A program made the position numbers and the translations under genes. This document shows positions 1 to 64,000 of a DNA stretch of 64,000 bases, piece by piece. Source of the DNA: Acidimicrobiaceae bacterium (GTDB lineage: Bacteria > Actinomycetota > Acidimicrobiia > Acidimicrobiales > RAAP-2); NCBI GenBank assembly GCA_003169675.1, contig PNAT01000054.1, positions 1-64,000 on the forward strand. The letters run 5' to 3'. A model generated the notes under the pieces. It had not been told where the DNA came from. It did no database searches and saw only the letters and a list, made by a program, of their open reading frames with translations. Position 1 is the stretch's first letter; every line of letters begins with the position of its first letter.

Positions 1-14
1 AAGAAGCGCGTGGT

Positions 15-345
15 GTGACGGGCCGTGTAGATTCCCACCTGGATGTTCACGTCGCCGCTGCGCTCGATCCGCTGGGGACATTGCTCGGATCAGAGCCCTT
101 TGCCACCACGCCCGCCGGCTACAAGGAACTGGTGGCCTGGCTCGAAGGGTTCGGCGACGTCGCCAAGGTTGGCGTGGAGGGCGCGGGTTCCTATGGTGCT
201 GGACTGGCACGGTTCCTTCGTTGTCGAGGGGTCCAGGTCATTGAAGTCGATCGGCCCAACCGAGCGGCCCGACGCCGAAGTGGCAAGTCCGACCCCCTCG
301 ACGCCATCGAAGCGGCCCGGGCTGCACTGGGTGGTCGAGCCCTCC
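15..345 (+). pseudogene. IS110-family transposase, N-terminal fragment
   Basis: ORF 15..365: LDVHVAA...VGVEGAGSYGAGLARFLRCRGVQVIEVDRPNRAARRRSGKSDPLDAIEAARAALGGRA matches the IS110 DEDD N-terminal domain style; homology ends near GGRA and the ORF stops, so no C-terminal Ser domain. Confidence 0.75.
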
Positions 346-601
346 TATTTCTTCTGTTCCGTTAACAGTTTCGACCCATTTTCGGAAGCTCGGGAAATGG
401 CTGGTTTGGTCCACCACTGAATTGTGCCAGACAGGAGTTCGAGCATCTCTGCGAGGAGGAGATGGCCAGAGTGTCTCCGTACACGCCGGAACTGTGGGGC
501 ACTATCGCCGTCCGCTGTGGGTCTCCTATCTCCATTTTCAGTGCTTTTCATTACCTCGCAATTTCTAACTTCGAGGATGACTACTCCATGACTCGAGTGA
601 C

Positions 602-745
602 TTTGGGGAGCCAAATGGGGAGCCACGCAGATCGGACGCCTGCGAACCCGTGCGAACGCCTGCGAACGGCAAGTCCAGCGTGAGGGCCCAATTTCGGACG
701 CCTGCGAACCCGTGCGAACGCCGAATAATGACTCCGCAGAGATTG
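602..745. repeat. Direct repeat copy A (ggggagccaaatggggagccac...cggacgcctgcgaacccgtgcgaacgcc...), internally reiterated
   Basis: Near-identical to 8238..8316, same orientation; contains reiterated cgaacccgtgcgaacgcctgcgaac units. Confidence 0.8.
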
Positions 746-1089
746 GGGTCAGCTCGGGCGGACCCGTGCGAACGCCTGCGAACACCTTTTCTTTACCCTG
801 CAGTTTTCGGGTTCGAATCTCTGCTCCGCCGAGCATCCGCGATGAGGGTCAACTTCCATTGTATTCACAGTGCTCTGAGTCTGCCGGGGCAAGACTCATT
901 CGCTAGTAGTGACCTGGTCCCCTTGAAATAGTCCGGTTGACCTGGTCCACTATTCAGGGCAGAGGTCAACACAATTTCCGGATCAGTTCCTGGTTCGGTC
1001 CTGTCGCAACGACGTGAAGACACTTTGAGGCAAGAGGGCGGGTGCGAGATGATGCGGACAACCGACAGCAGCATCAGTGAGGAGACGGT

Positions 1090-2976
1090 GTGACCGAGCC
1101 CCCTCAAAGACTCGCCGGTGGGCTCGGTGATGCCGATCGGGCATTCCGCTCGGCGGAGCAGGGCGGGACCGGAAAGGACTTCGACCCAGCGGCCGTCCGG
1201 GCCAAGTACCTCGAAGAGCGGGACAAGAGGATCGTTGTGGGTCGAGCGGACATCCGGGAGCTCGATACAGACGTCCAATTCGCTGACTTCCGTAAGGACC
1301 CGTTCAACCCCGTCGAAGATCGGGAACCTGTCGTCAACGAGGTCGATGCGGTGATCGTGGGTGGAGGCATCGCCGGTGTCCTCGCAGGTGCCAACCTCCG
1401 CAAGGCCGGCGTCCAGCGGATCCGGATCATCGACGAAGCGGGTGGCATCGGGGGTACCTGGTATTGGAACCGGTATCCCGGGGTGATGTGTGACGTCGAG
1501 TCCTACATCTACATGCCAATGCTCGAGGAACTCGATTTCATGCCGTCGCAGCGCTACGCGGTCGGGGAGGAGATTCGGGGCCACCTCGACGCCGTGGCCC
1601 AGCGATTCGACCTGAACGGCGATGCGCTCTTCCACACGCGCGTCATGTGCACCGAGTGGCTTGAGGATCGATCTCGATGGAGCGTTCGTACAGACAGAGG
1701 CGACGTGATCGCCTGCCGATGGTATGTCTTGGCCACCGGCATCTTGAATCTGATGAAGCTCCCGACGATTGAGGGCATGGAGTCGTTCACCGGACCATCG
1801 TTCCACACGGCACGATGGGACTACGAGTACACAGGTGGCTCTCCTTCTGAGCCACTTGACCGCTTGTCGGACAAAACCGTGGCATTGATCGGAACTGGGG
1901 CCTCGGGAATCCAGTGCCTGGCGCCGCTTGCCGAATCAGCCAAGCACGTTTACGTCTTTCAGCGCACGCCATCGGCTGTGGGGGTGCGGGACAACCGTCC
2001 GACCGAACCCGGTTTTGCCGAACGTCTCGAGCCCAACTGGCAACAGGATCGAATGGACAATTTTCAAGCAACCATTCTGGGCGTGCCTGTCGGCGCTGAC
2101 CTCGTCGATGACGGGTGGACCCACCACTATGCGTTAGTGCGCAACCCGCCCAGACCCGAGGGCATGGCCGCGCCCGAATACGCTCGAAGCGCCGAAGAGG
2201 TCGACTTCCGGATCATGGAGACACATCGCCAACGCGTTGCGGACACCGTCTTGGATGCCGCGACTGCCGAAATCCTCAAACCCCAATACCGGTACCTCTG
2301 CAAGAGACCGTGCTTCCACGATGAATTCCTGCCGGCGTTCAACAATCCCAATGTCACGCTGATCGATTGCCCAGCTGGAATCGAGCGGATCACACCGAGC
2401 GGACTCGTCGTCAACGGTGAGAAGTTCGACGTTGATTGCATCATCTATGGCACGGGGTTTGAAGCGGAGATGACGTCCCTGCCTCGACGCGCCCACCACG
2501 TCATTGTCGGGCGGGACAATCTCGACCTCGCGACGAAATGGTCAGGGGGAGCCTCCACCCTCTTCGGCATGCTCATTCGCGGCTTCCCCAACATGTTCGT
2601 CATGCCGGCCCCAGGTCAACAAGCAGTCATCACCGTGAATTACACCCAACTCGCGGTTCTCGGTGCGGAATTTGTTGGAAGAATGGTTTCCATTCTTGAA
2701 GAGCGTGGCGCTGACGTTTTCGAGGTGAGCGCGAAAGGTGAGGAGTCGTGGACGCGTCAGATCGTCGAATCGACCGTAGATGCCAGCGGCTTCATGTCAG
2801 CCTGTACGCCCTCCCGTCTCAACTTCGAAGGCCATCCTGAGCAGGCGAACCCGCGAAACGGCAACTACGGGGGTGGTGTAGGTGACTGGTTCGGGTATCG
2901 CGAGTTGTTGGACCGGTGGCTCAAGGCAGAGTCATTCGACGGCCTAGAGCTCACGATGCGGTCCAATTCGATATGA
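1090..2976 (+). CDS. Flavin-containing monooxygenase, Baeyer-Villiger monooxygenase type
   Basis: 628 aa; two Rossmann motifs (VGGGIAGV, IGTGASGIQ) and BVMO-type fingerprint FTGPSFHTARW; GGIGGTWYWNRYPGVMCD typical of cyclohexanone-monooxygenase-like enzymes. Confidence 0.92.
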   Translation: MTEPPQRLAGGLGDADRAFRSAEQGGTGKDFDPAAVRAKYLEERDKRIVVGRADIRELDTDVQFADFRKDPFNPVEDREPVVNEVDAVIVGGGIAGVLAGANLRKAGVQRIRIIDEAGGIGGTWYWNRYPGVMCDVESYIYMPMLEELDFMPSQRYAVGEEIRGHLDAVAQRFDLNGDALFHTRVMCTEWLEDRSRWSVRTDRGDVIACRWYVLATGILNLMKLPTIEGMESFTGPSFHTARWDYEYTGGSPSEPLDRLSDKTVALIGTGASGIQCLAPLAESAKHVYVFQRTPSAVGVRDNRPTEPGFAERLEPNWQQDRMDNFQATILGVPVGADLVDDGWTHHYALVRNPPRPEGMAAPEYARSAEEVDFRIMETHRQRVADTVLDAATAEILKPQYRYLCKRPCFHDEFLPAFNNPNVTLIDCPAGIERITPSGLVVNGEKFDVDCIIYGTGFEAEMTSLPRRAHHVIVGRDNLDLATKWSGGASTLFGMLIRGFPNMFVMPAPGQQAVITVNYTQLAVLGAEFVGRMVSILEERGADVFEVSAKGEESWTRQIVESTVDASGFMSACTPSRLNFEGHPEQANPRNGNYGGGVGDWFGYRELLDRWLKAESFDGLELTMRSNSI

Positions 2977-4622
2977 AGGCCCGGCAGCGGGTCGGAGTCG
3001 TGACCGGGGGCGGCGGTGGGATCGGCGCAGCGATCGCCGAGGAGATGGGTCGCTCGGGTTGGTTCGTGGTGACCGTTGACCCGCTCGTCACCCTCGACGG
3101 GACGGACAGAGTCCCCGCGCCCGAAGAGACGACCGCGGATCGGATCGTGGCTGGTGGCGGAGCGGCGATGGCTTCATCGGTATCTGTCACCGATCGAGGA
3201 GCGTTGGACGCTCTCTTTTCCGACCTGGCCAAGGACCACGGGCCCCTTGATGTGGTCGTCAACGTCGCCGGAATCACGAGGCAGACGGGTTTCGCCCATG
3301 GGTCCGCAGATGACTGGCGCGCGGTCCTTGACGTCCACCTCCAGGGATTCCTGAACATCTTGGGCGCGGCGCTCCCTCACATGACGGAACAAGGTCACGG
3401 CGCCATCTTGGGAGTCACGTCGGGCTCTGGCTGGCGGGCCGCCAACGCCGGGGCGTACAGCTGCGCCAAACGGGCCATCGCCTCACTCGTCTGGCACATT
3501 GGTCGGCAGACGCCATCTGGCGTCACCGTCAATGCCATCTCGCCCATCGCGGCAACTCGCATGGTTGCGGCCGCCGCCGAACGTGCGCGCAAGGCCGGGA
3601 CCGACGGGGGGGGCGGCGGTCTCTCCCTCTTCGACTCCATGCCTCAACCCGGGGATCTCGCACCGCTTGGCACGCGTCTGGTTGGTGACACGTTCAGGTG
3701 GTGCTCGGGTCGAGTGATCTTTGCTGGCGGTTCAGAGGTTGCCGTGGTCGATGAGCCGAGGCTTCTCGAAGTGGTGCGCACCGATGGTGCGGTGCCCGTC
3801 TCCCAGGTTCTGGGAGCCGCGGTGCCCCGAGCTCTGGCTCCGGCCGAAGCGCACCAGGCAAGCGAAGGAGGCGGGAACCCCCGATTTGGCGCTCTGTTCG
3901 ATCAGCCGATCGACGCCACGACGCCGCCCGCCCACATCGGTTCGTGTGTTCTGGTCAGCAACAGGCACGTACTGACCGGCAGTATCAAAGCGGCCTTAGA
4001 GGCGCGGTCGATCGTGTGCCATCACGTACCCGTCACGAGCGGCTTCACAGAAGCGGCCGATGCCCTCAAGCGCGTCTTGGAGACAAACGGGTCGGTCGAC
4101 GCGATCGTGCTCGCACCAGATGGATCCGTGCCCAGCTCCCTACATGGTGGCTGGGAGCGAACTCTTGAGGAACACGTGGGCCTTGCCCGGCAGATCGAAG
4201 ACGACGCTGGCTGGGCTCGGGCGGCATCGGATTACGGAGCGACAACGGGGCGAACGGTTCGGCTGCTCACGCTTGTCGACGCAGTCGATTCAGGCGGGCG
4301 AAGTCGCGCCCAAGCTTCGGCTCAACTTTCGCGCGCGGCAAGGGATGTGACAGATGGCAGGGTTGTGGCCTTCACCATAAGCCTCGAAGACCCCGACCGA
4401 CTCCTCGAAGGCACGCTCGGCGAAATCGTCGCCTTCCTCCTTGGTGATTCGGAGACGACCGCGCTTGCCGGCGCCGAACTCGTGCTCCGCGCCGGATGGT
4501 TTGGGATTCGCAGTCATCCTCGGCCGATTGGGAGCATCACCTACGGTGGTCCGGCCCTGCCCGAGTGGTTCGATGAAACCATCGAGGAGATTCTCCGTGC
4601 CAGCGAGATTCAGGGGGCTTGA
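2973..4622 (+). CDS. SDR family oxidoreductase with extra C-terminal (degenerate SDR-like) region
   Basis: ATGA overlap with the BVMO stop; N-term VVTGGGGGIGAAIAEEMG, NVAGITR, YSCAKRA (YxxxK). About 300 aa extra C-terminal region. Confidence 0.85.
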   Translation: MKARQRVGVVTGGGGGIGAAIAEEMGRSGWFVVTVDPLVTLDGTDRVPAPEETTADRIVAGGGAAMASSVSVTDRGALDALFSDLAKDHGPLDVVVNVAGITRQTGFAHGSADDWRAVLDVHLQGFLNILGAALPHMTEQGHGAILGVTSGSGWRAANAGAYSCAKRAIASLVWHIGRQTPSGVTVNAISPIAATRMVAAAAERARKAGTDGGGGGLSLFDSMPQPGDLAPLGTRLVGDTFRWCSGRVIFAGGSEVAVVDEPRLLEVVRTDGAVPVSQVLGAAVPRALAPAEAHQASEGGGNPRFGALFDQPIDATTPPAHIGSCVLVSNRHVLTGSIKAALEARSIVCHHVPVTSGFTEAADALKRVLETNGSVDAIVLAPDGSVPSSLHGGWERTLEEHVGLARQIEDDAGWARAASDYGATTGRTVRLLTLVDAVDSGGRSRAQASAQLSRAARDVTDGRVVAFTISLEDPDRLLEGTLGEIVAFLLGDSETTALAGAELVLRAGWFGIRSHPRPIGSITYGGPALPEWFDETIEEILRASEIQGA

Positions 4623-4626
4623 GGGC

Positions 4627-5493
4627 GTGACGGACCAAGTGAGCCGGGTCGTGGACGCCCATATCCATCTGTGGGACCCAGCGAACTCTACGTGGTATCC
4701 CTATCTGTCCCATCCCCCCGATGACAGCGAGGGTGATCCCTCAAGAATGTTTCGGCCGTTCGATGTCGCGACATATCGCTCAGAGAGCGCTCATTGGAAT
4801 GTCGAGAAGTTTGTCAACGTTGCCGCCGCCACCGGCCGACACTCCGTTGACGAATCGATCGAACTCGACCGAACAGCCGCTGCGAATGGCGGTCCGCACG
4901 CCATAATCGGCGGCTTGCCGCCAACCGACACCATCGCTGAAGCGGTCCACCTTCTAGACCAGCAGATGGCCGCACCTCTCTTTCGAGGTGTACGACCGAT
5001 GGGCGGGAATCGGGAGCCCGTCCCGCCTCAGGAGATTCTGCATGCCCTCAAAGACAGAAACCTTGTCTTCGAACTCATGGCGCGCGGCGATGAACTCTTG
5101 CCAGCAGCCCTGCAACTTGCCCGAATTGATAGAGGTTGCATCGTCATTGAGCACACCGGGTGGCCTCGTTCGGGTTCCGATGACGAGTTCGCCATGTGGA
5201 AACTGGGCATCCAGGCCTTGGCGGACCTCGGGCCAGAGGTCGTCTGCAAGCTGTCCGGACTCGCCATGCCGCTGAAGAGTACGGAGCGAGACAAGCTCGC
5301 CCCCTGGCTCGAGTATGCGATTGACATTTTTGGCGTTGAACGATGCATGTTCGCGAGCAATTTCCCCGTCGACGCGACGTTTGGGTCCTTCGATGATTTA
5401 TACGAGACTTTCAGCGCTGTGACGGCGGGACTTGACGCACTCTCGCGGGAGAAGCTTTTCGCGGCGACGGCGGAACGCGTTTACCGACTCTAG
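4627..5493 (+). CDS. Amidohydrolase family protein (TIM-barrel, amidohydrolase-2 type)
   Basis: GTG start gives VDAHIHLWDPANSTWYPYL; C-term FASNFPVDATFGSFDDLYETF. Follows the SDR directly. Confidence 0.85.
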   Translation: MTDQVSRVVDAHIHLWDPANSTWYPYLSHPPDDSEGDPSRMFRPFDVATYRSESAHWNVEKFVNVAAATGRHSVDESIELDRTAAANGGPHAIIGGLPPTDTIAEAVHLLDQQMAAPLFRGVRPMGGNREPVPPQEILHALKDRNLVFELMARGDELLPAALQLARIDRGCIVIEHTGWPRSGSDDEFAMWKLGIQALADLGPEVVCKLSGLAMPLKSTERDKLAPWLEYAIDIFGVERCMFASNFPVDATFGSFDDLYETFSAVTAGLDALSREKLFAATAERVYRL

Positions 5494-5764
5494 GCGAGCC
5501 GACTTCTGATCTGAAAGTTCGGAACATTGAAAATTTGGGGCCTCTGGATCGTCCAATCAACAACCGCGATCCAACCGGCCGGCACATCGATCACCACTGC
5601 GTCGAACCAATACTGACTCGCTCACGCTGAGAACAGCGATGACGGATCAGGTCGCCGGCTTGGGGTCGACTTCTTGCCCAATTCCGGACTGCCCAGGAAG
5701 GCCGAGTTGAGGACGTTCCCCGTGGACTCCAGACTGTTCAGATCGGCGCTGCGAGACCGCGCTG

Positions 5765-6136
5765 GTGAACGACGCGTTGAGCATGGCGAATGAGTCCCGA
5801 GCCATCGACGCGAAGTCAGTTATTCATTCGGACCACGGAAGTCAGTTCACGTCGTGGGGCTTCAGTGAGCTGGTCCGCAAACATCGCCTCTTGGGCTCGA
5901 TGGGCACCATTGGCGATTGCTACGACAACGCCCCCATGGAGTCCTTCTGGGGCTCGATGCAGATCGAACTGCTCAACCGAAAGAAGTGGCGGACCAAGAT
6001 CGAGCTGTCGATCGCCATCGCCGAGTGGATCGAGCACTTCTACAACCCCGAGCGCCTCCACAGTTCGCTCGGCTACGTCCCTCCAGAGGAATTAGAGGCC
6101 CTACACTTGGCCACAGCAGCATCCATCCAGGCCTAA
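5765..6136 (+). pseudogene. IS3-family transposase OrfB, C-terminal (rve) fragment
   Basis: IHSDHGSQFTSWGF...GDCYDNAPMESFWGSMQIELLNRKKW...EWIEHFYNPERLHSSLGYVPPEELE; N-terminal part and OrfA not found. Confidence 0.85.
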
Positions 6137-6494
6137 CTCTTACAACGGCGGTCCGGAAAACAGGGTCAAGGTCAAAAAGCCCATTTCAGAGGCTTGAAAG
6201 TGGACTTCCGGCGGGTCCAAAAAGGTCGATTGAGCGCTATATCGGGTTTGAAGAGGTCGTGATACGTCGCAGCCGAGCCGGGGACTTTCAATTCTCCGCG
6301 ACCCATCAGCTACCGAAAGCGGATCGCATGGCGCGGAACTTCGCTGCCGCCTCCGCCGCCTCTGCGTCGGGATCTGAGTCCGCCACGGTCCCGCCACCAA
6401 TCCCGGTCGGACTGTGGCGGCTCCACTACAGCCGCTCATGGCCAACCTCTCCTCCAGAGTTGCGACGAGTCTCGGCATCCATGGCCGAGGGTGG

Positions 6495-7847
6495 TTAGCT
6501 GAGCTTGACGGTAATCACGCCGTAGAATGGGAGGGCCTGACCGGCGTCCACTCGGATCTGCTGACCACTCGGCGCGGACGTGACACCCGGTCCAGCAAGC
6601 GCATCGGCGCAGGTCGTTGAAGGGTCCCGGTCGACTATGGCTCGCGCCGAAGGCGCAGACACGAATTTCTCGATCAGTCCTCGCAGATCGACGCTCGTGC
6701 CGTAGGTGGCCTGAGCGACCTGCGACAGGTACGACCAGGGCAGCACGCACTGGCGTAGTTGGGCGTCCAGCGCCCGATAGTTCGGCCCGAGCACGGTGGA
6801 GACTGTGGCGCAGGGGGCGGAGGTCTCTGGGGTCACCGTCACCTGGACTCCCGGACGGGTCACGATGTCGTAGTGCACTTGCAGATTGCTGCCCGACGTT
6901 CCGGACGGCGCGCACACCTGCCATGGCACGGGAGAAGTGTGCGTCGCCTTGACGAGCTCGGGGGCGCTCAGGTGGTCGATCGTTCCGTTGACGGCCGCCA
7001 GCACCTGCGCGACGAGATAGGGCGGAAACGCCTTCGCGCCGGCGAATCGGCCGGCGTCGTCGACCTTGCCGAGCACCGAGGTGACCGTGCTGTAGGCCTC
7101 GGTGTCCTGGTAGGGGTTGTAGTACGTGTGGTCGACGGTGGTGGCGCCCTGGGTGTGGGTCCAGGACAAGAAGGACATCGGGTGCAATTCGGTCCCGTAA
7201 TTCGAGTGCCCGCAGTCGATGATCCAGCGGCCCATGATCAGGATGCGGTCGCCGACGGCGGGCATGGCGAAACCGGGCTGAAAGCCCTGCAAGTTGAAGG
7301 CGGCCAGCTGGTCCCAGGTCTGGGTGGACGAGGCCTGTGAAGTCCTGGCAACGTGGGGAATCAACCCGGACGAGATCTCTACGTGCATATGGTCGGCTGC
7401 CTCGGCGGGCGTGCCCAGCTGCTTGCTGAACGCCAGGAATTGCGGGTCCGACGCCACGTCCATCGACAGGTCGTAGCCGTAGGGGTGCGAAATGGGAAGG
7501 TCGTACGGGCCGAGGTGCGTCGTGGACACCGATCCGCTGATCAGGACCTGCTTGCCCCCCGGGACGATGTCGGACCATTCGTGGAGCACCTTCGCCTGGA
7601 GCGGGTTCCCGCCGTTGACCAGCTCTGACAGGTAGGTGGCCGAGTCCGACCCGCAGACGCCCGCGGCGGTGTAGGTGGGAGGGGTGCCGTTGGCCGCCTC
7701 GGCTTGTCCTTGCGCCCAGCTGACCGATTTACCACTGGCGTGCAGCGTGCTCACACCGGCGCTACAGGCCGCTACCAGGGAGGCCGTCGCCAGTAGGGAC
7801 GCTCCCGCAATGACCCCTCTCGTTCGCAGGGGTCTCATCGTGATCAT
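6495..7847 (-). CDS. Putative secreted lipoprotein of unknown function
   Basis: 450 aa; signal peptide and lipobox (ASLLATASLVAACSAG); no recognised domain. In-frame ATG start at 7847 or 7838. Confidence 0.75.
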   Translation of the reverse strand: MITMRPLRTRGVIAGASLLATASLVAACSAGVSTLHASGKSVSWAQGQAEAANGTPPTYTAAGVCGSDSATYLSELVNGGNPLQAKVLHEWSDIVPGGKQVLISGSVSTTHLGPYDLPISHPYGYDLSMDVASDPQFLAFSKQLGTPAEAADHMHVEISSGLIPHVARTSQASSTQTWDQLAAFNLQGFQPGFAMPAVGDRILIMGRWIIDCGHSNYGTELHPMSFLSWTHTQGATTVDHTYYNPYQDTEAYSTVTSVLGKVDDAGRFAGAKAFPPYLVAQVLAAVNGTIDHLSAPELVKATHTSPVPWQVCAPSGTSGSNLQVHYDIVTRPGVQVTVTPETSAPCATVSTVLGPNYRALDAQLRQCVLPWSYLSQVAQATYGTSVDLRGLIEKFVSAPSARAIVDRDPSTTCADALAGPGVTSAPSGQQIRVDAGQALPFYGVITVKLS

Positions 7848-8053
7848 TCAAACAGACCTCCGACCTCTTCGCTCGGTCGCGGGCCAGACACTGCCTGATC
7901 GCTGCTACCGAACCAACCCCATGCAAGCTTCTGTTCCCGGAATCGAAAGATCTTGTCGGCAGCTTCGCCATAGCCGGCCTGGTAATGAGAATGGAGACTG
8001 TCTGCGGCGATCCACGCTCCAATAGATGTGTGGACGGCGCCGATGATTGTCAC
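7844..8053 (-). pseudogene. Short ORF resembling the N-terminus of an Ntn-hydrolase/proteasome-subunit-like protein (truncated)
   Basis: MTIIGAVHTSIGAWIAADSLHSHYQAGYGEAADKIFRFREQKLAWGWFGS: pattern T-I-x-A-V...W-I-A-A-D-S...K-I-F; only 69 aa. Confidence 0.3.
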
Positions 8054-8237
8054 CTTCGTTCTCCTTGCCAGATGACGGAACTCGATTGACGGCTTTTCCG
8101 GACGGTATCAACGAATTCGGGCCACGGCATGTATAGAAAGGGGGGAGCCCAGGGTCTTGTTGTAGAAGACCATCGGAGCGTCGATCCGAATGCGTTTCAG
8201 TGCTTTCTACAGCTCCACGAAACTGACTTTGCATGAC

Positions 8238-8316
8238 TCTGGGGAGCCAAATGGGGAGCCACACAGAGCGGACGCCTGCGAACCCGTGCGAACGCCGAAT
8301 AACGACTCCGCAGGTT
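8238..8316. repeat. Direct repeat copy B of 602..745
   Basis: ctggggagccaaatggggagccacacagagcggacgcctgcgaacccgtgcgaacgccgaataacgactccgcag matches copy A with few mismatches. Confidence 0.8.
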
Positions 8317-8345
8317 TCAGGTTCGAATCCCGAGGGGCGCACCAG
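8313..8345 (+). other. tRNA 3'-end-like fragment (possible att-site remnant)
   Basis: ggtttcaggttcgaatcccgaggggcgcacca resembles T-arm plus acceptor 3' strand; antisense gives the typical spurious peptide RPSGFEPET. No 5' half found adjacent. Confidence 0.45.
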
Positions 8346-8487
8346 GCGCCACCAGACGTCTTCACATTTGACGTCTTCTCATCTTCACATTTGGTAGTGA
8401 CCGGCTGGTGGATGCCACCATTATTGTCAATGGCTGGGCCAGGGGGCACGCTCAACTCGTCGCCATAGGCGCGAAGGAGGGAAAGTG

Positions 8488-9270
8488 TTATCGCCCCTTC
8501 CAGTCCGGGGACCGCTTCTCCATGAAGGCCATCGCCCCTTCCCGGGCATCTTCGCTCTGAAAAACGTTGGAGATCTCCTCCATGGAGGCCCATCCACTCC
8601 CGGGATGCTCGGTCACCGCCCGGCGCATGAGCACTTTAGTGGTACGGACGGCGAGGGGCCCGTTGGCCGCCACCGCTGTGGCCAGCTCGAGGGCTGAATC
8701 CATGAGTTCGCTGGCCGGTACCACCCTGTTGACCAGTCCCCACTGCTCGGCGCGCCGCGCGTCAACCAATTGCCCCGTCAGCGCCACCTCCATCGCCAGC
8801 GCCAGCGGGATCCGCGTGCCGAGCAATGTGCCGCCACCGCCGGCCACAAGGCCGCGCCGCACTTCAGGCATGCCGATACGGGCTCCTTCTGCCGCCACCG
8901 CCATGTCGCAAGACAACACCAGCTCAAATCCACCGCCGACGGCCGCCCCGTTGACAGCCGCCACAATCGGCTTGGTGCAGGTGTGCTGGAACAGGTCGAG
9001 CTCGCTGCGGCCGCCGGAGGTGCTTGAAGCGATCTCTTCGTGGCTCTCCCCAGCTTGCGCTTGACTAAATGCCCCCAAATCCATGCCGGCACAGAAATGC
9101 CGCTCGCCGGCTCCGGTGAGGACGGCCACTCGCACCCCGTCGTCATGTTCAATTTCCTCAAACGCCGCGTTCAGGTCGTGCAGTAATTGGGGGTCCAGCG
9201 CATTGGCCGACTCTGGTCGGTTCAAGGTCAGGATCTCAATGAAGTCGTGCCGTTCACGCAACAGGTCCAT
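8488..9270 (-). CDS. Enoyl-CoA hydratase/isomerase family protein
   Basis: 260 aa; NRPESANALDPQLL, FCAGMDLGAF, NGAAVGGGFELVLSCDMAVA, crotonase fold motifs. Confidence 0.9.
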   Translation of the reverse strand: MDLLRERHDFIEILTLNRPESANALDPQLLHDLNAAFEEIEHDDGVRVAVLTGAGERHFCAGMDLGAFSQAQAGESHEEIASSTSGGRSELDLFQHTCTKPIVAAVNGAAVGGGFELVLSCDMAVAAEGARIGMPEVRRGLVAGGGGTLLGTRIPLALAMEVALTGQLVDARRAEQWGLVNRVVPASELMDSALELATAVAANGPLAVRTTKVLMRRAVTEHPGSGWASMEEISNVFQSEDAREGAMAFMEKRSPDWKGR

Positions 9271-9300
9271 GTGACGTTCCCCCTCGCAGTCTTCCCAGGC

Positions 9301-10392
9301 TCACCGCCCGAGCTTCGTGGTCGAGGCCAGCTCCGCCGCCCCCAACATGGAGTCGAGGACAACCGGGCCATAGGCGGCCATGCCTGGATTATCGGACGTA
9401 CCTGACACGACGCGCGCATAGCCGCCCTCGAGCACGATGGCCAGCTTGAACCGGGCCAGGATCACGTAGTAGTCGATCTCCTCGACCGAGCGTCCGCTGA
9501 CCGTGGCGTAGTGGTCCAACATCTGGTCGGCGCTCGGCATTCCTGTCAGGTCCACGTAACCCTTGGTTCGATCCTCGCCCGGATTGGTCCACCCGTTCAT
9601 GACCCATCCCAGATCAAGGAGTGGGTCTCCGACCGTGGACATCTCCCAGTCGACCATGGCGGCCAGCCGGGCCGGCGCCCCGTGATTGAACATGGCGTTG
9701 GCGAACTGGTAGTCACCGTGAATGATGCCGGGCTCCCAGTGGGAGGGTTTGTGGTTGCGTAACCAATCCGACGCTTCCTCCAGTCCCGGCAACTCACGGA
9801 ATTTGAACGCGTCCAGGTGGGCCAGCCAGCGGTCCACCTGCCGGTCGTGGAAATTGTCTGGCTTCCCGAATCCCTCCAACCCGCGAGCCCGCCAGTCGAC
9901 GCGGGACAGACGGGCGGGGCCGTCCACCAGCTGGATCCCGAGGCCGAATCGGGCGTCAAGGTCCGTGTCAAACGGGGCGGGCCAACCGTCGGTGTTCATG
10001 GGCGACCAACCGTCGATTTCGCTCATCAGGTAGAAAGCGGCCCCCAGAACATTGAGTTCGTCACACACGGCATAGGCCTCAGGGTGCGGCACATCGGTCC
10101 CGTTGAGCGCATTCAACACGCGGTACTCCCGCAGCATCGTCTCGTTGCGGCCCGTCGGGACCTTCACGGGTGGACGGCGTAGGACGGAGACGAAGTCGCC
10201 CCTCTGAATCCGAAAGATCACGTTGGATGTTCCGCCACTGATGAAGCTGCAGGTCACAGGTTGGCCCCGCCCGGGGAGATCCTGAGTGTCCATCCAGCGG
10301 CCCAGCCGTTCGGGGTTCACGGCGTCGTCGGTCGTGTCCACCGTTGCGCCCTGGTCACTCATCCCCTGCCACCTTCCTAAGGCTGCGGTCAA
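9301..10392 (-). CDS. Phosphotransferase (APH/ACAD10-11-like) family protein
   Basis: 363 aa; FISGGTSNVIFRI, IIHGDYQFANAMFNH, AMVDWEMSTVGDPLLDLGW (kinase catalytic HGD and D-WE motifs). Confidence 0.88.
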   Translation of the reverse strand: MTAALGRWQGMSDQGATVDTTDDAVNPERLGRWMDTQDLPGRGQPVTCSFISGGTSNVIFRIQRGDFVSVLRRPPVKVPTGRNETMLREYRVLNALNGTDVPHPEAYAVCDELNVLGAAFYLMSEIDGWSPMNTDGWPAPFDTDLDARFGLGIQLVDGPARLSRVDWRARGLEGFGKPDNFHDRQVDRWLAHLDAFKFRELPGLEEASDWLRNHKPSHWEPGIIHGDYQFANAMFNHGAPARLAAMVDWEMSTVGDPLLDLGWVMNGWTNPGEDRTKGYVDLTGMPSADQMLDHYATVSGRSVEEIDYYVILARFKLAIVLEGGYARVVSGTSDNPGMAAYGPVVLDSMLGAAELASTTKLGR

Positions 10393-10425
10393 CCCGTCGG
10401 TGGGTCAACACTCGACATACAGAGT

Positions 10426-10453
10426 GTATCTTAGATACCATGTGTATCACATG
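10426..10453. promoter_or_regulatory. Two abutting inverted repeats, candidate TetR operator
   Basis: GTATC-TTA-GATAC (10426..10438) directly followed by CATGTG-TAT-CACATG (10439..10453), 21 bp before the TetR gene and in the divergent intergenic region. Confidence 0.6.
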
Positions 10454-10473
10454 ACCGGGACGAGGGAGCAAGC

Positions 10474-11157
10474 GTGACATCAAGGTCAGCGGCGCACGTG
10501 GAGGACACCCGGCATGCGCTCATCACTGCTGCACGGGCCCTCTTCGCCACTGAGGGCTTCCAAGCCACGCTCACCGAAGAGATCGTCCGCAACGCCGGCC
10601 TCACCCGCGGGGCGCTGTACCACCACTTCCGCGACAAAGAGGACCTCTTCTATGCCGTCTTCGAGGAGGTGGCGGACGAAGTGGAGCAGTCGCTTGTCCA
10701 CCGGTCGGCGGGTCCCAATCCCACCAACGCCTGGGAACTCTTCCAGGCCAACAGCGAGGTCCATTTGGATGCGGCCACCAAGAATGCGGCCTACCGTCAG
10801 ATTGTGTTGATCGACGGTCCGGCCGTCTTGGGTTGGGAAGCCTGGTCGGCGCGCCGGGGCGGCCCATTGGCCAAGATCGCCGAATACCTCCGCGACGCCG
10901 AGAGGGAAGGGGCCCTGGAGCCCCTCCCTGCTGAAGCGATGGCACACCTCCTCGGCGCCATCGGCACCGGAGCCGTCATGTACGTGGCCCAGGCCGACGA
11001 TCATGTGCGAGCACGGCGGGACATTGAGGTCTGCAACGAGCGACTCTTCCTTGGCCTGGTATCCCATAGAGGAGCTGCGCCCTCTCCACCGCGCCCGTCC
11101 TCACCGAAGAAATCCGATCCAAAGAAGCGACACACGACAAAGCAAGGAGGGCACTGA
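10474..11157 (+). CDS. TetR/AcrR family transcriptional regulator
   Basis: 227 aa; HALITAARALFATEGFQATLTEEIVRNAGLTRGALYHHFRDKEDLFYAVFEE helix-turn-helix. Confidence 0.92.
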   Translation: MTSRSAAHVEDTRHALITAARALFATEGFQATLTEEIVRNAGLTRGALYHHFRDKEDLFYAVFEEVADEVEQSLVHRSAGPNPTNAWELFQANSEVHLDAATKNAAYRQIVLIDGPAVLGWEAWSARRGGPLAKIAEYLRDAEREGALEPLPAEAMAHLLGAIGTGAVMYVAQADDHVRARRDIEVCNERLFLGLVSHRGAAPSPPRPSSPKKSDPKKRHTTKQGGH

Positions 11158-12458
11158 TGCCCTGGGACTTCTCCACCGAGCCAGAATTCCAATCGAAGCT
11201 GGACTGGGCATTCGAGTTCGTGCACGAAAAGATCGAACCGCTCGACATCCTCTACCCCCACCGGCAATTCCATCCACTCGACGACGAGCTGCGACCGATC
11301 GTGGACCCGATGAAGCAGGCAGTGCGCGACGCCGGCCTGTGGGCGACTCACCTGGGCCCCGAGCTCGGCGGTGTCGGCTACGGGCAAGTCAAACTCGCCC
11401 TGTTGAACGAGATATTGGGCGTGTCGCAGTGGGCCCCCATCATCTTCGGGACTCAAGCCCCTGACACCGGCAACGCGGAGATTATCGCCCACTACGGGAC
11501 CGACGAGCAGAAGGAGAAGTACCTTCAACCGCTCTTGAACGGCGAATGCTTCTCGAGTTACTCCATGACCGAGCCGCAAGCGGGATCTGATCCGCAGCAG
11601 TTCACCACCCGGGCGGTCAAGGACGGCGACGAATGGGTCATCAATGGCTGGAAGTACTTCTCTTCCAACGCCCGCACTTCCGCGTTTCTCATTGTGATGG
11701 CTATCACTGATCCCGATGTGAAGGTCTACAAGGGCGCGTCCATGTTCCTCGTGCCCACCGACACTCCCGGGGTCGAAATGGTGCGTCACATCGGACTCGG
11801 TGCGGAGTCAGAGGGCGAGGGCATGCATGCCCTCATTCACTACAACGACGTGCGGCTTCCGGCCGACAGCCTCCTGGGCGGCGAGGGCGAGGCCTTTGCG
11901 ATCGCCCAGACCCGTCTCGGCGGCGGCCGGGTGCATCACGCTATGCGCACCGTCGCCGTCTGCCAATACGCGCTTGACATGCTCTGCGAGCGCGTATTGA
12001 GCAGGGAGACCCAGGGCAGCCTGCTGGCTCAAAAGCAATTCATTCAGGGGGACATCGCCGATTCCTACGCCGAGCTCCAGCAGTTCCGCTTGCTCGTCCT
12101 TTACACGGCCTGGGAGATCGACCAGTCGCACGACTACCGGCAGACCCGCAAGAACATCGCCGCCATAAAGGTGCTCACGCCCAAGGTCCTCCACGATGCC
12201 GTGTGGCGGTCCATGCATGCACACGGCGCGCTCGGGGTCTCGAATGAGATGCCGTTCAGCATGTTGTGGTCGATGGCCCCTGTGATGAGCGTGGTCGATG
12301 GGCCAACCGAAGTGCACAAGGTGACGGTGGCCCGCGAGGTGCTCAAGGGTTACGAGCCTTCGGACGGGCTGTGGCCCTCGAACCATCTCCCGGCGAAGCG
12401 GGAAGAAGCCTTGAGGAAGCTGGCGATCCACGTCGAGCACAGCGTCGGCAACGCCTGA
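11157..12458 (+). CDS. Acyl-CoA dehydrogenase family protein
   Basis: 433 aa; overlaps the TetR stop by 1 nt; CFSSYSMTEPQAGSDPQQF, MHAHGALGVSNEMPF; ACAD signature. Confidence 0.92.
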   Translation: MPWDFSTEPEFQSKLDWAFEFVHEKIEPLDILYPHRQFHPLDDELRPIVDPMKQAVRDAGLWATHLGPELGGVGYGQVKLALLNEILGVSQWAPIIFGTQAPDTGNAEIIAHYGTDEQKEKYLQPLLNGECFSSYSMTEPQAGSDPQQFTTRAVKDGDEWVINGWKYFSSNARTSAFLIVMAITDPDVKVYKGASMFLVPTDTPGVEMVRHIGLGAESEGEGMHALIHYNDVRLPADSLLGGEGEAFAIAQTRLGGGRVHHAMRTVAVCQYALDMLCERVLSRETQGSLLAQKQFIQGDIADSYAELQQFRLLVLYTAWEIDQSHDYRQTRKNIAAIKVLTPKVLHDAVWRSMHAHGALGVSNEMPFSMLWSMAPVMSVVDGPTEVHKVTVAREVLKGYEPSDGLWPSNHLPAKREEALRKLAIHVEHSVGNA

Positions 12459-12468
12459 TCAGCCGTCC

Positions 12469-13446
12469 ATGCTCGCTGCCCGATGCCATACATATGGCCT
12501 GCCCGATGTCGTGGAGATCGAAGAAATACCGGACCCGGTAGCCGGGGAAGGTCAGGTGGTGGTCGACGTGGCGGCCGCCGCTGTCAACTTCCCCGACGTC
12601 CTGTTGCTGGCCGACAAGTATCAGATCTCGGTGCCGCTCCCCTTCATTCCGGGCAGCGAACTGGCCGGCACAGTACGCTCGCTCGGCCCCGGCGTGACCG
12701 CGCTGGCTATCGGCGACCGGGTGATGGGAGCTTCAATGGTCGGCGCCTTCGCCCAGCAGATCGCCCTCCCCGAAACGTCTCTGATGCCGGTCCCTGACTC
12801 AGTCGAACTCGATGTGGCGGCCGCGGCCGGCGTGGCGCACCGCACCGCCTACCACGCGCTACGCACGATGGGCGGGGTCAGCCCCGGCGACCATGTCGTG
12901 GTGCTCGGAGCGGCCGGAGGGGTGGGATTGGCCGCAGTGGAATTGGCCTTGGTGCTCGGTGCCCACGTCACCGCCGTGGCTTCGAGTGAGAGCAAGCGAG
13001 CCCTGTGCTTGGCCAAGGGGGCACATACCGCCGTCGACTCGGCGTCTCCGGACCTCAAGGAGCAGCTGCGCTCGGCCACCGATGGTGGGTCCGACGTGGT
13101 GGTCGACCCGGTGGGGGGTCCCTACGCTGAAGAGGCTCTGCGGGCCATGCACTGGGGCGGGCGCTTTGTCTCGGTCGGTTTCGCCTCCGGTGAGATTCCG
13201 AGGATCCCGCTCAATCTCGTGCTCCTCAAGGGCGTGCATGTGACCGGGTTCACCATGGCGGGCATCGCCGCCAACCAACCGGCGGAGACAGCACGGGACA
13301 ACGCCGAATTGGCCGAGCTCCTGGCCGCCGGCACGGTGGTCCCCCACGTCTCCGCCCGCTACCCCCTGGCCCAGACGGCGCTGGCGCTGGCCGACCTGGC
13401 CGAGCGCCGGGCTACCGGCAAGGTGCTGGTCCTGCCCTACGCATGA
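12469..13446 (+). CDS. Zinc-type alcohol dehydrogenase-like / NADPH:quinone oxidoreductase (MDR superfamily)
   Basis: 325 aa; PFIPGSELAGTVRSLG, VVVLGAAGGVGLAAVELALVLGA. Confidence 0.9.
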   Translation: MLAARCHTYGLPDVVEIEEIPDPVAGEGQVVVDVAAAAVNFPDVLLLADKYQISVPLPFIPGSELAGTVRSLGPGVTALAIGDRVMGASMVGAFAQQIALPETSLMPVPDSVELDVAAAAGVAHRTAYHALRTMGGVSPGDHVVVLGAAGGVGLAAVELALVLGAHVTAVASSESKRALCLAKGAHTAVDSASPDLKEQLRSATDGGSDVVVDPVGGPYAEEALRAMHWGGRFVSVGFASGEIPRIPLNLVLLKGVHVTGFTMAGIAANQPAETARDNAELAELLAAGTVVPHVSARYPLAQTALALADLAERRATGKVLVLPYA

Positions 13447-13582
13447 GTTCCGGGGGTGACTCACCGCGATCGATGGTCAGCGGCCTAATGGCGCACCTTC
13501 AGGCAGCCGTGGAGGCCGGCAACTCCAAGGGGTGGAATCCCACTCGCTCGATGTGCGGCCCAAGTACCTGGAAGTTGAAGCC

Positions 13583-13700
13583 TTAGAGCTCAGCCGCATT
13601 CTCGTAAAGGATCTTGCCCGCCAACGTGTCATCCACAACGGGAATCCGATTGTCGATGGCGATCCCTGATCCCCCGCACCTCGAAACTCGGGCGTGAACT
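13583..13700 (-). pseudogene. Possible C-terminal remnant of an amidohydrolase
   Basis: Antisense ORF ends ...IPVVDDTLAGKILYENAAEL*, resembling amidohydrolase-2 C-termini (K-I-L-x-x-N-A-x-x-L); no upstream catalytic domain. Confidence 0.3.
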
Positions 13701-13966
13701 GTACCGAGGTAGATGTCGTTCTGCCCCTTCACAATGGGGCCATCGCACACCGTCGCACACCGTTGAGGGAGGTCCCAGAATTGCCAAGAAGGCAAGCAGG
13801 GCGAACTGGGAAATGCCCTTCTGCGCCAATCAGTCGAGTGTTACCATTCACGCTGGATTGAATCGAGAGGATCCGGAGACATGCTGCGTTTCACCAGGCC
13901 CGTAACGTGCCCCCGCCGAGGCAGTGTCGATCGTCTCGTGGCCCGTCGATCCGGCGTCCCTGTTTC

Positions 13967-14770
13967 ATGACTGTCTACGACGTACCCGATGTACTTCAGG
14001 TCCTGCTCGACGGTCCCGTGAGGGTGGTCCGTCTCAACCGTCCGGACGAGCTCAATGCGACGAACCACGAGCTGCACCAGGGCCTGGCGGGTCTCTTTCC
14101 CCAGATTGACGCCGACGATGAGGCTAGGGCGGTCGTTCTGACCGGAAACGGGCGGGCGTTCTCTGCGGGCGGAGACTTCACCTATCTGGACGAGCTCAGT
14201 CGTGACCCGATACTCCGAAAGCAAACCCTCGTCGATGGCCGCCAAATCGTGATGGGAATGGCACGGTGTCGGGTGCCGATTGTGGCCGCCGTGAACGGCC
14301 CTGCTGTGGGACTGGGCTGCAGCCTCGTTGCGCTATCCGACATCGTCTACATGGCGACGAGCACGCATCTCGCTGACCCTCACGTCCTCATGGGGCTCGT
14401 CGCGGCCGACGGTGGCCCGGTCACGTGGCCATTGATGATCAGCTTGCAACTCGCCAAGGAATACGCACTGACCGGTGATCGCATTCCAGCGAAGAGAGCG
14501 GCGGAGATTGGCCTGGTGAATCATGTCTGTCCCGACGACGAGGTGTTTGAGCAGGCGACGGCCTGTGCTCACCGGATTGCGAAGCTTCCCCAGAGGGCCG
14601 TCGAGGACACCAAACGCGTGATCAATATGCACCTCGAGCGAGCGATTCTCGCCACCCTCGACTTTGCGCTGAGCGCCGAAGATCGGTCATTCGTCTCTCC
14701 CGAACTGCGGGAGAACCTCGATCGACTCAAGATGCAAAGCGGCGAGCGGAAGAAGAAGCAGGGCGAGTAG
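13967..14770 (+). CDS. Enoyl-CoA hydratase/isomerase family protein
   Basis: MTVYDVPDVLQVLLDGPVRVVRLNRPDELNATNHEL, FSAGGDFTYL, NGPAVGLGCSLVALSDIVY. Confidence 0.88.
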   Translation: MTVYDVPDVLQVLLDGPVRVVRLNRPDELNATNHELHQGLAGLFPQIDADDEARAVVLTGNGRAFSAGGDFTYLDELSRDPILRKQTLVDGRQIVMGMARCRVPIVAAVNGPAVGLGCSLVALSDIVYMATSTHLADPHVLMGLVAADGGPVTWPLMISLQLAKEYALTGDRIPAKRAAEIGLVNHVCPDDEVFEQATACAHRIAKLPQRAVEDTKRVINMHLERAILATLDFALSAEDRSFVSPELRENLDRLKMQSGERKKKQGE

Positions 14771-14913
14771 CACCGACGGGTCCCGGATCCTTCCGCTCAA
14801 CCGGCGACACCAGATCGGGTCTCTTTCATCCTGGCCAATTTTCTCAAATGCCGTGTTAGCAGAGGATTGACCCAGTCTGAACGACGGGGCACGAGTCCCT
14901 TCGACATACTCTG

Positions 14914-14930
14914 AGAACTAGATTCTTGTC
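14914..14930. promoter_or_regulatory. Candidate operator AGAA-N5-TTCT with half-site ATTCTTGTC
   Basis: AGAActagaTTCTTGTC upstream of TetR 14998; shares the 9-mer ATTCTTGTC with the palindrome at 32794..32814. Confidence 0.55.
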
Positions 14931-14997
14931 AGATGAAGCACCTGTAACTACACAAAGAGATCCATCATATTTCCAATCATCCGTTAGACTCTCCTTG

Positions 14998-15708
14998 GTG
15001 AAGAACACGCAATTGCCAGCTGATCGGTCTGAGGTGAACGGGCGTAGTCGGCGTGAGCAGGCGGTCGCCCGGTCGCTCGATTCCGCCCGCCTGAGGGCCG
15101 AGGTTCGGGTCCAGCGGTTCCTTGATGCCGCGGTCGAACTCTTCAATTCAAACTCCGGCAAGGAGTTCACTGTCCAAGAGGTCGTTGAACGTTCCGGCCA
15201 GTCTCTTCGGAGCTTCTATCAATACTTCGGTGGGAAACACGATCTCCTGCTGGCCTTGTTCGAAGAGTCGGTCCAGTCCACTGCCGGCCATCTCCAAACG
15301 TGTGTCGACCGCGAAGAGGATCCGACTGAACGCCTGCGATGCTTCGTAGTGGAGTACTACCGCATGTGCCAGCCGCCTCTTGAGGGTGAGGGGACCTCGA
15401 ATGCACGTGTGCCCTTCATGGCCGAATTCGCACAGCAGCTCCTTACCACTCATCCCAAGGAGGCGGCACGGGTCTTCACGCCCGTGGTCTCGCTCTTCGA
15501 AGAGCTCCTTCACGAGGCCGCGGCAGCGGGCGCCATCCGAACCGGGCTCCGCGAAGGTCCGATCGTCGGGTTCGTACTCGAAGCGATCATGTTCCACTCG
15601 TTCTCATCGACGATCGGCGGCCCGTCTGTCCGGCCCCGTGATGGCAGCTCAGCAGAGTATCTGTGGGACCTCATTGTCAATGGCATCGGGACTGGTGCGG
15701 CAGCCTGA
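14998..15708 (+). CDS. TetR family transcriptional regulator (paralog of 32016..32726)
   Basis: RVQRFLDAAVELFNSNSGKEFTVQEVVERSGQSLRSFYQYFGGKHDLLLALFEESVQ; GTG start chosen at 14998 (ORF opens at 14926). Confidence 0.88.
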   Translation: MKNTQLPADRSEVNGRSRREQAVARSLDSARLRAEVRVQRFLDAAVELFNSNSGKEFTVQEVVERSGQSLRSFYQYFGGKHDLLLALFEESVQSTAGHLQTCVDREEDPTERLRCFVVEYYRMCQPPLEGEGTSNARVPFMAEFAQQLLTTHPKEAARVFTPVVSLFEELLHEAAAAGAIRTGLREGPIVGFVLEAIMFHSFSSTIGGPSVRPRDGSSAEYLWDLIVNGIGTGAAA

Positions 15709-15830
15709 TCGACAGCCCATCTGACGGCACTACCCTCCCGCCCTTATGGGACAGGGCTGAACCGTTGAGCCAGCATCGATCTACTCCGATTGGCACTCGA
15801 CATGGAACTTTCGGGGCCCAATTCAGGAGG

Positions 15831-16961
15831 TCACGATGAGGGCAATCCGAGAATGCGCCCGGCCACTAGGTTTCTCTGAATCTGCGATGTGCCCCCCATG
15901 ACGCTCTGGGCCCGACTGTAGAGGTACGTATTCAATGCCGTGTCGTCCCCGCCACCGTGGGCGATGCCACCAATGGAGAGGGCGGCATGTCCGAGTGACT
16001 GCTCCGTCCAAGTCATCAGCAACTTGTCAACTGATCCCTCGGGGCCGTGGGAGATCCCGTTGAGTCGGTCGGAAAGCCGCCGGCGGACATGCAACCGCAG
16101 CATCTCGACCTCCACGATCGCCCACCCCAGGTCTCGGACCTGATCTTCACGGAAGCCACTTGGGTTGACCCGCACTCGGCGGGTGAGCTCATTGACCACC
16201 TTGGTGTAGCGGGCCACATAACCGAGCTCGCCGGGCTCCCTCTCGTGACTGACAATGGTCATGGCCAGGCGCCAACCCTCACCGGGACCACCGATCATGT
16301 TCACCGCCGGGACCCGTGCCTCATTGAAGGCGACCTCGCCGAACTCCTTCGTCATCCCGTTGATCATGCGCAATGGTCTTTGCTCAATCCCGGGCTGGTG
16401 CATCGGCACCACGAAGGCAGAAATGCCGCGATGCTTGGCCACCTCCTGGTCGGTCCGGGCCAACACAAGGCACCACTCGGCATCATCGGAGTAGCTGGTC
16501 CACACCTTGTGGCCCGTGATCACATAGTCGTCACCCTGGCGGTCCGCTCGTGTCCGCAATGAGGCAAGGTCGGAGCCTGCGTCAGGCTCGCTGAACCCCT
16601 GGCACCACCGCTCGCGACCACTGATGATGCCGGGTAGGAATCGTGCCTGAATGTCCTCGTTGCCGTGCTCAAGGATCCCCTGGACGAGGTAACCCAGACT
16701 TGGGCGAGGTGGCGCCCCCGAGGCCGCAAGCTCCTCGTCGACGATGACGTCATAGACCGATGGCAGCCCCTGACCGCCAATTGCCGTCGGCCAGGACATC
16801 CCGAAGAAGCCGGCACCGAAGAGGGACCGGTGCCAGGCCGCAGCCCCCTTCCAGTAGTCATCGTCAGTCGACGAGGTCGGGAGACCGGGGTTGTTCCCCT
16901 GAAGCCATCCGCGTAGTCGCAGTCGGAACTCCGACTCTTCCGGCGAGTCACCAAAGTCCAC
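15831..16961 (-). CDS. Acyl-CoA dehydrogenase family protein
   Basis: 376 aa; WCQGFSEPDAGSDLASLRTRA, YSRAQSVMGGTSQIQRNLVAGRILGLP. Confidence 0.92.
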   Translation of the reverse strand: MDFGDSPEESEFRLRLRGWLQGNNPGLPTSSTDDDYWKGAAAWHRSLFGAGFFGMSWPTAIGGQGLPSVYDVIVDEELAASGAPPRPSLGYLVQGILEHGNEDIQARFLPGIISGRERWCQGFSEPDAGSDLASLRTRADRQGDDYVITGHKVWTSYSDDAEWCLVLARTDQEVAKHRGISAFVVPMHQPGIEQRPLRMINGMTKEFGEVAFNEARVPAVNMIGGPGEGWRLAMTIVSHEREPGELGYVARYTKVVNELTRRVRVNPSGFREDQVRDLGWAIVEVEMLRLHVRRRLSDRLNGISHGPEGSVDKLLMTWTEQSLGHAALSIGGIAHGGGDDTALNTYLYSRAQSVMGGTSQIQRNLVAGRILGLPSS

Positions 16962-17978
16962 TTACGCCCCGATTCCGTAGTGCTGGAGCACCCGGTCCAG
17001 GGAATTGCCGGCGCCACCGAAGATATCCGAAGAGAGGAGCGCTCGCCGCAGGTAGACATGCGCCAGGCATTCCCACGTGTTTCCAATTCCTCCGTGCACC
17101 TGGATCGCCGTCTCACACACATCGCGCGCAGCTCGAGCGCAGTAGGCCTTGGCGACCGAGGCGGCCCCCACCGCATCTCTGGGGTGAAGTGCATCCACCG
17201 CCCAGGCGGCATGGAGAGTGACGCTGCGCGATCCCTCCATCATCACGAAGGCATCCGCCAGCATGTGCTGCATGGCCTGGAAGGAGCCGATGGGTGCTCC
17301 GTATTGGCGACGCTGGGAGGCGTAGTCGGTGGAAAGCTGCACTGCGCCCTGCATGATCCCGACGAGGTCGGCGCAGGTGAGCGAGAGGCCAAGGGCGGTC
17401 CAACGCATGAGGTCGTCATCACTGATCGACCGTCCAGACGGCTCGAGAGATGCCGGTGAGCCCAGTGTGCTTGAGGGACGGGTCAGATCGAGCCCCACCT
17501 CGTCGGAAGCCACATCGACCTCGGCGAGGAAGTTGCCGTCAGATCGCGCTGCCAGAAGGAGGGCCCGTGAGCAACCCGACGCGTCAATAGCCACAAAGGA
17601 CGACAGCTGGCCATCGGCTGCGATGGCGATTGACGAAAGGTCGGACGTAAAGGCCACAGTTTCCGCCGACTCACTTTGTGCGGCACCGGCCAACCTCCTG
17701 AGCTCTGCTGCCATGGTCGGCCCGAGGAACGACACGTCGGCCAGCCCCCGGCCGAACTCTTCGGCGATGATGCCGGCTTCCACTCCCGTTGCCAGCGGGT
17801 CTCCTTGGTCATCGCCCAACCGAAGCTCCCGCCAGCCAGATGACGCGACGGCGGCGTCAAGCTTGGATGTCCGCTCAGCGTTGCCAATCTCTCCGACGGC
17901 GTGGGGGGCCAGTTGGTCAACCACACGGGCCACTGATTCCCGAAGTGCCTGTTGCTCGGTCGAAAGCCGAACATCCAT
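16962..17978 (-). CDS. Acyl-CoA dehydrogenase-like protein (second member of a pair)
   Basis: MDVRLSTEQQALRESVARVVDQLAP...SFQAMQHMLADAFVMMEGSRS...QVHGGIGNTWECLAHVYLRRAL; start at 17978 overlaps the upstream synthetase stop. Confidence 0.88.
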   Translation of the reverse strand: MDVRLSTEQQALRESVARVVDQLAPHAVGEIGNAERTSKLDAAVASSGWRELRLGDDQGDPLATGVEAGIIAEEFGRGLADVSFLGPTMAAELRRLAGAAQSESAETVAFTSDLSSIAIAADGQLSSFVAIDASGCSRALLLAARSDGNFLAEVDVASDEVGLDLTRPSSTLGSPASLEPSGRSISDDDLMRWTALGLSLTCADLVGIMQGAVQLSTDYASQRRQYGAPIGSFQAMQHMLADAFVMMEGSRSVTLHAAWAVDALHPRDAVGAASVAKAYCARAARDVCETAIQVHGGIGNTWECLAHVYLRRALLSSDIFGGAGNSLDRVLQHYGIGA

Positions 17979-19504
17979 TACGTGTCCTGCCCGGGCTCGG
18001 CGTGCGACGCCATCCACTCGTCCCGAAGCACTCGCCGCAGAACCTTCCCGGACGGGAGTCGTGGGATGACGTCGACAATGACGACATCGTGGAGACGCTT
18101 GTAGGTAGCCAACGACTCCATCACGATTCCCTGAATCTCACCATCCGCTATCGGCAGCGCCGGATCGAGCTGTACGGCGGCCACCGGCACCTCGCCGGCA
18201 CGCTCATCGGCGACCCCGAAAACTGCACAGTCGAGCACAGCCGGGTGGCCGTGCAGCACCGCTTCAATTTCAGCCGGCGCCACCTGGAAACCGCTGACCT
18301 TGATCATCTCCTTCGACCGGTCGGTCAGATGCACCCAACCTTCGGGCTCAAGCCACCCGACGTCGCCCGTCCTATACCAGCCCTCCACCATCACTTCAGC
18401 GGTTGCATCCTCCGGGAGGTAGCCGGCCATGACCGACGGACTCAGAACTTGGATCTCGCCGATCTCCCCGGACGGGAGGATCTCACCGGTGTCGAGGTCG
18501 GCGATCCGGAGCGACACTCCAGCGGGTGGCAATCCAGCGGAATCCAAGCGCCACGCATCCGGGCGCTGGACGGGATTGGCGGTGATCACCGGCAACTCGC
18601 TGGCGCCGTAGGCAGGGAGCCAGCGCACCCCGGTTCGTTTGGTCACGATCTCGGCGACACTCACGGTGACCGGCGTCGCTCCCCACATGATGTAGCGCAG
18701 GGATGACAGGTCATACTCTTCCAGGCGCGGGTGATTGGCCATGGCCAACGCGATCGGCGCCACCGCCATCTCGAGCGTCATTCGATCCGTCTCTATCCGG
18801 TGGAGCACCTCATCAAGGTCGAATCGTCTGTGCAGGCGGACGCATGCGCCAGCTGATACTGCGGCGAGCAGATTGAGAAGACCGAGGATGTGCGAGGGAG
18901 GGGTGGCGACCTGGAATCTGTCGTTGGGACCGAGGCCGAGGACCATGCACCAATCTGCCGTGGCGTGGCCCATGGAGTCGTGGGTGTGACGCACCGCCTT
19001 GGGAAGCCCGGTCGTTCCCGAGCTGAAGACCAGGACCGACTCGGCTCCTGGCAGTAGGCCGTCCACTGAGAGTCGAGCACGGCTCAGCGAGAAAAGGTCG
19101 ATCGACCCATCGTCGAGATCGGTCACGTGGTCCGCCTTGAGGACGTCGGCCAGCAGGGCCGACGCGTCGCCATCAGCGACCCCATGCACCGGGTTGGTCA
19201 GGTCGACGGCGTGGCGGACCTCAGCCGCCTTCCAGGCCGGGCTCAGAAGGACCGCGGCGGCACCCAACTTGGCGATGGCATGGACGGCGATCACGAACTC
19301 CACCCGATTGGCCATCATCAGCACGACGCGATCGCCGAGTGTGACGCCCTGACCGGCCAGGTGACGCCCGAAGGAATTGCTGAGGTTGTCCAGCTCGCGG
19401 AACGACCAGGATTCGTCGCCACTGCGAATGGCGACCCGGTCCCCGAAGGTGTCGGCGGCTCGCTCGAGACATTCATGCATCAAGAGCGTCGCCATCGGAA
19501 ACAT
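17978..19504 (-). CDS. AMP-dependent acyl-CoA synthetase/ligase
   Basis: 508 aa; SVLVFSSGTTGLPKAVRHTH, YRTGDVGWLEPEGWVHLTDRSKEMIKVSGFQVAPAEIEAVLHGHP. Confidence 0.93.
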   Translation of the reverse strand: MFPMATLLMHECLERAADTFGDRVAIRSGDESWSFRELDNLSNSFGRHLAGQGVTLGDRVVLMMANRVEFVIAVHAIAKLGAAAVLLSPAWKAAEVRHAVDLTNPVHGVADGDASALLADVLKADHVTDLDDGSIDLFSLSRARLSVDGLLPGAESVLVFSSGTTGLPKAVRHTHDSMGHATADWCMVLGLGPNDRFQVATPPSHILGLLNLLAAVSAGACVRLHRRFDLDEVLHRIETDRMTLEMAVAPIALAMANHPRLEEYDLSSLRYIMWGATPVTVSVAEIVTKRTGVRWLPAYGASELPVITANPVQRPDAWRLDSAGLPPAGVSLRIADLDTGEILPSGEIGEIQVLSPSVMAGYLPEDATAEVMVEGWYRTGDVGWLEPEGWVHLTDRSKEMIKVSGFQVAPAEIEAVLHGHPAVLDCAVFGVADERAGEVPVAAVQLDPALPIADGEIQGIVMESLATYKRLHDVVIVDVIPRLPSGKVLRRVLRDEWMASHAEPGQDT

Positions 19505-19516
19505 TCTTCTCTAAAT

Positions 19517-19541
19517 TGAGATCAACCGTCAACAATTGACA
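19517..19541. promoter_or_regulatory. Candidate operator in divergent promoter: TTGA-GA-TCAA and GTCAA-CAA-TTGAC
   Basis: Two adjacent inverted repeats between divergent genes 19504(-) and 19583(+). Confidence 0.45.
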
Positions 19542-19582
19542 GATGTATGCTTCTCTTCTATGCAGATTAAGGAAATGGGCAG

Positions 19583-20740
19583 ATGACGACCGACGCCGAC
19601 GTGCGCGCCGAGATCATCGACACGGTCCGTCGGTTCGTGGCTCGCGAGGTCATCCCGCATGCGTCTGAGCTGGAGCATCAGGACCGCTTCCCCACCGCCA
19701 TGGTCGAGCAGATGCGCGAGCTGGGATTGTTCGGCGTCACCATCCCCGAGGAATACGGGGGTCTCGGTCTCGACCTCCTGACCTATATCGGCGTGATCGA
19801 GGAACTCGCCTACGGGTGGATGAGCCTGACCGGGGTGGTCAACACCCACACGATGGCGGCCACGCTGATCATCCACCATGGAACCGAGGCACAAAGACAA
19901 CGCTGGTTGCCAATCATGGCCTCCGGTGAGCGGCGAGGGGCCCTCTCCCTGTCCGAACCTGACGCCGGGACCGACACCCGCAATATCTCCTGCCGGGCCC
20001 AACGGGACGGGGACGAATACGTCATCAACGGCACCAAGGCGTGGGTGACGAATGGTGAGACGGCCGGCATCGTCGCCCTGGCGGCGCGATCCGAGGAGGG
20101 CATCTCCGCCTTCATCGTCGAGAAGGAGCCCGGACCGCAATTCGAGGGGATCTCCGTCGCCAAGCGCGAGGGAAAGCTCGGCTACAAGGGCGTCGAAACG
20201 GTCCAGATGGCGTACACGGACCACCACATACCGGCGGGAAACCTCATCGGAGAGGCCGGCCGGGGTCTGCCCCAGATCCTCAGCGTGCTGGAGTTGGGCC
20301 GCATCAACATCGCGGCGCGGGCCGTGGGCGTGACCCGCGCCGCATTCGACGCGGGGCTGGCCTACGCCCAGCAGCGCACCACCATGGGCAAACCAATCGC
20401 CGAGCACCAGGCCATCCAACTGAAATTGGCGGACATGGCAACACGCCTGGAGGCATCTCGCCTACTGACGCGAAATGCCGCCGAGCGGAAGATGGCTGGA
20501 CTTCGCTGCGATGTTGAGGCCGGCATGGCCAAACTGTTCGCCAGCGAGACCGCTCTGGAAGTGTCCATGGACGCCATGCGCATCCATGGAGGTGTGGGGT
20601 ACACCACCGACCTCCCGGTGGAGCGCTACTACCGGGATGCGCCGCTGATGGTGATCGGAGAAGGAACCAACGAGATCCAGAGGATCGTCATCGCCCGAGG
20701 ACTGCTGGCTCGCGCCCTGGAACAGGGGACCGCCAGCTAG
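19583..20740 (+). CDS. Acyl-CoA dehydrogenase
   Basis: 385 aa; [61 protein letters not shown]. Confidence 0.93.
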
Positions 20741-21936
20741 GAGTTGCCCACTCGCCCAGCCAACTCGGACAGCACCTCCTCGGTGTGCTGCCCGAGTGCC
20801 GGCACCGGGGCGCAGCGCCCTGCGGCGAGACCGGAGAACGTCACCGGGCCGTTGACGGATCGCTGCACAATGCCGGCGCTACCGCCGTCGATCTCGACGA
20901 TGCCGTGGTTGGCCAGCAGCTGAGCGTCGGTCACGACCTCAGCCGGCGCTTGCGCCGGAGCCCACCACACACCCTCCTCTTCGAACCGCTCGGCCCACAC
21001 CTCGAGAGGTTCCTTGGCCACGATCTCGTCCAGAATGGCGATGACCTCGGTACGGTTGCGCCGAATAGCACCGGCGTCGGCGAAGCGGGGGTCGTCCAAC
21101 AATTCGGGGTGCCCGAGCGCGCGGCACACGGCCCCGATATGGCGCGCCGCCTCGAGACCGGTGAAGAAGAACCAGCGGCCGTCGCTCGCCTGGTACGGAT
21201 TCATGAGTGGTGCCTGGTTCTTGTCTCTCGATTCCGCCCGAGCGACCTTCCCGAGGGTCATCTGCAGCCCGAGATCCCACCCCAGGACATAGGCGCCGGT
21301 TCGGAGCAGCGACACCTCGACGACTCTCCCTTTGCCGGTGGCGCGCTGCTCCATGACGGCCGCCAGCAGGCCGGCCAGCGCGGCCAGGCCGGTGATGTGG
21401 TCACCGATGCCGCCGCGGGCGTTCAGCGGATTGCCTTCCCCGTCGGCCATCTGCATGGAGAGTCCGGACCGGGCCCAGAAGGCACCAATGTCGTAGGTAG
21501 GGCGGTTCCGATCGTCGCCACGGAGCCCGTAGCCACTGATGCTGCAGTACACCAGGCGCGGATGGCGGGCCACGGTGGTGGCCGCCTCCAAGTCGAGCCC
21601 GTCGAGGGAGTCCGGACGTAGATTGGAGATGAAAACATCGGCGGTGGCCAGCAGATCCTCGAGGTGCTGCCTGTCTGCCGGCTGGCGCAGGTTGAGCGTG
21701 ATACTGCGCTTACCCCGGTTGTCCAGCGCGAAAGCTGGGTTGGGCATGTCGCTCTCAATGCCGAGCGACCCAAAGACCTGGCGCATGGGATCGCCCACCG
21801 GAGGCTCGACCTTGATGACATCAGCGCCCCAATCCGCCAGGAGAGCGGCCGCCGAGGGAGCGGCGACCCACACGCCCAATTCAATGACCCGGAAGCCGGC
21901 GAAGCTCGAGAGTCCTTCTGCGACGTCAGCGGTCAC
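20737..21936 (-). CDS. CaiB/BaiF family CoA-transferase
   Basis: GTG start overlaps the upstream stop; [56 protein letters not shown]. Confidence 0.92.
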
Positions 21937-23528
21937 GTGGCGCTGTCCACGTGACCTCGAGCGGCCCGTTCTCGCAGGGTGTCCTTCACCACCTTGCCGG
22001 TCGCATTGATGGGCAGTTCGTCGACGACCTCCACCACCCTGGGGACCTTGTAGTTCGCCATCTGATCCCGGCACCATTCGACCAGGTCTGGGACGGAACC
22101 TGCCCCCGATCGGGTGACCACGAAAGCCATGCCGACCTCACCGAGCCGCTCGTCGGGGATCCCGATGACCGCGGCCTGCGCGATGTCAGGATGGCGCAAG
22201 AGGGAGTTCTCGATCTCGGCCGGGTACGCATTGAAGCCGCCAACGATGAACATGTCCTTGAGGCGACCGACGATCCGCAGATTGTTGGCTCCATCCACCA
22301 CGCCGATATCACCCGTGCGCAACCAACCTTCGGGCGAAAGGGTGACTGCCGTCGCCTCGGGATCATTGAGGTACCCAGCCATGACGCTGCCCCCACGAAG
22401 GACCACCTCACCGGGCTCTCCGGCCGGCATGTCATGGCCATCGTTGACGATGCGCAGCTCGAATCCGGGCCGTGGCCTTCCGACGGTGGTGGCGATGGTC
22501 TCCACGTCGTCCCCCGGCATGGTGGCGACCGCCGTTCCCGCCTCGGTGAGCCCGTATCCGGTAATGATGGTGGAGAACGGAAGTTCGTCGTCGACGCGGC
22601 GGATCAGCTCGACCGGGATATCGGCCGCTCCGGTCACCGCTACTCGCAAGGAGGACAATTTGAATGTGTCCCGCGCCGGGTGGTCGAGCATGGCCTGATA
22701 GAGGGTCGGTGGTCCGGGCAGGACCGTCACTTCGTCAGTACCCACGCGAGCCAGTATCCGATCGATATCGAACACCGCTTCGGGAAGCATGGTGGCCCCG
22801 CTGGCCAGGCAGGCCAGTATCCCCGCCTTCAAGCCGAACATGTGGAAGTACGGATTCACCATCAGGTAGCGATCCTCGGCGCAGAGTCCCGTCATCTCCA
22901 CCCAGTCGGTGGCCACGCACAAGGTCCGGCCATGGGTCATGAGGACGCCCTTGGGCTGCCCGGTGGTGCCCGAGGTGAACAAAATGTCGGATAGATCATC
23001 CGGGCCAAGGTGCATCCACCGGCGCTCGACCGCGACCCGTTCGGCATCGGTGGCCCGACCGAGGAACCGGTCCCACGAATCTGCCTGGGGCGGCACATCC
23101 CCGCTGGCCACAATGATCGTGTTGAGGTCCGGGAGCGGGACGTCCGTGCCTCCAAGCATGGCCACGTAGTCAGTCCCGAGGAAATCAGTCATGGTGACCA
23201 GTGCCTTGGCGCGAGTTCGCCAGAGAAGATCGGCCGCTTCCCTGCCTTTGAAGCGCGTGTTGATCGGGACGAGGACCGCACCCGACATCGATATGCCGAG
23301 AAGGGCGATCACCCACTGGGCGCTGTTGAACGCCCATATGCCCACCCGGTCTCCCGGTTCCACTCCGACTGAGCCGAGCGCGGCGCCGAAGGTGCGGGCC
23401 TGCTGGAAGAGTTCCGCGTAGTTGAGCCGGGTCGTCCCGTCCTCAAGGGCGAGGTGGTTGGCGAATCGGTCGGCCGCGGCGGCGGACATCTCGGGGATGC
23501 TCCTCCACGCGGCGACCCGCGGGGTCAT
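21933..23528 (-). CDS. Acyl-CoA synthetase (AMP-forming)
   Basis: 531 aa; DILFTSGTTGQPKGVLMTHGRT, LRTGDIGVVDGANNLRIVGRLKDMFIVGGFNAYPAEIENSLLRHPDI. Confidence 0.93.
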   Translation of the reverse strand: MTPRVAAWRSIPEMSAAAADRFANHLALEDGTTRLNYAELFQQARTFGAALGSVGVEPGDRVGIWAFNSAQWVIALLGISMSGAVLVPINTRFKGREAADLLWRTRAKALVTMTDFLGTDYVAMLGGTDVPLPDLNTIIVASGDVPPQADSWDRFLGRATDAERVAVERRWMHLGPDDLSDILFTSGTTGQPKGVLMTHGRTLCVATDWVEMTGLCAEDRYLMVNPYFHMFGLKAGILACLASGATMLPEAVFDIDRILARVGTDEVTVLPGPPTLYQAMLDHPARDTFKLSSLRVAVTGAADIPVELIRRVDDELPFSTIITGYGLTEAGTAVATMPGDDVETIATTVGRPRPGFELRIVNDGHDMPAGEPGEVVLRGGSVMAGYLNDPEATAVTLSPEGWLRTGDIGVVDGANNLRIVGRLKDMFIVGGFNAYPAEIENSLLRHPDIAQAAVIGIPDERLGEVGMAFVVTRSGAGSVPDLVEWCRDQMANYKVPRVVEVVDELPINATGKVVKDTLRERAARGHVDSAT

Positions 23529-24721
23529 CGAACGACTGCGTCGTCGACGTTCATAAGTCTGGCCAGGTTTCCACCCATGATCTTTCGTACGTCCTCGGGG
23601 TTGAGCCCCTTGAGCTCGTCGATGTAGCTCGCCGGGTCGGCCAAGCCCTCCGGGTGGGGGTAGTCCGAGCCGAACAGGACGTGGTCCACACCGATCAGCT
23701 CGGCCAGTTCACCGAGGTCCTCCTCCCAGAACGGGCTGATGTAGATGTTGCGCTTGATCACTTCAACCGGGTTCTCCAGGAATTCCTGGGGCATCTTCTT
23801 GTAGACGTCGGCCATGTTCTTCAGTAGTGGCTCGACCCAGCTGCTGCCGTTCTCAATCACCGCCACCTTGAGCTCGGGGAAGCGAGACAGCGCACCGTGG
23901 CACACCAGAGCCGACACGGAATCCTCAATGGGTCGCCAGCCCGACAGCATCCGGAACGCCTGCGGCTGGAAGGGCAGCATCTCGCTGTCGTTGCCCATCC
24001 AATCATTGGTGTAGCGCTCGTACCCACTGTCCGACGAATGCATGGCGACCAGCACGTCGTTCTCAACGACCTTCTTCCAGAAGGGGTCGAACTCCGGGAG
24101 GCCGAACGAGCGAGGTCCCCGGAAGCCCGACACGGGGGCCGGACGGATGAGCACCACTTTGGCGCCCCGCTCCAGCACCCAATCAAGCTCCTCAATAGCA
24201 CGCTCGACAATGGGCAGCGTGATCACCGGGGTAGCGAAGATCCGGCCCTCATAATTGAAGGTCCAGGTCTCATGCAGCCATTGGTTCAGGGCGTGGATCG
24301 CCGCATGCGTGAGCTCAGGGTCGTCCCGCATGCGCTCCTCGACCAGGCTGGCCAGAGTGGGAAACATGAGAGCCCGATCGATCCCCTGCTCGTTCATGAG
24401 TTCCAAGCGGGCGGCGGGCCCGCGGAAGGCGGGGATGGACTTCATCGGCTCGCCGAAGATCTCCCTTCTGTTCTTACCTTCAGGGTTGCCGATACGGAAA
24501 TAGTCCTCCTGCGCCCCGGGACGCGCCACCACTTCGAATGTGGGGTTCGGAATAAAATCGCTGATCTTGCCCCGGATGACGATCTTTTTCCGGCCGCGGA
24601 CTTCGATGTAGTCGATCGCACCGCGGTAGTGGTCGGGTAGGTACTTCGTCAACGCGTCCTCGGTCTCGTAGAGGTGGTTGTCGGCATCAAACATCGGGAT
24701 GCTGAGCGCTGCTGTGGTCAT
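23525..24721 (-). CDS. Amidohydrolase family protein
   Basis: 398 aa; MFDADNHLYE, GIDRALMFPTLA, LIGVDHVLFGSDYPHPEGLADPASYIDEL. Confidence 0.9.
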   Translation of the reverse strand: MTTAALSIPMFDADNHLYETEDALTKYLPDHYRGAIDYIEVRGRKKIVIRGKISDFIPNPTFEVVARPGAQEDYFRIGNPEGKNRREIFGEPMKSIPAFRGPAARLELMNEQGIDRALMFPTLASLVEERMRDDPELTHAAIHALNQWLHETWTFNYEGRIFATPVITLPIVERAIEELDWVLERGAKVVLIRPAPVSGFRGPRSFGLPEFDPFWKKVVENDVLVAMHSSDSGYERYTNDWMGNDSEMLPFQPQAFRMLSGWRPIEDSVSALVCHGALSRFPELKVAVIENGSSWVEPLLKNMADVYKKMPQEFLENPVEVIKRNIYISPFWEEDLGELAELIGVDHVLFGSDYPHPEGLADPASYIDELKGLNPEDVRKIMGGNLARLMNVDDAVVR

Positions 24722-24759
24722 GGCTTTCTCCTTGGTACCTTGAGGGGAGAATGGGATTC

Positions 24760-25200
24760 CGTAGCAGTAAGAATACTGTTTCTGGACGGATTGCGCCAGT
24801 GCACGGCATACACGTTCAGTGGTGGGCGTCGATGTGGAGGTGCACCGCCCGGCCTATGCCGGCACAGGCGATCAGTAGGCGCAGAGGGCAGCGCGGCACT
24901 CCACCGCACGGAGCCAGAGAAGGCGAAGGCCAGGGCGGCCACGCCGTTGGCCAGGGCGGAGAGGAGGTGCTTGAGGGCGGAGGACAATGGCCAGCGAGGC
25001 CGGCCCGATCAACCACGGAACGGTGAGGGCGAATTGGCGGGACGCGGTGGCAAGGTGCGAGCCCGCCAGGTGCCGCGCCCGCTCTCGCCTTCCGAGCAAT
25101 TCGAGACGCGAACATGAGATGGAGCCGATGCTGCTGACCACCAATGAGACGGTGTTCGTCACGTTGGCGGCGACGGCCGGCCAGCACCAGCCAGAGGGGA
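24760..25200 (-). pseudogene. Decayed sulfite exporter TauE/SafE-like permease
   Basis: Pieces in different minus frames: TNTVSLVVSSIGSISCSRLELLGRRERARHLAGSHL...LTVPWLIGPASLAIVL (ORF 24872..25162), SALKHLLSALANGVAALAFAFSGSVRWSAAL (24718..24987), LRLLIACAGIGRAVHLHIDAHH (24816..25214). Confidence 0.6.
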
Positions 25201-25309
25201 TGCAGTCCCTTCATCCTGGGTGCCGTGTCATCGGGAGTGGATGGGGCAGGACGGGAACCCTCGCCACACCTCGTCTGGTTTCGTCGCCTCTCACCACCAG
25301 AATTTAGAG

Positions 25310-25322
25310 AGAACGTGCTTCT
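25310..25322. promoter_or_regulatory. Candidate operator AGAA-N5-TTCT
   Basis: AGAAcgtgcTTCT in the intergenic region upstream of the P450 gene. Confidence 0.45.
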
Positions 25323-25529
25323 TTATTTTGTGCAATGATCGTTATGATCGCCAATGAGCGGCGAGGATGGGAAGAGCAAAGGACGGGCAACGAGGGACAT
25401 GGATCGGGCACCGAGCACGGGCAGCTGCTCCATTCCCCCGGGCCGGTTGGCCGAGCGCCCCACCGAACCGCACAGTGAAGTTGTGATCCGGCAGCAGCAC
25501 GACCTAGACGTCACAGACGGGGGCCGAAG

Positions 25530-26735
25530 ATGACCACGATGGAATCCGACATCTATTACGACCCATACGACTTCGAGATCGACACCGATCCCTACCCGGT
25601 CTGGAAGCGGCTACGAGACGAGCGGCCTCTCTACTACAACGAGAAATACGACTTCTATGCCGTAAGCCGGTTCGAGGACGTCGCTCGGTGCTCAATGGAC
25701 TGGGAGACCTACATCTCCAGCAAGGGCACGGTCCTTGAGTTGATCAGAAGCAATGTGGAAATTCCTCCCGGCTCGATCATCTTCGAGGATCCTCCAACCC
25801 ACCACATACATCGCCGTCTCTTGTCGCGTGTCTTCACTCCGAGAGCCATCAGTGATCTCGAGCCGAAGATTCGAGGTTTCTGTGCCCGCACGCTCGATCC
25901 CCTGGTGGGAACCGGTGGGTTCGACTTCATTGGTGACCTCGGCGCGCAGATGCCAATGCGCACCATCGGCATGTTGCTCGGAATCCCCGAGTCCGACCAG
26001 GAAGCCATCCGCAACCGTATTGACGAGGGCCTTCGCCTCACCGAGGACAGCATGCCTGATTTCGACGCCAAATTCGGCGATGGAATTCAACCGGCAGACG
26101 GGTTCGCGGAATACATCGAGTGGCGGGCGACGCACCCCTCCGACGATCTCATGACGAATCTCCTCCAGGCCGAATTCGAGGATGAGACCGGTGCCCTACG
26201 GCGCCTGTCGCGTCAAGAATTGCTGAGCTACGTCAATCTCCTGGCGGGCGCCGGGAATGAGACCACGACGCGATTGATCGGATGGACGGGCAAGGTGCTG
26301 GCCGACCATCCCGACCAGCGCCGACAAATACTTGAGCAACGCGAGCTCCTGCCGCAGGCAATTGAGGAATTGCTTCGATTTGAGTCACCCTCACCCGTCC
26401 AAGCCCGCTTTGTCACCAGGGACGTCGAGCACTACGGCCAGGCAGTTCCGGCCGGGAGTGTGATGCTCGTGCTCACCGCGTCGGGGAACCGCGATGAGCG
26501 ACACTTCGAAAACGCTGACCAGTTCGACATTCATCGCAAAATCGACCATCACCTGGCTTTCGGCTACGGCATCCATTTCTGCCTCGGGGCGGCCTTGGCC
26601 AGGCTGGAGGGCCGTGTGGCCCTCGACGAGGTCCTGCAGCGATTCCCCACCTGGGAGGTCGATTGGGAAAACGCGGTCCAAGCGCGGACGTCGACCGTGC
26701 GGGGCTGGGACCGCCTGCCGGTTGTCACTCCCTGA
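25530..26735 (+). CDS. Cytochrome P450
   Basis: 401 aa; AGAGNETTTR (I-helix), EELLR (ExxR), FGYGIHFCLGAALARLEGRVAL (heme Cys loop). Confidence 0.96.
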   Translation: MTTMESDIYYDPYDFEIDTDPYPVWKRLRDERPLYYNEKYDFYAVSRFEDVARCSMDWETYISSKGTVLELIRSNVEIPPGSIIFEDPPTHHIHRRLLSRVFTPRAISDLEPKIRGFCARTLDPLVGTGGFDFIGDLGAQMPMRTIGMLLGIPESDQEAIRNRIDEGLRLTEDSMPDFDAKFGDGIQPADGFAEYIEWRATHPSDDLMTNLLQAEFEDETGALRRLSRQELLSYVNLLAGAGNETTTRLIGWTGKVLADHPDQRRQILEQRELLPQAIEELLRFESPSPVQARFVTRDVEHYGQAVPAGSVMLVLTASGNRDERHFENADQFDIHRKIDHHLAFGYGIHFCLGAALARLEGRVALDEVLQRFPTWEVDWENAVQARTSTVRGWDRLPVVTP

Positions 26736-26774
26736 GCTGAGCGCCCGATGCAATCGCACCAGGAGAACCAATCC

Positions 26775-27521
26775 ATGAGAACGGTCGTTGTCGGCGCCTC
26801 CAGCGGTCTGGGCCGCTGCATCGCGATTGGCCTGGGCCAGCGCGGGGCCAGCGTGGCCTTGCTGGCCAGGCGACTCGATCGCCTGGTGGACGCAGCCAAA
26901 GAAGCAGGCCCGGGCGCGCTCGCCATCGAATGTGACGTCACCGATGCCACGTCATGCCACGCGGCGATCGACGAGGCGGCGAAGGGATTGGGTGGGATTG
27001 ACGCCCTCGTCTACACGCCCGGAGTTGGCCCCCTCGGGCGGCTGATCGACACTGGTGCAGAGGCTTGGCGCGACACGTTTGACACCAACGTGATCGGTGC
27101 TGCGCTCGTCACCAACGCCGCCATTGCGCATCTCACCGACTCTGGTGGCGTGGCGGCGTATCTCTCCTCGGTGGCCGGCTCGCTCACTCCCCCGTGGCCT
27201 GGCCTTGGTGCCTACGCCACCAGCAAAGCCGCCCTGAACACCCTTATTGAGGCCTACCAAATCGAACATCCGACCGTCGGCTTCACCCGGGTCATCGTGG
27301 GCGATTGCGCCGGCGGCGAAGGAGCGTCCATGACGGAATTCCCGTCCAAATGGGATATGGATGTCCTCATGGATTTCCATCCGCTCTGGCAAGCGGGAAA
27401 CTACCTGAGCGGATCGCTCATGGAGGTCGAAGAACTGGTGCAAGTCGTCGACACCGTGCTGCGGTGCGGCGCCAGCGCCAGCATTCCGACCGTGGCGGTC
27501 GTGCCCCGACGACCCGCCTAA
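26775..27521 (+). CDS. SDR family oxidoreductase
   Basis: MRTVVVGASSGLGRCIAIGLGQRG, LGAYATSKAALNTLIE (YxxxK). Confidence 0.9.
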   Translation: MRTVVVGASSGLGRCIAIGLGQRGASVALLARRLDRLVDAAKEAGPGALAIECDVTDATSCHAAIDEAAKGLGGIDALVYTPGVGPLGRLIDTGAEAWRDTFDTNVIGAALVTNAAIAHLTDSGGVAAYLSSVAGSLTPPWPGLGAYATSKAALNTLIEAYQIEHPTVGFTRVIVGDCAGGEGASMTEFPSKWDMDVLMDFHPLWQAGNYLSGSLMEVEELVQVVDTVLRCGASASIPTVAVVPRRPA

Positions 27522-28342
27522 CGAAAGAGCAGCATATTGGCGATGGCCGTCGCCCCGGGGAATGAGCCGGTGACGCCCGCACTCATGTAGCCGACATCGG
27601 TCACCAAGGTGATGCCGGCGATCGCTGCCGCCGCATCGCTGCAGAGGAACAGGAGCGGGTACGCCTGCTCAAGTGGCGTGGAAGGCTCAGTCCCGATTTC
27701 GGCACGGTAGTCGGAGCCGAACCCCAGCCACATGTCCTTGTTGGCCAGGGCAAGTGGGGTCTCCGTCGGGCCTGGGCAGATGGCGTTGATGCGGATCCCA
27801 AGTTTTAGGAGCGGGAAGGCCTGGCTGGCGATGTAGGCGCAAATGATCTGCTTGGTGGACATGTAGTCCGCCCGGCCGTTCTCCTCGAACCACCGCACGG
27901 CGCTGTCGAAGTCCGGGGTGGCCAGGACCTCTTCGATCCACTCCATGTTGGCTTCCCACCCGAGGCCGGCCGCCGACGAGATGAACCCGATGGCTGAGCC
28001 GCGTCCGAGCATGCCGCCGTCCATGAGGCGCCCGATCAGGTGCCGGTGCCCGACGAAGTTGATCCTCTCGATGCCCGGCGTCCCATCCGCCACGCCGGCG
28101 CACGACATCAGGACGTCCACCGGACCCCCACACTCCCCCACGGCAGCGTCGATCGATTCCTTTTCGGCCAGATTGACATGGATGGCCTTGGCACCGGCCA
28201 GTGTCACCTCCGCGAAGTCCATCACCACGACCTCGGCTCCGGCGTCCAGCGCCAACTCGGCCGCCGCCGCACCCATACCGGTGGCGCCACCCACCACGAG
28301 GACTCGCTTCCCGTCATAACGGAACGCATCGAAACTTCCCAT
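27518..28342 (-). CDS. SDR family oxidoreductase
   Basis: MGSFDAFRYDGKRVLVVGGATGMGAAAAELALDAGAEVVVMDFAEV, YMSTKQIICAY; convergent overlap with the previous gene. Confidence 0.88.
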   Translation of the reverse strand: MGSFDAFRYDGKRVLVVGGATGMGAAAAELALDAGAEVVVMDFAEVTLAGAKAIHVNLAEKESIDAAVGECGGPVDVLMSCAGVADGTPGIERINFVGHRHLIGRLMDGGMLGRGSAIGFISSAAGLGWEANMEWIEEVLATPDFDSAVRWFEENGRADYMSTKQIICAYIASQAFPLLKLGIRINAICPGPTETPLALANKDMWLGFGSDYRAEIGTEPSTPLEQAYPLLFLCSDAAAAIAGITLVTDVGYMSAGVTGSFPGATAIANMLLFR

Positions 28343-28373
28343 GTCATGTTCTCCTGTTGTTATGGAGGCGCCG

Positions 28374-29591
28374 TCAGGCGACAACGCCGCGGATTTTGAG
28401 GTCGAGGATGGCCTCAGGGTCGAGTCCCAGATCGGCCAGGATGATATCGCCGTGCTCGTTGAACTCGGGGGCGCGCTTCGGCACCGACGGTGCCTCGTCG
28501 TACTGGACGGGAGCCGCTACCAGATGAAACGGTTTCCCGTCCGCCGTGTGGCACTCCTGAAGGTAGCCGTTGGCCACGGTCTGGGGGTCGGACGCCGCTT
28601 CGAGGGTGTCCTGCACGACGGCCCATTGCCCGGTGAACGGAGCGAGGCGGTCCCGCCACTCGTCGAGCGTGGCCGAGGCAAACACTTCGTCCATTTCGGC
28701 GATGGCGGCACCGCTGTTGGCCATGAGCGACGCGTGGTCCCCGAAACGGGGGTCCTGGACCAGATCCGCACGGCCCACCACTTCACACAGGTTCGGCCAG
28801 TACCTCGCGGCCTGGAGGCAGGTGAAGGCGAGGACGCGTCCATCCTTGGTGGTGTAGTTCCGTGTCAGTGGGTTGGTGCTCGGCCGATCCGCCCCTGGTG
28901 CGGTCCAGGGCACGCCCAACGCGAGCGACAACGCCACGGCCTGGCCCATGGCCCACAATCCCACCCCGAGCAGCGAGACATCGACGATGGTGGCTTCGCC
29001 GGTCCGCTCGCGGTGGTAGAGGGCTCCCATGATCCCGCCGGCAATGGTCATCGCTCCGATCGAATCCCCGAATCCGGGAGCCGGGGGCACGGGCATGAGG
29101 TCGTACTCGGGGCGCTTGGCCCCCACCGCGACGCCGGACCGAGCCCAAAACGCCAGCGAATCGTACGATCCCTTATCGGCGTCCGGACCACGCTCGCCCT
29201 GCCCGGTCCCGCGGACGTAGATAATCCGGGGATTGTGGGCTCGGATCTCGTCGACGCCGATCGTCAGCTTGTTGCGGACACTAGGGAGCTTGTTGGTGAT
29301 GAAGACGTCCGATGAGGCCACGAGCTTGTGGAGGACTTCGAGGCCATCCGCCGACGTCAGGTCGAGACCCAAGCTTTGCTTGCCCCGGTTGGAGTGCTCC
29401 AGCAGCACATGCACATCGGTGGGCACGATCCCCACGCCCGTGGACATGAGGCCTCGCATGGCGTCGCCCCGCTCCACATGCTCGATCTTGATGACCTCGG
29501 CACCCCAATCGGACAACAGTGCAGAAGCTGCGGGAACAAACGTGTGCTCGGCCACTTCAAGCACTCTGACGCCTTGCAGTACAGCGGTCAC
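28374..29591 (-). CDS. CaiB/BaiF family CoA-transferase
   Basis: GTG start VTAVLQGVRVLEVAEHTFVPAASALLSDWGAEVIKIEHVERGDAMRGL; VFITNKLPSVRNKL. Confidence 0.9.
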   Translation of the reverse strand: MTAVLQGVRVLEVAEHTFVPAASALLSDWGAEVIKIEHVERGDAMRGLMSTGVGIVPTDVHVLLEHSNRGKQSLGLDLTSADGLEVLHKLVASSDVFITNKLPSVRNKLTIGVDEIRAHNPRIIYVRGTGQGERGPDADKGSYDSLAFWARSGVAVGAKRPEYDLMPVPPAPGFGDSIGAMTIAGGIMGALYHRERTGEATIVDVSLLGVGLWAMGQAVALSLALGVPWTAPGADRPSTNPLTRNYTTKDGRVLAFTCLQAARYWPNLCEVVGRADLVQDPRFGDHASLMANSGAAIAEMDEVFASATLDEWRDRLAPFTGQWAVVQDTLEAASDPQTVANGYLQECHTADGKPFHLVAAPVQYDEAPSVPKRAPEFNEHGDIILADLGLDPEAILDLKIRGVVA

Positions 29592-29712
29592 ATCAATCCT
29601 CCGACGATCTCCGTAGGGCAGGGGACGCCATCGTTGGGGCCCCCACTCGCGTCCAACCAATTGGCCCACACCCGCACGGGCCGACCAAATGGCATCGACA
29701 ACGGCGATTCTA

Positions 29713-29725
29713 ACTCTGCCAGAGT
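29713..29725. promoter_or_regulatory. Candidate operator palindrome ACTCTG-C-CAGAGT
   Basis: Perfect 6-bp arms, 1-nt spacer, in the intergenic region upstream of the CoA-transferase (start 29591). Confidence 0.4.
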
Positions 29726-29825
29726 GGCATTCTCAAATGCGGCGAGGTCCACCGGGCGTGTTGGAGTCCCGGCCGCGCACCCTCACGTGAGCATTGGATG
29801 AGTTGGTACGCGGAGCCTCTCCCCC

Positions 29826-30605
29826 TCACGAATCCAGGCCCGGCGGCACCCAATTCGGCAGTCGTTTCTCCATGAATGCCCTCATCCCCTCGCGAGGTTC
29901 GTCGGAATGGGCCAAGGAGCCGAACATGGTCTGGTAATCGATCAAGCCGTACCGTTCGTTGAGCATGCGTTTGACGTGGGCCCGCGCCTCGGGCGCCGTC
30001 TGGAGGATCTGATGGGCGGCTTCCGTGGCGGCCTCCCGCAGCTGATCGTGGGGCACGACACGGGAGATCACTCCGAGCCGCTGAGCCTCGGCCGCGTCGA
30101 ACGGCCGGGCGGACAACAACAGGTCACGTGCCACGGCCACTCCGACGTGGGCGGGCAGCGCGGCGGCGTAGGTCGCATCCGGGATGCCGCGCAGGAGTTC
30201 GGGCACCCGGAATGTGGCACGGTCGCTGGCCACGGCGATGTCGGCCATCATGGCAATGAGGAGGCCTCCCGCCTGGCAGATTCCGTTCACCGCCGCGATC
30301 ACCGGAGCCCGGCTGTCCCGAATGGTCAAGAACGGGAGGACGTCGTTGCCAATGTGGGGCGGGAGTTGCTCCCCCGGTTCCGAGCGCCCTCCGAGATCCC
30401 CGCCCGGGGCAAACACATCCCCCACCCCCGTAATGATCAGTGCTGCCAGATCGGGGTCATGATTCGTCAGGTGGACGGCGCGTTTCAGGCCGAAATACAT
30501 GGCGGGCGTCAGCGCGTTTCTTGCGGCTGGGCGATCAATTACACACCAGGCGATCGACCCCTCTCGCTCCAGGCGCAGCATCGGTGTACCCAGCTCGTCT
30601 TCCAT
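29826..30605 (-). CDS. Enoyl-CoA hydratase/isomerase family protein
   Basis: 259 aa; IDRPAARNALTPAMYFGL, FAPGGDLGGR, NGICQAGGLLIAMMADIAVAS. Confidence 0.9.
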   Translation of the reverse strand: MEDELGTPMLRLEREGSIAWCVIDRPAARNALTPAMYFGLKRAVHLTNHDPDLAALIITGVGDVFAPGGDLGGRSEPGEQLPPHIGNDVLPFLTIRDSRAPVIAAVNGICQAGGLLIAMMADIAVASDRATFRVPELLRGIPDATYAAALPAHVGVAVARDLLLSARPFDAAEAQRLGVISRVVPHDQLREAATEAAHQILQTAPEARAHVKRMLNERYGLIDYQTMFGSLAHSDEPREGMRAFMEKRLPNWVPPGLDS

Positions 30606-30730
30606 TCGACCTCACCAATTCCCCGGCGACGGCAATCGCCGGCTTGCTACGATATTGGGGTTCTTCAATTATCGCAACGACATACTGTTTTTGGACAATC
30701 CCGTTTCATCCCGAGTCGAAGGAGCGCACC

Positions 30731-31987
30731 ATGGCCCGTCCTCATACGCCGAAGCTCTACCGCCTGCGGAGTGCCCGGATGCTCGATGTCGTGAGTGGCG
30801 AATTCGTCACCCCAGGCAGCCTCCTGATTGAAGGTGACCGCATCATCGAAGTTGCCCCGACCACAGTGCCGGACGGCGCCGAGAACATCGATCTTGGTGC
30901 GTTGACCCTCCTCCCGGGTCTTATGGACATGGAGGTCAACCTCCTTCTCGGCGGGCCCGACCATCGCAGCGCCCTCAACGCCGTTCAGGACGACCCCGCC
31001 GTCCGCACGTTGCGAGCCGTGGCCAACGCCCGGCGCACCCTGCAAGCCGGTTTCACGACGGTGCGGAACCTGGGGCTCTTCATTCAGACCGGAGGGCTCT
31101 TGCTCGACGTGGCCCTCAAGAAGGCCATCGACTTCGGATGGATCGATGGACCTCGCATCGTCCCCGCCGGCCATGCCATCACACCGACCGGTGGGCACCT
31201 TGATCCGACGATGTTCCAGGCGTTTGCACCGCACATCATGCCCCTCACGATTGAAGAGGGCATCGCCAACGGCATCAGTGAGGTTCGCAAGGCCGTCCGC
31301 TACCAGATAAAGCATGGTGCGCAAGTGATTAAGGTGTGCGCATCGGGAGGCGTGATGTCCCACACCGGCCCGGCCGGATGCCAGCAATACTCCGACGAAG
31401 AGTTGAGAGCGATCGTCGACGAGGCTCACCGCGCCGGGCTCAGGGTCGCCGCACACGCTCACGGGGATCAGGGCATCCGTGCTGCTCTCGAGGCAGGCAT
31501 TGACTGCATCGAACACGGCTCGCTGATGACCGACGAAACGCTTGACCGCTTCATCGAACTCAAGCGGTTCTTGGTGCCCACCACCTACCTGGCCGACGGC
31601 ATGGATGTCTCACACGCGGCACCTGAGTTGCAGGCCAAGGCGGCCGAAGTCTTCCCACGGGCCAAGGAAACCGTCAGCAAAGCCATTGCTCGTGGAGCTC
31701 GCATCGCCTGCGGGACCGATGCGCCGGCCATCCCCCACGGGAAGAATGCCAAGGAGCTGATTGCTCTGGTCGACCGGGGAATGACCCCGCTCCAGGCGAT
31801 CCGAGCGGCAACGCTGGTTGCGGCTGAGCTGATCGACGTCGACGACCGAGGTCGCCTGGAGGCCGGACTGTTCGCCGACATCATTGCCGTGCCAGGAGAT
31901 CCCCTGGCTGATATCGGGGTGACCGAGCAGGTCCAATTTGTCATGAAGGGCGGTCAGGTCTACCGCCACGAGGGGTCCGCCGCCTGA
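30731..31987 (+). CDS. Metal-dependent amidohydrolase (imidazolonepropionase/prolidase-like)
   Basis: MARPHTPKLYRLRSARMLDVVSGEFVTPGSLLIEGDRI, LLPGLMDMEVNL, VAAHAHGDQGIRAALEAGIDCIEHGSL, IACGTDAPAIPHGKNAKEL. Confidence 0.9.
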   Translation: MARPHTPKLYRLRSARMLDVVSGEFVTPGSLLIEGDRIIEVAPTTVPDGAENIDLGALTLLPGLMDMEVNLLLGGPDHRSALNAVQDDPAVRTLRAVANARRTLQAGFTTVRNLGLFIQTGGLLLDVALKKAIDFGWIDGPRIVPAGHAITPTGGHLDPTMFQAFAPHIMPLTIEEGIANGISEVRKAVRYQIKHGAQVIKVCASGGVMSHTGPAGCQQYSDEELRAIVDEAHRAGLRVAAHAHGDQGIRAALEAGIDCIEHGSLMTDETLDRFIELKRFLVPTTYLADGMDVSHAAPELQAKAAEVFPRAKETVSKAIARGARIACGTDAPAIPHGKNAKELIALVDRGMTPLQAIRAATLVAAELIDVDDRGRLEAGLFADIIAVPGDPLADIGVTEQVQFVMKGGQVYRHEGSAA

Positions 31988-32015
31988 GCCGCTCGCGGTC
32001 GCTGCTATCGGGAGG

Positions 32016-32726
32016 TCAGGACTCGGAACCGGTCCCGATGCCGTGGACAATGAGATCCCATAGGTATTCCGCCGAATCACCGGCATGGGGTCGTGCCGAC
32101 AAACCGCCAATGGTCGAAGAGAACGTGTTGAACATGATCGCCTCGAGCACTATGCCGACAATCGGGCCCTCACCAAGGCCAGATCTGACGGCTCCTGCCG
32201 CTGCCGCGCCCTGAAGGACATCCTCGAACAGCGACACAACGGGAGCGAAGACCCGGGCCGCCTCTTTGGGATGGGCCGTGAGTAGTTGTTGCGCGAATTC
32301 GGCCATGAAGGGCGCCCGCCCGTTCGCACTGGCTTCGAGCATGTAGGGCGGCCGGCAGATTCGGTAGTACTCAACGACGAAGGAGTGCAGGCGCTCCAGC
32401 GGGTCGTCTTCATCGGCCAGGCGTTCTCCGAGACGCTCCGCTGCGGACTGCACCGACTCTTCAAACAGCGCTAGGAGCAGCTCGTGTTTCCCCCCGAAGT
32501 ACTGATAGAAGCTGTGCAGGGACTGGCCAGATCGCTCAACGACCTCTTGGACCGTGAACTCCTTGCCGGAGTTGGAATTGAAGAGCTCGGTGGCGGCGTC
32601 CAAGAACCGCTGCACCCGCACTTCGGCCCGGGTCCGGGCCGAATCGAGCGATCGCGTCACCGCCTGCTCCCGCCAACTGTGCCCGTCGGACTCGGAAGCA
32701 TCACTTGCCAATTGGCTCTCTGTCAC
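32016..32726 (-). CDS. TetR family transcriptional regulator (paralog of 14998..15708)
   Basis: 236 aa; AEVRVQRFLDAATELFNSNSGKEFTVQEVVERSGQSLHSFYQYFGGKHELLLALFEESVQSA. Confidence 0.92.
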   Translation of the reverse strand: MTESQLASDASESDGHSWREQAVTRSLDSARTRAEVRVQRFLDAATELFNSNSGKEFTVQEVVERSGQSLHSFYQYFGGKHELLLALFEESVQSAAERLGERLADEDDPLERLHSFVVEYYRICRPPYMLEASANGRAPFMAEFAQQLLTAHPKEAARVFAPVVSLFEDVLQGAAAAGAVRSGLGEGPIVGIVLEAIMFNTFSSTIGGLSARPHAGDSAEYLWDLIVHGIGTGSES

Positions 32727-32793
32727 CAGGGAAAGCTTACCCGACGACCAGGGGCAATGCGGATCTCTCGATGTGCTGGCCTATGGCTCAGTC

Positions 32794-32814
32794 GACAAGA
32801 ATTGCATTCTTGTC
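32794..32814. promoter_or_regulatory. Perfect 21-bp interrupted palindrome GACAAGAAT-TGC-ATTCTTGTC, candidate TetR operator
   Basis: 9-bp perfect arms, 3-nt spacer, about 70 bp upstream of TetR start 32726. Confidence 0.75.
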
Positions 32815-32877
32815 CGGTCCGGCCGCACACCGGCCAACGGCATCGCGTCCTCGACCACGAACGCGACGAGACCGTGC

Positions 32878-33204
32878 TCAGACTGCCGGCTCAATCAACA
32901 TGTCCATGCTGGCCGCACCACTGTCCGGGACCCTGGGCTGACGCCACACCTCCACCGGGAACGAGGCGTTCACGAGGGAATAGAGGAGCCAGAGCAACCG
33001 CGTGGCATCTGGGGGAAGTGCGTTCAGGTCGAACTTGTTGAGGTACTCGATGGCCTCCTCAAGTCGGGGGAATGCAGTGTCGTAGAACGACTGCAGTTCG
33101 TCCATCGTGCTGGAAAGGCGCTTGGCGTACCGCTCGGCCTCGGTCTCGAGTGACCAGTCGGCGAATAGCTCCAGCTCTCCAAATTCGGTGGGCAGGGTAG
33201 GCAT
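32878..33204 (-). CDS. Small conserved-looking hypothetical protein downstream of the Rieske oxygenase
   Basis: 108 aa; MPTLPTEFGELELFADWSLETEAERYAKRLSSTMDELQSFYDTAFPRLEEAIEYLNKFDLNALPPDATRLLWLLYSLVNASFPVEVW; 17-bp gap after the Rieske stop; no recognised family. Confidence 0.65.
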   Translation of the reverse strand: MPTLPTEFGELELFADWSLETEAERYAKRLSSTMDELQSFYDTAFPRLEEAIEYLNKFDLNALPPDATRLLWLLYSLVNASFPVEVWRQPRVPDSGAASMDMLIEPAV

Positions 33205-33221
33205 GGCAGTGGTCTCCTTAC

Positions 33222-34547
33222 TCAGGACGCGGCCGAAATCTTGACTGGTGTCGCCGCGCTCTTTTCATAGTCGGCCACGTGCTCACGGGCCGTCGTGTGC
33301 AGGTGCCGGAGCAGGATCTCCTGGTCGTTCAAGGGAAAAAGGGTGACGGCCCGTGACTCGAGCATCGTCTGCGTCGCTTCGAGCGTATTGCCGTCCTGGA
33401 GTGCGTACTCCTTGAACGTGACAGCGGCCAACTCTTGGCGCAGTCGCTCCTCGGCATTCTTCGCCGGCACGAAGTAGAGCGTTCCCTCGAAGATGTGCGT
33501 GTTGTACGAAGTCGGCCAGTAGTGGTACGTGAGGTACCACCCCGGTTCCCACACCAGGAGCATGAAGTTGGGGAAGAACACGAACGAGTCGATACCCCAG
33601 GCCTTGTGCTGCGCCGGGTTCAGCGCAGGCGGCAGGTTGTCGAGGCCCTCGATGTCAGGGTGGTCCCATGGCCCAAACAGCCCACTGCGCAGGATCCGCT
33701 CAATCGGCTTGACCATGTCGAGGTCCTTCGGTGGTGACATGCCTCCCCAGGACGAGACCATGCTGTGGGGCCCATTGATCTTGTAGGCCAGTGCTTCGAA
33801 CCCGACCTCGGAGAGTTTGCGCGATTCGTCGGCCGTCGCTTGCTTCGCGTGGAGGATCGGCGCGTGGTAAAACTCCGCGAACGCGTCGATGAATAGCTTC
33901 CAGTTGCTGCCGACGTTGGCCCGGTACTTGTAGACCTCCGTCATTTTGTCGAAGGGGTAGCCTGCCAGCTCCGCACCGAATTCTCCGAGGTATTCGTCCA
34001 GTGACGTGGTGTTCTCGGGATTGAGGTTCACGAAGATGAACCCCTGCCACGTCTGGAGCTTGACCGAAGCCAGCCCGTAGTCACCCTTGTCGAGGTTGAA
34101 GAACTCCGACTCCTGCTGGACAAATGTCAGCTCGCCATCGGTTCCATAGCGCCACCCGTGGTACTTGCAGGTGAACTGACGGCACGTGCCGCTGGTCTCC
34201 TCGCCGGGGAAGTCATTCCAAACCAACTTGTTGCCGCGGTGCCGGCAGATGTTGTGAAAGGCCCGCACCTCGCCGTCCGTGCCCTTGACGACGATGATCG
34301 ACGTCCCTGCGGCTGCGATCTCCTTGGTGAAGTAGCTCCCCGCTCGGGGCAATTGCTCCACTCGACCCACGTTGAGCCAGGTCCGGGAAAAGATGGCCTT
34401 GCGTTCGAGTTCGTAGTGCTCCGGCGAGATGGAGTCCTCATAGGACACCGGCCCGGTCCCGAGCTCAGGGTATTGCTCGGTCCAGCTGCCTTCAGCTGGC
34501 TTGGCGAAATGTGGCACGTCGATCCTCCAAATGGGGTTGGGACACAT
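33222..34547 (-). CDS. Rieske 2Fe-2S aromatic-ring-hydroxylating dioxygenase, alpha subunit
   Basis: 441 aa; NICRHRGNKL...CRQFTCKYHGWRYG (CxH...CxxH) and mononuclear iron region FIDAFAEFYHAPILH. Confidence 0.94.
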   Translation of the reverse strand: MCPNPIWRIDVPHFAKPAEGSWTEQYPELGTGPVSYEDSISPEHYELERKAIFSRTWLNVGRVEQLPRAGSYFTKEIAAAGTSIIVVKGTDGEVRAFHNICRHRGNKLVWNDFPGEETSGTCRQFTCKYHGWRYGTDGELTFVQQESEFFNLDKGDYGLASVKLQTWQGFIFVNLNPENTTSLDEYLGEFGAELAGYPFDKMTEVYKYRANVGSNWKLFIDAFAEFYHAPILHAKQATADESRKLSEVGFEALAYKINGPHSMVSSWGGMSPPKDLDMVKPIERILRSGLFGPWDHPDIEGLDNLPPALNPAQHKAWGIDSFVFFPNFMLLVWEPGWYLTYHYWPTSYNTHIFEGTLYFVPAKNAEERLRQELAAVTFKEYALQDGNTLEATQTMLESRAVTLFPLNDQEILLRHLHTTAREHVADYEKSAATPVKISAAS

Positions 34548-34580
34548 AAGTCATAGCATCAATCTGCCAAATACAGAAGC

Positions 34581-35156
34581 TCATTTCCGTTTCAGGTCAT
34601 CGTCGAGTTCGATCCCGAAAGACTTGAAGGCCATGGCGAGAATCTCGTAGGCGCCGACGGTGAAAACCAGGTCCATGAGCTGGCGTTCTTCAAGGTCGCC
34701 CGCCAGGACCTGCCACGTCGATTCCGCCACCATGCCGTCTTGGACGAGTTCGTCCACTGCGCTCAACATCGCCCTCTCCAGTGGGGACCAACCGGGCGCA
34801 TCGGGACCCACGGCGATCCGTTCAATCTCCTCGGGACCGAGTCCGACGTCACCGGCAAGAACGGCATGCTGCTCCCACTCATAGGGCGACTGCCGGACGG
34901 TGGCCACGCGAAGCACCAACATCTCTCGCTGGCGGGGTGACAGGGTCGACGCGAAGAGGATGTAGCCGTTGAACGTGTGAAACGCCTGCGTGAGCAGTGG
35001 GTGGCGGGCCAGCGTGCCCAATGCATTGAGGGCCTTCGGACGATCCTTCTGCTCGGGAAACGGATGGCGAGAATTGGCTGGTCGCAACGCGGCCAGCGCC
35101 GCCCTCATCTCCTCCGGCCACTCTTTCGGCGGAAGAGGCGAGATCCGTGGCGTCAC
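34581..35156 (-). CDS. Carboxymuconolactone decarboxylase (CMD/AhpD-like) family protein
   Basis: 191 aa; LSPRQREMLVLRVATVRQSPYEWEQHAVLAGDVGLGPEEI, AVDELVQDGMV. Confidence 0.88.
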   Translation of the reverse strand: MTPRISPLPPKEWPEEMRAALAALRPANSRHPFPEQKDRPKALNALGTLARHPLLTQAFHTFNGYILFASTLSPRQREMLVLRVATVRQSPYEWEQHAVLAGDVGLGPEEIERIAVGPDAPGWSPLERAMLSAVDELVQDGMVAESTWQVLAGDLEERQLMDLVFTVGAYEILAMAFKSFGIELDDDLKRK

Positions 35157-35905
35157 GTATTTCTCCCACCGTTGACGCCGATGACCTGCCCTGTGATGTA
35201 GCTAGCCTCGTCGCGCACCAAGAAGGAGCAGGCGGCTGCAATGTCCTCGGGACGACCCACCCGACGCACCGGGGTGAGGGAGGCATGATGCTCTACTCCT
35301 TCGCCCAATAGGCCCTTCTTTTCGGAGCCGCGCAACATGGGGGTGTCGATGAACCCGGGCGGGATCGTATTGACCGTGATGCCCTTGGGTCCGAGTTCCA
35401 AGGCCAGGGCCTTCGTGAAGCCGATCACTCCGGCCTTGGACGCCACATAATGCGTCATGATGGGTTGGCCGCTCTGCGCGCTCGAGGACGAGATGTTCAC
35501 GATTCGACCCCACTGCTCCGCGATCATGTCCGGCACGACAGCCTGGCAGCAGTCGAAGGTGCCCGTGAGGTTCACCGCGATGATTCGATTCCACTTCTCG
35601 GCGGTGATCTTCAGGAAGGGGTCGAAACCATCCAGGCCGGCGCTGTTCACCAGGATCGTGGGCCGACCGAGTTGCTCTCGAACCTCGACCACGGCGGCAT
35701 CGATACGGGCCCGATCCGTGACGTCAACGGTCAAGCCGAGAGCGGAACGTCCCGACGCCACGATCTTGTCGGCCGCCGCCTTGGCAGTGGCGCCGTCGAG
35801 ATCGAATACCGCGACGTCATTCCCATCAGAGGCCAGACGCTCGGCGATGGCGAGTCCGATCCCTGAACCTCCCCCGGTCACGATAGCGACACGGGTGTCC
35901 GTCAT
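35153..35905 (-). CDS. SDR family oxidoreductase
   Basis: MTDTRVAIVTGGGSGIGLAIAERLASDGNDVAVFDLDG, NSAGLDG, HYVASKAGVIGFTKALALELGPKGITVNTIPPGFIDTPM. Confidence 0.93.
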   Translation of the reverse strand: MTDTRVAIVTGGGSGIGLAIAERLASDGNDVAVFDLDGATAKAAADKIVASGRSALGLTVDVTDRARIDAAVVEVREQLGRPTILVNSAGLDGFDPFLKITAEKWNRIIAVNLTGTFDCCQAVVPDMIAEQWGRIVNISSSSAQSGQPIMTHYVASKAGVIGFTKALALELGPKGITVNTIPPGFIDTPMLRGSEKKGLLGEGVEHHASLTPVRRVGRPEDIAAACSFLVRDEASYITGQVIGVNGGRNT

Positions 35906-36732
35906 TGAATCGGCTCGTCGCCGTGCAGTGTCGTGCGGTGCATGTCGCGGGGTGAACTCGGGTCGTAAGGGCAGGCACGGTGCAACACTCCCCGATTGTC
36001 CCAAATCACCATGTCACCCACGGCCCATTCGTGTCGGTAGATGCGGTCAGCTGTGGTCGATCGCGCCAGCAGTCCGTTCAGGAGCGTTCGGCCGGCCTCA
36101 GGCTCCATACCGACCACATGCGACGCCGTTGCTCCCAGCACGAGGGAACGCCGTCCTGATGCATGGGACCACACCAACGGGTGCTCCTTGGCGGGGCGTG
36201 TCCGCCACACTTCCAACTCTCGCGGTGACGGGTCGTTGTTCACCAGTCGTTGCGCGGCCTCAAATGTGTGGACAACTCGAAGGGTCAGGCACAGTTCCTT
36301 CTCTTCGTCGGTCAGTCCGTCGTAGGCCGCGTAGGTGCTGGCGAATTCGGTCTCACCGCCTGACACGGCAACCGCGTGGGCGCTGAGGACGGTCGCCATG
36401 ATGGGGATGTCATCGGTACATCCATCAATGTGCCAGTCGAATGTGCCGCGCAAATAAGACGCCATTGGGTTCTTCGCGGGATCCAGCGTGACTCGGAAAA
36501 TTTCGGGATGCACACCCTTGCCAAAGACCTCGACCTGGCCGAGCAACTTGGAGAAAGCGATCTGGACGGCATCATCGATGTGAAGGTCACGGAACACCAG
36601 GGCTCCGTGGGCCTCGAGCACCTCAAGAGTCCAGGCCGGGAGCGAGGAGTCATTCAGAAGCTGATCAAGCTCGACCCCTACGACCTGCGCGCCCACGTTT
36701 TCATTGAGCTTTTCTGTGGTGATCACTGGCAT
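35902..36732 (-). CDS. TauD/TfdA family Fe(II)/2-oxoglutarate dioxygenase
   Basis: 276 aa; GTFDWHIDGCTDDIP (HxD), MVIWDNRGVLHRACPYDPSSPRDMHRTTLHGDEPI (distal H and R). Confidence 0.92.
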   Translation of the reverse strand: MPVITTEKLNENVGAQVVGVELDQLLNDSSLPAWTLEVLEAHGALVFRDLHIDDAVQIAFSKLLGQVEVFGKGVHPEIFRVTLDPAKNPMASYLRGTFDWHIDGCTDDIPIMATVLSAHAVAVSGGETEFASTYAAYDGLTDEEKELCLTLRVVHTFEAAQRLVNNDPSPRELEVWRTRPAKEHPLVWSHASGRRSLVLGATASHVVGMEPEAGRTLLNGLLARSTTADRIYRHEWAVGDMVIWDNRGVLHRACPYDPSSPRDMHRTTLHGDEPIQ

Positions 36733-36774
36733 GGGTGTCCCCTCACGTTACGCAATACATAGAGTTACGTTTTT

Positions 36775-36787
36775 GTTCTAGCAGAAC
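36775..36787. promoter_or_regulatory. Inverted repeat GTTCT-AGC-AGAAC
   Basis: 5-bp perfect arms between TauD start (36732, -) and the end of the synthetase (36794); similar element at 38499..38510. Confidence 0.45.
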
Positions 36788-36793
36788 CACATT

Positions 36794-38467
36794 TCACTTT
36801 CTAGCAGGCTCCGTCTCGGTGCGGCTGAGTCCTTCCCGGAGCCGGAATTTCTGGATCTTGCCCGACGGGGTCCTCGGGAAATCGCGGACCTCATGGATCG
36901 ATTCAGGCCACTTCTGACGAGCGAGGCCGGCAGCGGCCAGATGTTGGCGCACGGATTCGAGCGTGGGTGCCGCCATTCCCTCCCGCACGCTGAGGACTGC
37001 GGCCGCATGCTCGCCGAGGCGGGCATCGGGCTCGGCGACGACCGCGACCTCGACGACGGCATCCATGCCCAGCAAGAGCTCTTCGACTTCCTGGGCGCTG
37101 ATGTTCTCGCCGCCGCGGATGATGATGTCGGAAATGCGGTCTGTGATCGTGAGGTAGCCATCGTCGTCGAGCACGCCGACGTCTCCGGTGTGGTACCAAC
37201 CGGACTCGTCGAAGGCACCGGCGGTCAATGCCTTGTCGGTGTAACCGAGACAGCAATCGGGCCCTCTGGTGATGATTTCGCCATGGCCGTCGAGTCTGAG
37301 CTCTACCCCCGGAAGTGGGCAACCGTCGGTCGTCAGGCGCTTCACTTCGGAGTCGTCGAGCAAGCTCCCGGTGATTGAAGGGTGCTCGGTGCTGCCGTAC
37401 GAGCGGAACACCTTTATCCCCAAGTCCGTCGCCCGCCGGGTCACCGCCACTGGGACGGCCGAACCGCCAAGGCCCGCGAAAGGCATCATGGCCAAGTGGT
37501 CAGGAGTGAAGTCGCGATGGTCCAGCAAACTTGTCAGGAAGTACGTGGCCCCGCCACCCACGCCGAGACCTTCGTCCCGCATCATGCGAAGGACCTCACC
37601 CGGGTCCCAGACGTCGAGCAGGTGGACGGGGCGCTCCCTGAGCAGGGGCATGAGGAACGCATTGAGCATCCCGATAAAGTGACCCACCGGTGCCCCGGTG
37701 ATCTGCGGCGGGCCACCCTTGGGGAAGAGGTAGTCGAGTTGGCGTGTCTCACACCCGATCGTGCGGTGTGAGTGCACGACTCCCTTCGGGTCGCGGGTCG
37801 TCCCCGAGGTGAAGCCGACAATTGTCGGTGAGTCGGGATCAGCCGCAAGGGGACCGGAGATGGGTTCGGCGGCCAGCATGGTCTCAAATGACGTCGCGGC
37901 CAACGGCAGGTCGTGGGCCGCCGTCTCGCCGACCACCAGCCACAAGGGCACCGGGTGGCGTGCCAGCAACTCGGAGTAGGTAGCCAGGTAGTCGCTATGC
38001 CCGAATCGATCGGCCGTCACCACCACATCGGGTGACGTCACGCGGATGATGTAGTCAACTTCCTTGGCACCATACGAGTGCACTATTGGAACGACGATTG
38101 CACCCAGATACGCGGCGGCCCAGAAGGTGACGCCTGCTTCGAGCCAATTGGGTAACTGGATCACGACGATGTCACCCGGGCCGACGCCTCTTGATTGAAG
38201 GGACCCGGCCAGGGCCCGCGCCGCTCGGTCGACGTCGGCGAATGTGCCGGCCCACGGTCGCACTTTCGAGTGCACGCGGAAGTCGAGGTTGGCCATCCTG
38301 GCCAGGCCATCCGCCACCATCGTCCCGAGCGTGCCGTCAGTCCACCAGCCTTGGGCGGCGTAGTGCGCGGCCAGGTCGCGTGGCACGGTCCGAAGGCCCC
38401 AGCGGTCCTCCACGCTCGTTCTCAACTCCCCCACAGGGCCTCCTTCGGTTTCCTGACACTCTTCCAC
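36794..38467 (-). CDS. AMP-dependent acyl-CoA synthetase/ligase
   Basis: 557 aa; TIVGFTSGTTRDPKGVVHSHRT, WYHTGDVGVLDDDGYLTITDRISDIIIRGGENISAQEVEELLLGMDAV. Confidence 0.92.
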   Translation of the reverse strand: MEECQETEGGPVGELRTSVEDRWGLRTVPRDLAAHYAAQGWWTDGTLGTMVADGLARMANLDFRVHSKVRPWAGTFADVDRAARALAGSLQSRGVGPGDIVVIQLPNWLEAGVTFWAAAYLGAIVVPIVHSYGAKEVDYIIRVTSPDVVVTADRFGHSDYLATYSELLARHPVPLWLVVGETAAHDLPLAATSFETMLAAEPISGPLAADPDSPTIVGFTSGTTRDPKGVVHSHRTIGCETRQLDYLFPKGGPPQITGAPVGHFIGMLNAFLMPLLRERPVHLLDVWDPGEVLRMMRDEGLGVGGGATYFLTSLLDHRDFTPDHLAMMPFAGLGGSAVPVAVTRRATDLGIKVFRSYGSTEHPSITGSLLDDSEVKRLTTDGCPLPGVELRLDGHGEIITRGPDCCLGYTDKALTAGAFDESGWYHTGDVGVLDDDGYLTITDRISDIIIRGGENISAQEVEELLLGMDAVVEVAVVAEPDARLGEHAAAVLSVREGMAAPTLESVRQHLAAAGLARQKWPESIHEVRDFPRTPSGKIQKFRLREGLSRTETEPARK

Positions 38468-38529
38468 TGTTGGGCGACCAATCCAAAGTACATTGCCATT
38501 CTAGGAGAACTTCGTTATCATTTGTCAAT

Positions 38530-39588
38530 ATGCCACTCTTGGAACCTGCCACGGACGCGACCGATGTCGTGCATGACCACGGGTTTCACCAGGTACGAGT
38601 GAGGCGCATCGTTCGGGAGACCGCCGACGCCAGTTCGTTCGTGCTCGACGTGCCCTCAAACCTGCGTTCCGACTTCGCCTATGAGGCCGGACAATTCTGC
38701 AACTTCAGGGTGTGGCTGGACGGCCAACCTCATATCCGCTGCTACTCCATGTCGTCATCACCTGCCGTAGACGACGAATTGCGGGTCACGGTGAAGCGGA
38801 CGACGGACGGTGTGGTCTCCAATTGGATGAACGACAATCTTGCCCCGGGTGATCTCATCGAAGTGACCCGGCCGGCCGGATTCTTTCAACTGGGCGCGCA
38901 TGAGGGTGACCTTGTTGCCTTCAGTGCCGGCAGTGGGATCACTCCCGTACTCTCGCTCCTGAAGACGGCGTTGGCGACCACTTCCCGGCAGGTCCGACTC
39001 CTCTACGCCAACCGTGATCACGAATCGATAATTTTCCGATCTGAGCTCGATTCCCTGTGCGCTGACCACACCGAGCGATTCACCGTGTTGCACCACCTCG
39101 ACGTCGAACTGGGACTCATCGGGCCGGCCGACATTCAGTCATTCGCCGGCGGGTCCTCTGACACTCAGTTCTATATCTGCGGTCCGGGACCGTTCATGGA
39201 AGTGGTCGAGCAGGCTTTGCACACCAACGGCGTCGACAAAGGTCGGATACACATTGAGCGATTCACCGCAGCTGACCCATTCCCGGCCCTTGACCTGCCG
39301 CTCGGGACTCTCACCGCCACACGAGTCACGATTGAACTCAACGGCAAGACTGACGTCACCGATCATCACCCCGGAACCACGATCCTGCAGACGGCCCGCC
39401 AAATGGGGATGTCGCCGCCCTTCTCATGTGAAATGGGGAGCTGTGCAACCTGCATGGCTATTCTTCGAGAGGGCTCAGCCACGATGCACGTCAACAATGC
39501 GCTCACTGCCGAAGAGGTGGCCGAAGGCTGGGTGCTCACGTGCCAGGCCGAACCGACGAGTCCCTCAATACATGTTGTCTACGAGTAA
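38530..39588 (+). CDS. Ferredoxin-NADP reductase-type oxidoreductase with C-terminal plant-type 2Fe-2S domain (oxygenase reductase)
   Basis: RCYSMSSSPAVDDELRVTVKR (FAD), AFSAGSGITPVLSLLKTAL (NAD), CEMGSCATCMAILREGSATMHVNNALTAEEVAEGWVLTCQA (2Fe-2S). Confidence 0.93.
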   Translation: MPLLEPATDATDVVHDHGFHQVRVRRIVRETADASSFVLDVPSNLRSDFAYEAGQFCNFRVWLDGQPHIRCYSMSSSPAVDDELRVTVKRTTDGVVSNWMNDNLAPGDLIEVTRPAGFFQLGAHEGDLVAFSAGSGITPVLSLLKTALATTSRQVRLLYANRDHESIIFRSELDSLCADHTERFTVLHHLDVELGLIGPADIQSFAGGSSDTQFYICGPGPFMEVVEQALHTNGVDKGRIHIERFTAADPFPALDLPLGTLTATRVTIELNGKTDVTDHHPGTTILQTARQMGMSPPFSCEMGSCATCMAILREGSATMHVNNALTAEEVAEGWVLTCQAEPTSPSIHVVYE

Positions 39589-39599
39589 GAGGAGAGGTG

Positions 39600-40031
39600 A
39601 TGAAGAAGCTCGTCGTTGACGACGTCATCGAACTCCAGCAGCTGCTGGCGCGTTATGCCGTCGGCATGACCAAGGGCGACATTGAAGCCGTAATGGACGT
39701 GTTCACTTCTGATGGCACCTATAGCGCCTTCGGGGACATCTATCCACTCCAAGATTTCCCCACGCTCGTGGCGGCGGCTCCCAAAGGGCTCTTCCTTGTG
39801 GGGCCTCCAGCGTTCGAGCTTGACGGGGATACCGGGCATGGCCAGCAAACTTTGTGCTTCGTCGAACAGACGACCCACGACATGCGTATCGGGTACTACT
39901 CCGACACGTATTGCCGAACGACCGATGGTTGGCGGTTGCAGACACGGTCGATGACGTTCCTACGCAAGAGCGGCGCCCAGGACGCCGGACGACCGCACGA
40001 CCCCACTCGGCCGGCTCCGACTGGTCGCTGA
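39600..40031 (+). CDS. SnoaL/NTF2-like fold protein
   Basis: MKKLVVDDVIELQQLLARYAVGMTKGDIEAVMDVFTSDGTYSAFGDIYPL; YYSDTYCRTTDGWRLQTRSMTFLR. Confidence 0.8.
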   Translation: MKKLVVDDVIELQQLLARYAVGMTKGDIEAVMDVFTSDGTYSAFGDIYPLQDFPTLVAAAPKGLFLVGPPAFELDGDTGHGQQTLCFVEQTTHDMRIGYYSDTYCRTTDGWRLQTRSMTFLRKSGAQDAGRPHDPTRPAPTGR

Positions 40032-41161
40032 TGGAGCTCGATGAATATCGGGCTTCGCTGGACGACTGGCTGGAGAGGAACACCCACGTCCTGACGCCCG
40101 ACCATGACGGCATCGGGACGCTCGACGACCAGATGGCCCAGCTTTCCAAGGTCAAGCGGCTCGCTTTCGAAGCCGGATGGATGCGCTGGGGATGGCCAGA
40201 GCGCGTCGGAGGGCTCGGTGGCTCGATCCTCTTGCGCGCCTACCTGGGCGAGGCGCTGACATCTCGGGACCTCGTTGAGCCGGGCATCTATTCGATGACT
40301 GAAGTGCTGGCACCAACCATGATCGACTACGCACCACTTGACTTGGCGGCCAGCATGGTGCCCAAGCTCCTGAGCGGTGAGGAGACCTGGTGCCAGGGGT
40401 TCTCGGAACCCGCTACCGGCAGCAATCTCGCAGCGCTGTCCTGTCGCGCCACCAGAGACGGCGATGTGTGGCGTATCTCGGGACAAAAGGTCTGGACCAG
40501 CCTCGCTCAGTACGCGGACCGATGTGTGCTCCTCACGCGTACCGGCTCATCCGAATCCGCCCACACGGGCATCACCGCACTCTTCGTCGACATGGGCAGC
40601 CCAGGTATCACGGTTCGGCCGATCGAGACCATGCACGGTGTTCCAGAGTTCTCCGAGGTCTTCTTCGACGACGTTGCCGTTCCATTGGACCGCACATTGG
40701 GAGAGGAGGGCCAGGGCTGGTCGGTCGCCATGGACCTCCTCCCGTTTGAGCGGAGCACTGCGCTCTGGCATCGCGTCGCCTACCTGCACCGCAGACTGCA
40801 AAGCCTCCTCGACGTCGCCCCAGCTCACCTGCTCGACTCCGTCGCTCTGGGCGAGGTGACGCAACTCCTTTATGCCTTACGGGCCCGCTCGCGTGCGACG
40901 CAATATCGGGTCGCCGCGGGCGAGAAGCTGGGTCCCGAGACGTCGATCGACAAGGTGCTGGTGGCAAGTGCTGAGCAAGCAGTCTTCGACCTCGTCGGTG
41001 CTGGTCTGGGTGAGGAAGTGATCATGGGAGACGATCCCTCCAGCGACCGGTGGCGCCGGGAGTACCTCTACTCGCGAGCAGCGACGATCTATGGCGGGAC
41101 CGCGGAGATTCAGAGGAACATCATCGCCCGCCGACTACTCGACCTTGGTTCGGACCGATAG
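40031..41161 (+). CDS. Acyl-CoA dehydrogenase family protein
   Basis: WCQGFSEPATGSNLAALSCRATRDGDVWRISGQKVWTS, YSRAATIYGGTAEIQRNIIARRLLDLG. Confidence 0.92.
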   Translation: MELDEYRASLDDWLERNTHVLTPDHDGIGTLDDQMAQLSKVKRLAFEAGWMRWGWPERVGGLGGSILLRAYLGEALTSRDLVEPGIYSMTEVLAPTMIDYAPLDLAASMVPKLLSGEETWCQGFSEPATGSNLAALSCRATRDGDVWRISGQKVWTSLAQYADRCVLLTRTGSSESAHTGITALFVDMGSPGITVRPIETMHGVPEFSEVFFDDVAVPLDRTLGEEGQGWSVAMDLLPFERSTALWHRVAYLHRRLQSLLDVAPAHLLDSVALGEVTQLLYALRARSRATQYRVAAGEKLGPETSIDKVLVASAEQAVFDLVGAGLGEEVIMGDDPSSDRWRREYLYSRAATIYGGTAEIQRNIIARRLLDLGSDR

Positions 41162-42123
41162 TGGACGCTGCTGATCGGGAGATCTTCAAGGCCAGCCTTC
41201 TTCACGCCGTTCGGGGTCACACCGGCTCTGCGCTCGATGCGGCCCTCGACGACCTCGGATGGCATGAAGCACTGACGCTGGATGCAGAGACGGCAGTTTC
41301 GCTCCTCTTCGAAGTGCAGGGCACCGCGAGTGCAAGTTCCTCGGCCATCGGCGAGGTGCTCCGTTTCGCACTTGGCTTGGACGGTCACCACAAGAGCGAT
41401 GTCGTGTTGCCGGCCTTCGGCCGATGGGAGACGCCGGGAAAGATCGTGGATGGAAGTCTCAGCGTTCGCGGGCTGGGAATCGTCAGCATGGGTGACCGAC
41501 CGCGCACGCTCATTGCGGCCACGGTCAATGACATGGTCGCGGTGCTCGACGTGATGGCGGCCGACCTCGTTCTCCGTCACGTGGGCGGGGTGGATCCGCG
41601 GCTCGGCCTGGTCCAGGTGGTCGGCGACGGGGTTCCCTTCAACGTGCTCACCGAGCTAGAACCCACCGGCTGGTCGACGGCGGTTGGCGTCTCCCAGCTC
41701 GCCCTCGGACACGAGCTCGTCGGTGCGGCGAGGACCATGCTGGAGCTGGCCCGCCAGCATGCCTTGGCGCGTATACAATTCGGGAAGCCGATCAGCGCAT
41801 TCCAGTCCATCAGGCATCGACTTGCCGACACCCTGGTAGGCATCGAAACCGCCGAATCCATGTTGCGGGCCGCGTGGGTGGATCAGTCCCCCGTGACAGC
41901 AGGCATGGCCAAGGCGCTCGCTGGGCGTGGCGCTCGTGCCGCCGCCCGCCACTGCCAACAGGTGTTGGCCGGCATCGGCTTCACTACAGAGCACTCGTTC
42001 CACCACTATGTCAGGCGCGTCTTCGTGCTCGACCAGCTCTTCGGCACCGCCTCTGCCTTGACCGGGGAGCTGGGCAATCAGCTTCTCAGTTCCCGTCAGC
42101 TCATGGCTATGCCGCCGCTGTGA
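41161..42123 (+). CDS. Acyl-CoA dehydrogenase-like protein (pair partner)
   Basis: GTG start at 41161 overlaps the upstream stop; FGKPISAFQSIRHRLADTLVGIETAESMLRAAW, HCQQVLAGIGFTTEHSFHHYVRR. Confidence 0.87.
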   Translation: MDAADREIFKASLLHAVRGHTGSALDAALDDLGWHEALTLDAETAVSLLFEVQGTASASSSAIGEVLRFALGLDGHHKSDVVLPAFGRWETPGKIVDGSLSVRGLGIVSMGDRPRTLIAATVNDMVAVLDVMAADLVLRHVGGVDPRLGLVQVVGDGVPFNVLTELEPTGWSTAVGVSQLALGHELVGAARTMLELARQHALARIQFGKPISAFQSIRHRLADTLVGIETAESMLRAAWVDQSPVTAGMAKALAGRGARAAARHCQQVLAGIGFTTEHSFHHYVRRVFVLDQLFGTASALTGELGNQLLSSRQLMAMPPL

Positions 42124-42203
42124 TCGGCCGGAAGAGCCAGGATCATTCGATATGTCCGAGTGACGAGCCTGTGCGACCAACCGCTGACGAGTAGGACCAA
42201 CGG

Positions 42204-43157
42204 TCAGGATGAAGCGACCAGCGAGGCCAGGAGTTCGCGCGTGCGCTTGGAGGACGCAATGAGGTCCTCCCGAGACTCGCCAATCGGCACGACCCGGACC
42301 GAAATATCAGTCACGCCGGCATCGGCGAATCCGCCCAAGCGACGTTCGATGGTCGACTCGCTGCCGGCGATCAGGATGTCGCCAACACTTCGCGCGTCAC
42401 CGTGCTCCAGCAGTTTCTGATAGTTCGGAGACACTTCGGCCTCGGAAAGAATGCGGTTCGTGCGGGCTACGGCGACGTCGATTTCGGCGTCGCTGCAGAG
42501 GCAGACCGGCACGCCAGCAACGACTCGCGGCGCCGGCCGGCCAGCCTCCGCCGCGGCACGGGTCAAGTTGGGAACGACGTGCGAACCGATCGCCCGCTCG
42601 TCAGCCATCCAGAGAATGGTGCCATCGGCCCGCTCGCCGCACAGTTTCAGCATGAGTGGTCCCAGCGCGGCAATAAGTATTGGCGTCGGCGTGACGTCCG
42701 TGATGTCGAGCGGATTGTGCACCCGGAAATACTCGTTTTCCACATCGACGGTGCCCGGGCCGCTGAGGGCCTGGTCGAGCACGTCGAGGTAGGCTCGCAT
42801 GGTCGGGACCGGACGCTCGTAGGGCAATCCGAGCATTTCGTCAATCACCCAATGGTGTGACACACCCAGGCCAACGGAAAGACGACCCTCACAGACGGCC
42901 TGCACGGACAGGATCTGCTGGGCCAGCGCAATCGGGTGCCGTGGCTGGACCGGCACCACGGCAGTGCCGATCTCGATCCGAGTGGTCTCCGTACCGACGA
43001 GGACTGCGGCGGTGAGCGCATCGAATTCGTCGGGAATCTGCGGGATCCAAACCGTGTCGAGTCCAGCACCTTCCGCCCAGCGGGCGTCGGCCTGGAGCCG
43101 TTCCACTTTGGTCCGGTAGCGGCCGCGCTCCGGGCCGATCATCAAGCCGATTCGCAT
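42204..43157 (-). CDS. LLM-class (luciferase-like, probably F420-dependent) oxidoreductase
   Basis: MRIGLMIGPERGRYRTKVERLQADARWAEGAGLDTVWIPQIPDEFDALTAAVLVGTETTRIEIGTAVVPVQPRHPIALAQQILSVQAV. Confidence 0.9.
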   Translation of the reverse strand: MRIGLMIGPERGRYRTKVERLQADARWAEGAGLDTVWIPQIPDEFDALTAAVLVGTETTRIEIGTAVVPVQPRHPIALAQQILSVQAVCEGRLSVGLGVSHHWVIDEMLGLPYERPVPTMRAYLDVLDQALSGPGTVDVENEYFRVHNPLDITDVTPTPILIAALGPLMLKLCGERADGTILWMADERAIGSHVVPNLTRAAAEAGRPAPRVVAGVPVCLCSDAEIDVAVARTNRILSEAEVSPNYQKLLEHGDARSVGDILIAGSESTIERRLGGFADAGVTDISVRVVPIGESREDLIASSKRTRELLASLVASS

Positions 43158-43194
43158 GCCGCGGCTTCCTTCCAATATTGGGGATCGTAATATG

Positions 43195-43207
43195 AGAACA
43201 CACTTCT
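43195..43207. promoter_or_regulatory. Candidate operator AGAA-N5-TTCT
   Basis: gAGAAcacacTTCTc (5-bp arms), 38 bp upstream of the LLM start at 43157. Confidence 0.5.
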
Positions 43208-43514
43208 CCTCTATCTGCATTGATAATTCTGTTCCTGGGTGAATTCTCGGCGGCACTTGGGAGGTCCAAAGGTGTCACGGAAAGGGTTATTCCCAGATGG
43301 AGGGACATCTTGAGGTCAATGCGGTCTCCGTCGCACCCTTCAGACTTCTCTCCAGGTCCATGTCACGGCGGCAAGGAACACACGCCCATGAGGTACACCG
43401 ATCCATGATTTCGGGTGCTGATCCGGAGTGCCGATGGCGCAAGCGCGACCATTCCCACGTCATGATTGGTGTCACCAGCCTTCGATGCCTCCGAAATTGG
43501 AGGACATCCACGGA

Positions 43515-44285
43515 CTACTTCGCGGTGAACCTCAAGGCACCGTCGAGGCGAATGTTCTCCCCGTTCAGGTATGGATTCGAGATGATCGACTCCACCAGGA
43601 TCGCGTACTCCTCTGGATAACCCATGCGCTTCGGAAATACCACTCCCGCCGCAGGATCCTCCTTGAGGTGCTCCAAGGCGCCAAGCATCAGAGGAGTACC
43701 GATCACGCCCGGCGCGATGGCGCACACTCGGATTCCCATTGGCGCCAGGTCCCGCGCCATTGGCAGCGTCATGCCGAGAATTGCCGCCTTGGCCGCTCCG
43801 TACGCGACTTGTCCGCTCTTTCCTTCCATCCCGGCGATCGATGCGGTGTTCACGACCACGCCTCGCTGCCCATTTTCATCGGGCTCGTTCTCGCCGATTG
43901 CCGCCGCGACGAGGCGCGTGACGTTGAACGTGCCGGTCGCATTCATTTCCATGGTCAGAACGAAGGAGTCCTTGTCGTGCGGGACTCCGCCCCGGCCAAC
44001 GGTCCGCCCGCCACCAACTCCCCCGCCGGCCACGTTGACCAATATTGAAAGTGGGCCGAAAAGCCGCGCCGCCTCGATGGCCGCTCTCACGTCGTCGTCA
44101 TTGTTCACGTCTCCGCCTACAGCGGCGGCGGCGTCTCCCAGCTCCTTCGCCAGATCGCCGGCGCGAAGTGCATCCCGGTCAAAGATCGCTACGCGCACAC
44201 CGTTTTCGACCAGCCTCCTCACAGTTGCTGCACCGAGTCCACCGGCACCTCCGGTGACGATGGCGGACCGTCCCTGCATATTCAT
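43515..44285 (-). CDS. SDR family oxidoreductase
   Basis: 256 aa; MNMQGRSAIVTGGAGGLGAATVRRLVENG, VAYGAAKAAILGMTLPMARDLAPMGIRVCAIAPGVIGTPLM. Confidence 0.93.
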   Translation of the reverse strand: MNMQGRSAIVTGGAGGLGAATVRRLVENGVRVAIFDRDALRAGDLAKELGDAAAAVGGDVNNDDDVRAAIEAARLFGPLSILVNVAGGGVGGGRTVGRGGVPHDKDSFVLTMEMNATGTFNVTRLVAAAIGENEPDENGQRGVVVNTASIAGMEGKSGQVAYGAAKAAILGMTLPMARDLAPMGIRVCAIAPGVIGTPLMLGALEHLKEDPAAGVVFPKRMGYPEEYAILVESIISNPYLNGENIRLDGALRFTAK

Positions 44286-44709
44286 AAATCAGTTCCCTTC
44301 TCCTCAAGCGAACGAACCACCCGAAGGCGCCCCCTAACGGGAATCGGACCAATCGGCGTCACCTGGGTACTGCACCTCTTTCCATAACTGCGGTCAAGAA
44401 AGCCTCACGGCAACAGAAACCTGCCCTCATGTGGCAAGACTTCATGCACACCCGAGATTGAATGGTAATTAGGATCTGTTTATTTCGCAATAAGAGTATC
44501 CCTACAGCGCTTTGGGGCATCGGAGTAGGCGGAACGATATAATCAACCCCGCAGGGAGCCGGGGAGATCAGGTTTGAAATGATGCGATGCCTCTGACACC
44601 GAGCAGACGTTGACGGCAGGGCTTCACCGACCACCGGACCCTGCGGGGAAGCGTTCACGAGAACAACAGATGCACGATCGGTGGGCAACGGTGCCCATGG
44701 AGGAGAACA

Positions 44710-46197
44710 GTGATTGTGGCTGATGTACCGCAGGTGAGCCCTGAAACGAGGATGTTGATCGACGGGAAGCTCGTCGACGCCAGTCAGGGAAAGACCTTCG
44801 CCAACGTGAACCCGGCGACAGAAGAGGTCCTCGGTCATGTCGCCAACGCGTCGGCTGACGATATGGAGCGCGCCATTTCCGCCGCCCGACGCGCTTTCGA
44901 TGACACGGACTGGTCGACGAATCGGCCTTTCAGGCAGCGTTGTCTCGAGCAGCTCACGGACGCCCTTCAGACTGAGAGAGAGGAATTGAGAGAACAGCTC
45001 ATTCTCGAAGTCGGCTGCCCCCGAATGCTCACGTACGGGCCGCAACTTGATGCCCCGCTGGATCACGCCATCAGCTATCCGGCCAAACTTATTGACGACT
45101 ACGCGTGGGAGACCGACCTGGGCGACGCCGTGAACATGCGAGGGGGTATCGACTCGCGACGCGTCGTCAAAGAGCCAGTCGGCGTGGTCGGGGCCATCGT
45201 GCCGTGGAATTACCCTTTCGAGGTATCGATTACGAAGGTGGCGCAGGCTCTCGCCACTGGTAACACGGCTGTCCTCAAGCCGGCCCCCGATACGCCGTGG
45301 AATGCTACCTGCATCGGTCGCATCGTTGCCGAACACACCGACATTCCCCCTGGCGTCCTCAACATTGTCACTTCGTCCGATCACCAAGTGGGCGAGCAGC
45401 TCACGCTGTCGCCCCACGTCGATCTCATTTCCTTCACGGGCTCGACTGTGGTGGGAAAGCGGATCATGGAGAAGGGTGCCGCCACACTCAAACGCCTGTT
45501 CCTTGAGCTCGGTGGCAAGTCTGCGACGATCGTCCTCGAAGACGCCGACTTCCCGACGGCCATGATGTCCGGACTGGCCGTGTGCTCCCACGCAGGTCAA
45601 GGGTGCGCCATCCCAACTCGAATGCTCATCCCCCGAAGTCGCTACGCCGAAGGTGTTGAGATCCTTCGAGCAACTATGTCGGGCGTGCCCTACGGAGACC
45701 CGCAGCGACCGGACGTCATCATGGGCCCCCTGATCTCCGAGAAGCAGCGCTCTCGGGTACTGGGCTACATCGAACGCGGTGTGGCCGATGGGGCCACATT
45801 GGCACTCGGTGGGCGGCGCCCGGAGGAGTTGGACAAGGGCTGGTACGTCCAGCCCACATTGTTCACCGAGGTGGACAACTCAATGGCCATTGCCCGAGAG
45901 GAGATTTTTGGTCCGGTCCTCGTCGTTATCCCATTCGAAGACGATGATGACGCTGTGAGGATCGCCAATGACAGCAATTACGGGCTCGGTGGTGCGGTCA
46001 TTTCAGCCTCGCTTGAGCGCTCACTCGCCGTGGCACGCCGAGTCCGCACGGGGATCGTCAGCGTGAATGGCGGGATGCCCTACGGAGCCGACCTCCCATT
46101 TGGAGGCTTCAAGGACAGCGGAATCGGCCGACAGAACGGGATTGCGGGGTTCGACCAGTACCTTGAGATCAAGTCGATGGCCTGGCCTGCTGGCTGA
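44710..46197 (+). CDS. Aldehyde dehydrogenase family protein
   Basis: 495 aa; PWNYPFEVSITKVAQALATGNTAVLKPAPDTP, FTGSTVVGKRIM, LELGGKSATIVL, AGQGCAIPTR, EEIFGPVLVVIPFEDDDDA. Confidence 0.95.
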   Translation: MIVADVPQVSPETRMLIDGKLVDASQGKTFANVNPATEEVLGHVANASADDMERAISAARRAFDDTDWSTNRPFRQRCLEQLTDALQTEREELREQLILEVGCPRMLTYGPQLDAPLDHAISYPAKLIDDYAWETDLGDAVNMRGGIDSRRVVKEPVGVVGAIVPWNYPFEVSITKVAQALATGNTAVLKPAPDTPWNATCIGRIVAEHTDIPPGVLNIVTSSDHQVGEQLTLSPHVDLISFTGSTVVGKRIMEKGAATLKRLFLELGGKSATIVLEDADFPTAMMSGLAVCSHAGQGCAIPTRMLIPRSRYAEGVEILRATMSGVPYGDPQRPDVIMGPLISEKQRSRVLGYIERGVADGATLALGGRRPEELDKGWYVQPTLFTEVDNSMAIAREEIFGPVLVVIPFEDDDDAVRIANDSNYGLGGAVISASLERSLAVARRVRTGIVSVNGGMPYGADLPFGGFKDSGIGRQNGIAGFDQYLEIKSMAWPAG

Positions 46198-46307
46198 ATT
46201 CGGTCTGATGCGAAGATTGGTTCACATGACCACGCCTGTAGCTGTATCGACCGTCTGATGCCCGTGAATGCCGCAAGGTCCTCGTGCTTCGAGACGGAAG
46301 GCAATTC

Positions 46308-47447
46308 ATGTTGTTAGCGCTGACCGATGACCAGGAGCTCTTCCGAGAAACAACGTCCAAGCTCCTCGGTGAATTCGTCCCGGCCGAAGTCCTTCGCAGC
46401 CTGCAGGACGACGCAATCGGCTTCGAGGCTGAATACTGGCGTCGTGGTGCGGACCTCGGGTGGACCTCACTCCTGGTGGGCGAGGAGCACGGAGGCGGCT
46501 CTCTCAGTGGCCAGGGCCTCGTCGACCTCACCCTGGTGGCTCATGAGTTCGGCCGACATGCCGCTCCGGGTCCGCTGGCTGTCACCAATGTCGTCGCGGC
46601 GACGTTGAGCGAAGCGGGAGGCAGTCAAAGCAACGGGGTGATCGGCGATCTGCTGACCGGTAGGTCAATTGCCACATGGTGCTTCAGTGAGCCACGGCCC
46701 CACGATCGACTCGACAACGGCTGCTTGGACATCCGTGTGAACGGTGACGAAGTCGTCCTCAATGGAGTGAAGCGACCCGTCGAGTCTGGCCATGGAGCCA
46801 GCCACCTCTTGGTGTCCGGTCGCACGGGGGCCGGATACTCACAGGTGCTAGTACCCGCTGGTGCCAGCGGCATGACCTTGGCGACCATGCAAAGCGTTGA
46901 TCTGACACGCCGATTCTCTGTGGTCACTTTTGATGACGTCAGGCTTCCCTCCTCCACCGTCATCGGTGAAATCGGGTGCGCTGGTGAGCAGGTCACGAGG
47001 CAACTCCGGCGTGTCATCGCCATTTTGTGTGCAGAATCCGTCGGGACCATGCAGGCGGCCTTCGACATGACGGTCGAATGGGCCTTCGATCGCTATTCGT
47101 TTGGCCGTCCATTGGCGTCGTACCAGGAGCTCAAACATAGATTTGCCGATATGAAGACCTGGCTGGAAGCGAGTCACGCGGTGAGCGATGCCGCCACTCT
47201 GGCCGTGGCGCTTGGGGAGCCCGACGCCGACGAGCTCCTCAGCAGTGCAAAGGCATTCATTGGCGACTTCGGATCCGAACTAATTCAGGACTGTGTCCAG
47301 ATCCATGGAGGTATTGGAGTGACCTTCGATCACGATCTCCACCTCTTCCTTCGCCGTCACACCTTGAATCGCGGGCTCTACGGGACTCCCGAAGAGCACC
47401 GCCAGCGCCTGGCAGACCTTGTCACCATGACGGAGAGTGCAACATGA
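46308..47447 (+). CDS. Acyl-CoA dehydrogenase-like protein (pair partner)
   Basis: MLLALTDDQELFRETTSKLLGEFVPAEVLRSL, YSFGRPLASYQELKHRFADMKTWLEASHAV, QIHGGIGVTFDHDLHLFLRRHTL. Confidence 0.9.
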   Translation: MLLALTDDQELFRETTSKLLGEFVPAEVLRSLQDDAIGFEAEYWRRGADLGWTSLLVGEEHGGGSLSGQGLVDLTLVAHEFGRHAAPGPLAVTNVVAATLSEAGGSQSNGVIGDLLTGRSIATWCFSEPRPHDRLDNGCLDIRVNGDEVVLNGVKRPVESGHGASHLLVSGRTGAGYSQVLVPAGASGMTLATMQSVDLTRRFSVVTFDDVRLPSSTVIGEIGCAGEQVTRQLRRVIAILCAESVGTMQAAFDMTVEWAFDRYSFGRPLASYQELKHRFADMKTWLEASHAVSDAATLAVALGEPDADELLSSAKAFIGDFGSELIQDCVQIHGGIGVTFDHDLHLFLRRHTLNRGLYGTPEEHRQRLADLVTMTESAT

Positions 47448-48712
47448 GCAACGTCGAACAAGAAGATGTCGAAACCTTCAGGCAGAGGGCTCGCTCCTTC
47501 ATCCGAAACAATCTCCAGCCGATCTCTTCGGATGCCTTGGTATTCCCACTACGAAATGTTCGGAACGACGACGAAGAGTTGACGGCCGTGGCCCGGGAGC
47601 GGGAAGTCCAGCGGATGCTGTTCGATGCCGGGTTGGCTGGCATCTGCTTCCCTCGGAAATACGGTGGCCAGGAGCTGACTCCGGCACATCAACGGGCACT
47701 CAATGAGGAATTCGACGGCTACGAATACCCCTCGCGCCTGCAAGCACCGACACTCTCCCCGTGCGCAGCAGTTCTCCTCGACTTCGGTTCTGAAGAGCAG
47801 AAACTTCGGCACATACCGGCCATCCTCAATGGTGAGGAAATCTGGATGCAATTCCTCTCCGAGCCCAGCGGGGGCTCTGACGTCGCAGGCGCGCAGATGA
47901 GCGCTATCCGCGATGGTGATGAATGGGTGCTGAACGGCTCGAAGATATGGACAACTGGGGCCTGGTGGTCCGATTGGGGCCTCTGCCTCACTCGCACGAA
48001 TTGGGACGTCCCCAAACACCGCGGTCTCTCGGTCTTCATACTCCCCATTCATCAGCCGGGCCTCGAGGTTCACCGCATCGAAATGCTGAATGGTTCGAAG
48101 GAGTTCTGCCAAGAATTTCTCACTGATGTCCGGGTGCCAGACTCTGACCGCATTGGTGGCGTTGATGATGGTTGGACTGTCGGGACCCGCTGGATGTTTC
48201 ACGAGCGCATGCTCACCAATTCTCCGTTGGTTACCATGCCTACCGGCGCCGGACGCACTAGCGTGGGTGCCACATTTGTGCACGCTGTCGCTCAAGAAGC
48301 TGGCCGCGCCTCTGAGCCCCATATCCGCGACTACATCGGGGAGACCCTCATGCTCGACATCGTCGAACGCGAGCTCCAGCGTCGCATCGGCGATGGACTC
48401 GCAACGGGAACGATGGCAGACCAGGCCGCGGCAGTTGGTCGTTTGTTCTCGGGCGTTGCCGCAACCCGGATCCGCACGATCGCATTCGAGATCGCCGGCG
48501 GCGCCGGTGCGGCATGGACCGATGACGATGGGGAGCTGGCCTTCAGCGGCTCAGACTTCCTCATGCGGCAGGTGTCCTGCATAGGTGGTGGCACGACCGA
48601 AATGGCGCGCAACGTGATCAGCGAGCGCGTCCTTGGGATGCCTCGGGAGCGGACCCTCGACAAGGACATCCCCTACCGCGACGTGCCGCGCAGCGCGTCG
48701 TCACGCACCTAG
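47444..48712 (+). CDS. Acyl-CoA dehydrogenase family protein
   Basis: 422 aa; WMQFLSEPSGGSDVAGAQMSAIRDGDEWVLNGSKIWTTGAWWSDWG; ATGA overlap with the previous gene. Confidence 0.92.
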   Translation: MSNVEQEDVETFRQRARSFIRNNLQPISSDALVFPLRNVRNDDEELTAVAREREVQRMLFDAGLAGICFPRKYGGQELTPAHQRALNEEFDGYEYPSRLQAPTLSPCAAVLLDFGSEEQKLRHIPAILNGEEIWMQFLSEPSGGSDVAGAQMSAIRDGDEWVLNGSKIWTTGAWWSDWGLCLTRTNWDVPKHRGLSVFILPIHQPGLEVHRIEMLNGSKEFCQEFLTDVRVPDSDRIGGVDDGWTVGTRWMFHERMLTNSPLVTMPTGAGRTSVGATFVHAVAQEAGRASEPHIRDYIGETLMLDIVERELQRRIGDGLATGTMADQAAAVGRLFSGVAATRIRTIAFEIAGGAGAAWTDDDGELAFSGSDFLMRQVSCIGGGTTEMARNVISERVLGMPRERTLDKDIPYRDVPRSASSRT

Positions 48713-48833
48713 GGACTTCGGTCAGCTACGGTTCTCTGCTCCGCGCATGCATCACCCACTGGAGGTGTGGAGCAGGCCCGGTCCGGACGAGATCCAAAAA
48801 GGTGGGGTGCACTCCCATGGGACAATCACGCCA

Positions 48834-50462
48834 TCAGACGTCGTTGCGTTGAAGGAGGAGCACCCCTGAAGGTGTACCGCCTCCGGAAGTCACGACAGCA
48901 GTCGCGGCATCGGAAACTTGTCGAGCCTCAGCTTCATGACGAAGTTGGATGACAGCCTCATAAAGAAAGCCGAAGCCGTGCGTACGTCCCTCGGAGAGTT
49001 GCCCACCGTGAGGATTCACCGGGAGCTCTCCGTCGAGGGCAATACGGCGACCGCCGTCCAACCACTCCTGGGCCTCACCGAACCTGCAGAATCCGAGGGC
49101 CTCCAACCAGGAGATGGCATTGAACGTGAAGCCGTCGTAGAGCAGGGCGACGTCGACGTCGGACGGCTGGAGACTGGTTCGTGACCAGAGGTGCGCGGAC
49201 TGGCCGATCACTTGAGGCTCGTGAGTGATCGTGTCCTGATCCCACGAGACTCGCTCGGTAATCTGAGTTCCGACCGCTTCAATGCGGATGCCCATTCGAG
49301 GAAGGTCTGACACCACCGACGCGTCCGAGACGATGACGGCGATCGATCCATCACATGGAATATCACAGTCATACAACCCGAACGGAGAGGTAATGGGTCG
49401 GGCCGACATGTAGTCGTCCATGGTCATTGGGTCCCTGTAGATGGCCGCCGGGTTACGTGACGCATTCATTCGGCCATTGAGGGCGATCATTCCAAGCATT
49501 TCGCGGGTGGCGCCATAGCGATGGAGATATTGATTGGCGTTCATGGCGATCCAGTTGGAAGCCGACATGGCGCCGAAGGGCATCCGCCAGGCCGATGGTC
49601 CCGACGAGCGCCCACCACCGGAGCCACCGAGGCGAAGCGTGGCATACGTAGATTCCCACACCGTGCGGAAGCACAAGACATGACGACAGAGACCGGATGC
49701 GACTGCCAGCATGGCGGCGATGACAGAGCCACCTGGACCTGGAAGGTCTCCGCCGCCATTGGTCCAAGTGGGGTGGAGCCGGAGCGCCTCCTCAACAGCC
49801 GTGATCCCCCCTTCGCTCATACCCATTCCCGCATAACCCGGATAGGTTGAAAGTCCGTCGATGTCTTCGAGTTGCAAACCAGCATCAGCAACGGCCTTGA
49901 GGCAGGCATCGATGGTCAGCGAGAGGGGATCAACCATCAACCGCCGGCCGAGCGTCGATCGACCCACACCCGAAAGGACGGAACGGTGTTCGAAACGATC
50001 GTCACTCAAGGGTGCCCGTGCAACCGGGCGCCGGGGTTCTGGAACAACGTCCGCTTCCGACTCCTGGCCCGTGAGCTCAAAAAGAGGTATCCAGATGTCC
50101 TCTTCGTTGGTGAACCTGACGACGACCTGCTGACCGATGTGGACCTCCTCGGGGTCACAATTGACGATGTTGGTAGTGAGCCGGACCCCTGGTTCTTCAG
50201 CCAGCGCCACCACGGCGATGACATATGGAGGTGTGAAGTCCGGATGCCATTGGTGTTGATTCACGGTGTATCCGATGATCGTGCCACGACCAGAAACAAT
50301 GGTCGGTTCATACTCTCGACTCCGACACACCGGACAGATCGGCACGGGAGGATGAACGAGGGTGCCACATTGCGTACAGCCTTGGATGCGAAGCTGTCCG
50401 TCAACACCGGATGTCCAGAACCACTCGGTGGCCGGTGTCAGTTCGGGAAGGGGCCTCATCAC
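48834..50462 (-). CDS. DUF35 (Zn-ribbon + OB-fold) - thiolase/lipid-transfer-like fusion protein
   Basis: N-term QGCTQCGTLVHPPVPICPVCRSREYEPTIVSGRGTIIGYTVNQH (4-Cys ribbon, OB); C-term VGRSTLGRRLMVDPLSLTIDACLKAVADAGLQLEDIDGLSTYPG...VNPHGGQLSEGRTHGFGFLYEAVIQLR (thiolase-like). Confidence 0.9.
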   Translation of the reverse strand: MMRPLPELTPATEWFWTSGVDGQLRIQGCTQCGTLVHPPVPICPVCRSREYEPTIVSGRGTIIGYTVNQHQWHPDFTPPYVIAVVALAEEPGVRLTTNIVNCDPEEVHIGQQVVVRFTNEEDIWIPLFELTGQESEADVVPEPRRPVARAPLSDDRFEHRSVLSGVGRSTLGRRLMVDPLSLTIDACLKAVADAGLQLEDIDGLSTYPGYAGMGMSEGGITAVEEALRLHPTWTNGGGDLPGPGGSVIAAMLAVASGLCRHVLCFRTVWESTYATLRLGGSGGGRSSGPSAWRMPFGAMSASNWIAMNANQYLHRYGATREMLGMIALNGRMNASRNPAAIYRDPMTMDDYMSARPITSPFGLYDCDIPCDGSIAVIVSDASVVSDLPRMGIRIEAVGTQITERVSWDQDTITHEPQVIGQSAHLWSRTSLQPSDVDVALLYDGFTFNAISWLEALGFCRFGEAQEWLDGGRRIALDGELPVNPHGGQLSEGRTHGFGFLYEAVIQLRHEAEARQVSDAATAVVTSGGGTPSGVLLLQRNDV

Positions 50463-51511
50463 CCCTCGCTTAGGTTGGCAACAATCTGGGGCAAATCGAG
50501 AGTCGTCCGGATGCCTGGATCAGCCATACAGACGAAAGGCACCGCGTTGAGGGCTCGGTTGGCTGTGTAACCCGGCGACGCCTCACCCATCTGCTCAAGC
50601 GTGACGGCGAGGCGCATCTCAATCTCCAGCGGCGCATCTCCCGCTACCGAAAGACGCCAACCTGTCGGGCGAACATCCCATGGCGGATCGAGGTCGGTGG
50701 TGCAGTACCACATGGCCGAGAAACTCAAGAGTGTCGTGCCCGACCGGACTCCAGCTACATGCAGTCGTTGCGCGGCCACCGTGCCGGCCTCAATCGTTCC
50801 GGCCGCAATCACAGTTGTACGTGCGGCCACGGCAACTTCCCCACTTGCCTCCACTGAGTCGAGCGGGAGCGAGAGCGCCTCGGCCACAAGGCGAAGTGAT
50901 GGACCAAATCCCTCGGCGCCATGGCTCCATCGACTCGGCTCGAATTCTGCCGGATCTTTGCCGAATCCCATCAATTCGAACAACAGGTCTGGCGAGTCTC
51001 GTTGGGAGAGATCGGCAAATTCCTCAATCGAAAGATGGTCGAGCCTCCGTTGTATCGAAGTCAGCACCAACGGGATGGCTTCGGAGATGAACCCCGGGCT
51101 GACACCGGTGCTGTGAATTGAGGTGCCGCCGCTCTGGCATGCTGCCTCGACTCTCTTGCGCCATTGGGGATCCATGCTCGGGGGATGGTGGAATTCGCCC
51201 CGTGTGGTCACTATGTTCAATCCCGATTCCAAGAGTCGACACACGTCATCGAAATTGCACTCTCGAGGCATGTAGAGCACGCAGTCGGCGTCGAGATCAA
51301 GGATCTCTTCGATGTTCATGGTGGCCAATATCCCGGTGGTCCCGGTTCCACAGAGATCACCGGCGTCTGCCCCAACCTTGTCGGTGGAAAACACATAAAG
51401 GCCGACCAATGCCATGTGTGGATGCTCAATCGCACCCCGTAAGGACCGTGTCCCTATGTTCCCGGTCGCCCATTGAACCACTCGGTACGGCTTTGATCCC
51501 CAGATGCTCAC
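50459..51511 (-). CDS. Dihydrodipicolinate reductase-like NAD(P)-binding protein
   Basis: VSIWGSKPYRVVQWATGNIGTRSLRGAIEHPHMALVGLYVFSTDKVGADAGDLCG; overlap with the downstream thiolase start. Confidence 0.8.
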   Translation of the reverse strand: MSIWGSKPYRVVQWATGNIGTRSLRGAIEHPHMALVGLYVFSTDKVGADAGDLCGTGTTGILATMNIEEILDLDADCVLYMPRECNFDDVCRLLESGLNIVTTRGEFHHPPSMDPQWRKRVEAACQSGGTSIHSTGVSPGFISEAIPLVLTSIQRRLDHLSIEEFADLSQRDSPDLLFELMGFGKDPAEFEPSRWSHGAEGFGPSLRLVAEALSLPLDSVEASGEVAVAARTTVIAAGTIEAGTVAAQRLHVAGVRSGTTLLSFSAMWYCTTDLDPPWDVRPTGWRLSVAGDAPLEIEMRLAVTLEQMGEASPGYTANRALNAVPFVCMADPGIRTTLDLPQIVANLSEG

Positions 51512-51630
51512 GTTTTCACCTTTCTTGCCATTGACCGCGTCTCGGCCCGTAAAGATCCCATGTCCTCGATCACCGAATCGGGCAATGCGGAGAACGGGCT
51601 CCACCGTTGGGCACAGCGCTCAGACCGTGA

Positions 51631-52569
51631 TCATTGCTCCGACCCACCACCGTCTGCCAATGAGGCCTTGTAGAGCACGTTGGCGGCCAAGCGCATATGA
51701 GCCGCGTCGACCAGTTTGCCGTCGCGCCCGATTGCCCCCACGCCCGCCTCTTCTGAGCTGCGATACGCCTCCATGGATTCGCGCGCATCAGCGATCTCCT
51801 GAGCAGTCGGGGAAAACACTTCGTGGGCGATCGCAACTTGATCAGGGTGAATGGCCCATTTCCCGTCGAAGCCCAAGAGGCTGGCGTGCATGGCCGAACG
51901 CCGGTATCCCTCGGGATCCCTATACGCAGGAAAGGGCGCATCAATGGCATCAATGCCGGCGCCCCTCGCGGCGGACAGGACCTGGACCCGGGCGTAGTGC
52001 CAGAAGTCGCCCGGGTACTCGCCGATGGGGTCGAAATTGCCGTCAACCCGTGCCCGCAACGAGGCAGAAAGGTCACCGGCCCCGAATATGATCGCCTCCA
52101 GCCGATCGCTGGCCTGCGCAATTCCAGCAGCATTGGAGAGGCCTTCTGCCTCTTCAATGAGCACCTCGAGCCCGATCCGCTTGGAGAGCTTCAGCTTGGT
52201 TTCAAGCTGCGTGAGCAGCACATCGACCCACCACACGTCGCGGGCCGTTCGCGCCTTTGGAATGATGAGCACGTCGAGCGCCTCCCGAGCACCCGTCACG
52301 ACTTCAATGATGTCGTCGTGACACCACTTGGTCTCCAGGCCATTCACCCTGACGGCCCGGACGATACGACCCCAATCGCAGCCCGTCAGTGCGCCGACCG
52401 CGATCCCTCTCGCCTCTTCCTTCATGGCCGGCGCACAGGCGTCTTCGAGATCGAGAAAGACGAGATCGGCGCCTGAGTTCGCTGCCTTCTCGCACATACG
52501 CTCGCTGCTGGCCGGTGTGGCCAGTTCGGAACGCCGGGCTCGTGGATCTCTCAACACAGGTACCTCCAT
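51631..52569 (-). CDS. HpcH/HpaI aldolase / citrate lyase beta-like CoA-ester lyase
   Basis: 312 aa; MCEKAANSGADLVFLDLEDACAPAMKEEARGIA, VLIEEAEGLSNAAGIAQASDRLEAIIFGAGDLSASL, GFDGKWAIHPDQVAIAHEVFSPT. Confidence 0.92.
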   Translation of the reverse strand: MEVPVLRDPRARRSELATPASSERMCEKAANSGADLVFLDLEDACAPAMKEEARGIAVGALTGCDWGRIVRAVRVNGLETKWCHDDIIEVVTGAREALDVLIIPKARTARDVWWVDVLLTQLETKLKLSKRIGLEVLIEEAEGLSNAAGIAQASDRLEAIIFGAGDLSASLRARVDGNFDPIGEYPGDFWHYARVQVLSAARGAGIDAIDAPFPAYRDPEGYRRSAMHASLLGFDGKWAIHPDQVAIAHEVFSPTAQEIADARESMEAYRSSEEAGVGAIGRDGKLVDAAHMRLAANVLYKASLADGGGSEQ

Positions 52570-52579
52570 GAACTGGGGG

Positions 52580-53782
52580 TCAGATGGCGCCGGCCGCTCG
52601 GAGGGCAGCCAGGCGGGCGGGATCTACGTTGAGCAACTCTCCGAAGACTGCATCACTGTCAGCTCCCAGATCCCGGCCCAAAAAGTCGATGCGCCCCGGC
52701 GTCTCGGTCAGCTGTGCGACGGGGGCCTGTACCGTCATCGGCCCGAGGTCAGGGTCGTCGATCGAGACGAAGAAGCCCCTGGCCCGTAAGTGTTCGTCTT
52801 CCAGGAGCTGTTTGGCATCGTAAATCCGCGCTGCGGTGACCTGTTCTCGTTCGAACACCTTCATGGCCTCGTCGAGCGTCCGGTTGGCCACCCAATCGGC
52901 GACAAGTTTGTCCACTTCGTGTGCCTTCTCTTGACGATGAACCGGATCCACATAGCCGGGATTGGTGGCAAGGTCGGGACGATCGATGGCCACATAGACC
53001 CGCTGGGCAATCGTCGGGGACGCGCTTGAGATCGCGATCCATTTGCCATCACTGGTCCGGTAGGCGTTCCGGGGAGCACTGGCATCGAGACGATTTCCCA
53101 CGCGACCCGGAATCGTCTCCAGCTGGTCATAGACCAGCGTCGACGACTCAATAAGCCGGGCCAGCGGCTCTATGAGATTGACATCGACGAGCTGGCCGGG
53201 CCCTCCGTTGACGTCTCGGTGGTACAGGGCCATCATCACGGCGTAGGTGGCGGCGAGCGAGGCGACGCCGTCAGCCAGCATGAACGGAGGGAGGGTCGGC
53301 GGGCCTTCTGGTTGCCCGACCACATGGGCAAATCCGCTCATGGCCTCGGCCAGCGTGCCGTAGCCGGGGAAATCGCTCTTCGGACCCCCTCTGCCGTAGC
53401 CGCTCACGTGGAGCATCACGATGTGCGGGTGGCGCTTGTGCACAGCTTCATAGTCGATCCCCCAGCGCAGAAGGGCGCTTGGACGGTTGCCGACGATGAG
53501 GACGTCGCTGACCTCAAGCAGTTCGTGGAAGAGCTCCTGACCTTCGATTTTGCGTAAATCAAGGGTCACGCAACGCTTATTTCGGCTGACGCTTTTCCAG
53601 ACCAGACCGATGCCGTTCTTACGAGTGCCCCACGTTCGCATCGGGTCGCCCGCTGAGGGTGGTTCAACTTTGATGATCTCTGCGCCGAACTCGCCGAGAG
53701 CGGTCCCGACCATTGGGCCGGCCGCCAATGTAGCCGCCTCGACCACCCGGATGCCGCTGAGTGCGGCACCTGGCTCACTCAT
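52580..53782 (-). CDS. CaiB/BaiF family CoA-transferase
   Basis: Start MSEPGAALSGIRVVEAATLAAGPMVGTALGEFGAEIIKVEPPSAGDPMRTWG; overlaps the upstream LLM gene end (53775). Confidence 0.92.
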   Translation of the reverse strand: MSEPGAALSGIRVVEAATLAAGPMVGTALGEFGAEIIKVEPPSAGDPMRTWGTRKNGIGLVWKSVSRNKRCVTLDLRKIEGQELFHELLEVSDVLIVGNRPSALLRWGIDYEAVHKRHPHIVMLHVSGYGRGGPKSDFPGYGTLAEAMSGFAHVVGQPEGPPTLPPFMLADGVASLAATYAVMMALYHRDVNGGPGQLVDVNLIEPLARLIESSTLVYDQLETIPGRVGNRLDASAPRNAYRTSDGKWIAISSASPTIAQRVYVAIDRPDLATNPGYVDPVHRQEKAHEVDKLVADWVANRTLDEAMKVFEREQVTAARIYDAKQLLEDEHLRARGFFVSIDDPDLGPMTVQAPVAQLTETPGRIDFLGRDLGADSDAVFGELLNVDPARLAALRAAGAI

Positions 53783-55124
53783 GGAGAGACCCGCCTGGGC
53801 GAGCGAGGCCGAGAGTCTCACGAAGCGTGTGACCGGTGTAGTGGTCACGGAAGACGCCTCGGCGTTGAAGCTCGGGAACGACGAGCCGAACCACATCCTC
53901 GTACGCACCCGGAGTGTGCGTGGCGGCAATGACGAACCCGTCGCAAGCGTCGGTTTCAATCCACTCTTCCATCTGGTCAGCCACCTCGGGACCCGTGCCG
54001 ACGAAGCGAGGGCCCTGGAGCAACGTCGCACGATGGCCGGCCAAGTCGGCCAGCGTGACGGTATCTCCGCCAATGTGCTTGCGAAGATTCTGGACGAGCC
54101 CGCGGATTCCCGAAACTGACTCGATCAATTCGTCGGTGATGGGGGAATCGAGCTCGAGTCCGGAGAAGTCGTAGTTCATCAATTCCGAAAGCAGGGTCAA
54201 CGACGCTTTGGGGTCCACGAGTTCGTTGAGAAACAGCTGCTCGCGCTCCTCGGCGTGCGCGTGAGACTCACCGACAACTGTGTAGACCATCGGCAGCATC
54301 TTCACCGATGCCGGATCACGACCGGCGGCTCCAATCGACTCCTTCTGATCTTTGTAATGCGCACGGGCGATGTCGATGTCGGGGTCGCCCGAGAAGATCA
54401 ACTCGGCCCAGCGGGCAGCGAAATCCCGGCCACGTCCCGACGAACCGGCTTGGAGCAAGACTGGTCGACCCTGCGGCGACCTTGGTACGGTGAGCGGACC
54501 ACGCACGCTGAACCACTTACCTTCGTAGTTGAGCTCGTGGACCTTGTCGGGGTCAGCAAAGTAACCGTTCTCCCGATCCAGCACGAGGGCATTGTCTTCC
54601 CACGTGTCCCACAGCCCGGTGGTCGCCTCGAGAAACTCGTCGGCCCTGTCATAGCGGGCATCATGGGCAAGATGCTCCTTGAGCCCGTAGTTCTGGGCCT
54701 CGCTGTCGTTGACCGACGTGACCACGTTCCATGCCGCTCGGCCACCGGACAGATGATCGAGCGTGGCAAACGTACGGGCAACGTGGAATGGTGAGTAATA
54801 GGTGGTCGAATACGTGGCGCCGAGGCCAATCCGCTGGGTCGCTCCGGCGCAGACACCGAGCACAATGCTCAGGTCCAGCTTGACGGGTCGCGCCCCCAGC
54901 CGTACGGCATCGGCCACCGATCCGCCGTAGATCCCGGGCATGGCCAGGCGATCGTCGAAGAACATCATGTCGAAACAGCCCTCTTCGAGGGTCCGGCCCA
55001 ACTTGGCGTAGTAGCTGGCATCGAGAAAGCCGTGTTCGGTGGCCGGATGACGCCAAGATCCGGCGTAGACCGTGGTGCTGCCGGCTTGCATGAAACCCAC
55101 CAGGGACATCTGGCGTTTTGCCAT
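53775..55124 (-). CDS. NtaA/SnaA/DszA-type FMN-dependent LLM monooxygenase
   Basis: 449 aa; GCFDMMFFDDRLAMPGIYGG, FHVARTFATLDHLSGGRAAWNVVTSVNDSEAQNYGL, LQAGSSGRGRDFAARWAELIFS. Confidence 0.93.
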   Translation of the reverse strand: MAKRQMSLVGFMQAGSTTVYAGSWRHPATEHGFLDASYYAKLGRTLEEGCFDMMFFDDRLAMPGIYGGSVADAVRLGARPVKLDLSIVLGVCAGATQRIGLGATYSTTYYSPFHVARTFATLDHLSGGRAAWNVVTSVNDSEAQNYGLKEHLAHDARYDRADEFLEATTGLWDTWEDNALVLDRENGYFADPDKVHELNYEGKWFSVRGPLTVPRSPQGRPVLLQAGSSGRGRDFAARWAELIFSGDPDIDIARAHYKDQKESIGAAGRDPASVKMLPMVYTVVGESHAHAEEREQLFLNELVDPKASLTLLSELMNYDFSGLELDSPITDELIESVSGIRGLVQNLRKHIGGDTVTLADLAGHRATLLQGPRFVGTGPEVADQMEEWIETDACDGFVIAATHTPGAYEDVVRLVVPELQRRGVFRDHYTGHTLRETLGLARPGGSLHE

Positions 55125-55176
55125 ATCTCTCAGCGTGCTCCTCTATATTGGCGCCGTTCGCCATTTGAAATGTAAT

Positions 55177-55192
55177 ATCTGATATGCCAGAT
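55177..55192. promoter_or_regulatory. Candidate GntR autoregulatory operator overlapping its start codon (ATCTG-N6-CAGAT; nested ATATC-T-GATAT)
   Basis: Inverted repeats in the divergent intergenic region, ATG at 55184 inside the repeat. Confidence 0.5.
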
Positions 55193-55825
55193 TTCAACTC
55201 GATCGGGGGCACGGTACGGGCCCGCGCCGCCAATGAGCTGCGGGACCGGGTTCTCACCGGCCGCCTGCAGCCAGGAACGCGGCTGGACCTCGACGAGATC
55301 ACGCGGGAGTTCGGCATCAGCCGCACACCGGTCCGAGAGGCGCTGCTCGAACTCTCCTATGAAGGCCTGGTCACCGTGACTCCTCGAAGCGGGATCACCG
55401 TCCTGGGGATCACGCCCGAGGATGCCGTCGACAATTTTGCCGTCTTGGCCACGCTCTCCGGCAAGGCGGCCGAGTGGGCGGCTACTCGCATCACCAAGGC
55501 GGAACTCGATCAGCTTCACGTGACCGCTGACGCCGTGGCCACCGCGGAGGATGTCGTGGCCGCCAATTGGCGCTTCCACCGTGCCGTCAACCTTGCCTCG
55601 GGGTCACGGCGCCTGCTGATCTATCTTCGCCAGGCAGTACGGGCGGTACCGGCGAGCTATTTCGAACTTTTCCCCGAGCAGGTCCGCAGGAGCCACGCTG
55701 ACCATGCCACCCTCCTTGACGCCATTGACCGCGGTGATGCCACGGCAGCTCGGTCGCTCGCCGAGAGTCACGTCCTCGATGCTGGAGCCGCGCTGGGTGA
55801 CTGGCTGCGGTTACACAAGTCGTAA
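55184..55825 (+). CDS. GntR family transcriptional regulator (FCD/FadR-like)
   Basis: 213 aa; LRDRVLTGRLQPGTRLDLDEITREFGISRTPVREALLELSYEGLVTVTPRSGITV. Confidence 0.93.
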   Translation: MPDFNSIGGTVRARAANELRDRVLTGRLQPGTRLDLDEITREFGISRTPVREALLELSYEGLVTVTPRSGITVLGITPEDAVDNFAVLATLSGKAAEWAATRITKAELDQLHVTADAVATAEDVVAANWRFHRAVNLASGSRRLLIYLRQAVRAVPASYFELFPEQVRRSHADHATLLDAIDRGDATAARSLAESHVLDAGAALGDWLRLHKS

Positions 55826-55868
55826 CTCGAGAGGCCGGAGGAGCAGCCAACCGCCGTGGCACGGTGAC

Positions 55869-57170
55869 TCAACTCGACGCCGCGGCAACGGCGCGTTTGG
55901 CCCGGACTCGGTATCCCTCGAGCTTCTCGTCAGCAGTGCGCACTCTCGTGCTTCGTGACATGGTGGACACGTCGTGTCCGGCTGCTTTGGCTCGCAGGGC
56001 CCCCACGGTGGCCTGGTCCTTCGGGAGATGGACGAATGGGTCGAACGAAAACCAACGCATGGCGTTTTCATACGTCATTTTCCGAACATCGTCCTCCGGG
56101 ACGGCGTACTTGACGAACTCCGTTCCGAGCTCTTCGGGAGCGGAAGGCCACATTGAGTCGCTGTGCGGAAAGTCCGCCTCCCAGCAGATGTTGTCGATGC
56201 CAATGCGGTTGCGCATCTCGATTCCGACCGGGTCGCTGATGAAGCACGTCAGGAAGTGCTCCCTGAACACCTCACTGGGAACCCGTCCACCGAAGTCCTG
56301 GAGCGTCCAGGCGCGATGCATCTCATAGACCCGGTCGACGCGCTCAAGGAAGTACGGCACCCAGCCCGTTCCGCCTTCGGAAAGGGCAACCCGCAAGTCT
56401 GGATAGTTCTTGAGGACACGAGACCACAGCAAGTCAGCTGCTGCAGATTGAATGTTCATCGGCTGCAGTGACATCATGACGTCCGGCGGGGAATCGACCG
56501 CCGGGATCGACATCCGTCCCGAAGATCCAAGGTGGATGGAAAGCACGGTCCCGGTGTCGCAACATGCCCGCCAGACAGGATCCCAATAGTCATCATGGAA
56601 GCTGGGGTAACCCAGAGCGGCGGGGTTCTCAGTGAAACTTAGGGAATGACAACCCTTTTCGGACACCCTGCGAATTTCGTCGGCCGTCTGCTGCGCGTCC
56701 CAGATCACCGGCACTGCCATCGGGATGAACCGACCCGGGTACGCTCCGCACCACTCGTCAATGTGCCAGTCGTTGTAGGCCCGCACCAGGGCCTGGGACA
56801 GCTTCAGGTCATCGCTGACAAACGTGCGCGCCGTGAACGTGGGGAATGATGGAAAGTTCATGGAGGCCAGCACACCCCCGGCATCCATGTCCTTCACCCT
56901 TTCGTCCACGTCGTAGCAACCTGGACGAACCTCGTCGAGGCTCTGGGGCTCCATCCCGTACTCCTCCTTGGGGCGGCCGGCCACGGCATTGAGGGCGGCG
57001 GTCTCCATGACCAATTGGCCGAAGACCCAGACATCTGATCCCGCTTCATTACGGACCAGCTTGGGTGCGCGGTCAAGGTAGGAGGCGTCCAAATGGTGGA
57101 CGAAGAGATCAGGTGGCTCAATGATGTGATCGTCGACGCTGATCAGGATGAGGTCAGCAACCTCGGTCAT
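55869..57170 (-). CDS. Amidohydrolase family protein
   Basis: 433 aa; LILISVDDHIIEPPDLF, GGVLASMNFPSFP, IGIDNICWEADFPHSDSMWPSAPEEL. Confidence 0.92.
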   Translation of the reverse strand: MTEVADLILISVDDHIIEPPDLFVHHLDASYLDRAPKLVRNEAGSDVWVFGQLVMETAALNAVAGRPKEEYGMEPQSLDEVRPGCYDVDERVKDMDAGGVLASMNFPSFPTFTARTFVSDDLKLSQALVRAYNDWHIDEWCGAYPGRFIPMAVPVIWDAQQTADEIRRVSEKGCHSLSFTENPAALGYPSFHDDYWDPVWRACCDTGTVLSIHLGSSGRMSIPAVDSPPDVMMSLQPMNIQSAAADLLWSRVLKNYPDLRVALSEGGTGWVPYFLERVDRVYEMHRAWTLQDFGGRVPSEVFREHFLTCFISDPVGIEMRNRIGIDNICWEADFPHSDSMWPSAPEELGTEFVKYAVPEDDVRKMTYENAMRWFSFDPFVHLPKDQATVGALRAKAAGHDVSTMSRSTRVRTADEKLEGYRVRAKRAVAAASS

Positions 57171-57183
57171 CGGGTTCCTCTCC

Positions 57184-57196
57184 AGAATGTTCTTCT
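57184..57196. promoter_or_regulatory. Candidate operator AGAA-N5-TTCT
   Basis: AGAAtgttcTTCT immediately upstream of the amidohydrolase start (57170), overlapping the RBS zone. Confidence 0.4.
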
Positions 57197-57221
57197 CATG
57201 GCAGCATAATGATCCTATACC

Positions 57222-57243
57222 GCCTACCCTCCATTTGGTAGGC
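57222..57243. terminator. Hairpin GCCTACC-N8-GGTAGGC (possible terminator or regulatory stem-loop)
   Basis: Perfect 7-bp stem with 8-nt loop in the gap between the ABC operon 3' end and the amidohydrolase start; no clear U-tract. Confidence 0.35.
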
Positions 57244-57546
57244 CCGTGATGACGTCAACACCTTCATCAATGCCGAGAACTGGCAATTCCCACTTGTACC
57301 CAGGGCGTATTGAGCGACCGTCGCGGCAAGATGTCGCCGATTCATTGAAATGGTCATATTCACTGGCACAGAACCTTTGTTTGAGATCCCTTCTTAGTGA
57401 CCCGCAGGGGGACACCACGAGGTTTCGGTGGAGGTCCGAATACGTCGTCCCATTCCGGCCGCTGGAGGCTTTCAGCATTCTCATCCGGAGGCGTCCAATC
57501 CTTCAATTATCCGCACGACCCGTTCCGCCACCACCTGAATCTGGAG

Positions 57547-60393
57547 CTATGGCGCGAGTGCTGGGCCAACACCCTTGGGAGCATCCTCGGGCATGGAGAT
57601 ACCCGACGTTGCGGCTCCGCTCCGATTGATTGCCCGCTCATCCGTTCCGAGATAGCTGGCGATCACCCGCGGGTTGTCACGGACTTCGGTGGGTGAGCCT
57701 TCGGCGATCACTGCTCCGGCTTCGAGGCAGTAAACCCGATCGCTGATGCTCATGATGAGGGGCATATCGTGCTCAATCAAGAGAACCGAAGCTCCGAGCT
57801 GGCGTTGCACCGTGACGATGAGTGGACCAAACGCCTCGGTCTCGCGCTGGGCCAGGCCGGCGGTGGGTTCGTCGAGGCACAGTACCTTGGCCTTGAGGGC
57901 GAGAAGTCCGGCCAGCTCCACCACCCGTCGGGTGCCAGTAGAAAGGTCGCCGATGTGATGGTCCCGCCAGTGAGTGAGACCGAGTAGTTCGACGAGTTCG
58001 GCCACCTCGGAACGTTCGCGCCGACTTCGGCGCGTCGCCCGTGGCAGGGCGACTGCCGTCGAAAAGACATCCGTCCACCCCCCCGCTTCCGAGAGCGCCA
58101 CCAGAAGGGTTTCGGTGACCGTCAATTCAGGGAAAAGGGTGGCCGTTTGAAACGTTCGACCAAGTCCAAGTGAAGCTCGATGGGCCGACGCCTTGTCCCC
58201 GACTTCCAGGCCTCCTAGGCGAATCGAGCCTGAGCTGGGAACGAATCCCCCCACCGCATTCATGAGTGTCGACTTGCCGGCTCCGTTGTTTCCGATCAGC
58301 CCAACGATCTCCCCGCTGCCCACGGCCAGGGTGACATGGTTCACCGCCGTGTTGCCACCGAAGGACACACGCAGATCGGACACAGCCAGAGCGGGAGTCG
58401 CTCTATCCATGGGTTCAGGCCCTGGTCGAATTGCCCGAGCAGGTTGTCGTGCCTGCTGAGGGGCAGAATCCTTGCCGAAGCGACCATCCGCCCAAGCCAA
58501 GAACGCGTCACGAACGTCGAAACTGATCTGATTGAGCCCGCGAGGGAAATACAGCAAGATCGCCAACAGTCCGATACTTGACGAGAGGAGTCCAAGTACT
58601 TGGTTGCTTGGAGCCAAGGCAGGGATCCCAATCACCCAAATCGCCCCGATGATTGCGGCGGTGACCGAGCCCATGCCGCCGATGACCACCATGGCCACAA
58701 GACCCAGCGAGCCGTCGACCAAGAAGAAACTTCCGGGCCCCGAGAAGGCAACATTGGCATAAGCTCCGCTGAGCAGAGCACCGCCCAGACCGGCGAGCGC
58801 ACCGGCGATTGAAAATGCCCGGATCTTCTCCCACGTCGGTCGCACCGTGAAAGCGGCCGCTGCGTTCTCGTTGTCGCGAACCGCCATTATCGAACGGCCC
58901 ACTCCGCTGTCCCTGAATCTGCTCATGACCAGGAGAACCACGGCCAAGACCACGAGCACCACGTAGTAGTAGGTGAGCTGTCCAGGGAACGACAATGAAA
59001 AAAGCTTCCCCGGTGCAAAAGGAAGGTTTGAACCGTCTGGCGACTGTCCGCTCAGGATGGGAAGGCCGAAGAAGTACTGCTGTGCGGCCAACGCAAACAC
59101 GAAGGTGACGACCGCAAGATTGAGACCGCGGACTCGCAGTGAGCCGAGACCGAGAATGGCAGCCAGCAAGGCCACCGCGATTGTCGTCAGGGCAATCGCA
59201 ATCCAAAATGGTACCCCGTCTTCCACCATGCGAGCGGCGAACAAGGCACCCAACCCAGCAAATGCCATCTGCCCCAAGGAAAGCTGTCCAAGCCACCCCG
59301 TGAGCACGGTGAGTGAAGTGGCACAGATCGCGAAGGCCAATACTTCGGTGAAGATCTGCTGCGTCGAGGGAAGTGTGAAGATGAGGGGGAGGACAATGGC
59401 GATCACTGCCAAAAACAGAACTCCACTCTTATTTGCATTGCGCGCCCACCGACGGGACTGGAGGCGCACCGGAATCGGGCGGGCCCTCGGAGTGAAGGCG
59501 AACACTTCCTGTTCGTCGCCCTTTTCGCGGTTGAATCCGACTGCAATGAGCACGGTGATCAGGAGTAACAGATTGATCAGTCCAGGAGTATTGATGAAGT
59601 TATAGGCCACCACGCTCTGGGCTATCCCGATTACGAGACTGGCAATGATCGCTCGGCGAAAAGATGTCATGCCCCCGATGACCGCCGCTACCAACGCCAG
59701 TGAGAGCGTCTGTGGTCCGAGGGTGGTCACGTCCCCCGCCGAACCCGACTGCCCGGCAATCAGCACGACCGATAGAGTCGAAAGAGCGGCCGCGAGCGCC
59801 CACACCAACGTCGAGACCACCTTGGGACTGATGCTGGAGAGGCGCGCCAGCTGTGGATTGCTGGCGCAGGCCTTGACGGTCTTTCCAAGCGTGGTTCCGT
59901 CCAGAAACCAGGTCAATCCAATGAGCGTGACCGGGACCAATATCACGATCGAAAGGTCAGATCCGCGGACCTGCACTCCGGCCAATGTCCATAACCCGCT
60001 GATGGCGCTCGGGTAGTGAAGACTGAGGTTGGTCGGTTGCGGAAGCTTGAATGCAATCGCCTCCGCAATCTGTGCAATACCAATCGTTGCGACCAGGACG
60101 ACGACCCGGGGCGACTTCCGCAATCGGCGAATCACCGTCATATCGACAATTGCCCCGAGCAAGAGTCCAGCACAGAGGGCGACGGAGAGTGCCACCCAGA
60201 ATGGCACGTGGTACTGCACGACCAGCAGCGATAGGAGCGTCGCGGCGACGACACCCATGTTTCCAACAGCGAAGTTGATGATCTTGGTCGCTCGGTACAC
60301 CAGGACCACACCTACGGTAATGACCGAAATGGCCAGCCCCTGGACGAGACCATCGAAGACCACTTGACTGTTGATCCACGTGACGCCGAGCAT
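57547..60393 (-). CDS. Branched-chain amino acid-type ABC transporter, fused LivH-LivM permease and LivG ATPase
   Basis: 948 aa; LivH N-term (VYRATKIINFAVGNMG), LivM middle (GWLGQLSLGQMAFAGLGALFAA), LivG ATPase (GLIGNNGAGKSTLMNAVGGF, CLDEPTAGL). Confidence 0.93.
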   Translation of the reverse strand: MLGVTWINSQVVFDGLVQGLAISVITVGVVLVYRATKIINFAVGNMGVVAATLLSLLVVQYHVPFWVALSVALCAGLLLGAIVDMTVIRRLRKSPRVVVLVATIGIAQIAEAIAFKLPQPTNLSLHYPSAISGLWTLAGVQVRGSDLSIVILVPVTLIGLTWFLDGTTLGKTVKACASNPQLARLSSISPKVVSTLVWALAAALSTLSVVLIAGQSGSAGDVTTLGPQTLSLALVAAVIGGMTSFRRAIIASLVIGIAQSVVAYNFINTPGLINLLLLITVLIAVGFNREKGDEQEVFAFTPRARPIPVRLQSRRWARNANKSGVLFLAVIAIVLPLIFTLPSTQQIFTEVLAFAICATSLTVLTGWLGQLSLGQMAFAGLGALFAARMVEDGVPFWIAIALTTIAVALLAAILGLGSLRVRGLNLAVVTFVFALAAQQYFFGLPILSGQSPDGSNLPFAPGKLFSLSFPGQLTYYYVVLVVLAVVLLVMSRFRDSGVGRSIMAVRDNENAAAAFTVRPTWEKIRAFSIAGALAGLGGALLSGAYANVAFSGPGSFFLVDGSLGLVAMVVIGGMGSVTAAIIGAIWVIGIPALAPSNQVLGLLSSSIGLLAILLYFPRGLNQISFDVRDAFLAWADGRFGKDSAPQQARQPARAIRPGPEPMDRATPALAVSDLRVSFGGNTAVNHVTLAVGSGEIVGLIGNNGAGKSTLMNAVGGFVPSSGSIRLGGLEVGDKASAHRASLGLGRTFQTATLFPELTVTETLLVALSEAGGWTDVFSTAVALPRATRRSRRERSEVAELVELLGLTHWRDHHIGDLSTGTRRVVELAGLLALKAKVLCLDEPTAGLAQRETEAFGPLIVTVQRQLGASVLLIEHDMPLIMSISDRVYCLEAGAVIAEGSPTEVRDNPRVIASYLGTDERAINRSGAATSGISMPEDAPKGVGPALAP

Positions 60394-62627
60394 TATTCGG
60401 GCTCCTGGCCCCCGAGAAACACGGCCCGCGCCAAGTCGTCACGTTCCATCAGGTCTCTGATCGGACCTTCGAAGCGCAGTTGACCCTTCTCAAGGAACAC
60501 CGCCCTGTCAGCGATCGCTGCAGCGACGTTGAGCGACTGTTCGACGATGATGAGCGTCACCCCTTCGGCCTTGAGTCCTTCCACCACTCCAATAAGTTCC
60601 TGGACGACGATTGGAGCAAGACCGAGTGACAGCTCGTCAATGATGAGCACTTGGGGATCATGAAGCATTACGATTGCCAGTGCGAGCATCTGTTGCTGTC
60701 CCCCAGAGAGCGCGTCAGCTCGCTCCTGCCGGCGATCCTTCAAGGCGGGAAACAGCCCGAATACTCGGTCTGTGCGACGGCGAAGCTCAGCGCGATTGGA
60801 GCGGTACATAAATCCACCCATCTCGAGATTCTCCGCAATCGTCATCTCACCGAATACGCCCTTACCTCCTGGAAGGAGATGGATACCAAGGCGGGATCGC
60901 TGTTCAGGGGTGGTGTACGTGATGTCCTGGCCATTGAGGCGCACCACTCCGCGGGACGCGGTTTCAAGGCCAGCGGCGACGCGCAATGCTGTCGACTTTC
61001 CGGCCCCGTTCGTCCCGAGGAGTGCCAGCACCTCTCCTCTCTTCACCTCGAAGCTCAGGCCAAAGAGAATCTGTACGTGACCGTAACTGAAGTCAATCGC
61101 ACTCAATTGCAAGACCGGAATGTCTTCGGGGGCTGCCTCCTGACGCTTGTGCTCCTCCATCTCCTCTTGAAGCTCCACCACCACCAGGGAGAGGTCATTG
61201 CGGATGAAGTGCGCGCTCCGGATGATGAAGAAGGCGCCGATCAAGATGGACGGAATCATGATGATAAGTACCGCAGTGCGCACGCCGAACACGCTGTCAA
61301 ACAAGGCAGCTAACACCGCTCCGCCTGTAGCTCCAACGAAGAAGACATACAGGCCTCCCACCGCAGTGACCATTCCGCGCAGGCGGTAAGGAGCTACCGA
61401 GGTGAGCACCGGACCGACCATTGAAAATGCAGTCAGTAAAAGCACCACGCTCGGGACGCTGAACACTGCCCATAAGACAGCAGTGGGCATGAAGTATTGG
61501 ATGGGAACCAGGAATGCGACCGGTAGGACGACCTTGCCAATCAGGGACAACGCCCGGGTGGGGTCCGTACGGTAGAGGCGGTCGTAGTAGCGCCCGACGA
61601 GCGGCAATGCGACCAAAACGCCGAGGCTGCCAATGGTGCCGATCAGACCGCGCTGGAAGGCGTCAAGATGGAAGCGTTGCTTTAGGTACAAGTTGCCCAG
61701 GACGGGAACCGTGAACAACCCGAATCCGATCGCGGAGAAGGCGATAAGGACCGTCTTGATGGTGCGAATGCGCAGGATCCGTTCAAACGCCGCTTCCATG
61801 GAAGGGGCGGCTGGCGGGGTATCTGTGATGACCTCACCCAGCACTCCTATCTTTTCGAATTGTCCACGTGGCGGTTCGTGGATTCTAAATGTGATGAAGG
61901 CCACGAACACCACAGGTGCCGCCAAGAGGTAGAAGGCCCACCTCCATCCATTTGGGCCGCCCACCGATGTGGCAATGAGGCCGACCAGGATTGGGCTGAG
62001 CGCCGTCGCGGCGCCGGCGCCAATTCCCATGGCCGCACCGATCCGCCCGCGCAGGGTGATCGGATACGTGTCAGCCAGGAGCGATCCATGGACCGTGGCC
62101 GTGCTCGCTTGGGATATCCCGGCCCCGAAACGAGCTAGGAAGAACAAGAAGATGTTGGTGGCCAGCCCTGTGCAAAAGACCATCACTCCGAAAACGAACG
62201 TGGCAACACCAATGATCGGTGCCCGCCGAAGGCGGTCGGCCAGCCAGCCCATCGGCACGATACCCAAGACCAGAAATCCGCCGGAGATCCCGGTCACGAA
62301 CACGATGGCGCCCGTGGTCACGTGGTAAGAGGCCTGGATATTGGGGGCGAGGACGGCAAGACCCGAGCTCTGCAGGTTGTCAAGCGTGACGATGATGGCC
62401 AGGATGAAAAATGTTCGGGTTCCGGCGCTCCGCAGGCCCTCTCGCAACGACATTTGCTCTTCGCTCGACCCCGGCAGCATGTCCTGGGGAAGCAGTACAT
62501 CTTGCGCCAACTCGGCAGCTTGTTGTTGCTCAGCTGTCGGATCGGCGACCAGGTGCGCCAGGTCGGCCGGAGTCAGGGAGCTGGTTGGGCCCGAATCAGA
62601 GGGTCCAGCCACCGTCGGATCACTCAA
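60393..62627 (-). CDS. Fusion of MFS transporter (about 12 TM) and LivF-type ABC ATPase
   Basis: ORF opens at 62774, true start uncertain (TTG 62627 or GTG 62684). MFS part: GGFLVLGIVPMGWLADRLRRAPIIGV...; C-term ATPase: LLGTNGAGKSTALRVAAGL, ALSGGQQQMLALAIVMLHDPQVLIIDELSLGLAPIVVQEL. Confidence 0.9.
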   Translation of the reverse strand: MSDPTVAGPSDSGPTSSLTPADLAHLVADPTAEQQQAAELAQDVLLPQDMLPGSSEEQMSLREGLRSAGTRTFFILAIIVTLDNLQSSGLAVLAPNIQASYHVTTGAIVFVTGISGGFLVLGIVPMGWLADRLRRAPIIGVATFVFGVMVFCTGLATNIFLFFLARFGAGISQASTATVHGSLLADTYPITLRGRIGAAMGIGAGAATALSPILVGLIATSVGGPNGWRWAFYLLAAPVVFVAFITFRIHEPPRGQFEKIGVLGEVITDTPPAAPSMEAAFERILRIRTIKTVLIAFSAIGFGLFTVPVLGNLYLKQRFHLDAFQRGLIGTIGSLGVLVALPLVGRYYDRLYRTDPTRALSLIGKVVLPVAFLVPIQYFMPTAVLWAVFSVPSVVLLLTAFSMVGPVLTSVAPYRLRGMVTAVGGLYVFFVGATGGAVLAALFDSVFGVRTAVLIIMIPSILIGAFFIIRSAHFIRNDLSLVVVELQEEMEEHKRQEAAPEDIPVLQLSAIDFSYGHVQILFGLSFEVKRGEVLALLGTNGAGKSTALRVAAGLETASRGVVRLNGQDITYTTPEQRSRLGIHLLPGGKGVFGEMTIAENLEMGGFMYRSNRAELRRRTDRVFGLFPALKDRRQERADALSGGQQQMLALAIVMLHDPQVLIIDELSLGLAPIVVQELIGVVEGLKAEGVTLIIVEQSLNVAAAIADRAVFLEKGQLRFEGPIRDLMERDDLARAVFLGGQEPE

Positions 62628-62712
62628 CCCAACCCCAATCTCCCCATCGTGTACCGCCCCACGACGCCGCAAGTGCCAACGCACCCGGACGTCGTGGGGC
62701 GGACTGATCGAG

Positions 62713-63993
62713 TCACTTCGTCGAGGAAGACGCAGGCACGAGGGTCTTGGATGTCGAAGAATAGGTGACCACATTCACTGGACCGACGGCGTACGGCTGA
62801 TTTGGTCCAAATGACACTGGCCCGCCCGATCCAGGGAAGCTCACGCTCCTCAGTCCATAACCCGCCTTGGCGAAGCTCGCCACCGTCAATTTCTTCCCCG
62901 CTGCATCGGCGATCTTTTGGAACATCGCGAGCTCCTGACAAGCCTGGATCACCGACACTGCAGTGGAGGGAACACTTGCTGCCGTCGGGCTGGTGGGATT
63001 CGGAGGCGGATTGATGGTGTCCGACGGATAGGCCTTGTGGACGATGGCGGCGCACTTCTGCATCGCCGGGTCCTTCCACATCTGGTAGTACGTCGGCTGC
63101 GGACTGGCGGCCAGCACGTTCTCCAGGTACGGGTTGCCTCCCTTGGCCGAGTTGACATACGAGAGGAGGGACGACTCGCTGGTGGTGATGTACTGGGGCT
63201 TATAGGTGCTCTGGTTGTCCAGCAACGCTCGAGGCCAGGTGGTCGAACCCGAACCTCCGACGCCCACCACCACGTTGACGCCGGCGCTCTGGAAGCGCTG
63301 GGCGATCGTCTTGACTTCCTGGTCGGACGCAACCGCATCGGTGGCCACCACGCTGTCTTCGGCCGTCAGGACAACGTTGACGTGCAGCTTCTTGAGTGCA
63401 GACTGCACGACAGCTACCTCGGGCTGGTCGGAGGCTGCGCCATAGAATACCCCGACCTTCTTGCCCTTGAACACCCCTCGCTTGTTGAAGTTGGCGAACA
63501 TCAAGGGATCGAAGGCGGCGCCGGGAGTCAACAGGGTGAAGTCGGGAGCCGCGCTGGCCGGCAAGGCACCGGGCAGGGATCCACCGATCACAAGGGTGTC
63601 GTGGATGGCCTGGTAGCAGTCAGGAAAGACCGGAGAGAAGGCCATGAAGATATGGTCATTCTCGGTCAACGTGGAACACGATGCTGTCGCATCTGCCGCA
63701 ATAGACGGGTTCATTTCGTCATACGTGACAACAACCTTTCGCCCGTCGAACCCGCCGTGCGTATTCATGTAGTTGGATATGGCGGTGTACGCGTCGGGAA
63801 AGCTGCCCTCGTCAATCGTCACACCCAGGCTACGCAGAGCGACGAAATTCACGTAGGGCACGCCAACGCTGATGGTTGTTGCCGTGACACCCTGGTCGGC
63901 AGGGCTCGATGCGGTGGCCGACGCCGGACTCGTCACCAGCATTGTCCCCAGCGCAGTGACCAGAGCTGCCGCGGCCGGAAGTGCCTTTCGCAT
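62713..63993 (-). CDS. ABC transporter substrate-binding protein (Leu/Ile/Val-binding type, periplasmic-binding fold I)
   Basis: 426 aa; signal peptide MRKALPAAAALVTALGTMLVTSPASATA; ATTISVGVPYVNFVALRSLGVTIDEGSFPDAYTAISNYMNTHGGFDGRKVVVTYDEMNPS. Confidence 0.88.
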   Translation of the reverse strand: MRKALPAAAALVTALGTMLVTSPASATASSPADQGVTATTISVGVPYVNFVALRSLGVTIDEGSFPDAYTAISNYMNTHGGFDGRKVVVTYDEMNPSIAADATASCSTLTENDHIFMAFSPVFPDCYQAIHDTLVIGGSLPGALPASAAPDFTLLTPGAAFDPLMFANFNKRGVFKGKKVGVFYGAASDQPEVAVVQSALKKLHVNVVLTAEDSVVATDAVASDQEVKTIAQRFQSAGVNVVVGVGGSGSTTWPRALLDNQSTYKPQYITTSESSLLSYVNSAKGGNPYLENVLAASPQPTYYQMWKDPAMQKCAAIVHKAYPSDTINPPPNPTSPTAASVPSTAVSVIQACQELAMFQKIADAAGKKLTVASFAKAGYGLRSVSFPGSGGPVSFGPNQPYAVGPVNVVTYSSTSKTLVPASSSTK

Positions 63994-64000
63994 GCCTTCT

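Follow-up and report, generated by a model that had tools for sequence, protein, structure and literature searches.

The closest known catabolic regulators of the TetR family, namely KstR, KstR2 and FadR, are repressors. KstR has the operator motif TnnAACnnGTTnnA, in which AAC and GTT are 2 bp apart (PMC1995591), and KstR2 the 14-bp motif AnCAAGnnCTTGnT (PMC3068626). QacR occupies a 28-bp palindrome as a tetramer (PMC4482099). The system predicted here shares with KstR a regulator of the TetR family, palindromic operators that are both autoregulatory and regulon-wide, a large CoA-ester catabolic island and a half-site with GAAC/AAC; however, its spacer is 3 rather than 2 bp, and paired sites 22 bp apart are its marked feature. 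KstR2 resembles it as a TetR repressor whose short palindromic motif marks a small number of catabolic promoters. FadR of Bacillus and Thermus, whose structures bind acyl-CoA, and EthR2 share the TetR fold and are among the best Foldseek matches, but at 14–20% identity over the alignment, the comparison being one of protein structures. QacR offers a TetR-family case of two dimers on one DNA site, although on a single extended palindrome and not, as here, on two complete, separate dyads 22 or 44 bp apart from centre to centre.

The locus lies in an Acidimicrobiaceae contig, of which we analysed a 64-kb stretch (hereafter, the window). The palindrome GACAAGAAT-TGC-ATTCTTGTC occupies 32794–32814, within the 151 bp that separate a 108-aa ORF (32878–33204, minus strand) from the gene of a TetR-family protein, TetR_B; its letters and coordinates, read from the window, are exactly those of the preliminary description, which reported a perfect 21-bp palindrome with 9-bp arms before a TetR gene. 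It has no second match in the 3.56-Mb genome with up to 3 mismatches allowed. The half-site ATTCTTGTC occurs in the window only in both palindrome arms and at 14922–14930 (0.3 expected; no shuffle reaches 3), before the paralogous gene TetR_A, and the distance from half-site to GTG start is exactly 67 bp for TetR_A and TetR_B alike. The earlier observation of an exact half-site at the paralogue thus holds, but it understated the case, because a full imperfect dyad, AGAAC-TAG-ATTCT, is present there. Sites were scored with two matrices: M0, a symmetric matrix trained by EM only on the TetR promoters of other genomes, and M2, trained on 74 intergenic sites from 20 neighbourhoods of other genomes with the window excluded. 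The features of the two regulator genes are as follows, dyads being given without strand:

32016–32726, minus strand: TetR_B, the proposed regulator, 236 aa, with helices 59–66 and 70–76 as the helix-turn-helix (HTH)
14998–15708, plus strand: TetR_A, a paralogue with 76% identity to TetR_B
32794–32814: putative distal strong operator of TetR_B, a perfect palindrome with a 19-bp core at 32795–32813 (M0 6.1; M2 12.3, the third-best site of the window)
32751–32769: second, weak dyad GAGAGATC-cgc-ATTGCCCC (read on the minus strand), at 44 bp from the palindrome (M2 3.8, M0 4.8)
32734–32739, minus strand: putative -10 box TAAGCT of TetR_B, 7 nt before the GTG
14911–14929: putative TetR_A operator CTGAGAAC-tag-ATTCTTGT, 67 bp before the GTG (M2 12.1)
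14955–14973: another TetR_A dyad, AAGAGATC-cat-CATATTTC, lying 44 bp downstream of that at 14911 (M2 7.1)

Both proteins match the TetR_N HTH domain (PF00440; 36.9 and 39.2 bits against a cut-off of 24), and the AlphaFold model (pLDDT 84.8) displays a TetR fold with an all-helical ligand-binding domain. The best Foldseek matches are TetR regulators, with EthR2, YvdT and the acyl-CoA-binding FadR among the nearest structures. The family alignment also has a long conserved N-terminal helix (residues 18–51), with invariant R25, R31, R33 and R37 before the HTH, which could contact DNA or a neighbouring dimer. In the promoter of TetR_B, the weak dyad at 32751–32769 covers the expected -35 position. 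A consensus promoter search at strict settings found none for TetR_B, and the -10 box is argued from the orthologues only, in which a TANNNT box recurs shortly before the start; with 7 nt between TAAGCT and the GTG, the gene probably yields a leaderless transcript.

At the thresholds used, 12 of 100 genomes within the family carry TetR_A/B homologues, as do 22 of 397 within the order; one relative with such a homologue is an Acidimicrobiaceae MAG. The pattern AGAAY-N3-RTTCT was read from a first group of promoters and fixed before the second group was examined. We then compared spacers 0–8 with dinucleotide shuffles, which remove shared promoter ancestry only in part: spacer 3 stands out at z = 6.9 in the discovery promoters (7.6 with one extra base per arm) and at z = 5.4 in the 14 held-out promoters (6.8 with the extra base), reached by no shuffle in either set, with a lesser signal at spacer 1 among the held-out promoters. 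The refined dyad of the family matrix M2 is GAKAAY-N3-RTTMTC, i.e., half-sites GA[GT]AA[CT] with spacer 3. A palindromic dyad in the regulator's own promoter is hence kept in the orthologues, as for an autoregulated operator, with six exceptions in which it is weak or absent (L016, L017, L045, L046, L047 and L060). Lack of conservation in orthologous promoters had been named beforehand as an outcome that would speak against an operator, and the conserved spacer-3 dyad instead backs the proposal of a TetR operator common to both paralogous genes. In some orthologous loci the TetR gene follows the 108-aa gene immediately, leaving no gap for a promoter. One locus (L053) has, upstream of its TetR gene, a perfect dyad GATGAGAACGACCGTTCTCATC with AGAAC/GTTCT at spacer 4, unlike the others.

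The preliminary description had further held the palindrome to be distinct from the KstR2 type, and our results agree with this, the half-site core being GAGAAC-like rather than CAAG-like. A KstR2-type CAAG was rejected as the family motif, since its letters are not conserved in the orthologues; the window palindrome has CAAG as a local variant outside the family motif, and the GA[GT]AA[CT] half-sites and spacer 3 do not fit AnCAAGnnCTTGnT. The KstR-type spacer-2 site TnnAACnnGTTnnA was likewise rejected, as spacer 3 is selected and the pattern is absent at the window promoters; a single match, at 7 of 8 positions, was found among the intergenic stretches of the window. Against the KstR equivalog model NF033703 the regulator scores 25.7 bits, below the cut-off of 280. 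By spacer, half-site and protein family, therefore, the dyad is neither a KstR nor a KstR2 site: the system works like KstR, yet is not KstR.

Beyond what had been claimed before, namely in addition to the GAGAAC-like core, we found regulon-wide sites and a regular pairing of dyads at 22 or 44 bp. Eight intergenic sites of the window score at least 8.5 with M2, where the rate in intergenic DNA of the same genome (109 kb) would give 0.75 (Poisson ~1e-6). A match at 51291, called intergenic, was dropped, as it lies inside an ORF (50459–51604) missed by the simple gene caller. The sites beyond the two regulator promoters, with weaker dyads and one promoter, are:

38503–38521: putative operator AGGAGAAC-ttc-GTTATCAT (M2 14.7, the best in the window), near-invariant in other genomes
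38493–38521, plus strand: sigma-70-like promoter TTGCCA-N17-TATCAT, found once (shuffles 0.0)
43192–43210: putative operator ATGAGAAC-aca-CTTCTCCT upstream of an F420-dependent luciferase-like gene (42204–43157, minus strand; M2 13.6)
57181–57199: putative operator TCCAGAAT-gtt-CTTCTCAT upstream of an amidohydrolase gene (55869–57170, minus strand; M2 10.3)
30649–30667: putative operator ACGATATT-ggg-GTTCTTCA between divergent genes (29826–30605, minus strand; 30731–31987, plus strand), fronting an ECH/amidohydrolase pair (M2 10.0)
25307–25325: putative operator GAGAGAAC-gtg-CTTCTTTA upstream of a P450 gene (25530–26735, plus strand; M2 9.6)
29718–29736: putative operator GCCAGAGT-ggc-ATTCTCAA upstream of a CoA-transferase gene (28374, minus strand; M2 8.7)
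24745–24785: two weak dyads, at 24745 and 24767, exactly 22 bp apart, upstream of an amidohydrolase/AMP-ligase operon (24721, minus strand; 6.5 and 6.6)
34550–34590: weak double dyad, at 34550 and 34572, 22 bp apart, upstream of a Rieske oxygenase gene (33222–34547, minus strand)

In some 20 genomes it is the same catabolic genes that carry the motif upstream. The dyad at 38503 lies in the divergent promoter of an AMP-ligase (36794, minus strand) and a ferredoxin reductase (38530, plus strand), and its form GGAGAAC-ttc-GTTATC between these two genes is almost invariant across the neighbourhoods of other genomes. Rieske-alpha orthologues with at least 66% identity are found only in genomes that bear the TetR. 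Scored with M0, i.e., with the matrix from TetR promoters alone, the best site upstream of Rieske-alpha reaches 4.7–11.6 at 17 loci with the TetR versus -1.0 to 4.1 at 12 loci without it (p = 3e-6). Among genomes of at least 3.2 Mb, exact copies of GAKAAYNNNRTTMTC average 2.11 per genome with the TetR versus 0.92 without (p = 6e-5), the latter mean implying that genomes lacking the TetR also carry some copies. Both associations with the TetR are correlations and as such distinct from binding. A genome-wide count of the palindromic pattern against a reversed control (40 vs. 6) was not counted as evidence, since GAGAAC is favoured by codon usage relative to the control.

Among intergenic dyad pairs within 60 bp, 16 are spaced at exactly 22 bp and four at 44 bp, with no other distance represented more than twice. 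Orthologous Rieske promoters, where the double dyad that is weak in the window is strong, account for 11 of the 22-bp pairs; when these promoters are left out, 22 bp is still the commonest offset (8 pairs, where offsets average 0.53). The promoters of TetR_A, TetR_B and the relative L012 each have, at 44 bp from the first dyad, a weaker second one. As 22 bp corresponds to two helical turns, two dimers could bind next to each other on the same face of the helix, and the strict 22-bp pairing makes this a concrete, testable prediction.

The palindrome, then, is very probably where a TetR-type switch protein docks. The reading that we favour, and hold to be likely, is that it serves as an operator of TetR_A/B, governing their own genes and a local catabolic regulon through a repressor that a pathway intermediate would relieve. 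Taken alone, the palindrome is weak evidence, since the window contains four distinct perfect dyads with 9-bp arms (spacer 0–8) against a shuffle mean of 2.9, and about three are expected at its composition; only the one at 32794–32814 is intergenic, and only this one is A+T-rich. That it arose by chance is nevertheless the least credible of the alternatives and is already contradicted by conservation: the paralogue has the dyad at the same position, and the motif recurs throughout the regulon. The case for function thus lies in the recurrence of the motif across promoters and genomes and not in the palindrome itself. Only marginally more credible is a transcribed hairpin, which would either terminate the upstream operon or act as an mRNA element. 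The 108-aa gene, read on the same strand, does have its stop codon about 63 bp before the palindrome, but the arms of the palindrome are A+T-rich with no T-run, and conservation concerns a short motif that many promoters share, often before divergent genes, rather than a hairpin behind genes. An intrinsic terminator was rejected, as no terminator-like site, with G+C-rich stem and T-run, was found in 32650–32950.

The dyad might instead belong to another TetR protein, which we regard as improbable. Two KstR-like proteins are encoded elsewhere in the genome (G000:C31:30212-30754 and C40:2619-3161; 156 and 150 bits, under the cut-off of 280), the half-site resembles that of KstR, TnnAACnnGTTnnA (PMC1995591), and a TetR_C_41 regulator is encoded in the same island (10498–11157, plus strand). 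However, the selected spacer is 3 and not the 2 of KstR, the dyad is absent from the promoters of the KstR-like genes and from the region before 10498, and it tracks the presence of the TetR_A/B family. A shade less probable again is that the TetR acts as an activator, or as activator and repressor both. The strong palindrome, its centre about 78 bp before the TetR_B start, does lie upstream of the core promoter, while the dyad over the -35 position is the weaker one; repression of TetR_B would for this reason depend on the weak proximal site. Activation nonetheless fits poorly with the dyad at 38503, which overlaps the spacer and -10 box of the good TTGCCA-N17-TATCAT promoter, with that at 57181, which directly adjoins the start codon, and with the repressing action of KstR, KstR2 and FadR.

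Given repression by TetR_A/B, the observed motif, its conservation, regulon membership, TetR co-occurrence and pairing distance can be drawn into a provisional mechanism. A TetR_A/B dimer would recognize dyads of the GAKAAY-N3-RTTMTC type, and two dimers, perhaps cooperatively, would occupy paired dyads at 22 or 44 bp. The bound regulator would cover promoter elements, as its position at 38503 suggests and as may hold elsewhere, and so repress both its own gene and the island's catabolic genes, the candidate targets being acyl-CoA ligases, the Rieske oxygenase and reductase, luciferase-like mono-oxygenases, amidohydrolases, the CoA-transferase and the P450. Release might come from an intermediate of the degraded compound, possibly an acyl-CoA as for KstR and FadR. 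As related sites front many degradation genes, at the same places in other genomes, this would be a new network of an ordinary kind; the type of regulon is known, and its conserved member in an uncultured lineage appears to be new, with no regulon of this kind in Acidimicrobiales described, and nothing useful on the motif, in the mostly open-access literature searched. What results for this large island of catabolic genes in uncultured Acidimicrobiales is a predicted regulator together with its operator code and a list of target genes. Since the predicted regulon marks genes acting together, uncharacterized ones included, it should help in finding the compound degraded.

A more speculative notion, to which we give rather little credence, is that TetR_A and TetR_B are starting to split in operator specificity, which with the 22/44-bp pairing would amount to a two-repressor cooperative scheme caught during divergence. 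At position 71 of its recognition helix TetR_B has His, in contrast to the Arg of all 32 other family members in the alignment. The half-sites of its own operator read AAGAAT as against the family GAGAAC, the TetR_A operator being a hybrid of both; caution comes from L012, a relative with Arg71 that also has an ACAAGAA-type half-site.

Several further features of the island are worth recording. The TetR_C_41 gene heads an ACAD operon. Three adjacent pairs of acyl-CoA dehydrogenase genes (15831–18017, 40031–42123 and 46308–48712) are present with a ChsH2-thiolase fusion nearby, a combination likewise found in steroid side-chain pathways; family models assign only general activities to the island proteins. 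The 108-aa protein has no Pfam match; in most neighbourhoods it is encoded after Rieske-oxygenase alpha, at 52–80% identity, and it is possibly an accessory subunit.
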